A stretch of DNA of 64,000 nt. It comes from Variovorax sp. OAS795. Its GTDB lineage: Bacteria; Pseudomonadota; Gammaproteobacteria; Burkholderiales; Burkholderiaceae_C. The DNA is taken from the NCBI RefSeq assembly GCF_040546685.1, contig NZ_JBEPOH010000001.1, positions 2,666,001-2,730,000 of the forward strand, read 5' to 3'. This document shows positions 1 through 64,000 of this stretch, in pieces. The notes beneath the pieces are model-generated. The model did no database searches, was not told where the DNA came from, and was given only the letters and a program-made list of their open reading frames with translations. The position numbers and the translations under genes were made by a program. Position 1 is the first letter of the stretch. The number at the start of each line of letters is the position of its first letter.

Positions 1-606
1 GCCGACCTGATCCATTTCGATGTCATGGACAACCACTATGTACCGAATCTGACAATCGGTCCGCTGGTGTGCGAAGCCATAAAGCCCTATGCGACGGTGC
101 CGATCGACGTGCACCTGATGGTCAAGCCGGTCGATGCGCTGATCCCGATGTTCGCGGAGGCGGGCGCCTCGATCATCTCGTTCCACCCCGAGGCCAGCGA
201 GCACATCGACCGCACGATCCGGCTGATTGCGGCCAGCGGCTGCAAGGCCGGCCTGGTGCTGAACCCCGCCACGCCGCTGCAGGTGCTCGACCATGTGCTG
301 GACCAGCTCGACCTGGTGCTGCTGATGTCGGTCAACCCCGGCTTCGGCGGGCAGAGCTTCATCGAGAGCGTGCTGCCGAAGATCGAGGCGGTGCGCCGCC
401 GCATCGATGCGACCGGGCGCGACATCTGGCTCGAGGTCGATGGCGGCGTGAAGCCCGGCAACGCCGCGCGCATCGGCGCCGCGGGGGCCGACACGCTGGT
501 GGCGGGCTCGGCGGTGTTCAGCGGCGGCCGCTACCGCGAGGCCATCGACGCGATCCGCACGCAGGCGCTGCAGGGCCGGCGCGACATGGAAGGGCGTCCC
601 GCATGA
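1..606 (+). CDS. rpe: Ribulose-phosphate 3-epimerase (partial, 5' end missing)
   Basis: This enzyme interconverts ribulose-5-phosphate and xylulose-5-phosphate in the cytoplasm, regenerating the precursor of the CO2 acceptor in the Calvin cycle. The reading frame is open from base 1, so about 25-30 N-terminal residues lie outside the window and 201 residues remain. Family landmarks are visible: [17 protein letters not shown] at the left edge (metal and substrate residues), [18 protein letters not shown] and EVDGGV, which carries the second catalytic Asp. The stop codon overlaps the next start (ATGA at 603-606), which implies translational coupling. In cbb operons this gene is called cbbE. The family call is secure. 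Confidence 0.95.
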
Positions 607-1331
607 CGAAAGACCTGGGCGGCATCGACGCCATCGCCTTCGACCTGGACGGCACGCTGGTCGACAGCGCGCCGGACATCCGCGTGGCCCTGAATGCCGC
701 GCTCGAAGAAGCCGGACTCGAACGCTTCGACTTGGACACCTTGCGCGCATGGATCGGCGACGGCCCCGATGCGCTGATCCTGCAGGCGCTGCGGCGGCAG
801 GACCTCGGCGGCAGCGAGACGCTGCGCAGACGGCTGCGCAAGAGCTTCGACGCGGCCACGCTGGCGGCCCCGCTGAAGCATGGCAGCGTGTTCGAGGGCA
901 TCGCCGACCTCATTGCGGGCCTGCGGCGCGCGCTGCCGATGGTGGTGGTCACCAACAAGCCGACGCCGCTGGCACGCGCCGTGCTGGATGCAGCCGGCCT
1001 GCTGCAGCCGATGGCCGGGGTCTTCGGTGCCGACGCGGCTGCAGAGCGCAAGCCCGCTCCCTTTTTGCTGCAGGCCGCGGCGCGCCAGCTGGGCGTGGAA
1101 CCTTCGCGCCTGCTGATGGTCGGCGACGGCCCGGCCGACCTGCTCGCCGCGCAAGCGGCGGGGTCGCCGGCGGCGCTGGTGGCGTGGGGCTATGGCGGCC
1201 ATGCGGCGTCGGACGCGGCCGCCGTGGCGCCGGCCTGGCGTGTCGCGACGCCGCAGCAGCTGCTGTTGGCGGTGCGCGAGTCGCGCACCGTGCGCCCGAA
1301 TGAAGAAACGACGACAACGATCCGATATTGA
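603..1331 (+). CDS. gph: Phosphoglycolate phosphatase (HAD family)
   Basis: The product is a 242-aa haloacid-dehalogenase-fold phosphatase. It is expected to hydrolyse 2-phosphoglycolate made by the oxygenase side reaction of Rubisco (cbbZ in cbb operons). HAD motif I is FDLDGT at residues 13-18, with nucleophile D14 and acid/base D16. Motif II is VVVTNKP, motif III Lys lies in ERKPAP and motif IV is [15 protein letters not shown]. The ATG at 603 overlaps the rpe stop and starts exactly at the family's usual N-terminus. Sequence alone cannot exclude another small phosphate ester, but the position between rpe and cbbF strongly supports phosphoglycolate salvage. Confidence 0.92.
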
Positions 1332-1350
1332 AACCAAACAGGAGACGATC

Positions 1351-2424
<1,074 letters not shown>

Positions 2425-2447
2425 ACGGCAGGGCACCCACCCACCCA

Positions 2448-2471
2448 CGGGGCCGAGCCCGAGCGGCCCCG
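2448..2471 (+). other. Stem-loop in the cbbF-cbbP spacer
   Basis: The arms CGGGGCC (2448-2454) and GGCCCCG (2465-2471) pair perfectly around a 10-nt loop and are followed by an A/T-rich stretch without a clean T run. The structure lies inside an evidently co-transcribed operon. An mRNA-processing or stability element, or a weak attenuator, is more likely than a full terminator. The function is inference. Confidence 0.4.
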
Positions 2472-2501
2472 CAAGAATTTCTTTATCTCCCCGAGGCCAC
2501 C

Positions 2502-3380
2502 ATGTCAGCCAAACATCCCATCGTTGCCATCACCGGCTCTTCCGGCGCGGGCACCACGTCCGTCACGCGAACCTTCGAGAACATCTTCAGGCGCGAGAGC
2601 GTCAAGGCGGCCATCGTGGAGGGCGACAGCTTCCACCGCTACGACCGGACGACCATGAAGGTGGCGATGGCCGAGGCCGAATCCGCGGGCAACCGGAACT
2701 TCAGCCACTTCGGCGAGGACGCGAACCTGTTCGCCGAACTCGAGGCGCTGTTCCGCGACTACGGCGAAGCGGGCGTGGGCCAGAGCCGCAAGTACCTGCA
2801 CGACGCCACGGAAGCCGCGCCCTACAAGCAGGAGCCCGGCACCTTCACGCCGTGGGAGACGCTGCCCGACAGCGAGCTGCTGTTCTATGAAGGCCTGCAT
2901 GGCGGCGTGACCACCGAAAAGGTCGACATCGCGCGCCATGTGGACCTGCTGATCGGCGTGGTGCCGGTGATCAACCTCGAATGGATCCAGAAGCTGCACC
3001 GCGACAAGAACACGCGCGGCTACTCGACCGAGGCCGTGACCGACGTGATCCTGCGCCGCATGAACGAGTACGTGCACTACATCTGCCCGCAGTTCACGCG
3101 CACGCACATCAACTTCCAGCGCGTGCCGGTGGTCGACACCTCCGACCCCTTCATTGCGCGCACCATTCCGAGCCCGGACGAGAGCCTGGTGGTGATCCGC
3201 TTCGCCAACCCTGCGGGATTCGACTTTCCGTACCTGCTGAGCATGCTGCACGACTCCTTCATGTCGCGCGCCAACACGCTGGTGGTGCCGGGCGGAAAGA
3301 TGGAGCTCGCGATGCAGCTGATCTTCACGCCGATGATCCTGCGGCTCATGGAGCGCCGCAAGAAGTCGTATGCGATCTGA
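2502..3380 (+). CDS. cbbP: Phosphoribulokinase
   Basis: The enzyme phosphorylates ribulose-5-phosphate to ribulose-1,5-bisphosphate with ATP, a reaction specific to the Calvin cycle, so it is the best evidence in the window for CO2 fixation. The 292-aa length fits the proteobacterial class. The P-loop GSSGAGTTS lies at residues 12-20. The VEGDSFHRYDR and YEGLHGG segments are characteristic, with catalytic and sugar-phosphate residues. The start at 2502 removes a long spurious in-frame extension and follows a GAGG ribosome-binding site. The next gene, cbbT, starts 51 nt after the stop. Confidence 0.97.
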   Translation: MSAKHPIVAITGSSGAGTTSVTRTFENIFRRESVKAAIVEGDSFHRYDRTTMKVAMAEAESAGNRNFSHFGEDANLFAELEALFRDYGEAGVGQSRKYLHDATEAAPYKQEPGTFTPWETLPDSELLFYEGLHGGVTTEKVDIARHVDLLIGVVPVINLEWIQKLHRDKNTRGYSTEAVTDVILRRMNEYVHYICPQFTRTHINFQRVPVVDTSDPFIARTIPSPDESLVVIRFANPAGFDFPYLLSMLHDSFMSRANTLVVPGGKMELAMQLIFTPMILRLMERRKKSYAI

Positions 3381-3431
3381 CGCGCCGTGCACCCGCCGGC
3401 TACCGCACAACTCTCACCAGGATCCCTCGGC

Positions 3432-5471
3432 ATGACGATCGACAACCTCGCCCTGCGCACGCAATGCGCCAATGCCATCCGCGCACTGGCCATGGACGCC
3501 GTGCAAGCCGCCAATTCCGGCCACCCGGGCATGCCGATGGGCATGGCCGACATCGCGGAGGCGCTGTGGCGGCACCGGCTGCGCCACGACCCGGCCGACC
3601 CGCGCTGGATCAACCGCGACCGCTTCGTCGTCTCGAACGGCCACGGCTCGATGCTGCTGTATGCGCTGCTGCACCTGAGCGGCTATGCGCTGCCGATCGA
3701 CGAGCTGCGCCGCTTCCGCCAGCTGCATTCGCGCACACCGGGACATCCCGAAGTCGGCGTCACGCCGGGCGTGGAAACGACCACCGGGCCGCTGGGGCAG
3801 GGCATCAGCAACGCGGTGGGCATGGCCCTGGCCGAAAAGCTGCTGGCCGACGAATTCAATCGCCCGGGCCACGAGGTGATCGACCACCGCACCTATGTGT
3901 TCCTCGGCGATGGCTGCCTGATGGAAGGCATCAGCCACGAGGCGTGCTCGCTCGCGGGCACCTGGCGCCTCAACAAGCTGGTGGCGTTCTACGACGACAA
4001 CGGCATCTCGATCGACGGCGAGGTCGGCGGCTGGTTCAGCGACGACACGCCCGCTCGCTTCGAGGCCTACGGCTGGACCGTGCTGCGCAACGTCGACGGC
4101 CACGATGCCGCGGCGCTCGACGCGGCCATCGCCCGCGCCGTCACCGCCGACCGGCCGGTGCTGGTGTGCTGCAAGACGCGCATCGGCCAGGGCTCGCCGA
4201 ACCGCGCCGGCACCGCCAAGGCGCACGGCGAGGCGCTGGGCGATGCCGAGATTGCGCTGACGCGGGAGGCCCTGGGCTGGAACGCCGCTCCGTTCGAGGT
4301 GCCGCCGGCCATTGCAGAGGCGTGGGCGGCGCGCGCATCGGGCGCCGCGCTGCACAAGGCCTGGCAGCAGCGCTTTGCCGCCTATGCGGAGGAGTTTCCG
4401 GTGCTCGCGCGCGAGTTGCTGCGGCGCCATCGCAACGATGCGCCGCTCACGGCGCAGGTCGAGGCGGCGTTGGCCTCGGCCGCGTCGGGTGCAGAGCAGC
4501 GCAAGGCCTCCGTCGCCACGCGCAAGGCGTCGCAGGGGGTGCTCGACGAGGTCGGGCCCGCGATGCCCGAACTGATCGGCGGCTCGGCCGACCTCACGGG
4601 ATCGAACCTCACGGACTGGAAGGGCCACCGCGCGCTCAAGGGCACGGGCACGGGCAACCACGTGCACTACGGCGTGCGCGAGTTCGGCATGGCGGCCATC
4701 ATGAACGGGCTGGTGCTGCATGGCGGCTTCCGTCCGTTCGGTGGCACTTTCCTGACCTTCTCGGACTACGCGCGCAACGGCGTGCGCATGTCGGCGCTGA
4801 TGAAGCTGCCGGTGGTCTACGTGTTCACGCACGACTCCATCGGGCTCGGTGAAGACGGCCCGACGCACCAGCCGGTGGAGCACGCCTCGAGCCTGCGGCT
4901 GATCCCCGAGGTCGATGTCTGGCGTCCGGCCGATGCCACCGAAACGGCTGTCGCGTGGCGCCAGGCCTTGCGCCGCGTGGACGGCCCGAGCTGCCTCCTG
5001 CTGACGCGCCAGGCGCTGCCGCATGCGGGCGGCGACGAAGAGCGCATCGAATCCATTGCGCGCGGCGCCTATGTGCTGCGGCGCCCGCAGAACGAATGCG
5101 TCGCGCTGCTGGCGAGCGGCTCCGAAGTCGGCGTGGCCTTGGCCGCCGCCGCCTTGCTGGCGGAAGAGGGCATTGCCGCGCGCGTGGTGTCGGTGCCCTG
5201 CATGGACGTGTTCGAACGGCAGGACAAGGCCTGGCGCCAATCGGTGATTCCGCGCCATCTGCCGCGCGTGGCGGTGGAGGCCGGCAGCACCGGCCTGTGG
5301 TGGAAGTACGTCGGGGAAGACGGCGATGTCGTCGGGATCGACCGCTTCGGCGAATCGGCGCCTGCGGGCGAACTGTTCAAGCTGTTCGGATTGACTGCCG
5401 ATGTGGTGGCCGAGCGGGCTCGCCGGCTGCTGGCGAACGCCGAGCCGGTTCATGTGAAAGAGCCCGCATGA
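3432..5471 (+). CDS. cbbT: Transketolase
   Basis: This thiamine-diphosphate enzyme moves two-carbon units between sugar phosphates in the regenerative phase of the Calvin cycle. The 679-aa protein has the usual order: an N-terminal pyrophosphate domain with [13 protein letters not shown] and a metal-binding DDN, a middle pyrimidine domain ([27 protein letters not shown]), and a C-terminal domain ([11 protein letters not shown]). An in-frame GTG 45 nt upstream is possible, but the ATG at 3432 matches the family N-terminus ([20 protein letters not shown]). The stop overlaps the pgk start as ATGA (5468-5471). In better-known cbb operons cbbG lies near here; it is absent. Confidence 0.96.
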
Positions 5472-6649
5472 CGTTCAACACGCTCGACCAGGTCGACCTG
5501 CGCGGGCAGCGCGTGTTCATTCGCTGCGACCTTAACGTGCCCCTCGACGCGTCGGGCCGCATCAGCGACGACACGCGCATCCGCGCCAGTCTCGCCGGCA
5601 TCCGGCATGCGCTGTCGCAGGGGGCGCGGGTGATGGTCACTTCACACCTCGGACGGCCGAAGGAAGGCGGGCTCGCCGATGGCGAGTCGCTCGCGCCCGT
5701 GGCCGTGCGGCTTGGCGAGTTGCTGGGCACGCCGGTCAACCTGGTCAGCGACTGGATCGAACGGCCTTTCGACGTGGCGCCCGGCCACGTGGCGCTGCTC
5801 GAGAATTGCCGTTCCAATGTCGGCGAGAAAGCCAACGCAAAAGCCTTGGCGCGGCGCATGGCGGCGCTGTGCGATGTGTACGTGAACGATGCCTTCGGCA
5901 CCTCGCACCGCGCCGAAGCCACCACCGAAGCGCTGGCCCGGCTCGCGCCCATTGCCTGCGCTGGGCCGCTGATGGCGTCGGAGCTCAACGCACTCGGCCG
6001 TGCGCTCGCGAACCCGGCACGGCCGCTGGCGGCGATCGTCGGTGGGTCCAAGGTATCGACCAAGCTGTCGATCCTGGAGTCACTCGCGGCGCAGGTCGAA
6101 TGGCTGGTGGTCGGCGGCGGCATGGCCAACACCTTTCTGCTGGCGGCCGGTCATCCGGTCGGGCGATCGCTGTGCGAGCCCGAGATGGTCGAGACGGCGC
6201 GTGCCGTGACCTCGGCGCTGTCGGCGCGCGGTGCGCGGCTGTTCATGCCGACCGACGTGGTGACCGCCACCGAGTTTTCAGCGTGCGCACGTGCGACAGT
6301 GAAAGCCGTGGCCGACGTGGCGCCGGGCGACATGATCCTGGACTTCGGACCGGAGTCGGTCGCGCAGCTCGTCGCCATGCTCGGCCAGTGCAAGACCATT
6401 GTCTGGAATGGTCCGCTGGGCGTTTTCGAGATCGAGCAGTTCTCGCACGGCACGCGCACGCTGGCCAACGCCATCGCGCGCATGGATGCATTCTCGCTGG
6501 CCGGCGGCGGCGACACCGTCGCCGCCATCAACCAGTTCGAGGTGGAGGAGTGCATCGACTACGTCTCCACCGCGGGCGGTGCCTTCCTGGAGTTCCTCGA
6601 AGGCAAGAGCCTGCCGGCCGTCAAGGCGCTGCAGGACCGGCGCCACTGA
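5468..6649 (+). CDS. pgk: Phosphoglycerate kinase
   Basis: The kinase uses ATP to convert 3-phosphoglycerate to 1,3-bisphosphoglycerate (cbbK in this setting). The 393-aa protein shows [12 protein letters not shown] near the N-terminus, [18 protein letters not shown] at the hinge and the nucleotide loop GGGDTVAAI near the C-terminus. The ATG lies inside the cbbT stop, so translation is likely coupled. A 43-nt spacer with an AGGAG ribosome-binding site leads into cbbA. A longer in-frame extension back to 4955 lies wholly within cbbT in another frame and is discarded. Confidence 0.96.
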
Positions 6650-6692
6650 CACGACCGCAACCACATTTCCAACATCCCCAGGAGCTTTCCCC

Positions 6693-7706
6693 ATGGCCAT
6701 GATTTCGCTGCGTCAATTGCTGGACCACGCGGCCGAGCACCAGTACGGCGTGCCGGCGTTCAACGTCAACAACCTGGAGCAGATCCAGGCCATCATGCAG
6801 GCCGCGCAGAAGACCGGCAGCCCGGTCATCCTGCAGGCCTCGGCCGGCGCGCGCAAGTACGCGGGCGAGCCCTTCCTGCGCAAGATGGTGGAGGCGGCAG
6901 TCGAGATGTACCCGGGGATCCCGATCGTGATGCACCAGGACCATGGCGCCAGCCCGTCGATGTGCATGCAGGCCATCCGCTCGGGCTTCACCAGCGTGAT
7001 GATGGACGGCTCGCTGATGGAAGACGCGAAGACGCCCGCCAGCTACGCGTACAACGTGGACGTGACCCGCCGCGTGGTCGAAATGGCGCGTGCGGTCGGC
7101 GTCTCGGTCGAGGGCGAGCTGGGCTGCCTCGGGTCGCTGGAGTCCGGCATGGCCGGCGAGGAAGACGGAAGCGGCGCCGAGGGCGTGCTGTCGCACGACC
7201 AGCTCCTGACCGACCCGCAGCAGGCGGCCGATTTCGTCTCGCGCACCGGCGTCGATGCGCTGGCCATCGCCATCGGCACCTCGCACGGCGCCTACAAGTT
7301 CAGCCGCAAGCCGACCGGCGACATCCTCGCGATCGACCGCATCAAGGACATCCATGCGCGCATCCCGCAGACGCACCTCGTGATGCACGGTTCCTCGTCG
7401 GTGCCGCAGGAATGGCTCGCGGTGATCCGTGAGCACGGCGGCGACATCAAGGAGACCTACGGCGTGCCGGTCGAGGAGATCCAGGAGGGCATCCGGCACG
7501 GGGTGCGCAAGGTCAACATCGACACCGACATCCGCCTGGCCATGACCGGCGCCATGCGCCGCGCCATGGGCAGCGACCGCAGCGAGTTCGATCCGCGCAA
7601 GTTCCTGAAGGAAGCGACCGCTGCTGCGCGCGACCTGTGCATCGACCGCTTCCAGGCCTTCGGCGCAGCGGGCATGGCCGCGAAGATCAGGCCGGTGGCG
7701 CTGTAG
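6693..7706 (+). CDS. cbbA: Fructose-bisphosphate aldolase class II, Calvin-cycle subtype
   Basis: The zinc-dependent aldolase joins dihydroxyacetone phosphate with glyceraldehyde-3-phosphate (or erythrose-4-phosphate) in the Calvin cycle. Zinc and substrate motifs are visible: [20 protein letters not shown], the acidic catalytic loop [24 protein letters not shown] and KVNIDTDIR. The 337-aa length is slightly short for the subtype but the C-terminus ([17 protein letters not shown]) looks complete. It is the last gene of the operon. The next gene, tssA, is convergent and ends 41 nt away. Confidence 0.95.
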
Positions 7707-7720
7707 CGCGGTGCGCGCGG

Positions 7721-7745
7721 CCCGGGGTTGCTACCGGCAACCCGG
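7721..7745. terminator. Possible bidirectional terminator hairpin between convergent cbbA and tssA
   Basis: CCGGGGTTGC and GCAACCCGG can pair with one bulged G around a short loop in the 41-nt gap between two convergent genes. No T run follows on either strand, so intrinsic termination would be weak. The call rests mainly on position. Confidence 0.35.
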
Positions 7746-7747
7746 AC

Positions 7748-9343
7748 TCACAGCAGCGCGACGGCCCGCGCCGCATCGAGCCGCGCGATGGCCGACAGCG
7801 CGGCGTCGCGTGCGGCCGGATCGGCGTCCTGCTGGTTCAGCAGCACGTCGTAGGCCGCGGACCATCCTTCGAGCGCCAGCGCCGGGTCCCAGCGGTCGAG
7901 GTCGTGGTGGCGGATCTGCTCGGCAATGAGCTGCGCAAAAGCCGCCGGCACGCGGCCCTCGCGGCCGGTGCCCAGCAGCTGGCAGAGATGGATCTGCGCA
8001 CGCAGGCGCGTGGGTGCGTCGGGCGTGCGGTTGATCAGCTGCTGCATCAGCGCGGCGGCCGGCTGCAGCTGGCCATCGGCAATCAGTGCGCGCGCCTGCG
8101 ACACCGCGGTGCCGAGCTCGTCGTTCCTGGCTTGCGGGCTCCGCGCGGGCGCTGCCGCGGAATCCGCCGCCGCCGGCAGGCTGCCGATCCATTCGGCCGT
8201 TCGCGCATTGGCAAAGGGCATGCCGCTGGCGAACGACAGCAGGTCGAGCCCTGGCAAGCGCTGCAACAGGTCGCGCGTCGCGCGCTCGACCTCGGCCAGC
8301 GCGCTCGCGCCTTTCTCGCCGAGGCGGGCCAGGCCATCGGCCGCGAGTGCCTGCAGGTCCAGCCAGAGCGGAAAAGCCGGCAGCTGCGCCTCGGCAAAAC
8401 CGATGGCGTCCTGCGGCGGCGCGCTCTCGTCCTGCATGCGCTGCAGGGCTTCCGCCACCTGCGCGATGGGCGGCGAGATCTGCGTCAGGCCACCCGCCGA
8501 AGGGGGCAGCGCGTCCAGGCCCGCCCAGTTGGCGAAGCGGCTGACGCGGTAGGCGCGGGCATCGCAGGGGTCGGCCGACATCATGGCGTCGGCCACGCGG
8601 CCGAGGTGGTCGAGGGCCGGCGGCAATGCGTCGGCGCCGCTGCCCGCCAGCACCGGTTCGGTCGGAGCGGCAGGGCGGGGCGCGGGCTTTGCAGTCGCGG
8701 CGGCGGGGGCCGCAGGCGATGCTGCCGATGCAGGGTCGGGCGCGGGCGTTTCCGATTCGACCTGCGCCACCGGCACCCGCTCGATCAGCCCGATCAGCGG
8801 GCGCATCGAAGGTGCCTCCTCGTCCTTGGCGCGCAGCACTTCATCGATGCGGCGCGCGGCGGCGAGCAGGCCATCGACCAGCGCGGCAGGCTGCGGCTCG
8901 AGCTCGCTCCACTGCTGCTCCTCGGCGCTCAGCGCGGCGCGGTCCAGCAGCCACTGCAGCGCGTTGCGGCGTGCGCGCAAACGCGCGAGTGGCGGGAACA
9001 TGCCGTCCCAGAATTGCTCGAGCAGGTCGCCCACGATCTCGAGCCCGGCGGCAAGGCCCGGGAGTCCGTCGGCCTGCAGCAGCGCGGCGCTCAGGTAGCC
9101 CGCCACCAGCAGGTCCTTGCCCTTGTCGGCCAGCAGCACCGACGCCAGCTGGCTCACGCGCTGCCAGTCGGTCTGACCGTCGGCACCCGGACTCGAGAGC
9201 TTGCCGATCTCCAGCTGCAGGGCTTCGAAGCGGGGATCGTCGCGCACGTCGCCGCCCGCGGGGCGCACGGCATTGACGGGCTGGCGCCCGATGCCGTTGA
9301 ACAGTTCCAGATTCACGTTGTCGCGTCCCTCGTTCAGTCCCAT
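7748..9343 (-). CDS. tssA: Type VI secretion protein TssA (ImpA family)
   Basis: TssA forms ring-like oligomers that bind the baseplate and help prime sheath and tube polymerisation. The 531-aa protein starts MGLNEGRDN and has the ImpA-type N-terminal region (about residues 20-150, including LAGYLSAALLQADG and EQFWDGMFPP), a Pro/Ala-rich linker around residues 210-250 and a helical C-terminal region ending in an ARAVALL-like tail. The ATG at 9343 has a GAAGAG site just upstream; a longer frame to 10015 only shadows the response regulator gene. The gene overlaps the regulator's 3' end by 10 bp, so kinase, regulator and tssA form one leftward operon separate from the rest of the T6SS. Confidence 0.9.
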   Translation of the reverse strand: MGLNEGRDNVNLELFNGIGRQPVNAVRPAGGDVRDDPRFEALQLEIGKLSSPGADGQTDWQRVSQLASVLLADKGKDLLVAGYLSAALLQADGLPGLAAGLEIVGDLLEQFWDGMFPPLARLRARRNALQWLLDRAALSAEEQQWSELEPQPAALVDGLLAAARRIDEVLRAKDEEAPSMRPLIGLIERVPVAQVESETPAPDPASAASPAAPAAATAKPAPRPAAPTEPVLAGSGADALPPALDHLGRVADAMMSADPCDARAYRVSRFANWAGLDALPPSAGGLTQISPPIAQVAEALQRMQDESAPPQDAIGFAEAQLPAFPLWLDLQALAADGLARLGEKGASALAEVERATRDLLQRLPGLDLLSFASGMPFANARTAEWIGSLPAAADSAAAPARSPQARNDELGTAVSQARALIADGQLQPAAALMQQLINRTPDAPTRLRAQIHLCQLLGTGREGRVPAAFAQLIAEQIRHHDLDRWDPALALEGWSAAYDVLLNQQDADPAARDAALSAIARLDAARAVALL

Positions 9344-10068
9344 ATCTCTTCGACCGACAGGGCGTCGAAGTAGTAGCCGGCGCCGCGCTCGGTGCGCAGC
9401 AGCGCGGGCTGCTTGGGATCGGCCTCGATCTTGCGGCGCAGGCGCAGCATCTGCACGTCGATCGATCGGTCGTACACGTCGTCGAAGGCGCGCGTGCGTT
9501 CGATGAGTTCTTCGCGCGTGACGATCTTTCGCGGCGCGCCGAGGAACAGCACCATCAGGTTGAACTGGCTGGGCGACAGCGAGACGTTGCGCCCGTCGGC
9601 CGAGAACAGCCGGCGCGTGTTGAGGTTCAGCTCCCAGCCGTCGAAGCGGTAGGCGCGCGGGTGCTTGCCGCGCGTCACGGGGCTGCGCACGGCTTCGCTG
9701 CGGCGCCACACGGCGCGCATGCGCGCCAGCACTTCGCGCAGCGAGAAGGGCTTGATCACGTAGTCGTCGGCGCCCAGTTCGAGGCCCATCACGCGGTCGG
9801 CTTCTTCCTGCCGTCCGCTCATGCAGATGATCGGAAAGCGGTGCTCCTTGCGCCAGTGCCGCGTGAGGTCGATGCCGTCGCCGTCGGGCAGGCCCAGGTC
9901 GAGCAGCACCATGCTGTATTCGCGCTTTGCCGCGGCTTCGAGCGCTTCGGTCACGTTGCAGGCCATGTGGCTCTCGATGCCGTGTCCGGAGAGATAGCTG
10001 CTCAACAGGTTGCACAGCGATCCGTCGTCGTCCACGATCAGGACCGGCGCGCGGGGTTGCGTGTTCAA
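9334..10068 (-). CDS. OmpR/PhoB-type response regulator
   Basis: The 244-aa two-domain regulator has a receiver domain (residues 8-120) with acidic pocket D13/D14, phosphoacceptor D57 in LLDLGLPDGDG, S84 at the switch position and K106 in VIKPFS. A C-terminal winged helix (about 135-238) contains SPSQFNLMVLFL and YDRSIDVQMLRLRRKIE. It starts with TTG, supported by an AGGAG site 7 nt upstream and a 4-nt overlap (TTGA) with the kinase stop. Its partner is the adjacent histidine kinase. Linkage to tssA suggests that it controls the T6SS, probably from the divergent region at 11835-12117; this is inference. Confidence 0.9.
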   Translation of the reverse strand: MNTQPRAPVLIVDDDGSLCNLLSSYLSGHGIESHMACNVTEALEAAAKREYSMVLLDLGLPDGDGIDLTRHWRKEHRFPIICMSGRQEEADRVMGLELGADDYVIKPFSLREVLARMRAVWRRSEAVRSPVTRGKHPRAYRFDGWELNLNTRRLFSADGRNVSLSPSQFNLMVLFLGAPRKIVTREELIERTRAFDDVYDRSIDVQMLRLRRKIEADPKQPALLRTERGAGYYFDALSVEEIWD

Positions 10069-11834
10069 GACGTCACTCCTTCATGCTGGTGTATTTTTGG
10101 CAAGGCGGCATCGCCTTGTGTGGCCGCGGCATCGAAGAGCGGCACTTCGAGCCGGAAGACGGTGCCGCGGCCTGCGTGGGTGCGCATGCCGACGAAGCCA
10201 CCGTGGCCGCTGGCAATGCCCGCCACGATGGCAAGGCCCAGGCCCGAGCCGCCCTGCGCCAGGCGGGTCGAATAGAACGGGTCGAACAGGTGCGGCCAGT
10301 GCGCGGCATCGATGCCGGGACCGTCGTCGGCCACCTCGACCCAGCCGCGCGCGCCGTCCGCGGCCTGCGGGTCGCCCAGCAGCACGTCGAAGTGCCCGTG
10401 GCGCTGCCCCGCGGAGACCTGCCGGCCCACCGTGAGCGTGACCCGGGTGCGCGTGGCCTGGACCGCATTGCGCAGCAGGTTCTGCACCGCGCGCACCAGT
10501 TGTCCGCGGTTGGCGAGCACCAGGAGCGGTGCGCCGCCCGCGCCGGGCGCACGCGCGATGCGAACGTGCGCGGGGCACAGCGGCGCGGCCATCTGCATCA
10601 CCTCGTCGACCAGGTCGCCCAGGTCGACGCAGCCGCGGGCCGGGTCGCCCTGCCGGGCCGCGAGCAGGATCTGCTGCGTCATGTCGATGCCGCGCTCGGT
10701 CTCGCGCTCCAGCTGGGCGATCTCGGCGCGGCCCGGACTGCCGGCGGGCATGCGGTCGGACGCGATCTCGGCGCAGGCGCGGATGGTGCCCAGCACGTTG
10801 TTGAAGTCATGGGCGATGCCGCCGGCCAAAAAGCCCAGTGACTCGAACCGCCGCCCCTGTTCGAGCCGCAAGGTGAGGCGGTGCCGCTCGCCGATGGTGA
10901 CCGCGAGCATCAGCGACAGCACGGCAATGCCGATCAGGTCCACCTGCAAGGTCCACAGGCCATAGCCGTATTCGACGTAGGGCCCATGGCCGCCAAGCGT
11001 GAGGGCGATCATGCCGACCGAGATCGCCGCATTCAGCTGCGCCACCAGCAGCATGCCACTGCGCACGGCCGCCCAGCACAAGGGCAGGGTGAGCGCGGTG
11101 CGCACCACCTCGTCATGCATGTGGGGCACGAAGGCCAGTGCAAGGCACGCAAGGGCGCAAACGATCGGCAGCCAGTTGCCGCGGTCGTGGAACACGGCAC
11201 GCACGCCGGGCGAGCCCAGGGTCAGCAGCGCGGGCACCAGGGTCAGCATGGCCAGCGCGTTGGCCACGTAGATGCGCCGCCAGGGCTCGATCCATTCGGC
11301 GTCGCCGCCCCAGCGCAGCACGGCGCTCATGAGCACCGAATGCAGCATCGACAGTGCCACCGGCAGCAGCAGGGTGAACAGCAGCAGGCGGCCGGACGAG
11401 TCGAGCTGGCCATCGGGCGCAACCCAGCGCCTGCCCAGCCACGCGCCCAGGGCCACCTCGGCCAGCCCGATGGCGGCCAGCGCCGCATCGATGGCGGTCG
11501 GCCGCTGCCCCACCGCAGGGCCCACGAGCGCCAGTGCCACGGCCGCGGCCAGCAGGTAGACCGGCCATTCGCGCGGACGGCGGCGCCACAGCAGCGCCAC
11601 GCCGATGGCGGGTGCCGGCCACGCGAGGGCCGAGAGCGATGTGTCGGGGTCGGTGTTGAGCCCGGCGCTCGACGCGAACCCGTATGAAAGGCCCAGCAGC
11701 AGCGAAAGACCGGCGCAGCCCAGCATGCCCGCGCCCGAGCTTGCGAGGGGCGGGATGGCGTTGGAATTTCGGCCCGCATCGGCCGGAATCAACGGATTTG
11801 CGATGCGGAGGTCCGCGGACCGCGAGTCTTTCAT
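10065..11834 (-). CDS. Membrane-bound sensor histidine kinase (MASE1-like sensor)
   Basis: The 589-aa kinase has an N-terminal half (about residues 35-310) made of multiple hydrophobic segments resembling MASE1-type integral membrane sensors. A transmitter follows: H-box GIAHDFNNVLGT with phosphorylated H342, N-box NLLRNAVQAT, and G boxes DDGPGID and GSGLGLAIVAGIASGHGG. The HDFNN form of the H-box is typical of kinases with a compact dimerisation domain. It probably phosphorylates the regulator encoded 4 nt downstream. The ligand is unknown, and no periplasmic sensor domain is obvious, so sensing is likely within or at the membrane. It is divergent from tssB. Confidence 0.88.
   Translation of the reverse strand: MKDSRSADLRIANPLIPADAGRNSNAIPPLASSGAGMLGCAGLSLLLGLSYGFASSAGLNTDPDTSLSALAWPAPAIGVALLWRRRPREWPVYLLAAAVALALVGPAVGQRPTAIDAALAAIGLAEVALGAWLGRRWVAPDGQLDSSGRLLLFTLLLPVALSMLHSVLMSAVLRWGGDAEWIEPWRRIYVANALAMLTLVPALLTLGSPGVRAVFHDRGNWLPIVCALACLALAFVPHMHDEVVRTALTLPLCWAAVRSGMLLVAQLNAAISVGMIALTLGGHGPYVEYGYGLWTLQVDLIGIAVLSLMLAVTIGERHRLTLRLEQGRRFESLGFLAGGIAHDFNNVLGTIRACAEIASDRMPAGSPGRAEIAQLERETERGIDMTQQILLAARQGDPARGCVDLGDLVDEVMQMAAPLCPAHVRIARAPGAGGAPLLVLANRGQLVRAVQNLLRNAVQATRTRVTLTVGRQVSAGQRHGHFDVLLGDPQAADGARGWVEVADDGPGIDAAHWPHLFDPFYSTRLAQGGSGLGLAIVAGIASGHGGFVGMRTHAGRGTVFRLEVPLFDAAATQGDAALPKIHQHEGVTS
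10069..10085 (-). promoter_or_regulatory. Ribosome-binding site supporting the TTG start of the response regulator
   Basis: On the minus strand AAGGAGTGACGTC precedes TTG at 10068. The strong AGGAG with 7-nt spacing, inside the end of the kinase gene, decides for a rare TTG start and suggests translation coupled to kinase termination. Confidence 0.6.
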
Positions 11835-12117
11835 CGGTAACTATTGCCTTTGGAGCCGCACTCTAACTGCACTGAAACATTTCGGTGAAAGATGAGACGC
11901 CTAGACAAAAAGTTGAGATGAATCGACTAACGGTGAAATACTTTTTAACGAGAAACTTCAGCGCTCGGGACGCCCCTCGGTCCTGGACGCCGGACGTTGC
12001 TTTTCGACCGCCGATTTGACGCTCGCAAAAGAAAAAACGTGCGATCTGAAGTTGCGCCGCAAGCTCTTTTTCAGGCCATTCCAGCGGGTGTCGTCCATCA
12101 ACTTTCAGGAGATTTCA
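11835..12117. promoter_or_regulatory. Divergent promoter region between the kinase operon and the main T6SS operon
   Basis: This 283-bp gene-free stretch is clearly more A/T-rich than its surroundings, especially 11835-11960. It contains two direct copies of CGGTGAAA (11883-11890 and 11931-11938), 48 bp apart, and a nearby CTGAAACATTT. These could be regulator-binding half-sites. The tssB ribosome-binding site CAGGAGA sits at about 12106-12112. No unambiguous sigma-70 promoter was identified by eye. Confidence 0.5.
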
Positions 12118-12612
12118 ATGGCAGCCGAAGGATCAGTCGCTCCGAAGGAGCGCGTCAATATCGTTTATCGCCCGGCCGTGGGCGATGCCCAGGCCGAAGT
12201 CGAGCTGCCGCTGAAATTGCTCGTGCTGGGCGACTTCACGCTGCGCCCGAGCGACGTGCCGGTCGAAGAAATGAAGCCGATCTCCGTCGACAAGGACAAC
12301 TTCAACGAGGTCCTCAAGGCACAGAAGCTCGAACTCAGCATCGGCATCGACAGCCAGCTCGATCCCACCGCGGAAGCGGGCGCGCAGCTGCCGGTGAAGC
12401 TGGGCTTCGACTCCATCGACGATTTCTCCCCCGACGCCATCGTCGAGAAGGTGCCCGAGCTGCGCCAGTTGATCGCATTGCGCGACGCCCTGAAGGCGCT
12501 GAAGGGTCCGCTCGGCAACATCCCCGATTTCCGCAAGCGCGTCCAGGAGCTGGTCCAGGACGAACAGGTACGCGCACGCCTGCTGAGCGAACTCGGCATC
12601 CAAGAAAAGTAA
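12118..12612 (+). CDS. tssB: T6SS contractile sheath small subunit TssB
   Basis: TssB (VipA/ImpB) pairs with TssC to form the contractile sheath in the cytoplasm. The 164-aa protein starts MAAEGSVAPKERVNIVYRP and contains the conserved ELPLKLLVLGDFT and LKLGFDSIDDFSPD-like segments and a helical C-terminus (LLSELGIQEK). The ATG at 12118 is chosen because of CAGGAGA upstream; a 34-residue in-frame extension is basic and unlike the family. It is the first gene of the rightward T6SS operon, 18 nt before tssC. Confidence 0.96.
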   Translation: MAAEGSVAPKERVNIVYRPAVGDAQAEVELPLKLLVLGDFTLRPSDVPVEEMKPISVDKDNFNEVLKAQKLELSIGIDSQLDPTAEAGAQLPVKLGFDSIDDFSPDAIVEKVPELRQLIALRDALKALKGPLGNIPDFRKRVQELVQDEQVRARLLSELGIQEK

Positions 12613-12630
12613 CTGAAGGCGAACCGCACC

Positions 12631-14118
12631 ATGGCAGAAGAACAGATCCAGCCCGGCGCCGAAGCGCCGGCCGCCGCCGCCGCCACTGCGTCCTTGTTGG
12701 ACCAGCTTGTCGAGTCGGCCCGCGTCAAGCCCGGCGACGACGCCTATCCCATCACGCGCCAGGGCCTGCAGGCGTTCATCTCGCACCTGCTGGAACCCAA
12801 CAACGCCGTCGAGCGCGTGACGCAGGCCACGGTGGACGACATGATCGCGGGGCTGGACAAGAAGCTCTGCGGCGCGGTCGATTCCATCCTCCACCACCCC
12901 GAGTTCCAGGCCATGGAATCGGCGTGGCGTTCGCTGAAGTTCCTGGTCGACCGCACCAATTTCCGCGAGAACGTGAAGATCCAGATCTTGAGCGTCAGCA
13001 AGCAGACGCTGCTGGAAGACTTCGAGGACGCCGCGGACGTCACCAAGTCGGGCCTCTACAAGAACCTGTACACCGCGGAATACGGGCAGTTCGGCGGCCA
13101 GCCGTTCGGCGCCATCGTGGCCAACTACGAGTTCAGCCCCGGCGCGCAGGACATCAAGCTGCTGCAGTACGCGGCCAGCACCGCCGCCATGGCGCACACG
13201 CCGTTCATCGCCTCGGCCGGCCCGCAGTTCTTCGGCATCGATGCCTTCGAGCAGCTGCCGAACCTGAAGGACCTGTCGTCCGTCTTCGAGGGGCCGCAGT
13301 TCGTCAAGTGGAACGCCTTCCGCGAAAGCCAGGACGCGCGCTACGTGGGCCTCACGCTGCCGCACTTCCTGCTTCGCACGCCCTATGGGGCCGAGACGGT
13401 GCCCAGCAAGAAATTCAACTACCAGGAGAGCGTGACCGGCGGGAACAAGGACTTCCTCTGGGGCAACGCGGCGTTCGCCTTCGCCTCGCGCCTGACGGAC
13501 AGCTTTGCCGACTACCGCTGGTGCGCCAACGTGATCGGCCCGCAGGGCGGCGGAACGGTGTCGGACCTGCCGATCTACTCGTACGAGTCGATGGGCGCGA
13601 TCCAGAACAAGATCCCGACCGACATCCTGATTTCCGAGCGGCGCGAGTTCGAGCTGGCGGAGCAGGGCTTCATCGCGCTGACGATGCGCAAGAACAGCGA
13701 CAACGCGGCTTTCTTCTCGGCCAATTCGGCACAGAAGCCGAAGTTCTTCGGCCAGAGCAAGGAAGGCAAGGAAGCCGAGCTCAACTACAAGCTCAGCACC
13801 CAGCTGCCCTACATCTTCGTGGTGAGCCGGCTGGCGCACTACATCAAGGTGATCCAGCGCGAAAACATCGGCATGTGGAAGGAACGGGCCGACCTGGAGA
13901 AGGAGCTCAACCTCTGGATCCGCCAGTACGTGGCCGACATGGACAACCCGGCCGAGGGCGTTCGCAGCCGCCGGCCGCTGCGCCAGGCCGAGATCAACGT
14001 GGTGGACGTCGAAGGCGAGCCGGGCTGGTACCGGGTCGACCTCAAGGTGCGGCCCCATTTCAAGTACATGGGCGCCTCGTTCACGCTGTCGCTCGTGGGC
14101 AAGCTCGAAAAGAAATAA
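12631..14118 (+). CDS. tssC: T6SS contractile sheath large subunit TssC
   Basis: TssC (VipB/EvpB) is the large sheath subunit. The 495-aa length is typical. Conserved features include EFQAMESAWRSLKFLVDRT, the IDAFEQLPNLKDLS region, TLPHFLLRTPYG and a C-terminal segment with DVEGEPGWYRVDLKVRPHFK. Residues 1-30 are an Ala-rich, probably flexible lead. After the stop, a 219-bp A/T-richer gap separates it from hcp, so hcp may have its own promoter. Confidence 0.97.
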   Translation: MAEEQIQPGAEAPAAAAATASLLDQLVESARVKPGDDAYPITRQGLQAFISHLLEPNNAVERVTQATVDDMIAGLDKKLCGAVDSILHHPEFQAMESAWRSLKFLVDRTNFRENVKIQILSVSKQTLLEDFEDAADVTKSGLYKNLYTAEYGQFGGQPFGAIVANYEFSPGAQDIKLLQYAASTAAMAHTPFIASAGPQFFGIDAFEQLPNLKDLSSVFEGPQFVKWNAFRESQDARYVGLTLPHFLLRTPYGAETVPSKKFNYQESVTGGNKDFLWGNAAFAFASRLTDSFADYRWCANVIGPQGGGTVSDLPIYSYESMGAIQNKIPTDILISERREFELAEQGFIALTMRKNSDNAAFFSANSAQKPKFFGQSKEGKEAELNYKLSTQLPYIFVVSRLAHYIKVIQRENIGMWKERADLEKELNLWIRQYVADMDNPAEGVRSRRPLRQAEINVVDVEGEPGWYRVDLKVRPHFKYMGASFTLSLVGKLEKK

Positions 14119-14120
14119 CG

Positions 14121-14172
14121 GCCGGATCCGGCGTTCGGAGGCCATTGTTTCAGGCGTAACCTGGAAATGGCC
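14121..14172 (+). other. Palindrome and hairpin after tssC
   Basis: GCCGGATCCGGC (14121-14132) is a perfect palindrome just after the tssC stop. GGCCATT (from 14140) pairs with the AATGGCC arm ending at 14172, extended imperfectly by CAGG/CCTG. There is no T run. It could be a transcript 3' end, a processing site or protective structure separating tssBC from hcp mRNA; this is inference. Confidence 0.4.
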
Positions 14173-14302
14173 AAACGAAATGATCCGGACATTGCGCCGC
14201 AAGACAATTGATCCAACGCAGCCATTCACCAGTCCCGGGGTTGCGCCGAGGAATTCAATTCCAAGGAAATGACGCGTATTTTATTTACCGGGCCTGGATT
14301 AC

Positions 14303-14318
14303 TGGCAATTGAATTGCC
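14303..14318 (+). promoter_or_regulatory. Candidate sigma-54 promoter upstream of hcp
   Basis: The sequence TGGCAATTGAATTGCC matches the sigma-54 consensus TGGCA-N6-TTGC, with GG and GC exactly 10 nt apart. Transcription would start near 14329, leaving a leader of only about 9 nt before the hcp ATG at 14338, which is short. The same bases form a 7-bp inverted repeat (GGCAATT/AATTGCC), so a dimeric operator is an alternative. No sigma-54 activator gene is in the window. Confidence 0.45.
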
Positions 14319-14337
14319 GATCAACAGAAAGCTAAAG

Positions 14338-14826
14338 ATGCCAATGCCGTGCTACATGACCCTCGAAGGTCAAAACCAGGGAAAAATCGAAGGTTCGACC
14401 AAGGTCAAGGGCCATGACGGGAAAATCCTGGTGCAAGCCGTCGAGCACACCATCGAGATCCCGAAGAGCCCGCAGACCGGCCTGCCCACCGGCAAGCGCG
14501 TCCACGGTCCGAGCACCGTCACCAAGGAAATCGACAAGTCGTCGCCCAAGCTGTTCCAGGCGCTGACCTCGGGCGAGCAGATGAAGTCGGTGGTGCTCGA
14601 GTTCTACCGGATCTCGCCCAAGGGCACCGAGGAGAAGTACTACACCGTCAAGCTGGAGAACGCCATCCTCACGAGCATCCGCTCGTGGACGCCCAATTGC
14701 CTGAACCCCGACAACAAGCAGATGGGGCACATGGAAGACGTGGCCTTCACCTACGAGAAGATCACCTGGACCTTCGATCCCGATGGCATCGAGGCCGAGG
14801 ACTCCTGGCTCGCTCCCAAGTCCTGA
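14338..14826 (+). CDS. hcp: Hcp tube protein (TssD)
   Basis: Hcp hexamers stack into the inner tube that is expelled by the T6SS and can carry small effectors. The 162-aa product begins MPMPCYMTLEGQNQGKIEG, the conserved start of the family, and contains VEHTIEIPKS, ESYK-like strands (YYTVKLENA) and the C-terminal EDVAFTYEKITWTF motif. An upstream in-frame ATG at 14269 would add 23 residues not seen in the family and has a badly spaced ribosome site, so it is not used. A candidate sigma-54 promoter lies just upstream. Confidence 0.95.
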   Translation: MPMPCYMTLEGQNQGKIEGSTKVKGHDGKILVQAVEHTIEIPKSPQTGLPTGKRVHGPSTVTKEIDKSSPKLFQALTSGEQMKSVVLEFYRISPKGTEEKYYTVKLENAILTSIRSWTPNCLNPDNKQMGHMEDVAFTYEKITWTFDPDGIEAEDSWLAPKS

Positions 14827-14849
14827 TCGGCGGGAGTCGATCGAATCCC

Positions 14850-15281
14850 GTGAATGAGTTCCGCTTGCTCGAACGCTTGGCCCGCTGGGAAAGCGGTACC
14901 GCGCGCAGCAACGCCGCACGGGCGTCCCTCCTGATCGACTCCGTCATTGCGCACCTGCGCTGCATCCTGAACACGCGCCAGGGCAGCGTGCCGCTGGACG
15001 CCAGGTTCGGCGTGCCGGATTTCACCAACCTCGCGGGCGGACTCTCGTCGGGGTCGGTGCGCGACATCGAGGTGTCGATCCGCGAGGTGATCACGCGCTA
15101 CGAGCCCCGCCTGCGTTCGCCGCAGGTGGTGCTGCATGCCGATGCCAACGACCCGATGTCCCTTCGCTTCGATGTCGACGGGCGGCTCGACGTCGACGGC
15201 CAGGACATTCCGCTGCACCTGTCGACCATCGTCGGCAGCAACGGAAAAGTCAGCGTGCCCGACCACGCCCTGAGGCGTTGA
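14850..15281 (+). CDS. tssE: T6SS baseplate protein TssE (gp25-like)
   Basis: TssE is the gp25-like wedge protein that joins the sheath to the baseplate. The sequence shows the family core: YGVPD-equivalent FGVPDFTNL, a helix with REVITRYEPRL and a C-terminal strand region (LRFDVDGRLDVDG, PLHLSTIVGSNGKVSV). No ATG is available. GTG at 14850 (VNEFRLLERL) is the best start, giving 143 aa, with GGGAG about 13 nt upstream, a loose spacing. The start is therefore uncertain by a few codons. It follows hcp by 23 nt. Confidence 0.85.
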   Translation: MNEFRLLERLARWESGTARSNAARASLLIDSVIAHLRCILNTRQGSVPLDARFGVPDFTNLAGGLSSGSVRDIEVSIREVITRYEPRLRSPQVVLHADANDPMSLRFDVDGRLDVDGQDIPLHLSTIVGSNGKVSVPDHALRR

Positions 15282-15318
15282 GCGCGCCGCGTTCGCTGCC
15301 CCCGCCAATTCCGTCTTC

Positions 15319-17082
15319 ATGAGCAAAGCCAACTTCCTTCGCTACTACCAGGATCAGCTGCAGCAATTGCGCGAGCTGTCGGTGGAGTTTGCGCGCGGCA
15401 ATCCGGCGCTGGCGCCGATGCTGGCCGAACCGTCGAGCGATCCGGATGTCGAACGGCTGCTCGAAGGCGTGGCTTTTCTCAATGGCCTCACGCGGCAGAA
15501 ACTCGACGACGAATTTCCCGAGCTGCTGCAGGAGCTCGCGACCCAGCTCTTTCCCCATTACCTGCGGCCGGTGCCGGCATCGACGCTGGTCGCCTTCGAG
15601 CCCAAGGGCATGCTCTCGGAGCCGATGCACGTGCCCGCGGGCGTGGAGCTTGCATCGTTGCCCATCGACGGCACGCGCTGCCGCTTTCGCACCAGCCATG
15701 CGCTGCAGGTCGAACCGCTCGCCTTGCGCGGCTTCGAGCTGGTGCAGCATGCCGGCCGCGCACCCGCGCTGCGCATGGACTTCGGGCTGCAGGGCATCGA
15801 CCTTTCGCAGTGGCAGGCCGCGTCGGTCCGCCTGTTCCTGGGCGCCGGCTATGCCGAGGCGAGCAACCTGCTGATGCTGCTGATGACGAAGGTCGCGCAG
15901 GTCGAGGTGGTGGCCGGTGGCCCGCAGCAGTCCGGCGCGCGCTTCGCGCTCGGCCCCCAGGCGCTGCGCTGCGCGGGTTTCGACCACGAGATGCTGGCCT
16001 ACCCCGAACACGCGTTCCCCGGCTTTCGCATCATCCAGGAATACTTCGCGCTGCCCGAGAAGCTGCTGTTCGTGGAGCTCGGCGGCCTGGACCGCTGGCG
16101 CACCGGCCGCAGCGGCATGCAGTTCAGCGTCTGGCTCACGCTCACGGACCTTCCCGAATGGGCGCCCGAGCTGCGCGAGCACAGCCTGCTGCTGAACGTG
16201 GTGCCGGCGCTCAACCTGTTCCAGCACGCGGCCGAGCCGATCCAGAACGAGCATCTCACGAGCGAATACCGGGTGCGCCCGGAGAACGAGAAGAAGGGCC
16301 ACTACCAGATCTTCTCGGTCGACCGCGTCTGCGGCTACACGCAGGGCGAGAGCGAAGAGCGCTTCTACACGCCCTTCGGCATGGCCGCCTTGCCGGTGCG
16401 CACGGGCCAGGCGGCGCGCGAACAGGCGAGCTACAGCCTGTCGCGCCGGGCCGCCACCGTGGGCCGTGGGCAGGACCTGTTCCTCTCCATCGCCACGCCG
16501 CGGCAGCAGGCGCTCAAGTCCGAGACCTTGTCGATCACGCTCACCTGCACCAATGCCGAGTTGCCCGAGAGCCTCAAGCTCGGCGACATCAGCCAGCCCA
16601 CCAGCAGCTCGCCGGAGCGGCTGGGCTTTCGCAACATCCGCGCGGTGACGCCGCAGCTCAATCCGCCGGCCGACGAGCACCTGCTGTGGCGGATGATCTC
16701 GCACATCTCGCTGAACTTCCTGTCGCTGGCCGATGCGGCCAACCTCAAGATGATGCTGGACCTGTATGTGTTCTCGGAGCGCCAGGACCATGGCCGCGAG
16801 ATCGCCAACCGCCACCGCATCGCGGGCATCGAGTCGCTCGAGGCGGAGCCCGAAACGCGCCTGATCGGACGCCGCATGCTCAGCGGCCAGCGCCTGCGCC
16901 TGCTTTGCCGCAGCAGCCACTTCGCGAGCCTGGGCGGCCTCTATGTGTTCGGCTGCGTGATCGAACGCTTCCTGGGCGACTACGCCGCCATCAACGCCTA
17001 CACGCGGCTGGAGCTGAAGGACGCCGACACCGGCGCGGTCTTCGAGTGGCCCGCGAGATTGGGGCGGCAATGCCTTCTCTGA
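15319..17082 (+). CDS. tssF: T6SS baseplate protein TssF
   Basis: TssF (VasA/ImpG) forms the baseplate wedge with TssG and TssE. The 587-aa protein begins with the typical FLRYYQDQLQQLRELSVEFA segment, followed by PALAPMLAEP and the conserved DPDVERLLEGVAFLNG stretch. The C-terminal region has GGLYVFGCVIERFLGDYAAIN. Its 3' end overlaps tssG by 13 bp, in line with a tight operon. Confidence 0.96.
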   Translation: MSKANFLRYYQDQLQQLRELSVEFARGNPALAPMLAEPSSDPDVERLLEGVAFLNGLTRQKLDDEFPELLQELATQLFPHYLRPVPASTLVAFEPKGMLSEPMHVPAGVELASLPIDGTRCRFRTSHALQVEPLALRGFELVQHAGRAPALRMDFGLQGIDLSQWQAASVRLFLGAGYAEASNLLMLLMTKVAQVEVVAGGPQQSGARFALGPQALRCAGFDHEMLAYPEHAFPGFRIIQEYFALPEKLLFVELGGLDRWRTGRSGMQFSVWLTLTDLPEWAPELREHSLLLNVVPALNLFQHAAEPIQNEHLTSEYRVRPENEKKGHYQIFSVDRVCGYTQGESEERFYTPFGMAALPVRTGQAAREQASYSLSRRAATVGRGQDLFLSIATPRQQALKSETLSITLTCTNAELPESLKLGDISQPTSSSPERLGFRNIRAVTPQLNPPADEHLLWRMISHISLNFLSLADAANLKMMLDLYVFSERQDHGREIANRHRIAGIESLEAEPETRLIGRRMLSGQRLRLLCRSSHFASLGGLYVFGCVIERFLGDYAAINAYTRLELKDADTGAVFEWPARLGRQCLL

Positions 17083-18095
17083 GCGACGACCTGCTGGCCC
17101 GCGGCACCCGGTATTCCTATTTCCAGGCCATCCGGCTGATGCGGCGCGCGGGCGCCTCGCGCATCCGCGTGCGGCCGAACCTGAGCCTGGGTTTTCCGGA
17201 CACCGACATCGACGCCATCGAGCGGCTGCCGGCACCCGAGACCACCGAAGGCGGCGAGGGCGCCCACGCCACGGGAGATACCTACCGCGTCACGGCCAAC
17301 TTCTTCGGGCTGTACGGCGTGTCGTCGCCGCTGCCGACCTTCTACACCGAAGACCTGATCGACGACCACCGCGAAGGGCGGCATGCCCGGCGCGAGTTCC
17401 TCGACATTCTTCATGGCGCGCTCTATCCGCAGCTGTTCGAGGCATGGCGCAAGTACCGCCTCCAGTTGCGCGCGGTGGAAGAGGGCGATCCCGACGCGCT
17501 GGACATGCTGTATGCCTTTGCCGGCCTGGGCTCCGCGCAGCAGCGCGACAGCCTCCCGGGCGCCAACGGGCTGCTGCGCTACCTCAATCTCTTTGCGCAG
17601 CGCACCCGCTCGGCGATGGGCCTGCGCACGCTGCTGGCCGATGCGTTCGCGCCCGCCACCATCGAGGTCGAGTCGTGCGAGCCGCAGTGGGTGCCGATTC
17701 CCCAGGACCAGCGCCTGCGGCTCGGGCTGCAGGCCAACGTGCTCGGCGAGGATTGCCCGCTGGGCACGCAGGTCGAAGACAGCGACAACCTGCTGCACAT
17801 CGTGATCGGCGAACTGCCCGAGGCCCTGTTCCAGCAGCTGCTGCCCGGCGCGGACGGGCACCGGACGCTGCAGTTTCTCGTGCGCTTCTATCTCACCCGG
17901 CCGCTGCAGGTCTCCGTCGAACTGCGCCTTGCCAAAGGCGAAGGCCGCGGTGCCTGCACCGGCGCCGCCGCATGGTCGCGCCTGGGCCTGGACACCTGGC
18001 TCTCTGGCGAACAGGCCATGGGCGCATCGCCCGCCCGCTTCCGGCTTGCGCCGCAACTCGTTTCGCCCACAAGGAATTCCCATGCTGCTGGTTGA
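17070..18095 (+). CDS. tssG: T6SS baseplate protein TssG
   Basis: TssG (VasB/ImpH) is the second large wedge protein. The 341-aa protein starts MPSLSDDLLARGTRYSYFQAIRLMRR and shows the FFGLYGVSSPLPTFYTEDLI motif characteristic of the family. The ATG at 17070 lies inside the tssF end; a much longer in-frame extension upstream is a shadow of tssF. The C-terminus overlaps the clpV start by 14 bp, so tssF, tssG and clpV are likely translationally coupled. Confidence 0.95.
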   Translation: MPSLSDDLLARGTRYSYFQAIRLMRRAGASRIRVRPNLSLGFPDTDIDAIERLPAPETTEGGEGAHATGDTYRVTANFFGLYGVSSPLPTFYTEDLIDDHREGRHARREFLDILHGALYPQLFEAWRKYRLQLRAVEEGDPDALDMLYAFAGLGSAQQRDSLPGANGLLRYLNLFAQRTRSAMGLRTLLADAFAPATIEVESCEPQWVPIPQDQRLRLGLQANVLGEDCPLGTQVEDSDNLLHIVIGELPEALFQQLLPGADGHRTLQFLVRFYLTRPLQVSVELRLAKGEGRGACTGAAAWSRLGLDTWLSGEQAMGASPARFRLAPQLVSPTRNSHAAG

Positions 18096-20742
18096 CCTCA
18101 AGCCTCTCGTCGGCCGCCTCGACGGCTATTGCAAGGAATCGCTGGAGAACGCCGTCGGGCTGTGCGTTTCGCGCGGGCACTACGAGATCACGGTCGAGCA
18201 CCTGCTGCACCGGCTGCTCGACGAGCCGCAGGCCGACCTGCCGCTGCTGCTGCGCCAGAACGGCGTCGAGGCGGTGGTGCTGCGCCAGGGCGTGGACCGC
18301 GTGCTGGAAGACATGCGCACGGGCAACGCCGGCCGGCCGGCCTTCTCTCCGCTGCTGCTCGAGCTGCTGCAGGACGCCTGGCTTTTGGGTTCCGTCGATC
18401 TCGGGCAGTCGCTGATCCGATCGGGCGCGGTGCTGGTGGCGCTGGTGGCGCGCGCCAGCTTCTATGCGGGCGGCAGCATCGGTCCGCTGCTCTCGCCGCT
18501 GGTCAAGGAAACGCTGCTGTCGCAGTTTCCCACCGTGTGCGCGGGGTCGATCGAAGGCCACCCCGCCGCGGCGCTCGGTGGCGGCGGCGGCGAGGGCGCG
18601 CAGGCAGGCGGAGCCCCCGGCGGAGCCATCGCGAAGTACTGCGAGAACTTCACCGGGAAGGCGCGCAGCGGCAAGATCGACCCGGTGTTCGGCCGCGATG
18701 CGGAGATCCGCCAGATGGTCGACATCCTGGCGCGGCGCCGCAAGAACAATCCCATCTGCGTCGGCGATCCGGGCGTCGGCAAGACCGCGGTGGTCGAGGG
18801 CTTGGCGCTGCGCATCGTCGAGGGCGACGTGCCCGACATGCTCAAGGACGTGACCCTGCTGGGCCTGGACATGGGCATGCTGCAGGCCGGCGCCAGCGTC
18901 AAGGGCGAGTTCGAGAACCGGCTCAAGGGCGTGATCGAGGAAGTGAAGGCCTCGGCGACGCCGATCATCCTGTTCATCGACGAGGCCCACACGCTGATCG
19001 GCGCCGGCGGCCAGGCCGGCACCTCCGATGCGGCCAACCTGCTCAAGCCGGCATTGGCGCGCGGGGAGCTGCGCACCATCGCCGCCACCACCTGGGCCGA
19101 GTACAAGAAGTACTTCGAAAAAGACGCCGCGCTGGCGCGCCGCTTCCAGCTCGTGAAGCTCGACGAGCCCGACGTGGCGACCGCGGTGCAGATTCTGCGC
19201 GGCCTGCGCGACCGCTACCAGGAAGTGCACCAGGTCGCGATCCGCGACGACGCGATCGTTGCCGCCGCCGAGCTGTCGAGCCGCTACATCAGCGGCCGGC
19301 AGCTGCCCGACAAGGCGGTCGACCTGCTCGACACCGCCTGCGCGCGCGTCAAGGTGCTGAAGAACGCCAAGCCCGACCTGCTCGAGGACACCGAGCGCCG
19401 CATGCAGGCGCTCGAACGCGAGAAGCGGGGCCTGCGCCAGGATGTGGACAACCGCCAGGCCATCGAGCCGCAGCGCTTCACCGACATCGACACGCTGCTG
19501 GACACGCTCGCCACCCAGGCCGACGATCTTCGCGCGCGATGGCAGGCGCAGCGCGACGCAGCCCAGGTTCTTCTGGAGGCGCGCGGCGCCTACGGCACGG
19601 CGCGCGGCGAAGCCGGTGCCAACGCGGGTTCGCCCGCGCTGATGGCGCTGGAAGACACGCTGCTGCAGGCCGAGCGCGCCTTTGCCGAGGCACAGGGAAG
19701 CGAAGCGCTGGTGCGCATCGACGTCGATCCCGACGTGGTGGCCAAGGTGGTGTCGGACTGGACCGGCGTGCCCGTCGGCAAGATGCAGCGCGACCAGGCG
19801 AGCACCGCGCTCGGGCTGGCCGATGCGCTCAAGCGCCGCATCCGCGGCCAGGACGCCGCGCTCGACCAGGTGGCCGAGATCGTGAAGACCGCGAGCTCGG
19901 GCCTCAACGATCCGCGCCAGCCGCTGGGCGTCTTCCTGCTCGTCGGCCCTTCGGGAGTCGGCAAGACCGAGACCGCGCTGGCCGTGGCCGACCTGCTGTT
20001 CGGCGACGAGAAATCCACCGTGGTGGTGAACATGAGCGAGTTCCAGGAGCGCCACAACGTGAGCCGCCTGATCGGCTCGCCGCCCGGCTACGTGGGCTAC
20101 GGCGAAGGCGGCCTGCTGACCGAGGCCGTGCGCCAGCGCCCGTATTCCGTGGTGCTGCTCGACGAGGTCGAGAAGGCCCACCTGGACGTGCTGAACCTGT
20201 TCTACCAGGTGTTCGACAAGGGCATGCTGTCCGACGGCGAGGGCAAGGAAATCGACTTTGCCAACACGGTGATCTTTCTGACCTCGAACCTGGCGACCGA
20301 CGTGATCACCGAGATGACGCAGGGCGGCGAGAAGCCCGATGCGGCCGTGCTCGCCGGCGCCATACGGCCGCTGCTGTCGAACCACTTCAAGCCGGCGCTG
20401 CTGGCGCGCATGACCATCGTGCCCTACGTGACGCTCGATGCGCAGGCGCTGGGCGGCATCGTGCGCCTCAAGCTCGACCGGATCGTGCAGCGGCTCGCGC
20501 GCAACAACAAGATGCGCTTCACCTATGCCGAAGCGGTGGTCGAGCGCATTGCCGCGCGCTGCACCGAGGTGGAGACCGGCGCGCGCAACATCGACTTCAT
20601 CCTGCGCGGCAACGTGCTGCCGCTGATGTCGCAGCAGATCCTGCAGCGCATGGGCAGCGGCGAGCCGGCCGCCGTCGTGCACCTCGATGTCGACGCCCAG
20701 GGTGAGTTCGCGGTGAGCTTTGCCGGCGACGCCACCCCCTGA
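18082..20742 (+). CDS. clpV: T6SS AAA+ ATPase ClpV (TssH)
   Basis: ClpV disassembles contracted TssBC sheaths for reuse. The 886-aa protein has a Clp N-terminal domain (about residues 1-160), a Gly-rich linker, AAA1 with Walker A GDPGVGKTAV (about 228) and Walker B ILFIDEAHTL, a coiled middle region (about 440-560), and AAA2 with Walker A GPSGVGKTE (about 622) and VVLLDEVEKAH. The start at 18082 has AAGGA 6 nt upstream; a longer frame overlaps tssG. The motifs distinguish T6SS ClpV from housekeeping ClpB mainly by its N-terminal domain and context. Confidence 0.95.
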   Translation: MLLVDLKPLVGRLDGYCKESLENAVGLCVSRGHYEITVEHLLHRLLDEPQADLPLLLRQNGVEAVVLRQGVDRVLEDMRTGNAGRPAFSPLLLELLQDAWLLGSVDLGQSLIRSGAVLVALVARASFYAGGSIGPLLSPLVKETLLSQFPTVCAGSIEGHPAAALGGGGGEGAQAGGAPGGAIAKYCENFTGKARSGKIDPVFGRDAEIRQMVDILARRRKNNPICVGDPGVGKTAVVEGLALRIVEGDVPDMLKDVTLLGLDMGMLQAGASVKGEFENRLKGVIEEVKASATPIILFIDEAHTLIGAGGQAGTSDAANLLKPALARGELRTIAATTWAEYKKYFEKDAALARRFQLVKLDEPDVATAVQILRGLRDRYQEVHQVAIRDDAIVAAAELSSRYISGRQLPDKAVDLLDTACARVKVLKNAKPDLLEDTERRMQALEREKRGLRQDVDNRQAIEPQRFTDIDTLLDTLATQADDLRARWQAQRDAAQVLLEARGAYGTARGEAGANAGSPALMALEDTLLQAERAFAEAQGSEALVRIDVDPDVVAKVVSDWTGVPVGKMQRDQASTALGLADALKRRIRGQDAALDQVAEIVKTASSGLNDPRQPLGVFLLVGPSGVGKTETALAVADLLFGDEKSTVVVNMSEFQERHNVSRLIGSPPGYVGYGEGGLLTEAVRQRPYSVVLLDEVEKAHLDVLNLFYQVFDKGMLSDGEGKEIDFANTVIFLTSNLATDVITEMTQGGEKPDAAVLAGAIRPLLSNHFKPALLARMTIVPYVTLDAQALGGIVRLKLDRIVQRLARNNKMRFTYAEAVVERIAARCTEVETGARNIDFILRGNVLPLMSQQILQRMGSGEPAAVVHLDVDAQGEFAVSFAGDATP

Positions 20743-20759
20743 TATCGAACGCCGCATCC

Positions 20760-23700
20760 ATGAGCACTGTCGCCCAACGCCTGCCCGCGGACCGCCGCTT
20801 CGAGTTCAGCAGCGACGCCTGCCCGGCCGACACCTTTGCCGTGGTGAGGATGAGTGGCGTCGAAGCGATCTCGAAGCCGTACCGCTTCGAGCTGGTGCTG
20901 GTCTCGGACGATGCGGCGATCGACTTCGCGAAGATGGTCGGCTCAGGGGCGCAGCTGCGCATCCTCGCGCCCGACGACCACACGCGCGCCACGCCCTACG
21001 CGGGCATGCTGGCCGAGTTCGACCAGCTGCACCAGGCGGGCGGCTTCACCTTCTACCGCGCGGTGCTGGTGCCGCGCCTGTGGCAGCTGTCGCTGTATCG
21101 CAACTCGGAGGTCTACCTCAACGAGCAGACGATTCCGGAGATCGTCGAAAGCCTGCTGGTCGGCGCGAGGTTCAGCGCCAGCCGCGACTACACGCTCAAG
21201 CTCACCGGCACGTACCGGCCGCACAGCTATGTGTGCCAGTACCAGGAAACGCCGCTCGCCTTCGTCTCGCGCTCGTTCGAGCGCGAAGGCATCTACTACT
21301 ACTTCGAGCAGGACGGCGGCGTCGACCGGCTGGTGCTGCTCGACGACAAGGTGGCGCAGCCGGCAGAGGCCCTGGCCGTCAATTACCGGCCGGCCGACGA
21401 ACTCGACGTGGGCCTGGCGCCCGACTCGGTGCAGGCCTTCGTCTGCCGCTCGCGCATGCTGCCCCGCACGCTGGTGCTGCAGGACTACAACCACCGCCGC
21501 GCCAACCTCCCGCTCGAGGTCAAGGCCGAAGTGTCGGCCAGCGGCCTGGGCGAGGAGATGCTCTATGGAGAGAACTTCCGCAGTGAAGAAGAAGGGCAGC
21601 GCTACGCGACGATCCGCGCCGAGGAATTGCGCTGCGGCGCGCGCGTGTTCAGCGGCGAAGCAACGGCCGTGGGCCTGCGCAGCGGCCATTTCATGGTGCT
21701 GTCGCATCACTATCGCGCCGACTTCAATGGCCGCTATCTCGTCACCGAGATCACCCACGAAGGCTCCCAGGCCGGCGCGCTGCTGGACGGCTTGAAAACG
21801 CCATTCAACGAGGGCGAGCGCCAGACCACGAGCTATCGCAACAGCTTCGTCGCGCTGCCCGCGGCCACCCAGTTCCGCCCCGCGCGCACCACGCCCAAGC
21901 CGCGCGTGTCCGGCACCATGAATGCCACCATCGATGCCGAAGGCAGCGGCGAATACGCCGAGCTCGATGCCTATGGCCAGTACAAGGTGCAGATCCCTTT
22001 CGACCGCACCGAGAAGGGCGCCGCCAAGGGATCGAGGCCGATGCGCATGGCCTCGCCCTATGCCGGCAGCGACCATGGCATGCACTTTCCGCTGCACAAG
22101 GGGGCGGAGGTGCTGCTGTCGTTCGTCGATGGCGATCCGGACCGCCCGGTGATCCTCGGGGCGGTGCCGAACTCCGACAACCGCAGTGTGGTCGATTCGA
22201 CGAATCCGCAACTGAGCATGATCCGGACCAAGGGTGGCAACGAGATCGGCTTCGACGACACGCGGGGAAATGAAGGCATCTGGCTGCGTTCGCCGTACCA
22301 GGACTCGGCGTTGTTCATCGGTTGCGCGGCCAGCGTGCTGGGCTCGTCCGCGGCGCCGGCTTCTTCCGGCGACAAGGCTGCGAAGGGGGCTGCGCCATCG
22401 CCCACGCCGGTCGGCAACATCTTCCAGGCCACCAAGGGCGGCAGCGATACCGTGACCTTCGGCAATGCGAACGTCATGAACTTCGGCAGCAAGAACCTGC
22501 TGTCGCTGGGCACCGAGGCGAGCCTGGTGGCCTCGTTGGCCAACAAGGTGACCATGGGTGCATCCCTGAACATCAACATGGCCAACGAGTTCAAGTGGAA
22601 CATGAATCTCGCGCCGTTTGCGAGCGTAGGCAAGAACGTGACGATCGACGATTCTGATGCGGTGACGTTCAAGAACGCGGTGAGCACCACAGCGCTGAAC
22701 TCGGTGTCCTTGAGCGCCGGTGTGAGCCGCGGCGCAAGAGCGGACATGTGGTCTCTGCAGACACATCTCAAAATCATGCGAACGCTGGCCGGGGCATTCA
22801 CGGCGGCCAACTTTGCGCAGTCCGCTGTTTTTGGGATGGCTGTGAACGGCTCGGCCGGGGGCGCCCTCGCGCCCGCTCAGGACGTGAATCAGCACGCGGA
22901 CGACCAGAAAAGCGGCAAGGATCCCATGCAAGAGACCGGGCTCATGGGATGGCCAGGCGCGCTGGGCAAGTTTGGCGTCGATGCAGTAGTCAATGTCAAT
23001 GCGCTGCTCAGCTTTCAGCTGTACGCGAAGATGCTGGCTGAGAGGATCCAAGAGATCAAGAACGCTAGCCGCATCACTTTGAATGACGAGGGCATCGACC
23101 AGAGATTCGATGAAGGCGGAAATCAGGACGCTCGGTTCCGACTGAGCGGCAAGGGTATCGAAGCAATCAGCGATGGTTTTTCGGTCCAAAGCCGTGGCGT
23201 GGCAAGCATCGAAGCCAAAAATTCAATGTCACTGAGTTCGCCAACGGTCGAACTGGGGCGCCGCGGTGACCAAGGCAACCCTGCATTGATCACGATCGAC
23301 GAGCAGAACAAGACAGTGCGTGCGGAGACCTCGAAGTCTTCGCTGGAACTGAAGGGTGACGCCACCACGCTCATCTCGGGAACGATCAGTGTCGGCCACG
23401 GACTCGTGGTGCCTGACCCGCGCGCAGCAATTCTGGGGGCCCAGGAGCTCGCAGCGCAGAAGTTGCTGGACGCCGCGACCCGCGTTGCGGACAGGCTCTT
23501 CTCCACCTACGAAAATGCATCGAGCGAGCTTGCCAAAAGCTCGGCACTGGAGGCTTGGTACACCGCTTCGGATACCCAGAAGGCAGAGAGCGACAAGCTG
23601 AATTCGATCAAGCTGAAGCGCGCCCAACTCCCTGCGCCGACCGAGTATCTCAACGGCCTGCAGGTGGACGCGGCCGCCACCTCTCTCACCCATGCATCCG

Positions 23701-23810
23701 GATCGCTCAGTGTCGCGAGTGCCAGCATCGACATGAAGCTCGGCAGCACGGAGCTGAAGCTGGACCCGGTGGGCATGAGTTTTGTCGCCAACCTGATCAG
23801 GTTGGGCTGA
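20760..23810 (+). CDS. vgrG: VgrG spike protein with long C-terminal extension (VgrG1)
   Basis: VgrG trimers form the puncturing tip on the Hcp tube. The 1016-aa protein has the gp27/gp44-like domains (residues 1-375, with VCQYQETPLAFVSRSFEREG), a gp5-type OB fold (about 381-470, ending DPDRPVILGAVPNS) and then about 540 residues of extension. That extension contains strand-rich repeats (GSDTVTFGNANVMNFGSKN), a hydrophobic helical stretch around 670-700 and a polar C-terminal region. The extension matches no toxin motif I recognise. It is visibly lower in GC than the N-terminal part. The next gene is a paralog starting 4 nt after this stop. Confidence 0.93.
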   Translation: MSTVAQRLPADRRFEFSSDACPADTFAVVRMSGVEAISKPYRFELVLVSDDAAIDFAKMVGSGAQLRILAPDDHTRATPYAGMLAEFDQLHQAGGFTFYRAVLVPRLWQLSLYRNSEVYLNEQTIPEIVESLLVGARFSASRDYTLKLTGTYRPHSYVCQYQETPLAFVSRSFEREGIYYYFEQDGGVDRLVLLDDKVAQPAEALAVNYRPADELDVGLAPDSVQAFVCRSRMLPRTLVLQDYNHRRANLPLEVKAEVSASGLGEEMLYGENFRSEEEGQRYATIRAEELRCGARVFSGEATAVGLRSGHFMVLSHHYRADFNGRYLVTEITHEGSQAGALLDGLKTPFNEGERQTTSYRNSFVALPAATQFRPARTTPKPRVSGTMNATIDAEGSGEYAELDAYGQYKVQIPFDRTEKGAAKGSRPMRMASPYAGSDHGMHFPLHKGAEVLLSFVDGDPDRPVILGAVPNSDNRSVVDSTNPQLSMIRTKGGNEIGFDDTRGNEGIWLRSPYQDSALFIGCAASVLGSSAAPASSGDKAAKGAAPSPTPVGNIFQATKGGSDTVTFGNANVMNFGSKNLLSLGTEASLVASLANKVTMGASLNINMANEFKWNMNLAPFASVGKNVTIDDSDAVTFKNAVSTTALNSVSLSAGVSRGARADMWSLQTHLKIMRTLAGAFTAANFAQSAVFGMAVNGSAGGALAPAQDVNQHADDQKSGKDPMQETGLMGWPGALGKFGVDAVVNVNALLSFQLYAKMLAERIQEIKNASRITLNDEGIDQRFDEGGNQDARFRLSGKGIEAISDGFSVQSRGVASIEAKNSMSLSSPTVELGRRGDQGNPALITIDEQNKTVRAETSKSSLELKGDATTLISGTISVGHGLVVPDPRAAILGAQELAAQKLLDAATRVADRLFSTYENASSELAKSSALEAWYTASDTQKAESDKLNSIKLKRAQLPAPTEYLNGLQVDAAATSLTHASGSLSVASASIDMKLGSTELKLDPVGMSFVANLIRLG

Positions 23811-25320
23811 TGCCATGAGCACCATCGCCCAACGCCTTCCCGCCGACCGCCGCTTCGAGTTCAGCAGCCAGGCCTGCCCGAGCGACACCTTCGCCGTGGT
23901 CCGCATGAGCGGCTTCGAGGCCATCTCGCGGCCTTACCGCTTCGAGCTGGTGCTGGTCTCGGACGATGCGCGCATCGACCTGGCGCGCGTGCTGGCGGCC
24001 AATGCCTTGCTGAAGATCCTCGCACCCAACGACACCCGGCAGGCCACGCCCTATGCCGGCATGCTGGCCGAGTTCGACCAGCTGCACCAGGTGGGCGGCT
24101 TCACCTTCTACCGCGCGGTGCTGGTGCCGCGCCTGTGGCAGCTGTCGCTGTACCGCAATTCGGAGGTCTACCTGCACGAGCAGACGATCCCCGAGATCGT
24201 CGAAGGCATCCTGAAGGGAGCCCGGCTCAACCCCGCCAACGACTACACGCTCAAGCTCAAGGGCCAGTACCGGCCGCGCAGCTACGTGTGCCAGTACCAG
24301 GAGACGCCGCTCGCGTTTGTCTCGCGCTGGCTGGAACGCGAAGGCATCTACTACTACTTCGAGCAGGGCGGCGACGCCGACAAGCTGGTGCTGATCGACG
24401 ACAAGGTGGCGCAGCCGCCAGCGGCGGTGGCGGTGAACTACCGGCCGGCCGACGAGCTCGACGTGGGGCTAGCACCCGACTCGGTGCAGGGCTTTGTGTG
24501 CCGCACGCGGCCGCTGCCGAAAACGCTGGTGCTGCAGGACTACAACCACCGGCGCGCGAGCATGCCGCTGGTGGCGCAGGCCGAGGTGTCGACCAGCGGC
24601 ATCGGCGAAGAGATGCTCTACGGCGAGAACTTCCGCACCGAGGAAGAGGGCCAGCGCTACGCGTCGATCCGTGCCGAGGAGCTGCGCTGCGGTGGCCGCG
24701 CCTTCAGCGGCGAAGCTACGGCGGTTGGCCTGCGCAGTGGTCATTTCATGGAACTGACGCAGCACTACCGCGACGACTTCAACGGCCGCTACCTCGTCAC
24801 CGAGATCACGCACGAAGGCTCGCAGGCCGGCGCGCTGCTGGCCGGCCTCAAGACGCCGTTCAACGAGCGCGAAGGGCAGACGGCCTATCGCAACAGCTTC
24901 GTGGCGCTGCCCGCGGCCACGCAGTTCCGCCCCGCGCGCAGCACGCCCAAGCCGCGCGTCGCAGGCACCATGAGCGCCACCGTGGACGCCGAGGGATCGG
25001 GCGAGTACGCGGAGCTCGACGAGCACGGCCAGTACAAGGTCCAGATCCCGTTCGACCGCACCGAGAAGGGTGCGGCCAAAGGCTCCGCGCCGGTGCGCAT
25101 GGCCTCGCCGTATGCGGGCAGCGAGCACGGCATGCACTTTCCGCTGCACAAGGGCACCGAGGTGCTGCTGTCCTTTGCCGATGGCGATCCGGACCAGCCG
25201 GTGATCCTCGGGGCGGTGCCCAACTCGGTCACGCCGAACGTCGTCGATCAGCGCAACCCGCACGACAACCTGATCAGCACCAAGGGCGGCAACCAGATGC
25301 TCATGGCCGACACCAAGGGC
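20760..25320 (+). repeat. Imperfect direct repeat: duplicated 5' halves of the two vgrG genes
   Basis: The first about 1.45-1.5 kb of the two vgrG genes (20760 to about 22250 and 23815 to about 25320) are near copies at DNA and protein level, for example in both gp27-like and OB-fold regions. The 3' parts diverge strongly but keep the same domain order. The pattern suggests tandem duplication with later divergence of the extensions, or gene conversion keeping the spike half uniform. Such a repeat could recombine to leave a single hybrid gene. Confidence 0.7.
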
Positions 25321-27045
25321 AAGGAGGTGATCTGGCTCAACTCTCCGTTCCACAAGAGCAGCATCGGCATCGGCTCGGTGCATCCGGAGGGGGGCGGCAG
25401 CATCTACGAGGCGACCACCGGGGGCAAGGACTCGGTGTCCTTCGGGCACAGCAACTCGATGAGCTTCGGGACCTCGAATGCATTGTCCCTGGGCACCAAG
25501 GCCTCCATCAGCGCGGCCTTCACCAACGACGTGTCGGTAGGCACCAAGATCGGGATCGACCTCTCCTCCAGTGTCGCCTGGAAGGCGAACCTGGGCCAGT
25601 TGGGGAGCTGGTCCGACGGACTGATGAACGTCTCGATCGATGATTCGAGCAGCGTCAAGCTTTCGCGTTCGTTCGGTGGATCTTCGAGCGGCACCGCGAC
25701 CATCTCCGCTGGCGCGGTGGCATCGGAGGTGTCTGCGATCAAGCTCGAGACTTCCTTGAAGTGGATGAGAGGATTGATCTCGGCCTACACGGCAGTGAAT
25801 TTCACCCAGTCCACCTTGTTCGGAATGGCCGTGAACGCCAGCGACAACGGTGCATTGCTGGAAGACAAGGCGATCGACCAGAAGGGCGCCAAGAGCAAGC
25901 AGGACGACGCCGATCTGAAGTTCGCGGCCGACGAGGCCGAGCTGAAGAAGCAGGAGAAAGCGGCGCTGGAGAAAAAGGAGCCGCCGGCCGAGTACAAGAC
26001 CGATGAAGAGAAAGCGGCATGGAGACGGCGCGAGGAAAAGGCGATCGACGACAAGTTCAAGAACAGGGCCGCGGCGCAGGCCGCTCCCTCGAATCCTGAT
26101 CGCAAGACCCTGCAGGGATGGCCCGGCATCATCACGAAGTTCGGCTTCGATGCCATCTCCAATGTGGCCGTGATGGCTGCCTTCCAGGTCTATGCGCGAA
26201 AGATTGCGAAGCTGATCAAGCAGCTCAAGGTGGTCAGCGAAATGACCTTGGGCGAAACGGGCATCGTGCAGTCGGTCAATGGCGAAAGCGCGCCGCCGGT
26301 GCCGGCTTCCCTGGTTCGCTCCGAAGTGCGGATGAGCCCGACCAGCGGCATCGAGTTGAAGGCCGGCTCGCGTGCCTCATGGCGCCAAGCGTGGGCCGAG
26401 GGCTACATCGACCTGGACGCCTGGTCGCATATTTTCAGGGGACGCGACGTGATGAGCATGGATGCGCCCTTTGGCGCCATGCGCGACAGCGGCACGCAGG
26501 TGGGCATGGCGTACTCCGGCGCCGATGACAAGAGCGTCTTCGGCTCATCGGCTTCCAAGCTGGTGGCCGATGCGCAATCGCTCCAGCTTGCGGCACCTAC
26601 GATCGAGATCGGGCCCAGGACGCTGATGAATCCGCAGCGCCTTGCGGCCCAGGCCGGGCTGGATGCGGCGATGTTGTCGTTGACAGGGGCGGGTGCGAGC
26701 GTGGTGGCAGCCGAGCAAGCGCTCAAGACTGCCAAGGATCTGGATGCCGACGCGCTCGTGCTCGATCCGCTGGAGGCCACCCTGGCGACGAACCGGGCTT
26801 TGGAAGTGGTTGCCAGGGACTTGGTGAAGCAGCAGAGCGCGGCATTGGCCAAGGCCGAAGCGAAGGTCGCGCTGTCGCCGATGGCCAGCGGAATCACGAT
26901 CGACAACCAGCTCATTTCGTTGACACAGGGGACAGTCGGCATGCAGATCAGCAGCCAGGGCATTTCGCTCAGCGTGAACACGGCCGTGGCGGATTTCAAG
27001 GCGATCTCGACCCGCATCAACAGCAACCTGATCAAGCTCGGCTGA
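23815..27045 (+). CDS. vgrG: VgrG spike protein with long C-terminal extension (VgrG2)
   Basis: This second VgrG has 1076 aa. Residues 1-470 closely match VgrG1, including the OB fold ending DPDQPVILGAVPNS. The extension follows the same plan as VgrG1 (KDSVSFGHSNSMSFGTSN; WMRGLISAYTAVNFTQS hydrophobic helix; ending NSNLIKLG versus ANLIRLG), but carries a highly charged, Lys/Glu/Ala-rich insertion at about residues 699-755 that looks like a long helix or coiled coil, and a longer C-terminal region rich in helices. It probably forms an alternative or mixed spike and could load different cargo; no toxin domain is evident. A 38-nt gap separates it from the DUF2169 gene. Confidence 0.93.
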   Translation: MSTIAQRLPADRRFEFSSQACPSDTFAVVRMSGFEAISRPYRFELVLVSDDARIDLARVLAANALLKILAPNDTRQATPYAGMLAEFDQLHQVGGFTFYRAVLVPRLWQLSLYRNSEVYLHEQTIPEIVEGILKGARLNPANDYTLKLKGQYRPRSYVCQYQETPLAFVSRWLEREGIYYYFEQGGDADKLVLIDDKVAQPPAAVAVNYRPADELDVGLAPDSVQGFVCRTRPLPKTLVLQDYNHRRASMPLVAQAEVSTSGIGEEMLYGENFRTEEEGQRYASIRAEELRCGGRAFSGEATAVGLRSGHFMELTQHYRDDFNGRYLVTEITHEGSQAGALLAGLKTPFNEREGQTAYRNSFVALPAATQFRPARSTPKPRVAGTMSATVDAEGSGEYAELDEHGQYKVQIPFDRTEKGAAKGSAPVRMASPYAGSEHGMHFPLHKGTEVLLSFADGDPDQPVILGAVPNSVTPNVVDQRNPHDNLISTKGGNQMLMADTKGKEVIWLNSPFHKSSIGIGSVHPEGGGSIYEATTGGKDSVSFGHSNSMSFGTSNALSLGTKASISAAFTNDVSVGTKIGIDLSSSVAWKANLGQLGSWSDGLMNVSIDDSSSVKLSRSFGGSSSGTATISAGAVASEVSAIKLETSLKWMRGLISAYTAVNFTQSTLFGMAVNASDNGALLEDKAIDQKGAKSKQDDADLKFAADEAELKKQEKAALEKKEPPAEYKTDEEKAAWRRREEKAIDDKFKNRAAAQAAPSNPDRKTLQGWPGIITKFGFDAISNVAVMAAFQVYARKIAKLIKQLKVVSEMTLGETGIVQSVNGESAPPVPASLVRSEVRMSPTSGIELKAGSRASWRQAWAEGYIDLDAWSHIFRGRDVMSMDAPFGAMRDSGTQVGMAYSGADDKSVFGSSASKLVADAQSLQLAAPTIEIGPRTLMNPQRLAAQAGLDAAMLSLTGAGASVVAAEQALKTAKDLDADALVLDPLEATLATNRALEVVARDLVKQQSAALAKAEAKVALSPMASGITIDNQLISLTQGTVGMQISSQGISLSVNTAVADFKAISTRINSNLIKLG

Positions 27046-27083
27046 CGCATGGACCCGCATCGCCTCATGAAAAACAACGGTCC

Positions 27084-28040
27084 ATGAAAATCCTCAAACC
27101 CGACAACATGGCCGTCGTGCATCGCGCACTGCGCCTGCAGGGCCACGATCGCCTTTGCGTGGGCCTGGTCGCGCTGTTCCCGCTGGCGTCGCCGGGCCTC
27201 GATGCATTGCGCCCCGAAACCGAACTCTGGCAGCGCCTGCCGCAGGTGCCCGGCGCGCCGGCGGTGCTCGACGAGGGCTATCCCAAGCCACAGGCCGAGT
27301 TCCTGCTGTATGGCGAGGCCTGTGCGCCGGGCGGGAAAGCGGTGGGCGAGCTCGCGGTGCGCGCCCGCGTGGGTAGCCTCGACAAGCCCTTGATCGTGCA
27401 TGGCGACCGGCGCTGGAGCGCGCTCGGCACGCTGTCGTCCGCCGCGCCTTTCACGCGCATGCCGATCGTGCCGGCCACCGCCTTCGGCGGGCCGGGCGAT
27501 GCGGTGAATCCGCTCGGCAAGGCCGCGCCGGCGCTGCCCAATGTCGAAGACCCGCGCCAGCCGATCACCTTCAAGGACGACCATCCGGCACCGGCCGGCT
27601 ACTGGGGCGTCGACAGCAGCGCGCCGCAGCGCCAGAGCCATCTGGGCGCCGTCGGCAAACCGTGGCTTCAGAAGACCTGGCCGCACCTGCCCGAAGACAC
27701 GGCCGGCGGCTACTTCCAGAGCGCGCCGCCGGACCAGCGCATGGCCGGCTTCTTCGTGGGCAACGAGGCCATCGAGCTGAGCCACCTGCATCCTGAGCAG
27801 CCACGCATCGAGAGCGCGCTGCCTGCGTTGCGCGGCCGCTGCTTCGCGCTGCGCGGCAAGGGCGCCGACGCGGTGTTCAAGGAAATCGAGACCCGTGCCG
27901 AGACGGTCTGGCTGATGCCGGGCCTGGGCCTGGGCGCCGTGCTGTACCGCGGCACGCTCGACGTGGACGACGAAGAGGCGCAGAACGTTGCCTGCGTGGT
28001 CGCGGACTGGGAGCCGGATGCGCGATGCGCCGCTGCCTGA
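27084..28040 (+). CDS. DUF2169 protein, probable T6SS adaptor
   Basis: The 318-aa protein fits the DUF2169 family: it has GDRRW (residues about 109-113), FTRMP, AFGGPGDAVNPLGK and, further on, PLPN-like ALPNVEDPRQPI and a C-terminal MPGLGLGAVLYRG-type segment. DUF2169 proteins occur beside vgrG genes, and one in Agrobacterium tumefaciens is known to be needed to load an effector on its VgrG. No signal peptide is present, so it acts in the cytoplasm. It overlaps the next gene by 23 bp, and with the following four genes forms an accessory cassette. Its specific cargo is unknown. Confidence 0.85.
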   Translation: MKILKPDNMAVVHRALRLQGHDRLCVGLVALFPLASPGLDALRPETELWQRLPQVPGAPAVLDEGYPKPQAEFLLYGEACAPGGKAVGELAVRARVGSLDKPLIVHGDRRWSALGTLSSAAPFTRMPIVPATAFGGPGDAVNPLGKAAPALPNVEDPRQPITFKDDHPAPAGYWGVDSSAPQRQSHLGAVGKPWLQKTWPHLPEDTAGGYFQSAPPDQRMAGFFVGNEAIELSHLHPEQPRIESALPALRGRCFALRGKGADAVFKEIETRAETVWLMPGLGLGAVLYRGTLDVDDEEAQNVACVVADWEPDARCAAA

Positions 28041-30165
28041 AGCCCACTATCGCGACCAGCTTCCGGCCCCGACGCCGGCACCGGGAGGGGCGGGGGCAGC
28101 AGCGGCAGCCGCCGCCGCGGCAGCCAAGGCAGCCGGACCGGCAGCGGCAGCGGCAGGTGTCGTTGCCGCTGCTGCCGGCATGCCCGCGGCCGCAGCGTCG
28201 GCCGCTGCCGCTGGCGCGTCCGCCAGTGTTGCGGGCATGGTCGGCCATGCAGCGGTTTCGGCTGGCGCTTCGGCGCTCGCGAGCGCGGCCGTGAAGGCTG
28301 CTGCCGATCACCGCGCCGCGAAGGCGCACGACGCGAACACCGCGGCACCGCCAGCCGGCGCCCTGGACATTTCGGCACCGCCGGGGCGAGCGCCAAAGCC
28401 GCAAGCCGCCGACGCACTGCCTTCAGCGGACCCGCAGCTGGCGGAGATCCAGCGCATGACCGCGCAGATGAATGCGCAGACCGAACGCCTGCTGGCCGAA
28501 CACGGGATCCCGCGTTCGCAGATCGACGCCATGATGCAGCCGCCGCCGCAGCGCGAGGTGTCGCTGGCCGAGATCGAGGCCATGACGAAGAAGATGGAGG
28601 CGGAGCATGCGGCGCTGCTGGCCCAGAACGGCCTCACCCAGGCCGACGTGGACGGCTACATCCGATCGCGGCAGGGCGAGACGGCGCCGGCCGACGTGAG
28701 CCTGGCGGACATCGAGGCACAGACGCAGCAGATGCGCTTGCAGACCGAGCAGTTGATGCGCGAGAACGGCATCGACCACAACGACGTGGCGGACTACCTC
28801 CAAAGCCGCGGCGCCAGCGACGAAGCGGTGCAACTGATGCGGCAGTTTCCGGCGCTGGCGGCACCGGTTTCCAGCTTGGCTCCCGCGTCGCGGACCGCCT
28901 CGCCGCCGGCCGCTGCCAGCGCTGCCCCGGCCCACGCATCGAACACCAAGGGCATTGCCAGCGCGGCAGCTTCATCGCTCGCGGGGTCCGCCGCCACGTC
29001 GGTGCTTGGACCGGCAGCCTCGGCGCTGCTCGCGTCGGCCGGTGGTGCGGGACCGGTCGTTGCGTCGGCTGCGGGCGCAGCGTCGGCAGCCGCAGGCGCC
29101 GCCGCAGCAGCAGGCCCGGCGGCGGCAGCAGCCGCGGCAGCGCCGGCCCCGCATCCGCCCACCAACCGCGAGGAAGTGATCGCCTGGCAGGCCCAGGGCC
29201 GGAGCTTTGCGGGACTCAAGCTCGACGGCCTGGACCTCAGCGATCTCGATCTGCCCAACGCCGACTTCAGCGCCGCGACCCTCGAGAAGACACGCTTCGA
29301 CCGCAGCCGCCTGGCCGGCACCCGCTTCGACAAGGCGATCCTGCAAGGGGCGAGCTTTGCGGGCGCCGACGCGACCAAGGCCAGCTTCCAGTCGGTGCGC
29401 GCGGCCGGCAGCCAACTCGCCGGCGCCACGCTCACGGGCGCCAACCTGGGCGCGGCGGATTTCAGCCGCAGCGATTTCTCGGCCGCCAACCTGCAGGAGG
29501 CCCAGTGCGCGCGGACCGACTTCAGTGGCAGCCAGATGTCGAAGCTGCGTGGTGCAAAGCTGCGGGCCGAGCGCGCGAACTTCAGCGAATGTGCGCTGGA
29601 GGCGGCCGACCTGCAGGGCGCGACCCTGACCGCGGCGCGCTTCGACCTCGCGCGCATCGGCAAGGCGTTGCTCGGCTCGGTCGATGCCGAGCGCTCGGAG
29701 TGGTACCAGGCCGACGCGCGGCAGGCGGACCTCGCGGGCGCGAACCTGCGTGGCGCGCGGGCCGGTGCAGGCACCGTGTTCGCGGGCGCGAACCTGCGCG
29801 GTGCCCATCTCGATGGCGCGGCCTGGAGCGATGGCGTCGACCTTCAGGGCGCGGCCATGCAGTCGGCCTCGCTGGAGCGTGCCGACCTGGGCGGCGCGCA
29901 GGCGGCCGGCCTCATGCTGGCGGGCGCCAGCGCCAGGAGCGCGAATTTCTCGCGCGCCGCGCTCGGCGGCGCCGACGCATCGGGTGCCAACCTGATGGGC
30001 GCTTCGCTGCGCCTTGCGCAACTTGCCGGCGCGCGGCTGGCGGGTGCGAACCTGCATGCCAGCGACTGCTACGGCTCCGACATCGTGCAGGCCCACACCA
30101 TGGGCGCGCTAACCACAGGCACGCTGATGCAGATCCCGGGCCGGCCCGAGGCGGTGAAGGCATGA
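28018..30165 (+). CDS. Ala-rich protein with three 40-residue repeats and C-terminal pentapeptide repeats
   Basis: The 715-aa protein has four parts: an Ala/Gly-rich hydrophobic segment (about residues 15-110); three tandem helical repeats of about 42-46 aa (starting near bases 28438, 28564 and 28702) sharing L-A-E/D-I-x-x-x-T-x-x-M and E-x-L-L-x-x-x-G-I; a second Ala/Gly-rich segment (about 315-380); and a long pentapeptide-repeat solenoid (about 395-705, A-D/N-L/F type repeats). Start 28018 has GGGAG close upstream and overlaps the DUF2169 gene. Pentapeptide proteins in this position accompany DUF2169 and DUF3540 in other T6SS loci; their role is not established. The Ala-rich parts could associate with membranes. 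Confidence 0.8.
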   Translation: MRDAPLPEAHYRDQLPAPTPAPGGAGAAAAAAAAAAKAAGPAAAAAGVVAAAAGMPAAAASAAAAGASASVAGMVGHAAVSAGASALASAAVKAAADHRAAKAHDANTAAPPAGALDISAPPGRAPKPQAADALPSADPQLAEIQRMTAQMNAQTERLLAEHGIPRSQIDAMMQPPPQREVSLAEIEAMTKKMEAEHAALLAQNGLTQADVDGYIRSRQGETAPADVSLADIEAQTQQMRLQTEQLMRENGIDHNDVADYLQSRGASDEAVQLMRQFPALAAPVSSLAPASRTASPPAAASAAPAHASNTKGIASAAASSLAGSAATSVLGPAASALLASAGGAGPVVASAAGAASAAAGAAAAAGPAAAAAAAAPAPHPPTNREEVIAWQAQGRSFAGLKLDGLDLSDLDLPNADFSAATLEKTRFDRSRLAGTRFDKAILQGASFAGADATKASFQSVRAAGSQLAGATLTGANLGAADFSRSDFSAANLQEAQCARTDFSGSQMSKLRGAKLRAERANFSECALEAADLQGATLTAARFDLARIGKALLGSVDAERSEWYQADARQADLAGANLRGARAGAGTVFAGANLRGAHLDGAAWSDGVDLQGAAMQSASLERADLGGAQAAGLMLAGASARSANFSRAALGGADASGANLMGASLRLAQLAGARLAGANLHASDCYGSDIVQAHTMGALTTGTLMQIPGRPEAVKA

Positions 30166-31259
30166 GCATGGACGGACCAGCGACCTTCACGGATGCCGAT
30201 GCCGCGCTCGCCGCGATCGCGCAGGGTGGCCGCCGGCTTGCCGATGCCCGCGTGGCCGGCCTCGACTTCGGCGGGCGCGATCTTTCGAAAGTGCATTGGC
30301 GCAACGTGGACCTGGCGAAGGCGCGGCTGGAAGGCGCCAACCTCGAAGGCGCCGTGTTCGAGCGCTGCAGCCTGCCCGCCGCCGTGCTCGCCGGCGCGAA
30401 TCTCACGGCAACCCAGTGGCAGGCCTGCGACCTGCAAGGCGCCGTGCTGCGCACCGCGCACGGCAGTCGCATCTCGATGAGCGAGTGCAGCCTGCGCAGC
30501 GCCGATGCCGCGGGCGCGCAGTGGACGCACGCCATGTTCGACCAGTGCGACCTGTCGGCCGCCAACTTTGCCGATGCCGCGCTGCTGCAAAGCGATGCAC
30601 ACCAGTGCCGTTTCGAAGGCACCGACTTCAGCCGCGCCGTGCTGCAGCGCTTCACGGCCATGGATGCCGAGCTGGGCGCCGCGCGCTTCGATGCCACCGA
30701 CCTCACGCAGGCTTACCTCGCGGGCGCCAGGCTCGCAGGCCAGCGGCTGGGCAATTGCGTGCTGCGCATGGCGCAGTTCAACCGCGCCGATCTTTCCGGC
30801 GCCGACTTTTCGAAGGCGCAGCTGGAACAGGCCCAGTTCCAGCACGCCACGCTCGAAGGCGCGGTGTTCAGCGGCGCTGCCGGCCTGCACGTGCGCTTCG
30901 GCGATGCCCGCATGGCGCGCGCGTTGCTGGACGACGCCAGCTTCGAGATGTCGGACTTCGCGCGTGCCGACCTTGCGGGCGCGCGGCTCACGCAACTGCG
31001 CGCGTCCCGGTCGAATTTCTCCGGCGCCCGCTGCCAGGCCGCGCAGATGACGCGTGCCGTGTTCGTCCACAGCGACTTCTCCAACGCCGATCTTTCCGGC
31101 GCCGACTGCAGCCATGCCGACTTCAGCGGCGCGAACCTGCATCGCGTGGCCGAGCGCGGCACAAACTGGACCGACGCCGTGCGCCGCGGCAGCTACGGCA
31201 CCGATGCCGAACGCGCGCGCGCCGAAGACTGGCGCCCGGCGCCGGCCACCCTTTCCTGA
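30162..31259 (+). CDS. Pentapeptide-repeat protein
   Basis: The 365-aa protein is almost entirely a right-handed beta-helix of pentapeptide repeats (ANLEGAVFERCSL, ADLSGADFSKAQLEQ, ANLHRV), from about residue 25 to 340. It has a short acidic N-terminus and an Arg-rich C-terminal tail. The start overlaps the previous stop (ATGA at 30162-30165), so the two solenoid proteins are probably made together and may form a complex. There is no signal peptide or catalytic motif. A scaffold or cargo-holding role near the VgrG spike is inferred from neighbours only. Confidence 0.82.
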   Translation: MSMDGPATFTDADAALAAIAQGGRRLADARVAGLDFGGRDLSKVHWRNVDLAKARLEGANLEGAVFERCSLPAAVLAGANLTATQWQACDLQGAVLRTAHGSRISMSECSLRSADAAGAQWTHAMFDQCDLSAANFADAALLQSDAHQCRFEGTDFSRAVLQRFTAMDAELGAARFDATDLTQAYLAGARLAGQRLGNCVLRMAQFNRADLSGADFSKAQLEQAQFQHATLEGAVFSGAAGLHVRFGDARMARALLDDASFEMSDFARADLAGARLTQLRASRSNFSGARCQAAQMTRAVFVHSDFSNADLSGADCSHADFSGANLHRVAERGTNWTDAVRRGSYGTDAERARAEDWRPAPATLS

Positions 31260-31269
31260 GAGCCCACCC

Positions 31270-31983
31270 ATGTCAAGCAACGATCCTTCCCTTGCAGCCT
31301 TCGTGCCCGGCGGCGCGCCGTCCGCGCCGCGCCTCATCACCGGCACGGTCTGCGGCCGTGCCGGTGCGTGGCTGTTCGTGCACAGCAGCGAAGGCGAGCA
31401 GCGCGCACAGGTCGCGCCCAGCTGCCTGCTGGCGCCTGAAGACGGCGACGTGGTGCTGCTGTGCCTCGCGCCCGGCATGCCGTCGGCCGAGCCGCGTGAA
31501 GGCGCCATGCGCACGCTGCCTTGCCATCAACACATCCTGGCCGTTCTCTCGCGCGCCGAAGCGGCAGCGGCGACGGTGCAGCTGCCCGGTGGCGCCCGGC
31601 TCGTCGCGCAGGACGGAAGCCTGCGCATCGAAGGGCGGCAAGTCGAGATCGCGGCCTCGGCCGGGCTGTCTGCACGCACGCCGCAGCTCACGCTGGAGGC
31701 GGTTCGCGGCGACCTTCGCTTCGGCCACGCGAACGCGTCGGCCGGCAGCTTCACGGGCGTCATCGGCGAGTTGCAGCTGTTCGCGCGCAACCTCAGTTCG
31801 CAGGTCGGCCGCCTGGTGCAGAAGGCGCGCAGCAGTTTCCGCACGGTCGAAGAGCTCGACGACCTGCACGCCGGCCGCACGCGCTGGGAGGTCGAGGGCC
31901 ACGCCCAGCTGCATGCGCGCCAGGCCACGGTGCTGGCCGAAGGCACCGTGAAGATCGACGGCCAGCGCATCGACCTGGGCTGA
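31270..31983 (+). CDS. DUF3540 protein
   Basis: The 237-aa protein resembles the DUF3540 family that recurs between pentapeptide and DUF4150 genes in T6SS clusters. The N-terminal half has ITGTVCGRAGAWLFV and APSCLLAPEDGDVVLL, resembling an OB-like fold, and the C-terminal half alternates short strands (HAQLHARQATVLAEGTVKI), resembling the beta-helical ends of VgrG extensions. No catalytic residues are recognised. A structural part in spike or effector assembly is inferred from context. It starts 10 nt after the pentapeptide gene. Confidence 0.75.
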   Translation: MSSNDPSLAAFVPGGAPSAPRLITGTVCGRAGAWLFVHSSEGEQRAQVAPSCLLAPEDGDVVLLCLAPGMPSAEPREGAMRTLPCHQHILAVLSRAEAAAATVQLPGGARLVAQDGSLRIEGRQVEIAASAGLSARTPQLTLEAVRGDLRFGHANASAGSFTGVIGELQLFARNLSSQVGRLVQKARSSFRTVEELDDLHAGRTRWEVEGHAQLHARQATVLAEGTVKIDGQRIDLG

Positions 31984-31997
31984 GGAGAAGCAAAAAA

Positions 31998-32390
31998 ATG
32001 TTCGCAGTCACCCTTGCCGGCGGCCAGTGCATGGCCACGCCCGACATCTGCAACGTGCCCACGCCCGCGGGGCCGGTGCCCACGCCCTTTCCCAACATCG
32101 GCATGCCGCCCATGGGCGATTCGCCGACCACCAAGGTGCTGGTCTCGGGCATGCCCGCGCTGACCAAGGCCTCGAAGATTCCGCTGACCAACGGCGACCA
32201 GGTCGGCGCCAGCGGCGGCGTGGTGTCCGGAAAGATCATGGGCGAGGTCGAGTTCATCGCCGGCAGCGCCAAGGTGAAGTTCGAGGGCAATCCCGCCGTC
32301 CGGCTCTCGACGCCCACCAAGCAGAACGCGGGCAATGCGATGGGCGCGGTGCTCGCGCCGAGCCAGTCGAAAGTGATGATCCTGAGCTGA
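31998..32390 (+). CDS. DUF4150 PAAR-like spike tip protein
   Basis: The 130-aa protein carries the PAAR-like DUF4150 signature: an N-terminal CNVPTPAGPVPTPFPNIG segment, then GDSPTTKVLVSGMPALTKAS and IPLTNGDQ, with a Gly-rich turn. Such proteins sharpen the VgrG trimer and often carry toxin domains. Here the protein ends after the PAAR-like fold (KVMILS), so any effector would be supplied separately. A GAGGAGA site lies 10 nt upstream. It is the only PAAR-type gene in the locus. Confidence 0.85.
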   Translation: MFAVTLAGGQCMATPDICNVPTPAGPVPTPFPNIGMPPMGDSPTTKVLVSGMPALTKASKIPLTNGDQVGASGGVVSGKIMGEVEFIAGSAKVKFEGNPAVRLSTPTKQNAGNAMGAVLAPSQSKVMILS

Positions 32391-32411
32391 TCCTGCGGAG
32401 ACAACACAACC

Positions 32412-33215
32412 ATGAAAACCATTGCAGTCACCGCGCTTTCGGCCGACGACGCACGCCTGGCCGCGCTGGGCGCCACGCTCGGGCGCTATGGCCTGCGTGC
32501 CGCGGGCGGCGTCTGGGAGACCACGGCCGAGAAGGTCGTGACCCTCGACTGGCGGCCGATGGCCGATGCCTTCGTCGCGCAGGGCGCGTCGTTCTGGCTG
32601 GTTGCCGCCGACGACAAGGCCATGGCCGACCCGGCGGTCCGCTACGGCTTGAACCTGATGGCCTCGAGCCTGCGCGCTGCGCTGGGCGCGGACCTGCCGG
32701 TCGCGGTGCTCTGGTCCGGCGCGCCCGGCCCGGAGCGTCCGGCGTTGCCGGCACAGCTGCGCGATGCGCTGGTGTTCGAGGCCGGCGACGCCTGGGCCGC
32801 CAAGGTGGTCGCGCGCGTGCACCGTGCGCGCGCCTCGGACGGACTGCAGCCGGACCGCGTCTCGGTGCATGGCAACGAGCAGCTCGGCCAGTGGATCGAG
32901 CTCGCGCCGGCCGAAGGCGCATGGCCGGGGTTGATGTTCGCGGTGGCGGGCGAGGGCGCGTCGATCGACTTCCAGGCCACCGGCCCGGGCGGCGGCTTGC
33001 CGGAGAAATCCGTGATCGCCTATGGGCAGTCGGGCCTGAAGCTGGAGAGCGCGGGCCGCGAGTTCACGGGCTGGGCGCTGCGCAACACGGTGGGCGCCAC
33101 CGACGCGGGCCCCGTCTCGTACTACGCGCGGGTGCGCGGCCGGCCCGAGGCGCTCTTGTGGATGCCCTACACGGAGGAAGACGATGCCCAGGCAACGCTG
33201 CTCGCGCTCGACTGA
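32412..33215 (+). CDS. Unknown 267-aa protein at the end of the VgrG cassette
   Basis: I do not recognise this family. It has no signal peptide or clear membrane segment. The N-terminal half (about 1-140) looks like an alpha/beta domain (MKTIAVTALSADD; DLPVAVLWSGAPGPERP), and the C-terminal half (about 150-267) is richer in strands (PGLMFAVAGEGASIDF; GPVSYYARVRGRPEAL). It follows the PAAR-like gene by 21 nt and is the last gene before a strand switch, a position where effectors or their partners are often encoded. An effector, an immunity protein or a structural accessory are all possible. Confidence 0.6.
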   Translation: MKTIAVTALSADDARLAALGATLGRYGLRAAGGVWETTAEKVVTLDWRPMADAFVAQGASFWLVAADDKAMADPAVRYGLNLMASSLRAALGADLPVAVLWSGAPGPERPALPAQLRDALVFEAGDAWAAKVVARVHRARASDGLQPDRVSVHGNEQLGQWIELAPAEGAWPGLMFAVAGEGASIDFQATGPGGGLPEKSVIAYGQSGLKLESAGREFTGWALRNTVGATDAGPVSYYARVRGRPEALLWMPYTEEDDAQATLLALD

Positions 33216-33228
33216 ACGCGCCCCCCGT

Positions 33229-33738
33229 TCAGGGCAGCTCGGCGCGACCGAGCACGCGTCCCGTGCCGTCCACGCGCACGGCGCTGCCCGGGTCGTAGTC
33301 GAGGTCGACCATGTAGAGCTCGCCTTCGAAGCGATAGGCGATGCGGTAGTGCGCGAGGTCGTAGCGCCGGACGGCCACCTTGTCGCAGGCGATCTCGGGC
33401 ACGAACACCGGCGGGGGCATCTCGACGTCGTTCCTGGATGGCGCGGACGAGAACATGCGCGACCACAGCGACCTGGGCGGGGGCGGTGCAATCGCTTCGC
33501 CGCAGCGATCCTGCGCGATGCTTTCGACCGGCTGCGTGCGGTAGACCTCGAGCACGGTCGCGACCGTGACGGGGTCGACGATTTCCGGCGCGCTCGCGCG
33601 CGCGGCCACCTCGGGCTGGGCGGCCGGTGGCGGGAGGCTTTGCGGCTTTTGGGCGCAGCCCGCGACGATCAGCGCCGCGCAGGCGGCAGCCGCGGCGGCC
33701 CCGGCGCGGGAGGCAAGGCAGGCGAAGTGTGGGGGCAT
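33229..33738 (-). CDS. Small lipoprotein of unknown function
   Basis: The 169-aa protein has a lipoprotein signal peptide with lipobox IVAGC and predicted lipidated C28. After a Pro/Ala-rich stretch come a central PPPPRSLWSRMFS segment and a C-terminal domain (IACDKVAVRRYDLAHYRIAYRFEGELYMVDLDYDPGSAVRV is the region; key features are the paired Tyr and Asp residues) that resembles a small beta-fold. Start MPPHFACL is chosen because it places the signal at the N-terminus. The gene is on the opposite strand to the T6SS genes and splits the cluster in two. A link with the T6SS is not shown. Confidence 0.65.
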   Translation of the reverse strand: MPPHFACLASRAGAAAAAACAALIVAGCAQKPQSLPPPAAQPEVAARASAPEIVDPVTVATVLEVYRTQPVESIAQDRCGEAIAPPPPRSLWSRMFSSAPSRNDVEMPPPVFVPEIACDKVAVRRYDLAHYRIAYRFEGELYMVDLDYDPGSAVRVDGTGRVLGRAELP

Positions 33739-33814
33739 GGACTGCGGAGGCGGAAGGTGCCCGCCATGGTAGAGGCTCGCGCAGCCTTGCGCCACCGCGC
33801 GCGGCGCCTGCCAT

Positions 33815-33830
33815 GTTTCATACGCAACAT
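33815..33830 (+). promoter_or_regulatory. Possible control site upstream of tssJ
   Basis: GTTTCATACGCAACAT lies just before the tssJ start and contains the inverted repeat ATGTT-N8-AACAT (33813-33830). A related sequence, GTTTCATATGCAATAA, occurs at 52737-52752 upstream of an exported lipoprotein gene, matching 13 of 16 positions. It may mark a shared promoter or operator type; evidence is limited to the two sites. Confidence 0.3.
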
Positions 33831-33845
33831 GAGGAGCGCGCCGCG

Positions 33846-34547
33846 ATGAGCTACGCCTGGCCACTCTCCGCACGCTGGTGCCTGCCGCTGTGCGCGCTTG
33901 CCGTCGTGCTGCTGCAAGGCTGCGCCGCGGCCAATTCGGCCATGGGCGGCAACACCGTCAAGCAGGCGCGGGCCGAAGTCGCCTGGGACGGCGGCAAGGA
34001 CGGCGTGCTGCTCGAGATCACCGCGGCAACCGATCTCAACCTCTACCAGAACCTGCCGCACACACTGCTGCTCACGGTGTTCCAGATGAGCGACTCGGCC
34101 GCGTTCCAGAAGCTCGTGGCCGACCCGCAGCAGATGGCCCGTGCGCTGGAAACGGGGCAGGCCGGCCCGGCCTTCCTGCAGCTGAGCCGCTACGTGGTGT
34201 CGCCGGGCCGCCGCACGCTGCTGGCGCTCGATCGCGTGCAGCAGGGCCGCTATGTCGGCATCGTGGCGGGCTACTACCAGCTCGACGCCGAAGGCACCGC
34301 GCGGCTCTTCGAGGTGCCGCTGTCGGTCGACAGCAAGGGCTGGTTCTCGACCACCTACAGCGCCGAGCCCGTGCAGCTCGCGGTGCGCCTGCAATTGGGC
34401 GCGCAGTCGATCGTGGACGCGCGCAGCCTCAACACCTACCCGGTGCCCAAGAAGGACATGGCGTGGATTCCGCTCGATGGCGGGGGCCGCGAGATCGACC
34501 TTTCACCCAAGACGGGCGACGCCGATCCGGCGGCCCGCAAACTCTGA
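33846..34547 (+). CDS. tssJ: T6SS outer-membrane lipoprotein TssJ
   Basis: TssJ anchors the trans-envelope complex to the outer membrane and contacts TssM. The 233-aa protein has a signal peptide and lipobox LLQGC with lipidated C26, followed by the TssJ fold (LEITAATDLNLYQNLPHTLLL, a conserved beta-strand and loop; VYQM-like VFQMSD). It is longer than common TssJ proteins because of a C-terminal tail (about residues 205-233). It opens the second T6SS transcription block, tssJ-tssK-tssL-tssM. Confidence 0.9.
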   Translation: MSYAWPLSARWCLPLCALAVVLLQGCAAANSAMGGNTVKQARAEVAWDGGKDGVLLEITAATDLNLYQNLPHTLLLTVFQMSDSAAFQKLVADPQQMARALETGQAGPAFLQLSRYVVSPGRRTLLALDRVQQGRYVGIVAGYYQLDAEGTARLFEVPLSVDSKGWFSTTYSAEPVQLAVRLQLGAQSIVDARSLNTYPVPKKDMAWIPLDGGGREIDLSPKTGDADPAARKL

Positions 34548-34563
34548 GCAGGCACTGAAAAAA

Positions 34564-35952
34564 ATGAACGAAAAAGCCGGCATCTACTGGCAGCAGGGCA
34601 TGTTCCTGCAGCCGCAGCATTTCCAGCAGTCCGACCTGCACCAGCAGTTCCAGCGCAAGCCGGCGCTGGAGAACCTGCAGCCGCATTTCTGGGGCGTGGG
34701 CGAGCTGGCGCTTTCAAGTGGGGCCGTCGCCAACATGCGCATCGAGGTCCAGTCGGCGCGGGTGCTGTTCCAGGACCGCTCGTACGTCGAGTACCCGGGC
34801 AACGCGGTGATCGCGGGACGGGCCTTCACCGCGGACATGGTCGAGGGCGACAGGCCGGTGACGGTCTACCTCGGGCTTCGCCGCCTGCATGCGACCGACT
34901 CCAACGTGAGCACGGTGGGCGAACTGAGCGAGGCCGCGCTGGCGTCCACGCGCTATGCGACCACCTACGCGGCAGAGGAAGTGCCCGACCTCTACTCCAA
35001 CGCGCCGCCCGCGCAGGTGCGCTCGCTGATGTTCGTGGCGCGCATCTTCTTCGAGAGCGAGCTCGAGAGCCTGCAGGACTACGAACTGGTGCCGATCGCC
35101 TGCCTCGTGCGCGACGGCAGCCTGATCCGGCTGGTCGACGACTTCGTGCCGCCTTGCTACGCCTTGTCGGGTTCGCAGGCGCTGCAGCAGCAGATCCGCG
35201 ACGTGCGCGACGAGCTCGCGGGCCGGGCCCGGCAGCTGCAGGCCTACAAGCGCGCGGGCGACATGCAGCTCGGCGGCCTCGATACGACCGACCTCGTGTT
35301 CCTGCTGGGCCTGCGCACCATGAACCGCTTCAGCCCGCAGCTGCAGCACCTGAGCGAGGACGACAACCTGCACCCGTGGGCGGTCTATGGCGTGTTGCGC
35401 CAGCTGGTGGGCGAGCTGAGCTCGTTCTCGGACCGCTTCAACATGTTCGGCGAGGCCGACGACGGGACGCCCGGCGTGCCGCCCTACGACCACCGGCAGA
35501 TCGGCCGCTGCTTCGCGCGGGCGCATGCGCTCATCAGCTACATGCTCAACGAGATCACCGTGGGCGCCGAGTTCATCGTGCAGCTCAAGCCGGAGGGCCA
35601 GTTCCAGGTCGGCGAGCTTCCCAAGCGGCTGTTCAGCGAGCACAACCGCTTCTACCTGCTGATCCACAGCGAAGCCAGCCGCGAAGCCATTGCGCAAGGC
35701 GTGACGCGGGATGCGCGCCTGGGCCCCACCGGCGAGATGGCCAAGCTGCTGTCGCTGGCGCTGCCGGGGCTCGAGCTGATCCACCTGCCGGTGGCGCCGC
35801 AGGGCCTGCCCAAGCGCCCGAACTCGCACTACTTCCGCATCGAGCAGATCAGCCGGCAGTGGGAGTCGATCACGCGCGACGGGCTGGTGGCGCTGTTCTG
35901 GATCGACGCCCCCGCCGATCTGCGCGCCGAGATCGCCGTGGTGCGGAGATAG
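34564..35952 (+). CDS. tssK: T6SS baseplate-membrane connector TssK
   Basis: TssK trimers link the baseplate to the TssLM membrane complex and resemble phage receptor-binding proteins. The 462-aa protein starts with the conserved IYWQQGMFLQPQHFQQSD segment and shows LGLRTMNRFSPQLQHL and a C-terminal region with FRIEQISRQWESI. Start 34564 lies 16 nt after tssJ; a longer upstream frame overlaps tssJ and is rejected. tssL begins 3 nt after the stop. Confidence 0.95.
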   Translation: MNEKAGIYWQQGMFLQPQHFQQSDLHQQFQRKPALENLQPHFWGVGELALSSGAVANMRIEVQSARVLFQDRSYVEYPGNAVIAGRAFTADMVEGDRPVTVYLGLRRLHATDSNVSTVGELSEAALASTRYATTYAAEEVPDLYSNAPPAQVRSLMFVARIFFESELESLQDYELVPIACLVRDGSLIRLVDDFVPPCYALSGSQALQQQIRDVRDELAGRARQLQAYKRAGDMQLGGLDTTDLVFLLGLRTMNRFSPQLQHLSEDDNLHPWAVYGVLRQLVGELSSFSDRFNMFGEADDGTPGVPPYDHRQIGRCFARAHALISYMLNEITVGAEFIVQLKPEGQFQVGELPKRLFSEHNRFYLLIHSEASREAIAQGVTRDARLGPTGEMAKLLSLALPGLELIHLPVAPQGLPKRPNSHYFRIEQISRQWESITRDGLVALFWIDAPADLRAEIAVVRR

Positions 35953-35955
35953 GCG

Positions 35956-36630
35956 ATGAGACTGGTCGACTGCTTCATTCCTGCGCTGGCGGTGGTGCGC
36001 CAGTTCGCCGATGCGCCGGCGGACGACGCGCCCGTGCTCGCCGCCCGCCTGCAGCCCCTGCTTGCCACCGCGCAGCATGACGGGCTCGCGCTCGGCGCTT
36101 CCGAAGAGGATGTGCGCAGCGCGCTGTTCGCAGTCTCCGCCTGGGTCGACGAAGCGCTGCTCACCTGCAACTGGCCGGCCGCCGAAGCCTGGCAGCGCCT
36201 GCTGCTGCAGCGGCAGTTCTTCGGCGTCTCCAATGCGGGCGTCGCCTTCTTCCAGCGGCTCGCGGAGCTGGGCGACGGGCGCGCCGACGTGGCGGAGGTC
36301 TACGTGCTGTGCCTTTCGCTGGGATTCAAGGGCCGGTTCGGCCATGGCGGCGACGCCCGCGAGCTGGCCGACATCCGGCTGCGCGCGATGCGGCGCGTGC
36401 TGGCCCATGCCAGCGCCAATGGCGTGTCCGAGGCCGAGACGCTGGTGTTCCCGGGCGCCAAGCCTGCGGAGCCTGCGCGCGGCGCCGCGGTGCGCCGGTC
36501 TCGCTGGATGCCGTCGCGCCTGAGCGTGGCGGTGCTGTCGATCTCGGTGCTGACGCTGCTCGTCCTTTACCTGGTCTTCTTTTCGATCCTGAGGCAGCAG
36601 GTCCACGCGATCTTGCCGTTGATCCGATGA
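35956..36630 (+). CDS. tssL: T6SS inner-membrane protein TssL (DotU/IcmH family)
   Basis: TssL is a C-tail-anchored inner-membrane protein that binds TssM and TssK. The 224-aa protein has a cytoplasmic DotU domain (DEALLTCNWPAAEAWQ, LCLSLGFKGRFG) and one membrane segment near residues 186-208. The OmpA-type peptidoglycan-binding domain found in longer TssL proteins is absent, so wall anchoring must come from another protein. The stop overlaps the tssM start (ATGA at 36627-36630). Confidence 0.94.
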   Translation: MRLVDCFIPALAVVRQFADAPADDAPVLAARLQPLLATAQHDGLALGASEEDVRSALFAVSAWVDEALLTCNWPAAEAWQRLLLQRQFFGVSNAGVAFFQRLAELGDGRADVAEVYVLCLSLGFKGRFGHGGDARELADIRLRAMRRVLAHASANGVSEAETLVFPGAKPAEPARGAAVRRSRWMPSRLSVAVLSISVLTLLVLYLVFFSILRQQVHAILPLIR

Positions 36631-39600
36631 AATCGCTGCGCAAGTTCATCGTCTGGGTCCTGGTCCTCTTCCTGCTCGCGGTGTTCGGGTGGGCGGTCAC
36701 GCTCTATCTCGGCTGGCCGTGGTGGAGCGCGATCGCCATCGTGTCCGGCGCACTCGGGCTCTACTTCTTCTATCGCTTCGCGCGCAGGCTGGTGGTCGCC
36801 GCGCGTTCGCGCAGCGCCATCGCGCTGCCGGAGGCCGAGCAGCGCCAGCGCACCGAAGCCATGTCGCCCAAGGCGGTGCTCAAGCGGCGCTGGAAGGCGG
36901 CCGCGGACACGCTGCGGCGCTCGGCGCTGCGCCGGCACGGCAACCCGCTCGACGTGCTGCCCTGGTACATGATGGTCGGCCGCTCGGGCGCAGGCAAGAC
37001 GACGGCGCTCACGCGGTCGCGGCTCAGTTCCCCGTTGCAGCAGATCGACCGCAATGCGCCCATCGAGCAGACCGCCAATGTGGACTGGTGGTTCTTCGAC
37101 GATGCCGTGGTGGTCGATTGCGCCGGCCGCTACGTGGAGTCCGAAGGCTCGGCCGAAGACCGCGCGGAATGGGGCGTGGTGCTGGACCAGCTCGCGCGCT
37201 ACCGGCCGCGCGAGGGCATCAACGGCCTGGTGCTGGCGATCGACGTGCGGCGCCTCCAGCAACCCGACCGCGACAGCCTGGCCGAGGAGGGCCGTGCGCT
37301 GCGCGAGCGCATCGAGCAGCTGATCCGCCTCTTCGACAAGCGCTTTCCGATCTACGTGCTGGTGACGCAGTGCGACCATATCTACGGCTGGGAAGAATGG
37401 TCGGGCCGGCTGGAGCCCGGTGCGCTCGATCACGCGATGGGCTACCTGGTGCCGCACAGCGAAAGCGGCTTCGTCGACCGCGCGTTCAACCGCATCGGCC
37501 AGCGCCTGGGCCTGCTGCGCCTGCAACTGGCGGCGCGCGCCCCGGGCGCCACGCCGGCGCTGCTCATGTTCCCGAGCGAGCTGGAGAACATCAAGGCGGG
37601 CCTGCGCCTGTTCCTGGACGCCTGCTTCAGCGACCACCCGTACTTTGAAAGTCCGTTCCTGCGCGGCCTGTTCTTCAGCAGCGGCGCACAGGAGGGCGGG
37701 GCGGTCTCGACGCTGCTGCCGGACCTGCCGCCGGTGCCGGCGCACCGCGCCTCGCATGTGGGCCTGTTCCTGCACGACTTCTTCGGCCGCATCCTGCCGA
37801 CCGACCGCAACGCGAGCCTGCCGGCCGCGCTGGTCAACCGCTGGCGGCGCGCCACGCGCCACATGGGCCTGCTCGCGTGGCTGGCGCTGTGCCTGGCGGC
37901 GGCCCTGCTGATGGCGGCCGCGTTCGAGCACAACCGCGAGACGATCGCGCTGGTGCGCGACACCTACCCGCTGGACGCGAAGTTCGTCGGCAACCTCGAC
38001 GAGGATGCCCGCACGCTGGAGCGCATCAGCGAATCGCTCTCCGTCGTCGAGAAGCGCAACGACCGCTGGGTGGCCGAGTGGATGGTCGCGACGAGCGAGG
38101 TCGGCGAGCTCGAGACGCGCCTGCAGCGCAGCTACGTGTCCAACTTCCAGAAGTATGTCGAGCGGGGCAGCTATGCCGCCTTCCAGGAGCCCGGCCCCAA
38201 GAGCACGCTGCCGGTGCAGGCGCTGCGGGCCGGCCGCATCCATAACCTGGTGCGCTATATCCATCACATCCAGAGGCGCATGGCGGGCGATTCGCAAGCC
38301 CAGCTCACCGAGCTTCCGGGATTGCTGCCGGCGGACCCCGCGAACGGTGTCAAGGCGGACACCGTGCGCCGGCTCGCCCGGCTCGAGGTGTCCTACATCG
38401 CCTGGCATCCTGCCGACGACGGTTTCCTGGACAGCCACCTGGCCTCTTCGCAGGCGCTGCTGAGCCAGCAGGCCTACGCCAGCCAGCCGCCGTTCTCGTG
38501 GGTGCGCGACCTGCCGGCCGATGCCTTGCTGGGCGAGGACGTCACGCTGGCGTCGTTCTGGCAGCCCCTGTCCCGTGCGGGCGCCGGGCCGATGGACGCC
38601 AAGCTGGCGCCGGAGCTGGCGGAGGTGCGCGTGCCGGTGGCCTTCACGGCCGCGGGCCAGCGGGCCATCGACGACTTTCTCGACAGCATGGCCGAGAGCG
38701 TCAAGGACCGGCCGAAGTTCGAGCGTGCGCGCGAGCAGTTCAACGCCTGGTACAAGCTGCAGCGCGCCAACGCCTGGTACCAGTTCGCCGCGCGCTTTCC
38801 GGCCGGCGAGCAATTGATCGCCGGCGAAGACGCGTGGCGCGCCACGCTGGTGCGCGTCGCCAACGGCCAGGACCCGTACGCGATGCTGGCCGACCGGCTG
38901 CGGCGCGAGTTCGAGGCCTTGCCCGACGACGAGCTGCCGCAATGGCTGCTGCTGGCGCGCACGCTGTCGCGGCTGCAGGGCGAGGCGCGCATCGGCGGGC
39001 TGGTGGCCGGCAGCCAGGCGGCATCGCTGTTCAGTTCGATCAACGCCGTGGGCGGTCGCGCGCTCCAGCAGGTATCGACCAGCCTGCCGCAGGGCCGCGA
39101 CACGCTGCGGCGCGACCTTGCGCTGCGCCAGCAGCTGCGCCAATACAACGTCAGCCTCGATGCGGTGATGCGCGAGGCGCTCGACGGCGCCGGCAAGGCG
39201 CTGCCGCTGGCGGCCGACTTCCACGCCTACGGCATCGATGCGGCGGTGCAGTCGTCCAAGCTGCGGGTGGCGGCCGATGCCATGAGCGAACTGAAACAGG
39301 GTTCCGGATTCGACACACCCGAAAGCGGCGTGGTCTGGAAACTCGCGAGCGGCCCGCTGCACCTGCTGCTGAGCTACGTGGAGCAGCAGGCCTCTTGCGC
39401 GCTGCAGAAAGACTGGGAGACCGGCGTGATGTGGCCGCTGCAGAGCGCGACCTCCATGACCCAGATCATGGACCAGCTGTTCGGCGCGCAGGGCACCGTC
39501 TGGGCCTTTGCCGACGGTGCGGCCAAGCCGTTCCTGCACCGCAATGCCACGCGCTTCAGCATGGTCGAGACCCGGGGCTACACGCTGCCGGTGACGCCGG

Positions 39601-40433
39601 CCTTCCTGCCCATGCTCAATGGCGCGGTCAACAAGCGCGTCGAGCAAATGGTGTCGCAGCAGCAGCTGGAAGTCGCACAGCGCAAGCGGGCGGCCGACGG
39701 CGAGAAGCGGCAGCTGGAGTCGAGCCAGGCACTGCAGGCCATCGACGCGCGCCTTGCGGAGGCCAAGCAGAAGGCCGACGCGCTGCGCGTGGCGCCGCTG
39801 CAGCTGACCATCACCGCGCAGCCGACCGGCGTCAATCCGGAAGCGACGGTGAAGCCCTACCTCACCACGCTCACGCTCAAGTGCGCCGCCGCGGCCAAGG
39901 TCATCAACAACTTCAACTTTCCGGTGACCGAGCAGCTCGCGTGGAGCCCAGCGCAGTGCGGCGAGGCATCGCTCGAGATCAAGATCGGCGACCTCACGCT
40001 GGTCCGGCGCTATCCGGGTGCCACGGGCGTGGCCGATTTCGTCAATGACTTCCGCGACGGCACGCACGACTTCGGCGCCGCCGACTTCCCGCAGAGCCGC
40101 GCGAGGCTCGACACGCTGAAGGTCGCAAAGATCAGCGTTCGCTATGACTTGCAGGGCCAGGATGCGCTGCTCGATGCGCAGGCGCAGATCGCCAAGCTGG
40201 CGCGCGACCAGCAGGAGATGGGCGCCGAAAGGCAGCGGCTCACCGCCCGGCAGCTCAGCGAAGCCCAGGCGCTGGTGGACATCCGCGCGCCCGGCGCGCA
40301 GGGCGAACCCTTGCTCCAGGTCTCGGTGCCGCCGCGCATCGGCGGCTGCTGGAGCGCCGAGAGCCGGAGCAAATCGCCCCAGACCCTGCAGGCGATGTTC
40401 GACGCGCTGGTCAAGCCCGCCGCATCGCCGTAG
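36627..40433 (+). CDS. tssM: T6SS inner-membrane protein TssM (IcmF family)
   Basis: TssM spans the inner membrane and reaches through the periplasm to TssJ. The 1268-aa protein has two N-terminal membrane helices (about residues 7-50), a cytoplasmic NTPase-like domain with Walker A GRSGAGKTT (about 118-126) and DCAGRY downstream, a third membrane helix (about 412-435) and a large periplasmic part ending in a TssJ-binding C-terminal domain. The P-loop is intact, so nucleotide binding is possible. It ends the T6SS locus; the next gene starts 35 nt downstream. Confidence 0.95.
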   Translation: MKSLRKFIVWVLVLFLLAVFGWAVTLYLGWPWWSAIAIVSGALGLYFFYRFARRLVVAARSRSAIALPEAEQRQRTEAMSPKAVLKRRWKAAADTLRRSALRRHGNPLDVLPWYMMVGRSGAGKTTALTRSRLSSPLQQIDRNAPIEQTANVDWWFFDDAVVVDCAGRYVESEGSAEDRAEWGVVLDQLARYRPREGINGLVLAIDVRRLQQPDRDSLAEEGRALRERIEQLIRLFDKRFPIYVLVTQCDHIYGWEEWSGRLEPGALDHAMGYLVPHSESGFVDRAFNRIGQRLGLLRLQLAARAPGATPALLMFPSELENIKAGLRLFLDACFSDHPYFESPFLRGLFFSSGAQEGGAVSTLLPDLPPVPAHRASHVGLFLHDFFGRILPTDRNASLPAALVNRWRRATRHMGLLAWLALCLAAALLMAAAFEHNRETIALVRDTYPLDAKFVGNLDEDARTLERISESLSVVEKRNDRWVAEWMVATSEVGELETRLQRSYVSNFQKYVERGSYAAFQEPGPKSTLPVQALRAGRIHNLVRYIHHIQRRMAGDSQAQLTELPGLLPADPANGVKADTVRRLARLEVSYIAWHPADDGFLDSHLASSQALLSQQAYASQPPFSWVRDLPADALLGEDVTLASFWQPLSRAGAGPMDAKLAPELAEVRVPVAFTAAGQRAIDDFLDSMAESVKDRPKFERAREQFNAWYKLQRANAWYQFAARFPAGEQLIAGEDAWRATLVRVANGQDPYAMLADRLRREFEALPDDELPQWLLLARTLSRLQGEARIGGLVAGSQAASLFSSINAVGGRALQQVSTSLPQGRDTLRRDLALRQQLRQYNVSLDAVMREALDGAGKALPLAADFHAYGIDAAVQSSKLRVAADAMSELKQGSGFDTPESGVVWKLASGPLHLLLSYVEQQASCALQKDWETGVMWPLQSATSMTQIMDQLFGAQGTVWAFADGAAKPFLHRNATRFSMVETRGYTLPVTPAFLPMLNGAVNKRVEQMVSQQQLEVAQRKRAADGEKRQLESSQALQAIDARLAEAKQKADALRVAPLQLTITAQPTGVNPEATVKPYLTTLTLKCAAAAKVINNFNFPVTEQLAWSPAQCGEASLEIKIGDLTLVRRYPGATGVADFVNDFRDGTHDFGAADFPQSRARLDTLKVAKISVRYDLQGQDALLDAQAQIAKLARDQQEMGAERQRLTARQLSEAQALVDIRAPGAQGEPLLQVSVPPRIGGCWSAESRSKSPQTLQAMFDALVKPAASP

Positions 40434-40468
40434 CCCAAGACTTTTCGTTGTTGTTATCCCACATTGCC

Positions 40469-42160
40469 ATGAACATCAAGAAGATTGCTCTTTCACGAAC
40501 CGACGATCCCGTGGGGCCTGGAAAGCCGCTCCCTGCAGCCAGGCTGCGCAAGATGGTGTCGATTGCCTTCACGTGCGGGAGCCTCGCGCTGTCCGGTTGC
40601 GCTGGCGGCAATGGCGCCACCGTGGTGCTGCCGGTGGGCGCCGCCACCGGTCCCTCGGCCGAAGGCTCGCCCGCGCAGACCTACGCGACGACCATCCCGC
40701 CGGGACAGGTCGACGCGGCCATCGCCAGGATCGACGAGCTGGCCGAAGAAATGATGCGCCGCTCGAACGTGCCCGGCATGGCCGTGGCGGTGGTGAAGGA
40801 TGGCCGCACGGTGTACGCCAAGGGCTTCGGCGTTCGCCGCATCGGCTCGCCCGAGCCCGTCGATGCGGACACGGTGTTCCAGCTCGCATCGATGTCCAAG
40901 TCCATCGGTGCGACCGTCGTCGCGGGCCTCGTGGGCAGGAACGTGGTGTCCTGGAACACGCCGGTCGCGGACAAGCTTCCGGGCTTCACGCTCTCGGACG
41001 ACTGGATCGGACGGAACGCGACCATCGGCGATTTCTATGCCCATCGCTCGGGGCTTTCGAAGTCCGTGGGCGATCAACTCGAAGACCTGGGCTATGGCCG
41101 GCAGGAGGTGCTGCAGCGGCTTCGCCATGTGCCACTCGAAGGCTTTCGCACCCACTACGCCTACACGAATTTCGGCCTGACCGCGGGCGCCGAAGCGGCT
41201 GCCGTGGCGTCGGGGCTCGACTGGGCGACGCTCTCCGAGCGCACGCTCTACCAGCCGCTGGGCATGACGTCCACGAGCTCGCGCTTCGCCGATTTCATGC
41301 AGCGCGGCAACCGCGCATCGCCGCACGTGATGCGCAATGGAAGCTACCAGCCGCTCTATCAGCGGCAGCCCGATGCGCAGTCGCCCGCCGGCGGCGTGAG
41401 CGCCAGCGTGAACGACGTGGCGCGCTGGATGGCCATGGTGCTCCAGAACGGCAGCCATGAAGGCCGTCCGTTCATCAAGCCGGAGGCCTTGCTGCCCGCG
41501 ATCAGTGCGCAGATGGTCTCCACGCCTTCGTCCAGTTCGAACACGCGCGCGAGCTTCTACGGCTACGGTTTCAATGTCGGCACCTCGCCGTCGGGACGCG
41601 TGAAGCTCTCGCATTCGGGCGCCTTCCTGCTGGGCGCGGGCACGGCCTTCTCGATGATTCCATCGGCCGGCGTCGCGATCGTCACGGTCACCAACGCCGC
41701 GCCTGTGGGCGCCGCGGAAGCGATGAACGCGGCCTTCGACGATCTCGTCGAGTTCGGCAGGGTCACGCGCGACTGGTTCCCTGCCTACCAGGGCCTGATG
41801 CAGCCGCTGTACGCCCCCGAGGGCTCGCTGGCCGGCCAGCCGCCGCCAGCCCAGCCGGTGGCGCCCCTGGGCGCCAACGCCTACGTCGGGACCTATGCCA
41901 ACAGCTACTACGGCAACGCGGTGGTCGAGGCGGGCGCCGCGGGCATGGTGCTGAAGATGGGGCCGGGCGGCATCAGGACGTTCCCCTTGCGCCACTGGAG
42001 CGGCAACACTTTCGTGATCGACCTGTCGGGCGAAAACGCGGAGCCGGGGTCCGTCTCCAAGATCGACTTCACGCCCGGCCCTTCGGGCCTGGCCGCCAGC
42101 GTGCAGATGGAGTACTACGCGCAGGACCTCGCGCACGGTGTCTTCACCAGGTCGCCCTGA
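40469..42160 (+). CDS. Exported serine hydrolase, class C beta-lactamase/CubicO family
   Basis: The 563-aa predicted lipoprotein has an unusually long N-region before lipobox ALSGC (C44), so ATG at 40553 is an alternative start. The penicillin-binding-protein fold is marked by S141-M-S-K144, Y232-T-N234 and H382-S-G384, all in order, so the enzyme should be active on an ester, amide or D-amino-acid peptide. A C-terminal domain (about 455-563) is beta-rich. The substrate is unknown; homologs include esterases and D-aminopeptidases, and it should not be called a resistance gene. An AraC-type regulator follows on the same strand. Confidence 0.85.
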   Translation: MNIKKIALSRTDDPVGPGKPLPAARLRKMVSIAFTCGSLALSGCAGGNGATVVLPVGAATGPSAEGSPAQTYATTIPPGQVDAAIARIDELAEEMMRRSNVPGMAVAVVKDGRTVYAKGFGVRRIGSPEPVDADTVFQLASMSKSIGATVVAGLVGRNVVSWNTPVADKLPGFTLSDDWIGRNATIGDFYAHRSGLSKSVGDQLEDLGYGRQEVLQRLRHVPLEGFRTHYAYTNFGLTAGAEAAAVASGLDWATLSERTLYQPLGMTSTSSRFADFMQRGNRASPHVMRNGSYQPLYQRQPDAQSPAGGVSASVNDVARWMAMVLQNGSHEGRPFIKPEALLPAISAQMVSTPSSSSNTRASFYGYGFNVGTSPSGRVKLSHSGAFLLGAGTAFSMIPSAGVAIVTVTNAAPVGAAEAMNAAFDDLVEFGRVTRDWFPAYQGLMQPLYAPEGSLAGQPPPAQPVAPLGANAYVGTYANSYYGNAVVEAGAAGMVLKMGPGGIRTFPLRHWSGNTFVIDLSGENAEPGSVSKIDFTPGPSGLAASVQMEYYAQDLAHGVFTRSP

Positions 42161-42317
42161 CGCCCACGCCAGCGAACGCATGCCGAGCGTACCTCTGTGC
42201 CTGCTTCTCGCGCACTTGCGCAAGGCTGCGCCCTCGCGTGCGAAAGGCGGCCCGGTCGTGGGAAGGGGCGGTGAGCCGGGGCGCCAGCCGGCCCCGGCCG
42301 GCCCGCCGGTCGCGTTG

Positions 42318-43316
42318 ATGGCACGCGCTGCCGGCACCGAGGACGCGCCGCCTGCGATGGGCCGGCGCCTGATCACGTCCGACGGTTCGGCCCACGTCGT
42401 GCGCCGCAGCGATTCCTCGGCACGCATCCTCGCTTCGATGGGGCTGGAGATCACGCCGAACCAGCCCTTCCAGGGGCTCGGTGTCTATTGGGAGGACACG
42501 GCCGGCGTGGTGGGGCAATGCGAGCTGCCGCCGTCCGACATGCACGCGAGCGTGCCGGGCCTCGGCGTGGGGCGCGATGCCGACGTGTGCATCTGGCTCG
42601 TCGAGCGGGGCCAGCTCACGCTCGAGCAGAACAACGGCATCCCCGCGGAGTTCGGCGCGGGCAGCCTCCTGCTGTGCGACCTTGCCCATCCGCTGCGCGG
42701 CCGCTGGGATCGCTCGCGGCTCGCCTTCATCCGTTTGTCCAGGGAGCGGCTAATGCAGGTGCTGGGCCGGACGCCGCCCGCGCGCGGGCGCCTGGCCGAG
42801 ACGATCCAGCACCACGGTCTCGCGCCGTTCCTCGGCTCCCAGCTCGACATGCTCGCAAGCCATGGCGCCACCCTGGCGCCGGCCGACCTCGACACCGTGC
42901 TCGCCGGCATCTTCCAGACCGCCGAAGTGCTGCTCAAGTCGGTGTTCACCCCGGTGCCCGAATCCGGTGGGGCGCCGGGCGCCGACCGGCTCCAGGCGGT
43001 GCACCGTTTCATCCAGCGCAACCTCCACCGCCACGACCTCAGCGTGGACGACATCGCGCGCGGAACCAACATCTCGCGCGCCCAGCTCTATCGCCTTTTT
43101 TCTTCGCAGGACAAGAGCGTGCATGCCACCCTGCGCGAGGAGCGACTGGCCAAGAGCCTCAGTTACCTGAAGCAGCCGGAGAGCAGCCGCCTGAGCATCG
43201 GCGCCATTGCGCACGCCTCGGGGTTCTCGGACCAGGCCGTGTTCGGCAAGCTCTTTCGCCAGCGCTTCGGCATGACGCCCCGGGAGGCGCGGCCGGCCGA
43301 AGCGGAAGAAGACTGA
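42318..43316 (+). CDS. AraC-family transcriptional regulator (paralog group, copy 1)
   Basis: The 332-aa regulator has an AraC_binding_2-like N-terminal sensor/dimer domain (VYWEDTAGVVGQCELPPSD, FGAGSLLLCDLAHPLRG) and a C-terminal double helix-turn-helix (LSVDDIARGTNISRAQLYRLF; IGAIAHASGFSDQAVFGKLFRQRFGMTPREAR). Copies 2 and 3 in this window (44500 and 51660) share the whole plan. Start 42318 is chosen to match their N-termini; in-frame ATG at 42180 would add 46 residues of low-complexity sequence. It probably controls one or both flanking hydrolase genes, which is inference. Confidence 0.82.
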   Translation: MARAAGTEDAPPAMGRRLITSDGSAHVVRRSDSSARILASMGLEITPNQPFQGLGVYWEDTAGVVGQCELPPSDMHASVPGLGVGRDADVCIWLVERGQLTLEQNNGIPAEFGAGSLLLCDLAHPLRGRWDRSRLAFIRLSRERLMQVLGRTPPARGRLAETIQHHGLAPFLGSQLDMLASHGATLAPADLDTVLAGIFQTAEVLLKSVFTPVPESGGAPGADRLQAVHRFIQRNLHRHDLSVDDIARGTNISRAQLYRLFSSQDKSVHATLREERLAKSLSYLKQPESSRLSIGAIAHASGFSDQAVFGKLFRQRFGMTPREARPAEAEED

Positions 43317-43327
43317 GCTTCACCTGA

Positions 43328-43341
43328 CCGGAAATATCCGG
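43328..43341. promoter_or_regulatory. Inverted repeat CCGGA-N4-TCCGG between two AraC genes
   Basis: The perfect 5-bp inverted repeat CCGGAAATATCCGG lies in a 76-bp A/T-richer spacer, 51 bp before the start of the AraC gene at 43393. It could be an operator for either flanking regulator. No other copy was noticed nearby. Confidence 0.35.
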
Positions 43342-43392
43342 ATACATTAGGCTCACCGCGCGACTCGGGTCTTCGAGAAGCGAGCATCCTGG

Positions 43393-44391
43393 ATGAACCC
43401 CATGCCGCCGGCTCTGCTTCCTTTCAACATGCTCGACGGCCTGCAGAAGGCCGGCATCGACCTGGCCAAGGTGGCCGTGCGCGCCGGCCTTGCGCCCGGC
43501 GACCTGAAGAAGCCGCTCACGCCCGAGCAGGCCGACCGGGTCTTCGTCGTGATCTACGAGACGGTCGACAACCCCGCCGCGGGCCTGGCGCTCGGGCTGC
43601 AGCCGATGCGCGCCGAGCTGTTCGGGGTGGTGGGGTTTTCCGCCATGACCAGCCCCGACTTCGGCGCCGCGCTCGCACGCATCGCGCGCTACAACGCACT
43701 GGTATCGGCCTGCCAGATAGACATCGTTTCGGACGCCGACGCCTGCGAAGTCCGCATCCGCTACGACGGGCCGCCGCGGCCCTACGGCCGCTCGCGGCTG
43801 GACATCCAGATGGGGACGCTGCTGACCTTCGGCCGCATGTTCACCGAACAGGCCATCGTGCCGCTGCGCGTGATGCTGACGGAGCTGCCGCCCTACCACG
43901 CGCACTACGCCAAGGCCTTCGGCTGCGAGGCGCTCTTCGACCAGCCGCACGACGCGATCGTGTTCCGGCGCGCCGACCTCGACTTGCCGCTCGTGAGCGC
44001 CAATCCCCACGTGGCCGCGCTGTTCGACAACGCGGCCGAGCGCGACCTGCGGGCCCATGGCGCTGCGGGCGGTCGAACGGCGGGGGCGGTGCGCGAGATC
44101 TTGCGAGAGCAGTTGCGCGGCGACGCCCCGGACATCGAGGGCGTGGCGACTGCGCTGTCCCTCAGCGCCCGCACGCTGCAGCGCCGGCTCGCGGAGGAGG
44201 GGGTGCGTTTCACCCGGCTGCTGGACGAAGCCCGCATGGAGATGGCACAGCGCTATCTCTCGGCCGGCCGCGCGAGCCTGACCGAGATCGCCTACCTGCT
44301 GGGCTTCTCGGAACCCAATTCCTTCTTCCGCTCCTTCAAGCGCTGGACCGGCAAGACGCCGGCGGATTTCCGGCAGGAACGCGGTCACTAG
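43393..44391 (+). CDS. AraC-family regulator with arabinose-binding-like domain
   Basis: The 332-aa protein belongs to a different AraC subgroup from its three neighbours: its N-terminal part (about 20-200; PAAGLALGLQPMRAELFGVVGF) resembles the OruR/ArgR-type effector domain (Arabinose_bd, PF12625), and the C-terminal HTH (about 235-330) has LSARTLQRRLAEEGVRFTRLLDE and ITEIAYLLGFSEPNSFFRSFKRWTG-type helices. Such regulators often respond to amino acids or small carboxylates. The target is unknown. Its ATG has GGATGG context without a clear Shine-Dalgarno. Confidence 0.85.
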   Translation: MNPMPPALLPFNMLDGLQKAGIDLAKVAVRAGLAPGDLKKPLTPEQADRVFVVIYETVDNPAAGLALGLQPMRAELFGVVGFSAMTSPDFGAALARIARYNALVSACQIDIVSDADACEVRIRYDGPPRPYGRSRLDIQMGTLLTFGRMFTEQAIVPLRVMLTELPPYHAHYAKAFGCEALFDQPHDAIVFRRADLDLPLVSANPHVAALFDNAAERDLRAHGAAGGRTAGAVREILREQLRGDAPDIEGVATALSLSARTLQRRLAEEGVRFTRLLDEARMEMAQRYLSAGRASLTEIAYLLGFSEPNSFFRSFKRWTGKTPADFRQERGH

Positions 44392-44467
44392 CCGGCGCTG
44401 CTTGGCGCGCTGGGATAGTGCGGTGGCAGCCGCAACACTTGCCTGAGTGGCGGGTGGCTCCTATCTT

Positions 44468-44490
44468 TGCATCGTAAAAAAAACGATGCA
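44468..44490. promoter_or_regulatory. Perfect inverted repeat upstream of AraC copy 2
   Basis: TGCATCGT (44468-44475) and ACGATGCA (44483-44490) form a perfect 8-bp inverted repeat around seven A residues. It ends 9 nt before the chosen start codon of the AraC gene. It may be an autoregulatory operator or a translation-control hairpin. Its presence argues against the alternative TTG start at 44467. Confidence 0.5.
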
Positions 44491-44499
44491 CCAACTCCC

Positions 44500-45492
44500 T
44501 TGAATCCCCTCGGCGCCACCTCATTCTTCGCCGGAACGCAGCAGCCGCCGTCTCCAGGCGTCGGCGGGCTGCGGGCTGCGGAGGGCATCGCCCATGCGGA
44601 GCCCGGGGCCGGCACGGCGGCCCATGTGCTGGCATCGATTGGCGCCGCGCAAGGTGTGCTGTGGAAGGACGGCCGGGGTGCGGTCGGGCACTGCGACGTC
44701 GCACCCAGCGAGCAGCACCCGGGCGCCGTGTCGTCACGCGGCCCGCACGATGGCGCCACTTCCATCCTCATGATCGAGAGCGGCGCGCTCTGCATCGAGC
44801 AGGACAATGGCATGGCGTCCAGTTTCGGCGCTGGTGCGATGCTCCTGTGCTTCAGCGCACATGCACTGCGGGGCCACTGGGATCGCGCCCGCTTCAGCTA
44901 CGTGCGCCCGTCCAGGCAGCGGCTCGCGCAAGTGCTCGGCCGCGAACCCGGCGGCGCGCTGCGAAGCATCGAGCCGCTTCGCCATGGCCTGGCGCCGTTC
45001 CTCGGCGCGCAGTTCGGCATGCTGAAAAGCCACGGTGCCATGTTGGCGCCGGCCGACCGGCAACACGTCATCGACAGCATCTTCCAGACCGCCGAGGCCG
45101 TGCTGAAGACGGCGCTGGTGCCTCTGCCGCAGGAGACAGCCGCGCATGTTCCCGAACGGCTGGGTGCGGTCCATCGCTTTATCGAGCGCAACCTGCACCG
45201 GCAAGAACTCAGCGTGGCGGAGATCGCAGAGCGGAGCAACATCTCGCGCTCCAACCTGTACCGCCTGTTCGACGGCCAGGCCAACAGCGTGCATGGCACG
45301 CTGCGGGAGGAGCGGCTCCAGCGGGGGTGGAGCTACCTGCATCGCGCGGAGAGCGACCACCTGAGCATCGGTGCCATCGCGCATGCCTGCGGATTTTCCG
45401 ACCAGGCCGTGTTCAGCAAGCTCTTTCGGCAGCGCTTCGGCATCACGCCGAGGCAAGCCAGGTCCCGGCCGCCGGAGCAGGAGCAGCATTGA
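44500..45492 (+). CDS. AraC-family transcriptional regulator (paralog group, copy 2)
   Basis: This 330-aa regulator is paralogous to copies 1 and 3: sensor domain with VLWKDGRGAVGHCDVAPSE and FGAGAMLLCFSAHALRGHWD, C-terminal HTHs with LSVAEIAERSNISRSNLYRLF and IGAIAHACGFSDQAVFSKLFRQRFGITPRQAR. No ATG is available near the N-terminus. TTG at 44500 aligns its length with the paralogs and leaves the inverted repeat at 44468-44490 outside the gene; TTG at 44467 is possible. It lies 55 nt upstream of the DacB-like gene on the same strand, the likely target. Confidence 0.78.
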   Translation: MNPLGATSFFAGTQQPPSPGVGGLRAAEGIAHAEPGAGTAAHVLASIGAAQGVLWKDGRGAVGHCDVAPSEQHPGAVSSRGPHDGATSILMIESGALCIEQDNGMASSFGAGAMLLCFSAHALRGHWDRARFSYVRPSRQRLAQVLGREPGGALRSIEPLRHGLAPFLGAQFGMLKSHGAMLAPADRQHVIDSIFQTAEAVLKTALVPLPQETAAHVPERLGAVHRFIERNLHRQELSVAEIAERSNISRSNLYRLFDGQANSVHGTLREERLQRGWSYLHRAESDHLSIGAIAHACGFSDQAVFSKLFRQRFGITPRQARSRPPEQEQH

Positions 45493-45547
45493 GCGCAACG
45501 CACCGGCGCAGATCGCCGGCATCGTCTCCATTGAACCGAAACAGGCC

Positions 45548-47185
45548 ATGAAACCGATTCACCACGCAAGCGCCGCCGTCTTCGCCCTGGCGTCCATGCT
45601 GCTCACAAGCTGCGGTGGCGGCGACGGCGGCAACACCTCTGCCGCCAGTCTTCCGGCGCAACCGGTTCCCGCAGAGATCGCCAGCATCCTGCAAAAGCCC
45701 GTGTACCGCGACGCCCGCTGGGCCCTGAGAGTGGTCGACCTCGACACCGGCCGGGTGATCCACGACCTTGGCGCCGGGCAGCAGATGCTGATCGGCTCGG
45801 TGCGCAAGCTGTTCTCGGTCGGGCTGGCCCTCGAGGCGCTGGGGCCCGAGCATGTGTTTCGCACGCCGGTCTACCGCCGCGGCGCCATCGACGGGGCCGG
45901 CGTGCTCCAGGGCGATCTCGTCGTGGTGGCGAGCGGCGACCTGGCCATGGGCGGCCGCACGAATCCGGATGGCAGCTTCGCGCTTCCCGACGAGGACCAC
46001 AACGAAGCCAACGCGCTTGGCAATGCGACGCTTCCCGCGCCCGACCCGCTCGCGGGCTTCGACCGGCTCGCCGCCCAGGTGGCCGCGTCCGGCATCCGCC
46101 AGATCGCGGGCGAGGTGATCGTCGACGACCGGCTGTTCGAGCACTTCGACTTCCGCGGCGAGTTCAAGGCCGGCCCCATGTTCGTGAACGACGATGTGGT
46201 CGACGTCGTGATCGGCAAGGACGCGAGCGTCGATTGGCGCGCGAAGTCGCAGGCCTTCAGTGTCCAGTCCGGCCTTGCGGTCGGCGCTCCCGGCAGCGCG
46301 CTCGACATCTCGCTCGAACCGGAGCTGCCTTCATGCCTTGGCAGCGCGCAATGCCATGGCCGCGTGGCGGGCACGCTGCCATCCGACTTCGTTCCGCCGT
46401 TCACGGGCCGCTTTCCGCTCGTGCGCACCTTCCGGATCGTGGACCCGTCGACCTATGCGCGCACCGTGCTCATCGAGGCGCTCGCGCGTGCCGGCGTCAC
46501 GACCTCGGCACCGGCCGTGGCCCTCAATCCCTCGCGCCGGCTGCCCAGCCTCGCGGCGGGCTCTCCCTATGCACCCGAGACGCGCGTGGCCGAACTGGCG
46601 TCCCATCCCTACAAGGATTTTGCCCGGTACGTGCTCAAGGTGAGCTACAACCTGGGCGCCGACGCAAGCCTGGTGCTGTTCGGCCTGACCCGCGGCGCGA
46701 GCAGCCTTGCCGCTTCGCAGGTGGCCGAAGCCGCCGTGCTGGCGGACCAGTTCCGCATCGCGCCCGAGACCATGCATTTTGTCGACGGCAGCGGCGGTGG
46801 CCTCACCACCGCGACCAATGAAGCCGTGACTTCGCTGCTTGCGGGCATGCGCCGGCGCCCGAGCTATCCGCAGTTCCGCGATGCGCTTCCGCAGTTGGGC
46901 ATCGACGGTTCGCTCGGGTTCGTGAACGACTTCGCGGCCGATCCGGCACTGGCCGGCGCGCGCGGCCAGGTCCATGCGAAGACCGGCACCTTTGTTTCCG
47001 GGTCGGACAAGGGACCGGTGCTTCGGGCCCAGGCGCTGGCCGGCTACATCGACACGAAGAACGGCCGCCACCTCGCGTTCACGCTGGCCGTCAACGACGT
47101 GGGCGTGATCTCAAGCGTCGACGACATCCCGCCGGTGTTCCAGGATTTCGGCACCATATCGGCATGGCTGTGGAAGCTCTATTGA
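45548..47185 (+). CDS. D-alanyl-D-alanine carboxypeptidase/endopeptidase, DacB/PBP4 family
   Basis: The 545-aa lipoprotein belongs to peptidase family S13, which trims and cleaves peptidoglycan peptides in the periplasm. Lipobox LLTSC gives C22. The catalytic motifs are S84-V-R-K87, S366-Y-N368 and K478-T-G480, all intact, and the long insert between motifs 1 and 2 is typical of the family. The lipid anchor is unusual, since classic PBP4 is a soluble or loosely bound periplasmic enzyme. It directly follows an AraC gene. Cell-wall recycling, daughter-wall remodelling or regulation of a beta-lactam response are possible roles. Confidence 0.88.
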   Translation: MKPIHHASAAVFALASMLLTSCGGGDGGNTSAASLPAQPVPAEIASILQKPVYRDARWALRVVDLDTGRVIHDLGAGQQMLIGSVRKLFSVGLALEALGPEHVFRTPVYRRGAIDGAGVLQGDLVVVASGDLAMGGRTNPDGSFALPDEDHNEANALGNATLPAPDPLAGFDRLAAQVAASGIRQIAGEVIVDDRLFEHFDFRGEFKAGPMFVNDDVVDVVIGKDASVDWRAKSQAFSVQSGLAVGAPGSALDISLEPELPSCLGSAQCHGRVAGTLPSDFVPPFTGRFPLVRTFRIVDPSTYARTVLIEALARAGVTTSAPAVALNPSRRLPSLAAGSPYAPETRVAELASHPYKDFARYVLKVSYNLGADASLVLFGLTRGASSLAASQVAEAAVLADQFRIAPETMHFVDGSGGGLTTATNEAVTSLLAGMRRRPSYPQFRDALPQLGIDGSLGFVNDFAADPALAGARGQVHAKTGTFVSGSDKGPVLRAQALAGYIDTKNGRHLAFTLAVNDVGVISSVDDIPPVFQDFGTISAWLWKLY

Positions 47186-47268
47186 GTGGGCTCGCGCGGC
47201 TTCGGCCGATGCTGCACATGCGTTCGTCGAAGCATGCTTTTTGCACGCAAGGGCCCTATAGTCCGTGG

Positions 47269-47814
47269 ATGAAATTCCTTCTCGCCGCGCCCTTGATTGC
47301 GCTCGCTTTTCCCGCGGCCGCCGTCTACAAGTGCCAGGGCGCCGACGGAAGAACCAGCTTCCAGGAGGTACCTTGCGCGGCGGTCGAGAAGCAGACCGAA
47401 GTGCGGACATTCGCCTCGCCTGCAGCACCGCCGGTGCCGGCTGAACGCCCCGGCGTGCAGGGCCCATCGGTCAACGAAGCCATCGCCGGGCGCTACCCGG
47501 TCCGCGGCATGACCCTGGGCGAGCTCCAGTCGGCCATGGGAGACCCGGTGCGCGTCGACACGGGCGACTACGAGGGCGGCTATACCGAGCGGCGCACCTA
47601 CCAACGGCCCGGCGCCACCCTCCATGTCTACACCGAGGACGGCATCGTGCGCTCGGTGCAGACCTCGCAGAACACGCGCGTCGCACAGCGCCCATGCCCT
47701 TCGGCGCAGGACATCAGGAACGAAGAAGTTTCCGCGAACAGCATCTCGCTGAGCTCGAGCGAACGCCGCGAGCGGCAGCGCAGGATCCAGCGCATGAAGG
47801 CGTGCAGTGAATGA
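47269..47814 (+). CDS. DUF4124-type periplasmic protein
   Basis: The 181-aa protein has a Sec signal (MKFLLAAPLIALAFPAAA), then the DUF4124 motif VYKCQGADGRTSFQEVPC near the mature N-terminus, a Pro-rich linker and a C-terminal region (MTLGELQSAMGDPVRVDTGDY) that resembles the small OB-like fold of lipoprotein-SmpA/BamE type domains. A charged, Arg-rich tail ends the protein. Start 47269 removes a non-signal extension. It overlaps the next gene by 8 bp. Function is unknown. Confidence 0.75.
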   Translation: MKFLLAAPLIALAFPAAAVYKCQGADGRTSFQEVPCAAVEKQTEVRTFASPAAPPVPAERPGVQGPSVNEAIAGRYPVRGMTLGELQSAMGDPVRVDTGDYEGGYTERRTYQRPGATLHVYTEDGIVRSVQTSQNTRVAQRPCPSAQDIRNEEVSANSISLSSSERRERQRRIQRMKACSE

Positions 47815-48205
47815 ACGGTGCACAAGCCCGGCCGGCCAACTCGGCGGTATCGTGCGCGCCTGCGTGGCCGCGGCGCTGCTGCTCGTGTCGACCCTGCACG
47901 CGGGCCACGTTGCGGCGCAGTCGCTGAACTGCGGCGGCGGGTTCTTCGGCGTCGGCGATTCGAAGCTCGCGGTGCTGCAACGCTGCGGCGAACCGATGTT
48001 CAGGCAAGCCGTCTGCATACAGCGACCGCAGATGGCCTGGGCACCCTCGTACCACCCCGGCATGCCGCCCCAGCAGGTGCTTGTGCAGCAATGCGTGCCG
48101 ATGGAAGAGTGGACCTACCATCGCGGGCAGGGCAACTTCATGGGCATCGCGCGCTTCCACAACGACACCCTCGAATCCGCACGCGACGGCGCCAGGGCGC
48201 CCTGA
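47807..48205 (+). CDS. DUF2845-type periplasmic protein
   Basis: The 132-aa protein starts with GTG inside the preceding gene's end, has a hydrophobic signal (VRACVAAALLLVSTLHAGHVAAQS) and a short mature domain with paired Cys residues in CGGGFFGVGDSKLAVLQRCGEP, the DUF2845 signature. DUF4124 and DUF2845 domains commonly occur together in beta- and gammaproteobacteria. Function is unknown. It is convergent with the hydrolase gene at 48211-50067, with only 5 nt between the stops. Confidence 0.7.
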   Translation: MNERCTSPAGQLGGIVRACVAAALLLVSTLHAGHVAAQSLNCGGGFFGVGDSKLAVLQRCGEPMFRQAVCIQRPQMAWAPSYHPGMPPQQVLVQQCVPMEEWTYHRGQGNFMGIARFHNDTLESARDGARAP

Positions 48206-48210
48206 CGGTT

Positions 48211-50067
48211 TCAGGACGGGGCAGCGATGCGGCGAAAGATCGAGCCGTTGCTGGTGATCTGCTCTGCGCCATCGACGGTGCGGAACACCAGCTCTGTGAG
48301 ATCGCGGCCGTCGTTGACCGGCACCTTCACCGTCATGCCGGCACGGGTGTCGTCCAGCGGGCGCAACAGGTCGGCATCGGCCCACATCAGGTAGCCGGGC
48401 AGTTCGGGCAGCAGGCTCAACGTGGCGCGCTGCAGGCCATCGCGCACGGCGACCGAATCGGGCGCTTCGTTCGCCACTTCCCAGTGGGTGCCGACGCGGG
48501 CCTGCCAGGCTGGCGAAAGGGGGCCTTGCAGCGGCGCGAGCTGTTGTCCGAGCGGCGCCGTCGCCCAGTAATGGCCGTTGCCGCCGGGCCGGCGCTGAAT
48601 CAGGTAGCGCAAACTCCGCAGCACGACGAACTGGAACGAGGAGCCATCGCCCGTCTCGCTCCACCACCTGCCGTCGCTGCGCAGCGCAAGGCCCTCGTAC
48701 ATCGGCGTCCAGCCTGCGGCCTCCCAGCGCCGCAGGTTCAGGCGGCCGTCGGCGAAGGCGGCCTGGATCGGCCCGCGGTAGCTGCCGTAGATACCGGCGA
48801 CGGAGGGGTCCGGCACCGCCACGGCGGCCGCGGCCGGCGGCGCATGGCTCACGGGCTCGGGCAGCGAGGGGATTGCGCGGCGGTCCTGCAGTGCGTGCAG
48901 CATGATTCGCTCGGCCAGCACGGAGGCGCCGTAGCCGAGGCTGTTGCCGGTCAGCATCAGCACCATGTCGGCTTCGGGCAGCACGTAGAACTCGCTGCCG
49001 AAGAATGCGGTGCCGCCGTTTTTCTGCCACGCGGTCTGGCCGACGGCGTTCATGCCGAACTGGCGCACGTTGTCCCAGCCGAGGCCAAACTGGAATTCGG
49101 GGACCGGGTTGATCAGCAGCTTGGTGGTCTGGTTGGTGCCCATGTCGGCCACGCCGGCAGCCGAGACGATGCGCCTGCCCTCGAACACGCCGCCGCCGAT
49201 GAACATGCGGCCCAGGCGCAGCATGTCGCCCGGCGTGCTGGCCAGGCCGCCCGTGGCGTAGGCCGAGACAAATTCCTCCGGCCACTGCTTGCCGTCGAAC
49301 GGGTGGGCGAAACTGCCCTCGGCGAAAGGCGCCAGGGTGTAGGCCGACTGGTTCATGCCGAGCGGCTCCAGGATGGCTGTGCGCACGAACTCCGTGAAAC
49401 TCCTGCCGGTGATCGCCAGCACCACGCGCTCGATCATCGTGAAGCCGTCGTTGCAATACACCGCCAGCTCGCCGGGCTCGTGCTTGAGGTGCGTGTCGGC
49501 CAGCGCGGCCTCGGTATTGGCGGCGTAGTCGGTGTGCGATGCAAACGCGAAGATGTTGCGGGTGTGCGTGCCGGGCACGCCCGACGAATGGCTCAGCAGG
49601 TGCCGAACCGTGATGCGGCGGTAGCCGTCGGACAGCATGCGGAATTCCGGCAGGTACTGGACCACGGGTGTGTCCAGCGCGACCAGCCCGCGGTCCCGCA
49701 GGATCATGATGGACAGGGCCGCCAGCACCTTGCTGACCGAGCCGATGTTGAAGCGCGTCTGCGTGCCGGCCGGGATGCGGGCCTCGCGGTCGGCCCAGCC
49801 GAAGGCTTCCTGCCACACCACCTGGCCGTTGCTCCACAGCGCCACCGACACGGCGCCGGTTCCGCTCTTGGCCATGGCGTTCGTGATGGCCTCGCGGCCC
49901 CAGTCGACGGCGGGTGTGCTGCTTGCCGAGGCGCTCGAATACGCGCCGAGCGCAGAGCCGTTGCTGCCTCCGCCGCACGCGGGCAGGATGATCGGTGCCA
50001 GCAGCGCCAGGCCTGCGTGTTGCAGGCAGCGGCGGCGATTCAGGCCTTGGAGAAAGTCACTGGTCAT
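48211..50067 (-). CDS. Exported serine hydrolase, beta-lactamase fold, with C-terminal beta domain
   Basis: The 618-aa predicted lipoprotein has RRR before its hydrophobic core and a lipobox-like LPAC (C31), so Tat export is possible. The catalytic domain shows S110-V-S-K113, a Y-C-N motif in AVYCNDGF and K-N-G in WQKNGGTAFF as the third motif. A C-terminal domain of about 200 residues (from GIYGSYRGPIQ) is shared with the hydrolase at 56373, so the two are close paralogs. It forms an operon with the altered hydrolase at 50108, which lies 40 nt upstream. The substrate is unknown; peptidase or esterase activity is likely. Confidence 0.84.
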   Translation of the reverse strand: MTSDFLQGLNRRRCLQHAGLALLAPIILPACGGGSNGSALGAYSSASASSTPAVDWGREAITNAMAKSGTGAVSVALWSNGQVVWQEAFGWADREARIPAGTQTRFNIGSVSKVLAALSIMILRDRGLVALDTPVVQYLPEFRMLSDGYRRITVRHLLSHSSGVPGTHTRNIFAFASHTDYAANTEAALADTHLKHEPGELAVYCNDGFTMIERVVLAITGRSFTEFVRTAILEPLGMNQSAYTLAPFAEGSFAHPFDGKQWPEEFVSAYATGGLASTPGDMLRLGRMFIGGGVFEGRRIVSAAGVADMGTNQTTKLLINPVPEFQFGLGWDNVRQFGMNAVGQTAWQKNGGTAFFGSEFYVLPEADMVLMLTGNSLGYGASVLAERIMLHALQDRRAIPSLPEPVSHAPPAAAAVAVPDPSVAGIYGSYRGPIQAAFADGRLNLRRWEAAGWTPMYEGLALRSDGRWWSETGDGSSFQFVVLRSLRYLIQRRPGGNGHYWATAPLGQQLAPLQGPLSPAWQARVGTHWEVANEAPDSVAVRDGLQRATLSLLPELPGYLMWADADLLRPLDDTRAGMTVKVPVNDGRDLTELVFRTVDGAEQITSNGSIFRRIAAPS

Positions 50068-50107
50068 GGAGCGGCAGGTTGGAGGAAAGTCTGGCGCGAA
50101 GCGCGGA

Positions 50108-51292
50108 TCAAGGCACGTGGGAGGGCGCAAGGCGCTCCGCGATGCGGCGGTACAGCCGGTCGGACATGTTGCCTTCGGGCGAGGCCGGACCCATCGTGGT
50201 GGTGACGGCGATGGCGATCTTTTGCGAGGGCAGGTAGGCCATGAGGCCCGAATAGCCGAAGAAGCTCGGGTTCTGCAGGATCCAGCCGTTCGACACCAGG
50301 ATGCCGAGGCCGTAGTAGCGCTGGCTGTTCATCGGTGCCAACGACGCGGTGCGCGGCTCCAGGAACTGTGCAAAGCCCTTGGGCGAGAGCAGGCGCCCGG
50401 TGGCGATCGCGGCCGCCGAGCGCATCACGTCGGGGACGGTGCTGGTCATGATGGAGCCTTCGGCGATGGTCCACGAAGGGTTCCAGTCGGTGCTGTCCTC
50501 GTACTGGCCGCGGTCGGTGGAGAAGGCGTGCAGCACCGGCGCCGGAATGAACGCGGTCGAGTCGCTGCGCGTCTCGCGCAGGCCCAGCGGCTCCAGGATG
50601 CCGGTGCGGATCAGGTCCGCCACCGGGCGCCCGCTGGCCATCGTCATGACGCGGCCGAGCACGACGAAGTTAGTGTGCGCGTACGAAAAGCAGGTGCCGG
50701 GCTTGCACTTCATCGGCTGCGAAAAGGCGGCGGCAAGCAGCTCGTCCTGCGTCCATTGCCGATGCACATCTTCATAGAGCGGGAGAACCTTCAGGTCCAC
50801 GTAGTCCGCATAGCCGGAGGTGGAGTTGGCCAGCATCGCGAGCGTGATCTCGTCGGCGTGCGGAAAGTCGGGCAGCCATTTGGAGAGCTTGTCCTCGATG
50901 CCGAGCACGCCCTGGTCCTGCAACTGCAACAGCGCGGTCGTCAGGTAGGCGATGGCGATCGAGCCGCTGCGCCAGTGCATGTCGATGGTGGCCGGCTGGC
51001 CCGGTGCGGACTCGCCCCAGGCTTCGGTCAGGAGCGGCGTGTCGCCCACGCTCACGCTCACGATGGCCGATCGCAAGTCGAGTTCGACCATGGCGTCGCG
51101 CACGATGCGGCGCACCCGTTCCGCCGTCGGGGCCGCATCCATGCAGCCCGTTTCGAGCGCCACCTGGCCGGCGGGGCATTCCGGTGCGGCGAAGCTCAGG
51201 TTCGCGGCGCCGCTGCTGCCGTTGCCATCACCGCCGCAGGCTGCAAGAAGGACGAGGAGGGCGGCGGCCGCTGCGCGTGGGATTGTTGTCAT
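50108..51292 (-). CDS. Beta-lactamase-fold lipoprotein with altered catalytic motifs (probable pseudoenzyme)
   Basis: The 394-aa lipoprotein (lipobox LLAAC, C19) has the overall order of the class C/CubicO fold, but each motif differs. The SxxK position reads S111-I-A-I114, with Ile replacing the general-base Lys. The YxN position reads Y-A-H in FSYAHTNFVVLG. The HxG/KTG position reads Y-S-G in FFGYSGLMAYLPS. The rest, including LANSTSGYADY and the LEPLGLRET segment, is well kept, with no stop or frameshift, so selection for fold rather than catalysis is inferred. It may bind a wall peptide or regulate the downstream active paralog. The start MTTIP gives the signal peptide at the N-terminus. 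Confidence 0.8.
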   Translation of the reverse strand: MTTIPRAAAAALLVLLAACGGDGNGSSGAANLSFAAPECPAGQVALETGCMDAAPTAERVRRIVRDAMVELDLRSAIVSVSVGDTPLLTEAWGESAPGQPATIDMHWRSGSIAIAYLTTALLQLQDQGVLGIEDKLSKWLPDFPHADEITLAMLANSTSGYADYVDLKVLPLYEDVHRQWTQDELLAAAFSQPMKCKPGTCFSYAHTNFVVLGRVMTMASGRPVADLIRTGILEPLGLRETRSDSTAFIPAPVLHAFSTDRGQYEDSTDWNPSWTIAEGSIMTSTVPDVMRSAAAIATGRLLSPKGFAQFLEPRTASLAPMNSQRYYGLGILVSNGWILQNPSFFGYSGLMAYLPSQKIAIAVTTTMGPASPEGNMSDRLYRRIAERLAPSHVP

Positions 51293-51659
51293 GGAGCCGG
51301 TGAGGGGGTTGGTGATCGACTCTTCGCGCAAGCTCCTGGCGCCGCCATGCGGCCGTACCGCATCGTCGAGATCCGTTCGATTCTCGCGTTCCGGCCCGCT
51401 GGCTGGTGCTTAAGTTTCATCGGTAATGCGGCCCGCGCGAGAAGGCCGCGAAAAGCGCTTGCCTGCGAGCGCGGAACTTGCACTTTTTTCCGTACATCTT
51501 CACTACATCGGTAATTTGCAGCGGCGCTTCGCACGCAACAGAATTGCGCGGCCATTACGTTCAAAAGAATCGCGCTGTCTTCATGCCTGATGTGACCTGC
51601 CCATTTCGACTCACCGGCCGTGTGGACCCAGCGTCCCGGACCGCCCGGGAGCGGTCACC
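51293..51659. promoter_or_regulatory. Divergent promoter region between the altered hydrolase and AraC copy 3
   Basis: This 367-bp stretch has no gene. Two copies of CATCGGTAAT lie at 51418-51427 and 51506-51515, 88 bp apart, candidate binding sites for the adjacent AraC regulator. The first belongs to a longer block (AAGTTTCATCGGTAAT) that recurs upstream of the GH5 gene at 56231-56246. The A/T-rich part at 51480-51515 is the most promoter-like. A GGGAG site precedes the GTG start of the regulator. Confidence 0.5.
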
Positions 51660-52676
51660 GTGCTTGCCATGACGCCGGGCGCATCCGCCGAAGCGGGACT
51701 GCCGCCGCCGCCGGACGGGCTTCGCCTGTTCTCCTCCGACGTTTCCGCCGCGGCGCCGCGGCAGGGCGATTTCCCGGGCCACATCCTGGCATCGATGAAC
51801 CTGGAGCTCGTGTCCGACCAATCGGTGCGCGGCCGCAGCTTCCTGTGCGAGGACGCCAAGGGATCGGTCGGGCACTGCGAGGTGCCGCCTTCCCAGGTCC
51901 GGTCGGTCCGGCCGCCCTCGAGCGCGCCCCGCGAAGCCGACCTGTGCATCTGGCTGATCGAGCGGGGCCAGCTCGGCATCGAGCAGGACCATGGCGTCCA
52001 GGCCCGGTTCGGTGCCGGCAGCGTGCTGCTGTGCGATCTCTCGCAGCCGCTGCGCGGCCATTGGGAACACTCGCGCTTCGGCTACATCCGTCCCTCCAGG
52101 CAACGGCTCATGGAACTGCTGGGCCATGCACCCCCGCCGCGGCCGCGCGCGGTCGAGACGCTCGAACACCTGGGGCTCGCCCCGTTCCTCGCCTCGCACC
52201 TCGAGATGCTCGCGGCGCATGGTGCGGGCTTGACCCCGCTGGACCTGGAAACGGTGCTCGGGGGCATCTTCCGGATTTCCGAGACCTTGCTCAGGTCGGC
52301 CTTCGCGACCCGGCCCGAGAGCGGCAGCTCGCATGCCGGCGACCGGTTGGAAGCGGTGCGCCGGCACATACAGCGCAACCTGCATCGCCACGACCTGAGC
52401 GTGGCCGACATCGCGCACGGCACCAGCATCTCGCGCGCCCAGCTCTATCGGCTGTTCGCCTCGCAGGACAAGAGCGTGCACGGCACCCTGCGCGAAGAGC
52501 GCCTCGCCAAGAGCATGAGCTACCTGAAGCAGCCCGAAAGCGGCGGCCTGAGCATCGGCGCCATCGCGTATGCATGCGGCTTCTCGGACCAGGCCGTGTT
52601 CAGCAAGCTCTTTCGCCAGCGCTTCGACATGACGCCGCGGGAAGCACGGGCCTGCGCATGCGCCACGCCCTCATGA
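51660..52676 (+). CDS. AraC-family transcriptional regulator (paralog group, copy 3)
   Basis: The 338-aa regulator shares the sensor domain (FLCEDAKGSVGHCEVPPSQ, FGAGSVLLCDLSQPLRGHWE) and the C-terminal HTH pair (LSVADIAHGTSISRAQLYRLF; IGAIAYACGFSDQAVFSKLFRQRFDMTPREAR) with copies 1 and 2. GTG at 51660 has GGGAG 8 nt upstream; ATG at 51669 is nearly equivalent. It is divergent from the two-gene hydrolase operon and upstream of the exported lipoprotein at 52837, so it could control either. Autoregulation through the CATCGGTAAT copies is a reasonable inference. Confidence 0.82.
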   Translation: MLAMTPGASAEAGLPPPPDGLRLFSSDVSAAAPRQGDFPGHILASMNLELVSDQSVRGRSFLCEDAKGSVGHCEVPPSQVRSVRPPSSAPREADLCIWLIERGQLGIEQDHGVQARFGAGSVLLCDLSQPLRGHWEHSRFGYIRPSRQRLMELLGHAPPPRPRAVETLEHLGLAPFLASHLEMLAAHGAGLTPLDLETVLGGIFRISETLLRSAFATRPESGSSHAGDRLEAVRRHIQRNLHRHDLSVADIAHGTSISRAQLYRLFASQDKSVHGTLREERLAKSMSYLKQPESGGLSIGAIAYACGFSDQAVFSKLFRQRFDMTPREARACACATPS

Positions 52677-52736
52677 AAAGCGGCTCGGCCGCGTGGCCCG
52701 GGCGGCATGCGAAGGGCTGGCGCCGGACCGGCTTTC

Positions 52737-52752
52737 GTTTCATATGCAATAA
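52737..52752 (+). promoter_or_regulatory. Possible promoter element upstream of the large lipoprotein gene
   Basis: GTTTCATATGCAATAA lies in the 160-bp gap before 52837 and resembles the site upstream of tssJ (33815-33830). The rest of the gap shows only the AACGAGG ribosome-binding site of the following gene and nothing else recognisable. Confidence 0.3.
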
Positions 52753-52836
52753 GCGGGCCCTTTATTCGCCGTGCCGCCGCAGAATCCAGCGCAGTTTCGT
52801 CCACACGAGATGCTCAATTTTTCAACGAGGAATCAG

Positions 52837-54906
52837 ATGAATTTCCAGATACGAGGAATGGCGGGCCGCCGTGTCCCGGCATCGTTGCCCGGTGCCGGTG
52901 CGCTCCTGCTCGTGCTTGCATTGGCCGGCTGCGGGGGCGGCGACAACAGCGCGAGCCTGCCGGCGTTCTTTCCGACTGCCCCGCCGCCTGCGGCACCGCC
53001 CGCTGCGGGGCCGGGACCCGGCGCCGACGTCGCGTGCACGGACATCGATGGGAGCAAGATGAATGTCAAGGCAAAGACCATCACCATCAACAACAACACG
53101 GCAGGCACGATCTATCCTGTCTTGGCAACCAGCCAGAATGCGACGAATGAATGGATCCAGGCGTGTTTCCGCGACACCAGCAAGCCGTACCCGACAAAGT
53201 TTGTCTACAAGCTCTATGTGAACGAGGGTGTGGGACTGGCGAAAGGGGCTTCGGTCACGATCACGCTTCCACTCTTCAGCGTGCTGTCCAAGGAAGAGGA
53301 CCGCTACATCACCTGGTGGAACGGTGGACGTGTCTTGTTGGCCGATAACAATGCGAGATTGCGCGCCGCCGAAGACGTCAAACTGCCGGATCCCGTCGGA
53401 ATCAGTTGCACCGCCGGGTGCAACCTGACGACCTATTCAAGCGTCGTGGGGCTGCCAGAGAACGTGTACGCCCAGTTGTCGGAGTACACCTTTGGTGCGT
53501 CCATATTCCCGCCGGGCGATCCGAAGCGGTTGTTGAAGCCCGAGAACGTGGGATACAACATTTCATACGTCGATCACGTCTATATGCCCGTGGCCATCGG
53601 CGTCAGAAGCAACCCGTACATCGGTTTCAGCGGGTCGGCGCAAGCCTTGGATGCCTTCAGGCAAACCCTCAGGTCGTTCCTGACAACCAACGGCGATTTC
53701 TGGCCGGTCTATAACCTGAGCCAGTTGAAATTGCCTGGTGCCTACAACACGTTTGCACAGCGTACGGGCGACCAGAACGCAGAGCCCGACGTGCCGGTTG
53801 GTACCGGCAATTTGCGGCCTACCCTGGTCCCGTCGAGGTGTGTGCCCGGGAATGATGGCTTTTCTTCGGCATGTACGCCGGAAGAAAGCAAGAAGCTCGG
53901 AGTGGGGGTCCAACGCATGCAGAACCTGTGGGGCGCATGTGTCAATTGGGGTGCCGAGGACATCAGCAAGCATGTGGATGCCCAGCCCGTATGCCCGGAC
54001 AACTTGAAATCGACCATGGAAGAGGTGAAGCAGTTCTTCCAGGCCAACCAGGCAAAGTACGTCGGGCTCTACGCTTCGACGTGCGATGCGACCGAGTTCC
54101 CGCCGACCCCCTTCAATTTCCTGACCGCCCTTTCGCACATCTACGGTTGGGTTCCATTCAATGAACGTTGCGGCGCGGGCGTGAACGCGTTGGCCGAGAC
54201 CCCGGGCTGGGATCATGCCAAGGTCCAACTGGAATATATCCAGAACTTGCAATACAACTACGATCAAACGCCCACGCCGCCCGCAGATCGGATTTTCAAT
54301 CCTTATGTCAAGCTGATACACAAGGACCTCGACATGGCTGCCTACGGATTTTCAGTCGACGACTCGGTAGGCTTCATGAGCGAATTGGGAGACGGACTTG
54401 TCTTCAACGTCGGCGGAACCAACGGCCTTGAGAACGAAGCTGCGTTCAACTATGTCGACGGGTTTTCAGTAAGCACGGGTGGACCGGACGGCCCTGAAAA
54501 CATTCCGGTGATCAAGAAGTACGGTGCCTGCGCACTGGTGGGCGGGAAGGCGGATTGCGGTGGCGACGTCATCATGCCAACCAACACGCGAATCATGGGA
54601 TTCAGAGTTGGAACGCCGTCTGCTTATCCTTTGGAGGTGCACTTCACCGATGCGAAAAGCAACGAATACAAATTCACGGTCAAGAAGCCTTTTGCCGCAT
54701 GCAAGATCGATTCGAGCAACACGGCATGTGCGCCCATCGCGCCGGCAGACCTCGTAGATCCGCTGGCCTGCAGCGTGGTCAATGCGAGCGGTGCGCTCCA
54801 CGCCAATTCGGCTGCATGGTGCAGGCAGATTGTTCCGGTTCAAGCCAAGACGGGCAACAAGGTCGAAAACTACTTCAACACGACCAGCCCCGTCGATCTG
54901 CTCTAG
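52837..54906 (+). CDS. Large exported lipoprotein, possibly GH64/thaumatin-like fold
   Basis: The 689-aa protein has a signal peptide and lipobox LALAGC, a Pro-rich linker and then a Cys-rich secreted domain. The region from about residue 65 (KTITINNNTAGTIYPVLATS; ASVTITLPLF; YNISYVDHVYMPVAI) resembles the GH64/thaumatin-like superfamily of beta-1,3-glucan-active proteins; this is a weak, by-eye match and catalytic residues are not assigned. The gene is clearly lower in GC and has different codon use from its neighbours (for example TTG, AAT and ATA codons), suggesting transfer. AACGAGG precedes the ATG. It is followed by a strong terminator and a convergent GH5 gene, in line with a glycan-related role. 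Confidence 0.6.
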   Translation: MNFQIRGMAGRRVPASLPGAGALLLVLALAGCGGGDNSASLPAFFPTAPPPAAPPAAGPGPGADVACTDIDGSKMNVKAKTITINNNTAGTIYPVLATSQNATNEWIQACFRDTSKPYPTKFVYKLYVNEGVGLAKGASVTITLPLFSVLSKEEDRYITWWNGGRVLLADNNARLRAAEDVKLPDPVGISCTAGCNLTTYSSVVGLPENVYAQLSEYTFGASIFPPGDPKRLLKPENVGYNISYVDHVYMPVAIGVRSNPYIGFSGSAQALDAFRQTLRSFLTTNGDFWPVYNLSQLKLPGAYNTFAQRTGDQNAEPDVPVGTGNLRPTLVPSRCVPGNDGFSSACTPEESKKLGVGVQRMQNLWGACVNWGAEDISKHVDAQPVCPDNLKSTMEEVKQFFQANQAKYVGLYASTCDATEFPPTPFNFLTALSHIYGWVPFNERCGAGVNALAETPGWDHAKVQLEYIQNLQYNYDQTPTPPADRIFNPYVKLIHKDLDMAAYGFSVDDSVGFMSELGDGLVFNVGGTNGLENEAAFNYVDGFSVSTGGPDGPENIPVIKKYGACALVGGKADCGGDVIMPTNTRIMGFRVGTPSAYPLEVHFTDAKSNEYKFTVKKPFAACKIDSSNTACAPIAPADLVDPLACSVVNASGALHANSAAWCRQIVPVQAKTGNKVENYFNTTSPVDLL

Positions 54907-54934
54907 CACTCGAAACCCGGCAATAACCGCTGCG

Positions 54935-54970
54935 AGCGCCCGGCCCTCCCAGGGCCGGGCGCTTTTTTTT
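54935..54970. terminator. Strong intrinsic terminator
   Basis: A perfect 13-bp stem (arms AGCGCCCGGCCCT and AGGGCCGGGCGCT) with a CCC loop is followed by eight T residues (54963-54970). It ends the plus-strand lipoprotein transcript 28 nt after the stop. The convergent GH5 gene ends just beyond it; the minus-strand side has no T run, so it acts mainly rightward. Confidence 0.9.
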
Positions 54971-54977
54971 CTGCGGT

Positions 54978-56126
54978 TCAGTTGAGGAAGGGCGTGAGCC
55001 AGTTCATCTGCGGACGATCGCCACTGCTCTGCGGTTCGATGGAGAACGGGTAGGAGCCCCACCAAGGACCGCCCGCCCACCAGGCCCAGCCGGCCCACTG
55101 CGCGTCGTTGTCCTTCATGTGCTGCAGCATCGCGGTGATCCCGAGGCGGCAGGTCTCGTTGTTGCCACCCGCGAATTCACCGAGCATGCCGCGCTTGCCG
55201 TGGGTCTTGAGCCATCCGGTGAAATCGCGCAGGCGCTCGACCCCGATGGTCTCGCTGACGCAGGTGTCCAGCTTGCCCGCGCTGTCGCCATCGAGGTACT
55301 GGTGCACTTCGAACACGAGGTTGTTGCCGCTGTCGGTCACGGCAAGCATGGCCTCGGCATTGGGCGTGCCGTAGGAGTTCGCGAACCAGCTGTGCGCGCC
55401 TGTCCAGCCGTTGCCCGGCACGGTGATGACATTTGCGGCGCCGGTCGCGCGGATGGCGGCGATACCGGCATTGGCGGCCGCGACCCAGGTCTCGGTGGAC
55501 ATGTCGTGCGGCTCGTTCATGAGTCCGAACAGGACGCGGGGGTTGTCCTTGAACTGGAGCGCGAGGCGCCGCCACAAGTCGGCAAACGCCGCCTGGGGCA
55601 CTTCGGCCGAGCCGATGACGCTGGCGTGCCAGCGCGCGTAGTTGTGGGGGTCCAGCAATACATCGGTGCCGCCGGCCGTGGCAGCGGCGACGAAGCTCTT
55701 CAATCGTTCGAGTTCGTTCGAATCCAGTTCCTGGTTGAGTTGCGGTTGCAGCCGTTCCCACAGGAAGGGCAGGCGGACCAGGTTCATGCCCTTTCGCTTG
55801 TAGTAGCCGACGCTGTCGTTGGCCGGGTAGATGTAGTCCTGGCCGTGGATGCCGGGCAGCTTGCTTTCGCCGAACTCCGCGCCGGCCAGGCTCACGCCGC
55901 GCCAGGTGGGTTTGGGGCTGGTAGCAACGGGTGCTGCCGTTGCGTCCGGCGGTGCGGCGGCCTCGGGGGGCGTTGCGGGCGCGGCGGGTGCAGCGGTCGA
56001 AGGCACGAGGCCGGGGGTGCTTGCGATGCCGCCGCCGCCTCCTCCTCCGCCGCATCCGGCCAGGGACAAAGTGAAGGCCATCGCCATGGCGAGCTGCGGC
56101 AGTTCGAATCGGGGCTTGTGTGTCAT
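54978..56126 (-). CDS. Glycoside hydrolase family 5 (cellulase-like) lipoprotein
   Basis: The 382-aa protein has lipobox SLAGC (C25), a Gly run, a Pro/Ala-rich linker (about 30-70) and a GH5 (beta/alpha)8 domain. The acid/base E205 lies in GLMNEPHDM and the nucleophile E317 in MLGEFAGG; DPHNYARWH and FEVHQYLDGD are further GH5 landmarks. It should cleave beta-1,4-glucan or a related beta-glycan outside the cytoplasm, held at the membrane by its lipid anchor. The sequence ends in the usual GH5 C-terminal strand region (WAGWAWWAGGPWWG). Its upstream region shares a duplicated block with that of the hydrolase at 50108. Confidence 0.9.
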   Translation of the reverse strand: MTHKPRFELPQLAMAMAFTLSLAGCGGGGGGGGIASTPGLVPSTAAPAAPATPPEAAAPPDATAAPVATSPKPTWRGVSLAGAEFGESKLPGIHGQDYIYPANDSVGYYKRKGMNLVRLPFLWERLQPQLNQELDSNELERLKSFVAAATAGGTDVLLDPHNYARWHASVIGSAEVPQAAFADLWRRLALQFKDNPRVLFGLMNEPHDMSTETWVAAANAGIAAIRATGAANVITVPGNGWTGAHSWFANSYGTPNAEAMLAVTDSGNNLVFEVHQYLDGDSAGKLDTCVSETIGVERLRDFTGWLKTHGKRGMLGEFAGGNNETCRLGITAMLQHMKDNDAQWAGWAWWAGGPWWGSYPFSIEPQSSGDRPQMNWLTPFLN

Positions 56127-56372
56127 GTGGGTGGCGCGTTCGCGCGTTCAGGGTTCGATGTTCAAGAGCGTCTCTCAGGCGCATCGCGACCCTTCGGGAT
56201 TCTGGCCATCCCTCGCGCGGGCGGGCGCTCAAGTTTCATTGGTAATCCGCCGGGACGCGCAAACACGCTTCCCGGCGGCCTCGTTTCACTGCAGAGCGCT
56301 TAAGCTCGATCGATCCACAAGAAGAGGTTGTTGCAGCCACCCGCGGGATGGCTCGCACCACGCAAAGGAACC
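56127..56372. promoter_or_regulatory. Divergent promoter region between GH5 and the serine hydrolase
   Basis: This 246-bp region holds AAGTTTCATTGGTAAT (56231-56246), a near copy of the site at 51412-51427. Read on the minus strand, the similarity continues past the motif through shared AGAATC and CGATGCG blocks, so the two promoter regions look derived from one another. The AAAGGA ribosome-binding site of the hydrolase is at about 56364-56369. Confidence 0.5.
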
Positions 56373-58289
56373 ATGACTGCAACCCACGACCCCGCGAGCC
56401 TCCACGCTTCTTCCCTGCGCATGTCGCGCCGCCATTGCCTGGGCCTGGCCACGGCAGGACTGGTCGCGCCGCTGCTGCAAGCCTGCGGCGGAGGCGACTC
56501 GAACGGGGGCGGCGCGGCCTCGCTCTCGGCCGACTCCTCGAGTTCCGAGGCGGTGCGCTGGTGCCGCGAGGCCATCCAGGCGGCCCTCGGCAAGAGCGGC
56601 AGCGCCACCACGGCGATCTCCGTCGCCATGCTGGCCGAGGACCGCGTGATCTGGCGCGAAGCCTTCGGCCTTGCCGACCGCGAGCGCGGACTCCTGGCCA
56701 CGCCCGACATGCGCGTCAACATCGGCTCGGTCTCGAAGATGTTCGCGACGCTGGCCGTGATGATCCTTCGCGACCGCGGCAAGCTGGCGCTGGAGCAACC
56801 GGTCGTCGAGCTGCTGCCTTCCTTCCGCATGCTCTCGCCGAACTACACGCGCATCACGGTGCGCCACCTGGTTTCCCATGCATCGGGGGTGCCGGGCACC
56901 AACTACCGGAACGCCTTCGGTTTTGCGCCCGTCCCCGGCTACCTGCAGGACACGATGGATGCGCTGTCGCAGTCGCACCTGAAGCACGAGCCGGGCGAAC
57001 TCTCGGTGTATTGCAACGATGGATTCACCCTGGTCGAACCACTGGTGCGCGAGCTCACGGGCAAGAGCTTCACCGACTTCGTCCAGCAGGAGATCTTCGA
57101 CCCCCTGGGCATGAGCCTGTCCGGTTATCCCCTCGGGTACCTGCCCGAAGGGACCTTCGTGCATCCCTACTACGAAGGCCAGCGGCAGCCGCAGGAGATG
57201 ATGCCCTGCCATGCCACCGGCGGTGCGTTCTCCACGCCCACCGACCTGCTGAAGCTCGCGCGCCTGTTCCTGGACCAGGGCACGTACCAGGGCCGGCGCA
57301 TCGTCTCGGCGGACGCCATCCGCGAGATGGGCGTGGACCAGGCCGCCTATGTGCGCATCGCCAATCCGGCGGCTTCGTCCACGACCTGGGGACTCGGGTG
57401 GGACGACGTCCGGGAGCAGGGCGTGGCGGCCGGGGGCTTGCAGGCCTGGCAGAAAGGCGGCGACTCCTTTTTCTTCGCGTCCCGGTTCATCGTGCTGCCG
57501 GAGCCGCGGCTGGCCATGATGATCAGCGGCAACGGCTTCGACTACGGCGCCGTGGCGCTGGTGCAGGGCGCGATGTTGCGCGCGGCCCAGGAGCGCGGCG
57601 CGATCAAGGCCCTGCCGCCCAGCATGGCCCGGGCGGTGCCGCCGGTGGTGTCTTCGTCGGCGGACATCTCGAAGCTCGCCGGCATCTATGCCAGTGAATC
57701 GCGGCCACTCCAGGTGCTGGACAATGGCGACGGTTCGTTGAGGCTCAACGTCTGGTCTCCGGCTGGCCGGTGGGAGCCCGTGGCGGGAATCGGGGATATG
57801 CGTGAGCGAAGCGACGGCGCCTGGTGGTCCGACGAATATGCCTCCGCCTACATTCGCTTCCCGACGGTCAAGGGACATCCCTACATGGTGTCGCACGCGC
57901 TCTCGGGCAGCCAGCAATACTGGGCCGGCACCATGCTGGGCGAGCGGCTGCCGCCACTGGACGCGCCGCTGCCCGACGCCTGGCGCGCACGCGTGGGCAG
58001 CCGCTGGGTCTGCACCAACGAATCCCCGGACTCGACGGCCAGGCTGGAGGGAGCGAGGACCGGCCGCATCGGCGAGCTGAAGGAATTGCCGGGCTATATC
58101 TTCTGGGCCGACAAGCAATTGCTGCGGGTGATCGACGACCACACCGCGGGCATGACGGTCGAGATTCCTGGATTTGCGGGCCGCGATCTGGTCGAATTGC
58201 GCATGGTCCCCGTGCAGGGGGCCGCGAGCTCCCCGGGGCAGCCCGAGGAACTGCACGAAGGCAGCTTCGTCTTCATTGCGCAATCGTAG
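56373..58289 (+). CDS. Exported serine hydrolase, beta-lactamase fold, with C-terminal beta domain (paralog)
   Basis: The 638-aa predicted lipoprotein has an N-terminal twin-Arg-like MSRRHCLGLATAG sequence and lipobox LLQAC (C38). Motifs are S119-V-S-K122, Y-C-N in SVYCNDGF and K-G-G in WQKGGDSFFF. Catalytic and C-terminal domains (GIYASESRPLQ onward, about 200 residues) parallel the protein at 48211, so both arose from one ancestor. The C-terminal domain is probably a small beta-barrel as found in CubicO-type hydrolases. It is divergent from the GH5 gene and 18 nt upstream of the enolase-superfamily gene, possibly in one operon with it. Confidence 0.84.
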   Translation: MTATHDPASLHASSLRMSRRHCLGLATAGLVAPLLQACGGGDSNGGGAASLSADSSSSEAVRWCREAIQAALGKSGSATTAISVAMLAEDRVIWREAFGLADRERGLLATPDMRVNIGSVSKMFATLAVMILRDRGKLALEQPVVELLPSFRMLSPNYTRITVRHLVSHASGVPGTNYRNAFGFAPVPGYLQDTMDALSQSHLKHEPGELSVYCNDGFTLVEPLVRELTGKSFTDFVQQEIFDPLGMSLSGYPLGYLPEGTFVHPYYEGQRQPQEMMPCHATGGAFSTPTDLLKLARLFLDQGTYQGRRIVSADAIREMGVDQAAYVRIANPAASSTTWGLGWDDVREQGVAAGGLQAWQKGGDSFFFASRFIVLPEPRLAMMISGNGFDYGAVALVQGAMLRAAQERGAIKALPPSMARAVPPVVSSSADISKLAGIYASESRPLQVLDNGDGSLRLNVWSPAGRWEPVAGIGDMRERSDGAWWSDEYASAYIRFPTVKGHPYMVSHALSGSQQYWAGTMLGERLPPLDAPLPDAWRARVGSRWVCTNESPDSTARLEGARTGRIGELKELPGYIFWADKQLLRVIDDHTAGMTVEIPGFAGRDLVELRMVPVQGAASSPGQPEELHEGSFVFIAQS

Positions 58290-58307
58290 TTTTCGAGGAG
58301 AGGTTCC

Positions 58308-59396
58308 ATGCGTTCCATTGCAAGGATCGCGTGCCGGCTCTTCAGGGTTCCGCTTGCCGAAACCTTGACGGACGCCAAGCATGGCGCGCACACGCATTTC
58401 GAGCTGGTCACCGCCACGGTGCAACTGGAGGACGGCAGCCAGGGCACGGGCTACACCTACACCGGCGGCAAGGGCGGCCATGCCATCAAGGCCATGATCG
58501 ACCACGACCTGGCGCCTGCGCTGATCGGACGGGACGCGGCGGAGGTCGAAGGCATCCACGAATTCAGCGAGTGGCATGTGCACTACGTGGGGCGCGGCGG
58601 CATCGCCTCGTTCGCGATCTCCGCCATCGACATCGCGCTGTGGGACTTGCGCGGCAAGGCCGCCGGGGCGCCGCTCTGGAAGCTGGCCGGCGGCGCAGCG
58701 AACACCTGCAAGGCCTATTGCGGCGGCATCGACCTCGCGTTCCCGCTCGACAGGCTGCTGGACAACGTGCGCGGCTATCTGGCCAAGGGCGTGAACGGCG
58801 TCAAGATCAAGATCGGTCGGCCGGACCTGGAGGAAGACATCGCGCGCATCCGGGCCGTGCGCGCGCTCGTCGGCGACGGCGTCACGCTGATGGTCGATGC
58901 CAACTATGCAATGAGCGTGGACCAGGCCATTGCCGCGGGCAAGCGCTTCGAGCCCTTCGACGTGTACTGGTTCGAGGAGCCGACCATCCCCGACGACTAT
59001 CGCGGTTATGCACGCATCGCCGAGGCCACCGGCGTCCCGCTGGCCATGGGCGAGAACCTGCACACGATCCATGAGTTCGACCATGCGTTCGAGCAGGCCG
59101 GGCTCTCGTTCATCCAGCCCGATGCCTCGAACTGCGGCGGCATCACGGGCTGGCTGAAGGTGGCCGAACGCGCGCGCCGCCACGGCATCCCGGTGTGTTC
59201 GCACGGCATGCAGGAGCTGCATGTGAGCCTGCTGGCGGCGCAGCCCAATGCAGGCTGGCTGGAGATTCACAGCTTCCCGATCGACGAGTACACAGTGCGC
59301 CCGCTGGTGATCGAGAACCAGCGTGCGGTCGCGCCCGACGCGCCGGGGATCGGCGTGAGTTTCGACTGGGCGAAACTCTCGCCGCATGCGGCCTAG
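58308..59396 (+). CDS. Mandelate racemase-type enolase-superfamily enzyme
   Basis: The 362-aa enzyme should abstract a proton alpha to a carboxylate using a divalent metal. All landmark residues of the mandelate-racemase subgroup are present and offset by exactly two from Pseudomonas putida mandelate racemase: K166-x-K168, metal ligands D197, E223 and E249, and the D272/H299 dyad. This points to a racemase or acid-sugar dehydratase. [14 protein letters not shown] and SHGMQELH are typical. The true substrate cannot be read from the sequence. The stop codon TAG lies within the target-site duplication of the following insertion sequence, so the gene escaped damage by chance or by target preference. 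Confidence 0.88.
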
Positions 59397-59397
59397 T
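59392..59397. repeat. Target-site duplication, left copy
   Basis: CCTAGT, identical to 60441-60446. CTAG is self-complementary and gives the stop codon TAG to the enolase-superfamily gene on the plus strand and to the transposase on the minus strand. Confidence 0.9.
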
Positions 59398-60343
59398 TGT
59401 GAAGCGTCAAGAGGTTGTTTCTTGACGAGTTGATTCTGGAGATGGGCGCGACGCCGCCGATGCCGCTGTGTGGGCGATGCCAGTTGTAGTGGTGCTGCCA
59501 GCTTGCCAGGGCATCGGTTCGATGGGCCGAGTTCTGGTAGGTCCAGCCGTAGGCCCACTCTCGCAGCGCGGACTGGATGAACCTCTCGGCCTTGCCATTG
59601 GTCTGCGGCCGGTAGGGGCGCGTGAAGCTGTGCTTGATGCCCAGTTCCGTGCAGGTTGCCCTGAACTCGCGCGAGCGAAACGCTGGGCCGTTGTCCGTGA
59701 GCAACCGCTTGACGATGATGCCCAGGCGGGCGTAATAGGCCACCGCATTGCGCAGGAACAGGACCGCCTGCGCTTGCTTCTCGTCCGGGTGCATGGCGGT
59801 GAATGCCAGCCTGGCGTGGTCGTCGATGGCCACGAACAGCGTCTCCCAGCCTGCTCCGTCGACCGAGTCGCGCCGGTTTCCTGTGACACGGTGGCTGGGC
59901 CGCACGATGCGCCCAAGCTTCTTGGTGTCGATGTGCAGCAGATCGCCGGGCGCCTCGTGCTCGTAGCGGACAACGGCCTCGACGGGCACCAGGTCGCTCA
60001 ACTTGGACATGCCCGCTCGCGCCAGGACGCGACTGACCGTGGACTCCGAGACGCCTACGCTGCGTGCGATGCGAGCCTGCAGCATCCGGCGTTTGCGCAG
60101 CTCGACGATGAGCAAGGCCTTGCCTGCATCGATGGCCCTGGGCGAGCGCGTGGGCCTGGAGGATGCATCGGCCAACGCGGCTTCGCCGCCGGCCAGATAG
60201 CGACCGAGCCACTTCCTGGCCGTTGGCGCAGTGACGCCGTGTGCGGCTGCGGCTCGCACGGCATCCAGGCCTTCCAAGGTCATCTGTTTGACCATCTCGA
60301 TTCGGCGGGCAAAGGTAAGTCGGGCATGCTTATGGGTGTTCAT
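59393..60343 (-). CDS. IS481-family transposase
   Basis: The 316-aa DDE transposase has N-terminal helix-turn-helix segments ([38 protein letters not shown]) and an integrase core with Asp in [10 protein letters not shown], Asp in LLTDNGPAF and Glu in GKAERFIQ. The catalytic triad is intact. The reading frame runs through the left end of the element and uses TAG from the CTAG of the duplicated target as its stop, so the element carries no stop codon of its own. Confidence 0.92.
59398..59418. repeat. IS481 terminal inverted repeat, left
   Basis: Begins TGTGAAGC and ends AGGTTGT; pairs with 60420-60440 with two mismatches. Confidence 0.9.
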
Positions 60344-60362
60344 CCGGTTGGGCGTCCTGAGT

Positions 60363-60404
60363 GGATTGGGTGTTTGGCGACTTCCAGTCTCTCAAACCCA
60401 ATCC
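60363..60404. repeat. Sub-terminal hairpin inside the IS, upstream of the transposase
   Basis: GGATTGGGTGTTTG (60363-60376) pairs with CAAACCCAATCC (60393-60404), leaving two bases bulged. The hairpin lies between the right inverted repeat and the transposase start, where it could block read-through transcription into the transposase or bind transposase. Function is inference. Confidence 0.5.
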
Positions 60405-60419
60405 GGATGAACACCGGAT

Positions 60420-60440
60420 ACAACCTATTGAAGCTTCACA
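60420..60440. repeat. IS481 terminal inverted repeat, right
   Basis: Complement of the left repeat with two mismatches, next to the right CCTAGT copy (60441-60446). Confidence 0.9.
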
Positions 60441-60446
60441 CCTAGT
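60441..60446. repeat. Target-site duplication, right copy
   Basis: CCTAGT, identical to 59392-59397. Removing the IS and one copy restores a 6-nt gap between the enolase-superfamily stop and the convergent porin stop. Confidence 0.9.
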
Positions 60447-60451
60447 GGATC

Positions 60452-61690
60452 TCAGAAGCTCACGCGCAAGCCGAAATCGTATCCCAGGGCACTGCGCGGC
60501 TGCATGCCGGCGGTGGTCGCGTAGCCCGGCTGCGGAAAGATCGCCGGCAGGCTCAGCACCAGCGGCGTCACGCCCATCACGGTCGGGTTGTTGCGGCCGT
60601 TGGCAATGTGGATGCGTGACACCGACGCGTACAGCGCCGTGCGCTTGGACAGGTTGTGCACGTAGCCCAGCGCGAGCTTGTTCACCGACGCGTTGCCGTC
60701 CGGCAGGTCGAGGCCGTTCACGAAGCGCACGCGTGCATACGAGGCCCGGAGCATGCCGGCGCCCAGCGGCACGTTCAAGCCGGCCATGAGGCCGTCATAG
60801 CGGTCGCTCAGGCGCAGCGAGCCGCCGGGAAACGCGGTGGCGCTGTTTCGCACGTCGCGCACGCGCGACCATTCGCCGAACACCTTCACCGGGCCGAAGT
60901 CGTACGAGCCGCCGAGATTCATGCTCTTGATCTTCTCGCCCAGCGCAGCGGTGCTGGACAGCGTGCTCTCGCCGTAGGCCAGCGCCACGTCGGCCGGACC
61001 GTTGGTCCAGCCCATGCGCCCGCCCACGTAGCGGCCGCGCGTGGAAGGGCTGTCCGGCAGGTTGCTCACCTTGGTGTTCTCGTGCAGCGCGTACTGCACC
61101 TGGCCATAGAAGCCGCCAAGGTTCGGCGGCAGGAAGTAGCTGACGGCGTTGCTGGTGCGCAGGTAGCTGTCGGTGCCCGCCGAGAGGCCGCCGTTCAACA
61201 GGCCGCCCGTGGCCAGCGCGCGCGACGCCGCGATGTTGCTGTTGACCACGGCGATCAGGTTGGTGCCCACGCCATTGACGATGAAGGGGTCGAACACGGC
61301 GTCGTTCCAGAACGAGGCCGTGTAGTCGCGGCCCAGGCGCACTTCGCCGAAGGTTCCGCTCAGGCTGACCGTCGAGCGGCGCCCGAAGTTGGCGATGCCG
61401 CCGCCGGTGTCGTTGTTCAGCGGTGCCTCGAGCCAGAAGCCCACGGCCAGGCCGCCGCCGAGGTCTTCTGTGCCGCGGAAGCCGAGGCGGCTCGACGCAT
61501 TGCCCGAGGGCGACAGCACCGTCTGGCTCTGGCGCTGCTCGGCGGGCCGCAACGGGTTGTACGACGTGCTGGTGGTGCGATAGTGGCTCACGCCCGCATC
61601 GACCACGCCGAACAGGGTGAGCGACGACTGGGCGAGGCAGGGGCCCGCGGCCAGGGCGGCCGCGGCGGCAATGAGGGATCGTTTCTTCAT
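60452..61690 (-). CDS. Gram-negative trimeric porin
   Basis: The 412-aa protein has a signal peptide (KKRSLIAAAAALAAGPCLA) and a 16-strand beta-barrel pattern typical of Burkholderiales porins (SSLTLFGVVDAGVSHY, SRLGFRGTEDLGGGLAVGFWLE, FGEVRLGRDYTASFWND), ending with the outer-membrane signature FGLRVSF with C-terminal Phe. It forms a diffusion channel in the outer membrane. GGAGAAG precedes the ATG. It lies 41 nt after the acyl-CoA ligase and is probably co-transcribed with it, suggesting the channel admits the ligase substrate. Its convergent neighbour was 6 nt away before the IS inserted. Confidence 0.93.
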   Translation of the reverse strand: MKKRSLIAAAAALAAGPCLAQSSLTLFGVVDAGVSHYRTTSTSYNPLRPAEQRQSQTVLSPSGNASSRLGFRGTEDLGGGLAVGFWLEAPLNNDTGGGIANFGRRSTVSLSGTFGEVRLGRDYTASFWNDAVFDPFIVNGVGTNLIAVVNSNIAASRALATGGLLNGGLSAGTDSYLRTSNAVSYFLPPNLGGFYGQVQYALHENTKVSNLPDSPSTRGRYVGGRMGWTNGPADVALAYGESTLSSTAALGEKIKSMNLGGSYDFGPVKVFGEWSRVRDVRNSATAFPGGSLRLSDRYDGLMAGLNVPLGAGMLRASYARVRFVNGLDLPDGNASVNKLALGYVHNLSKRTALYASVSRIHIANGRNNPTVMGVTPLVLSLPAIFPQPGYATTAGMQPRSALGYDFGLRVSF

Positions 61691-61731
61691 GGGGTCTTCT
61701 CCGGGTTTGTTGTTCTGTTCGCCGATGCGGT

Positions 61732-63360
61732 TCAGGCCGCGGCCAGCAGGTGGTCGCGCCAGGTCTCGCGCAGCAGGTTCTTCTGCACCTTGCCGGTCGC
61801 GCCCAGCGGGATGCTGTCGACGAACACCACGTCGTCCGGCGTCCACCACTTGGCGATCTTTCCGTCGTAGAAGCGCAGCAGTTCGTCGCGCGCCAGCGCC
61901 TCGCCGGGCTTGCGCACCACCACCAGCAGCGGACGCTCGTCCCACTTGGCATGGCGCGCCGCAATGCAGGCGGCCATTGCCACGGCGGGATGCGCCATCG
62001 CGATGTTCTCCAGGTCGATGGAGCCGATCCACTCGCCGCCGGACTTGATCACGTCCTTGCTGCGGTCGGTGATCTGCATGAAGCCATCGGCGTCGATGGT
62101 GGACACGTCGCCGGTGGGAAACCAGCCGCCGACCAGCGGGCTGTCTGCCTCGCCCTTGAAGTAGCGCGAGAGGATCCACGGGCCGCGCACCATCAGCTCG
62201 CCGGCACTGCGGCCGTCATGGGGCAGGGCGGTGCCGTCGGCGTCGACGATCTTCATCTCGACACCAAACACCGCGCGCCCCTGCTTGGACTGGATGGCCA
62301 TGCGCTGTTCGGCATCGAGCGCGCGGTGCGCGGGCTTGAGCGCGCCGGCGGTGCCCAGCGGGCTCATCTCGGTCATGCCCCAGGCATGCAGCACCTGCAC
62401 GCCGTGGCGCTCCTGGAAGGCGCGCATCATCGCCGGCGGGCAGGCCGAGCCGCCGACGATGGTGCGGCGCATGGTCGAGAACTTCAGGCCCTGGCTCTCG
62501 ACGTGCGCCAGCAGCCCCTGCCATACGGTGGGCACGCCGGCGGAGACGGTCACGCCTTCGGACTCGAACAGCTCGTGCAGCGACTTGCCGTCGAGCGACG
62601 GGCCGGGGAACACCAGCTTGGCGCCCACCATGCACGCGATGTAGGGCAGGCCCCAGGCGTTCACATGGAACATGGGCACCACCGGCAGGATGGTGTCGGC
62701 GCTGGCGCAATCCAGCGCGTCGGGCAGGGCCGCGGCATAGCTGTGCAGCACCGTGGAACGGTGGCTGTACAGCACGCCCTTGGGGTTGCCGGTGGTGCCC
62801 GAGGTGTAGCACAGCGACGAGGCGGTGCGCTCGTCGAAGTCCGGCCATTCGAACTGCGGCGACTGCGCCTCGAGCAGCTCTTCGTAGCACAGCAGGTTGG
62901 GGACCGCCGACGACGCGGGCATGTGCGCCCGGCCGGTCATCGCAACGAAGGCCTTGACGCCGGGCACATGCGGCGCGATGGCTTCCACCAGCGGCAGGAA
63001 GCTCAGGTCGAAGCACAGCACGCGGTCTTCGGCATGGTCCACGATCCAGCGCACCTGGTCCGGGTGCAGGCGCGGATTCAGCGTGTGCAGCACGGCGCCC
63101 GAGCCGGAGACCGCGTAGTACAGCTCCATGTGGCGGTAGCCGTTCCAGGCCAGCGTGGCCACGCGGTCGCCCCCCGCCACGCCCAGTGCCGCGAGTGCGT
63201 TGGCGAGCCGGCGCGCGCGCTGGCCGAGTGCGCGGTAGGTGGTGCGATGCAGGTCGCCTTCGACGCGGCGCGAGACGATCTCCTGTTCGCCGTGCTGGGT
63301 TTCGGCGTGCGTGAGCAGCGAGGAGATCAGCAGCGGCCGATCCATCATCAATCCGTTCAT
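61732..63360 (-). CDS. Fatty-acyl/carboxylic acid-CoA ligase (AMP-binding)
   Basis: The 542-aa enzyme activates a carboxylic acid to its CoA thioester through an acyl-AMP. P-loop-like [30 protein letters not shown] and [11 protein letters not shown] with [14 protein letters not shown] are all present, and the C-terminal catalytic Lys lies in GATGKVQK. The pattern is that of medium-chain acyl-CoA or methylthiopropionyl-CoA (DmdB-like) ligases; the substrate is not certain. Start [11 protein letters not shown] is chosen; a longer in-frame extension overlaps the upstream oxidoreductase gene. Confidence 0.92.
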
Positions 63361-63392
63361 GGGAGGCTCTTTGTGGGTTCGTTGTTCTTCGA

Positions 63393-64000
63393 TCAGGGCA
63401 CGAGCACGGTGGCGCCCGTGGTCTTGCGGCCTTCGAGCGCGCGGTGCGCCTCGGCCGCGTCGGCGAGTGCGAAGCTCTGCTGCGGCTCGCTCACGATGCG
63501 CCCGGCCAGCACATGGCCGAACAGCTCGCCAGCCATGGCCAGCATGTGCGGGCGCGGATGGATGTAGTGCACCATCGCCGGCCGCGTGAGCCAGATCGAG
63601 CCCTTGGCGGCCAGCACCTGCGAATCGATGACCACGGCACCCGACGAGGTGCCGTTGCTTACCAGCGTGCCGCGCGGCTGCAGGCAGTCGAGCGAGGCTT
63701 CCAGCGTGTCCTTGCCGACCGAGTCGTACACCACCGGCACGCCCTTGCCGCCGGTGATCTCGCGCACGCGCTCGGCGATGTTCTCGCGCGAGGTCACGAT
63801 GGCGTGGGTGCAGCCGGCGGCCTTGGCAATGGCGGCCTTCTCGTCGGTGCTGACGGTGCCGATCATGGTGACGCCCATCGCGCGGGCCCACTGGCAGGCG
63901 ATCAGGCCGACGCCGCCAGCCGCGGCGTGGTAGAGGATGGTCTCGCCGCCCTGCAGCGGATAGACCTGGCGGAACAGGTACTGCGCCGTCATGCCCTTCA
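63393..64000 (-). CDS. Quinone oxidoreductase, zinc-independent MDR family (partial, 5' end missing)
   Basis: The visible C-terminal 202 residues have the MDR nucleotide-binding domain: ILYHAAAGGVGLIACQWARAMG (its AAGGVG motif binds NADPH), SVGKDTLEASLDCLQPRG and the C-terminal ALADAAEAHRALEGRKTTGATVLVP. This is typical of QorA-type NADPH:quinone oxidoreductases. The frame stays open to the right edge, so roughly 120 N-terminal residues are outside the window. It ends 32 nt before the acyl-CoA ligase and is probably the first visible gene of that operon. Confidence 0.9.
   Translation of the reverse strand, partial: KGMTAQYLFRQVYPLQGGETILYHAAAGGVGLIACQWARAMGVTMIGTVSTDEKAAIAKAAGCTHAIVTSRENIAERVREITGGKGVPVVYDSVGKDTLEASLDCLQPRGTLVSNGTSSGAVVIDSQVLAAKGSIWLTRPAMVHYIHPRPHMLAMAGELFGHVLAGRIVSEPQQSFALADAAEAHRALEGRKTTGATVLVP

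Follow-up and report, generated by a model that had tools for sequence, protein, structure and literature searches.

A conserved clade of S12-fold proteins with replaced catalytic motifs, encoded in Variovorax next to a putative Lip3-type DL-peptidase gene

What becomes of a serine-peptidase fold once its catalytic motifs have been replaced? This question is raised by a gene on the minus strand (50108..51292) of the window, i.e. of the whole 64,000-nucleotide stretch of Variovorax DNA that was analyzed. The initial annotation regarded its product as a lipoprotein of beta-lactamase fold with intact frame, signal peptide and fold, in which all three motifs are exchanged. The integrity of the protein could be confirmed. 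The reading frame, which starts with ATG at 51292, is unbroken over 394 codons (stop included), and the N-terminus of the product (MTTIPRAAAAALLVLLAAC) carries a lipobox-like LAAC sequence. As judged by sequence reading, the signal peptide is encoded at 51236..51292 (minus strand) and contains a lipobox-like LLAAC, whose Cys19 is likely the lipidated residue. A Pfam scan found PF00144 as sole domain (E 6.5e-41, residues 60-379, above the curated cut-off), and the predicted structure reached a mean pLDDT of 86.9. The whole fold is shared with R61 DD-peptidase, alkaline D-peptidase and D-stereospecific hydrolases (structures 3pte/1ikg, 4y7p, 3wwx and 9s7k): superposition with R61-type structures aligned 318-327 residues at 2.4-2.6 Å with 22-26% identity, and the R61-type S12 enzymes are also the nearest relatives by sequence. 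The protein is a member of S12/PF00144 as a fold family, and from ORF reading, Pfam and the predicted fold its gene was classified as that of a putative pseudoenzyme lipoprotein. Labels such as CubicO, AmpH or class C beta-lactamase have PF00144 in common with it, but no NCBIfam cut-off was reached: all 12 listed families, including AmpH, class C beta-lactamase and D-aminopeptidase, scored below their curated thresholds, the best being AmpH with 46.9 bits versus the 266 bits needed.

The R61 enzyme, alkaline D-peptidase and the D-stereospecific hydrolases bear the motifs SxxK, YxN and HxG, whereas the clade to which the window protein belongs reads [AS]xxI, YxH and QxP. Positions were assigned by MAFFT and by profile-profile alignment of 30 clade members with 11 active S12 proteins. 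Replacing SxxK, the window protein carries S111-I-A-I114 (50951..50962, minus strand), and Y204-A-H206 stands in for YxN (50675..50683, minus strand), both as annotated initially. The third motif had been misplaced: Y347-S-G349 (50246..50254, minus strand) was taken for the altered HxG, and both alignments rule this out. The sequence QNPSFFGYSG pairs without gaps with HNGS(I/L)PGYE(T/S) of the closest active relatives, and therefore Q340-N341-P342 (50267..50275, minus strand) corresponds to [HK]xG. Tyr347 is part of an ordinary step at G346-Y347, as active relatives have Gly and Phe or Tyr at these two positions in 23 of 27 cases each (MAFFT). The claim of three replaced motifs thus stands with QNP as the third, and judged from its sequence the protein lacks each of SxxK, YxN and [HK]xG. 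The reading that we favour, with moderate confidence, is that it belongs to an S12-fold pseudoenzyme clade of single origin, which is maintained and probably acts as a non-covalent binder of D-peptides or lipopeptides beside D-peptide hydrolases.

The replacements are a property of the clade. We aligned 201 members (the window protein, 120 listed homologs and 80 loci) with 27 active S12 proteins, and 5 divergent members were included as well. Position 114 is Ile in 199 of the 201 members and Lys in all active proteins, with Phe, Tyr or Glu in the divergent ones. Likewise, position 206 is His in all 201 members and all 5 divergent ones versus Asn in 25 of the 27 active proteins; position 340 is Gln in 195 members and two divergent ones versus His or Lys in 26 active proteins; and position 342 is Pro in every member, divergent ones included, versus Gly in all 27 active proteins. 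The full set of Ile, His, Gln and Pro at these four positions occurs in 193/201 members, and Lys114, Asn206, His/Lys340 or Gly342 in none of the 201. A second homolog search, in which a mycobacterial clade member served as query, listed 120 matches of mycobacterial type, all with A111, I114, Y204, H206, Q340 and P342. The two protein searches yielded 710 and 5394 matches in total at E <= 1e-3; residues were read for the 240 listed, and all of these have Ile and YxH. Of 18 loci fetched later, four repeat loci of the first 80 by core sequence, leaving 14 new ones. YxH was present in all 18, and position 114, readable in 17, was Ile in 15, Tyr in one and Phe in one. Homologs with a canonical Lys or Asn, which the initial annotation had named as evidence against its reading, were found neither among the 201 members nor in the 5 divergent, 120 further and 18 later sequences (17 for Lys).

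A decaying, functionless duplicate or a sequencing error would explain lost motifs, and nothing else speaks for it; the same replacements throughout the clade, an intact frame and a dN/dS ratio well under 1 make this account barely credible, and decay specific to this strain was ruled out by the replacements and the ratio. The Nei-Gojobori method gave 0.108/0.417 = 0.26 for the window gene versus its relative in another Variovorax locus (L001). Among 65 clade gene pairs of 80-99.5% protein identity, which are not independent of each other, the median was 0.30 and the maximum 0.58. Furthermore, 22 positions flanking the motifs had a mean entropy of 1.02 bits as compared to 1.66 bits for 344 other positions (Mann-Whitney p 0.0013; 112 members thinned at 80% identity, catalytic positions excluded, windows picked after the alignment had been seen).

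Two trees place the clade on one side of a single branch. They contained 48 clade rows plus the 27 active proteins. The clade rows comprised the window protein, 33 loci from the set of 80, 9 proteins from the 120 listed and all 5 divergent members, and the columns of SxxK, YxN and the G-Y step were dropped, in the careful tree those of QNP as well. Support for the branch was 100 (SH-aLRT) in the quick tree and 100/100 (bootstrap/SH-aLRT) in the careful tree against 20 active rows, the other 7 of 27, long rows and rows joined to them, having been left out. The root was inferred in neither tree; since the motifs are present in the S12 family at large, their loss in the clade rather than gain elsewhere is the parsimonious direction. 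The maintained pseudoenzyme proposed at the outset is borne out in that catalytic residues are lost, selection is purifying and the sequences form one conserved clade whose motif surroundings are more conserved than the rest. As alignment, tree and conservation show, an ancestor with SxxK, YxN and HxG gave up Lys, Asn and the whole HxG motif, and a new pocket became fixed around Tyr-x-His, mostly together with Ile and Gln-x-Pro. The product carries an export signal, of lipoprotein type in the window protein, and the gene is kept by purifying selection. Acyl-enzyme chemistry is most likely absent, and a ligand would be bound non-covalently in the reshaped pocket.

The nucleophile position bears on this last step. 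In the 201 members, position 111 is occupied by Ala (112), Ser (74), Asn (10) or Gly (5); it is Gln in three divergent members, and in entropy it ranks only 163rd of 376 positions. Retention of Ser in 74 members, including the window protein, argues against the binder reading and would suit a slow but otherwise ordinary S12 hydrolase, in which Ser111 is in use, Tyr204 serves as base and Lys is dispensable. Such an enzyme is very unlikely, given Ala at the nucleophile position in 112/201 members and in all 120 mycobacterial-type matches listed, the disappearance of Lys, Asn and HxG, and a Pro within the strand motif by which active relatives hold their substrate.

Tyr204 and His206 are, by alignment, the most constant pocket residues of the clade: both are invariant in the 201 members, the 5 divergent ones, the 120 mycobacterial-type matches and the 18 later loci. 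They persist even where Ile114, Gln340 or Pro342 vary, as in two of the later loci, of which L130 and L134 both lack Pro342 and L130 also lacks Gln340 (a third, L145, is a fragment that is unaligned in the 340/342 region). That these three residues are not universal, as the 5 divergent members and L130 and L134 illustrate, counts against the binder reading, and the strictly conserved Tyr-x-His would equally fit an active enzyme of another kind. The pocket might thus perform a reaction without acyl-enzyme, with Tyr204 and His206 as acid/base pair, and the drift of the nucleophile position would agree with this. We consider such a repurposed enzyme rather unlikely: we recognised neither a cofactor site nor a metal site, and binding proteins likewise retain such residues. 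A bolder form, in which an old enzyme family spanning two domains of life dropped the acyl-serine mechanism for a new Tyr-x-His site, usually with Gln-x-Pro, and acts on an exported or environmental metabolite, is unlikely. A divergent relative was observed in three Nocardiaceae loci (L041, L045 and L077); it reads RIGQPMEP at the SxxK region, keeps YAHSD and lies near an ordinary clade gene.

For the ligand of the favoured non-covalent binder, we turned to the gene neighbourhood. The putative operon partner (48211..50067, minus strand), separated from the clade gene by 40 bases, encodes a 618-residue S12 protein with SVSK, YCN and KNG motifs; the third has Lys, whereas most active relatives carry His. 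Its best solved relative is the DL-peptidase Lip3 (9sn1), which it matches over residues 68-612 with E 1.5e-60, and from this near full-length homology and the intact motifs we predict a Lip3-type DL-peptidase. The window protein, by comparison, is a distant relative of Lip3 (E 1e-10) that lacks the catalytic motifs. A commentary describes Lip3 and Lip7 of Paenibacillus as lipopeptide-induced and cleaving DL-amide bonds in syringafactin (PMC13188892). The initial annotation had spoken of an active paralog next door. The intact motifs agree with this, as does the recurrence of such a neighbour, but activity is a prediction and the partner sits on a distant S12 branch, so that it is not a recent duplicate of the clade gene. 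Like the clade gene, the partner has a low dN/dS ratio between the window and L001 (0.144/0.471 = 0.31). The clade gene has a Lip3-type gene as direct neighbour in the window, in a Rudaea locus of another class (L002) and in L001, where there is one on either side; such genes were not seen among the profile matches of the other loci, and this restriction to the window, Variovorax and Rudaea weakens the binder reading. Window and Rudaea share 69% identity for the clade gene and 71% for the partner, similar values as co-transfer of the two would give. By gene calls in the Rudaea locus, the clade gene overlaps at its end with an alpha/beta hydrolase gene with TAP-like domain (9098..10723, plus strand), which might form a single operon there with the clade and Lip3-type genes.

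Of the 10 PF00144 genes in the window genome, four are packed into 18 kb of the window. Besides the pair described, these include a second Lip3-type S12 gene that is 48% identical to the partner (56328..58289, plus strand; by homology) and, by Pfam, an S12 gene with DUF3471, whose start codon is not fixed (40448..42160, plus strand). In addition, a domain match revealed an S13 gene (DacB/PBP4-like; 45371..47185, plus strand), whose real start is probably inside the ORF. Four AraC-family regulators lie within 11 kb amid these S12/S13 genes (42138..52676). A 711-residue ORF at 52771..54906 (plus strand), lipoprotein-like by eye and without match in Pfam and NCBIfam, has an AraC regulator gene on one side and a GH5 gene on the other. 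Next to the second Lip3-type gene and an IS481-type transposase lies a gene (58308..59396, plus strand) whose product was considered as a muropeptide dipeptide epimerase, i.e. part of a wall island; this was rejected, since among solved structures 3,6-anhydro-alpha-L-galactonate cycloisomerase, an agar-sugar enzyme, matches best (E 3e-174).

Across the 80 loci (1139 kb of flanks), the clade profile detected 19 other S12 ORFs in 13 loci; 6 of these ORFs, with scores above 300 bits, are themselves relatives from the clade. Ten clade-bearing genomes gave 57 non-focal matches in 56.1 Mb, which corresponds to an approximately 16-fold enrichment of S12 genes per megabase in the flanks, a figure that compares searches differing in procedure and threshold, with hand-picked genomes and loci that are not all independent. 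S12 genes with DUF3471, which the clade profile misses (e.g. in L037), were found close to clade genes in L007, L037, L041, L045 and L077, and L005 has an S13 gene close by. These recurrent neighbours are intact-motif S12/S13 D-peptidases, and in the window a Lip3-type DL-peptidase is the putative operon partner; because of this, a D-amino-acid-containing peptide or lipopeptide would be the likeliest ligand, which the protein might capture, sense or hand to a hydrolase at the cell surface. Against it stand the 67 of 80 loci without other S12 ORF in the flanks by clade profile, and no operon or neighbour gene was found fixed across the clade among the 80 loci. Gene families common to most loci reflect synteny within Mycobacteriaceae or Streptomycetaceae. 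Missing neighbours are uncertain because the simple gene caller skips some focal genes, missing them in 12/80 loci in one run and finding them in 76/80 in another.

The initial annotation suggested a receptor or regulator for a wall peptide. Such a protein would bind muropeptides or stem peptides and control neighbouring peptidases or a response to wall damage. The modelled R61-like fold and the S13 and S12 genes nearby would be in line with this, as would an L,D-transpeptidase gene beside the clade gene in L022 and one member (P0110, 1/120 homologs listed) with an N-terminal MliC lysozyme-inhibitor domain. However, the best solved relative of the partner is a lipopeptide peptidase, PF00144 is the sole Pfam domain of the window protein, and clade members also occur in Nitrososphaeraceae, archaea that have no peptidoglycan. 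Restriction to the wall is thus quite improbable, and we prefer the wider reading as binder of D-peptides or lipopeptides.

A scan of genome contigs identified 431 stretches encoding relatives, of which 80 were kept (69 from Actinomycetota, 9 from Pseudomonadota and 2 from Nitrososphaerota). Taxon counts are lower bounds, since many genomes were only part-scored, and each includes its central genome. At a profile E <= 1e-80, relatives were present in at least 2/101 genomes of Variovorax, at least 2/299 of its family and at least 2/398 of its phylum, in at least 2/197 of the family of Rudaea, at least 29/150 of Streptomyces (genus of L010) and at least 35/98 of Mycobacterium (genus of L033); in the Nitrosocosmicus family they were found in at least 9/70 genomes at E <= 1e-60. 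L001 and genome G049 may be the same genome. Stray bacterial contigs as source of the archaeal matches were ruled out, as three of these sit on one contig (C1) past its first 1.3 million bases. The patchy occurrence in Proteobacteria, Actinomycetota and Nitrososphaeraceae points to horizontal transfer. Among plasmids, 3 of 72,556 records matched at E <= 1e-40.

The fold and the family are known already, and a description of this S12 branch was not found in the literature covered, i.e. open-licence PMC papers. In databases, many clade matches bear enzyme names of the CubicO-peptidase type, which the motifs do not support; Ile and YxH are present in all 240 listed matches. A deep branch that is probably non-catalytic, or possibly re-tooled, within the fold of penicillin targets and beta-lactamases would be a natural experiment on this fold without serine chemistry, and the Lip3-type peptidase encoded beside it hints at a role in the handling of D-peptides or lipopeptides between soil microbes. 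In phages, 779 of 50,697 records matched the query at E <= 1e-10. One of the loci (L132) is gp40 of Mycobacterium phage Minerva, a minor tail protein that contains an S12 domain; like the tail wing base of phage Bxb1 (9d93) it is an S12-fold tail protein of mycobacteriophages, and it differs from the clade in keeping SSTK, YTN and HPG.
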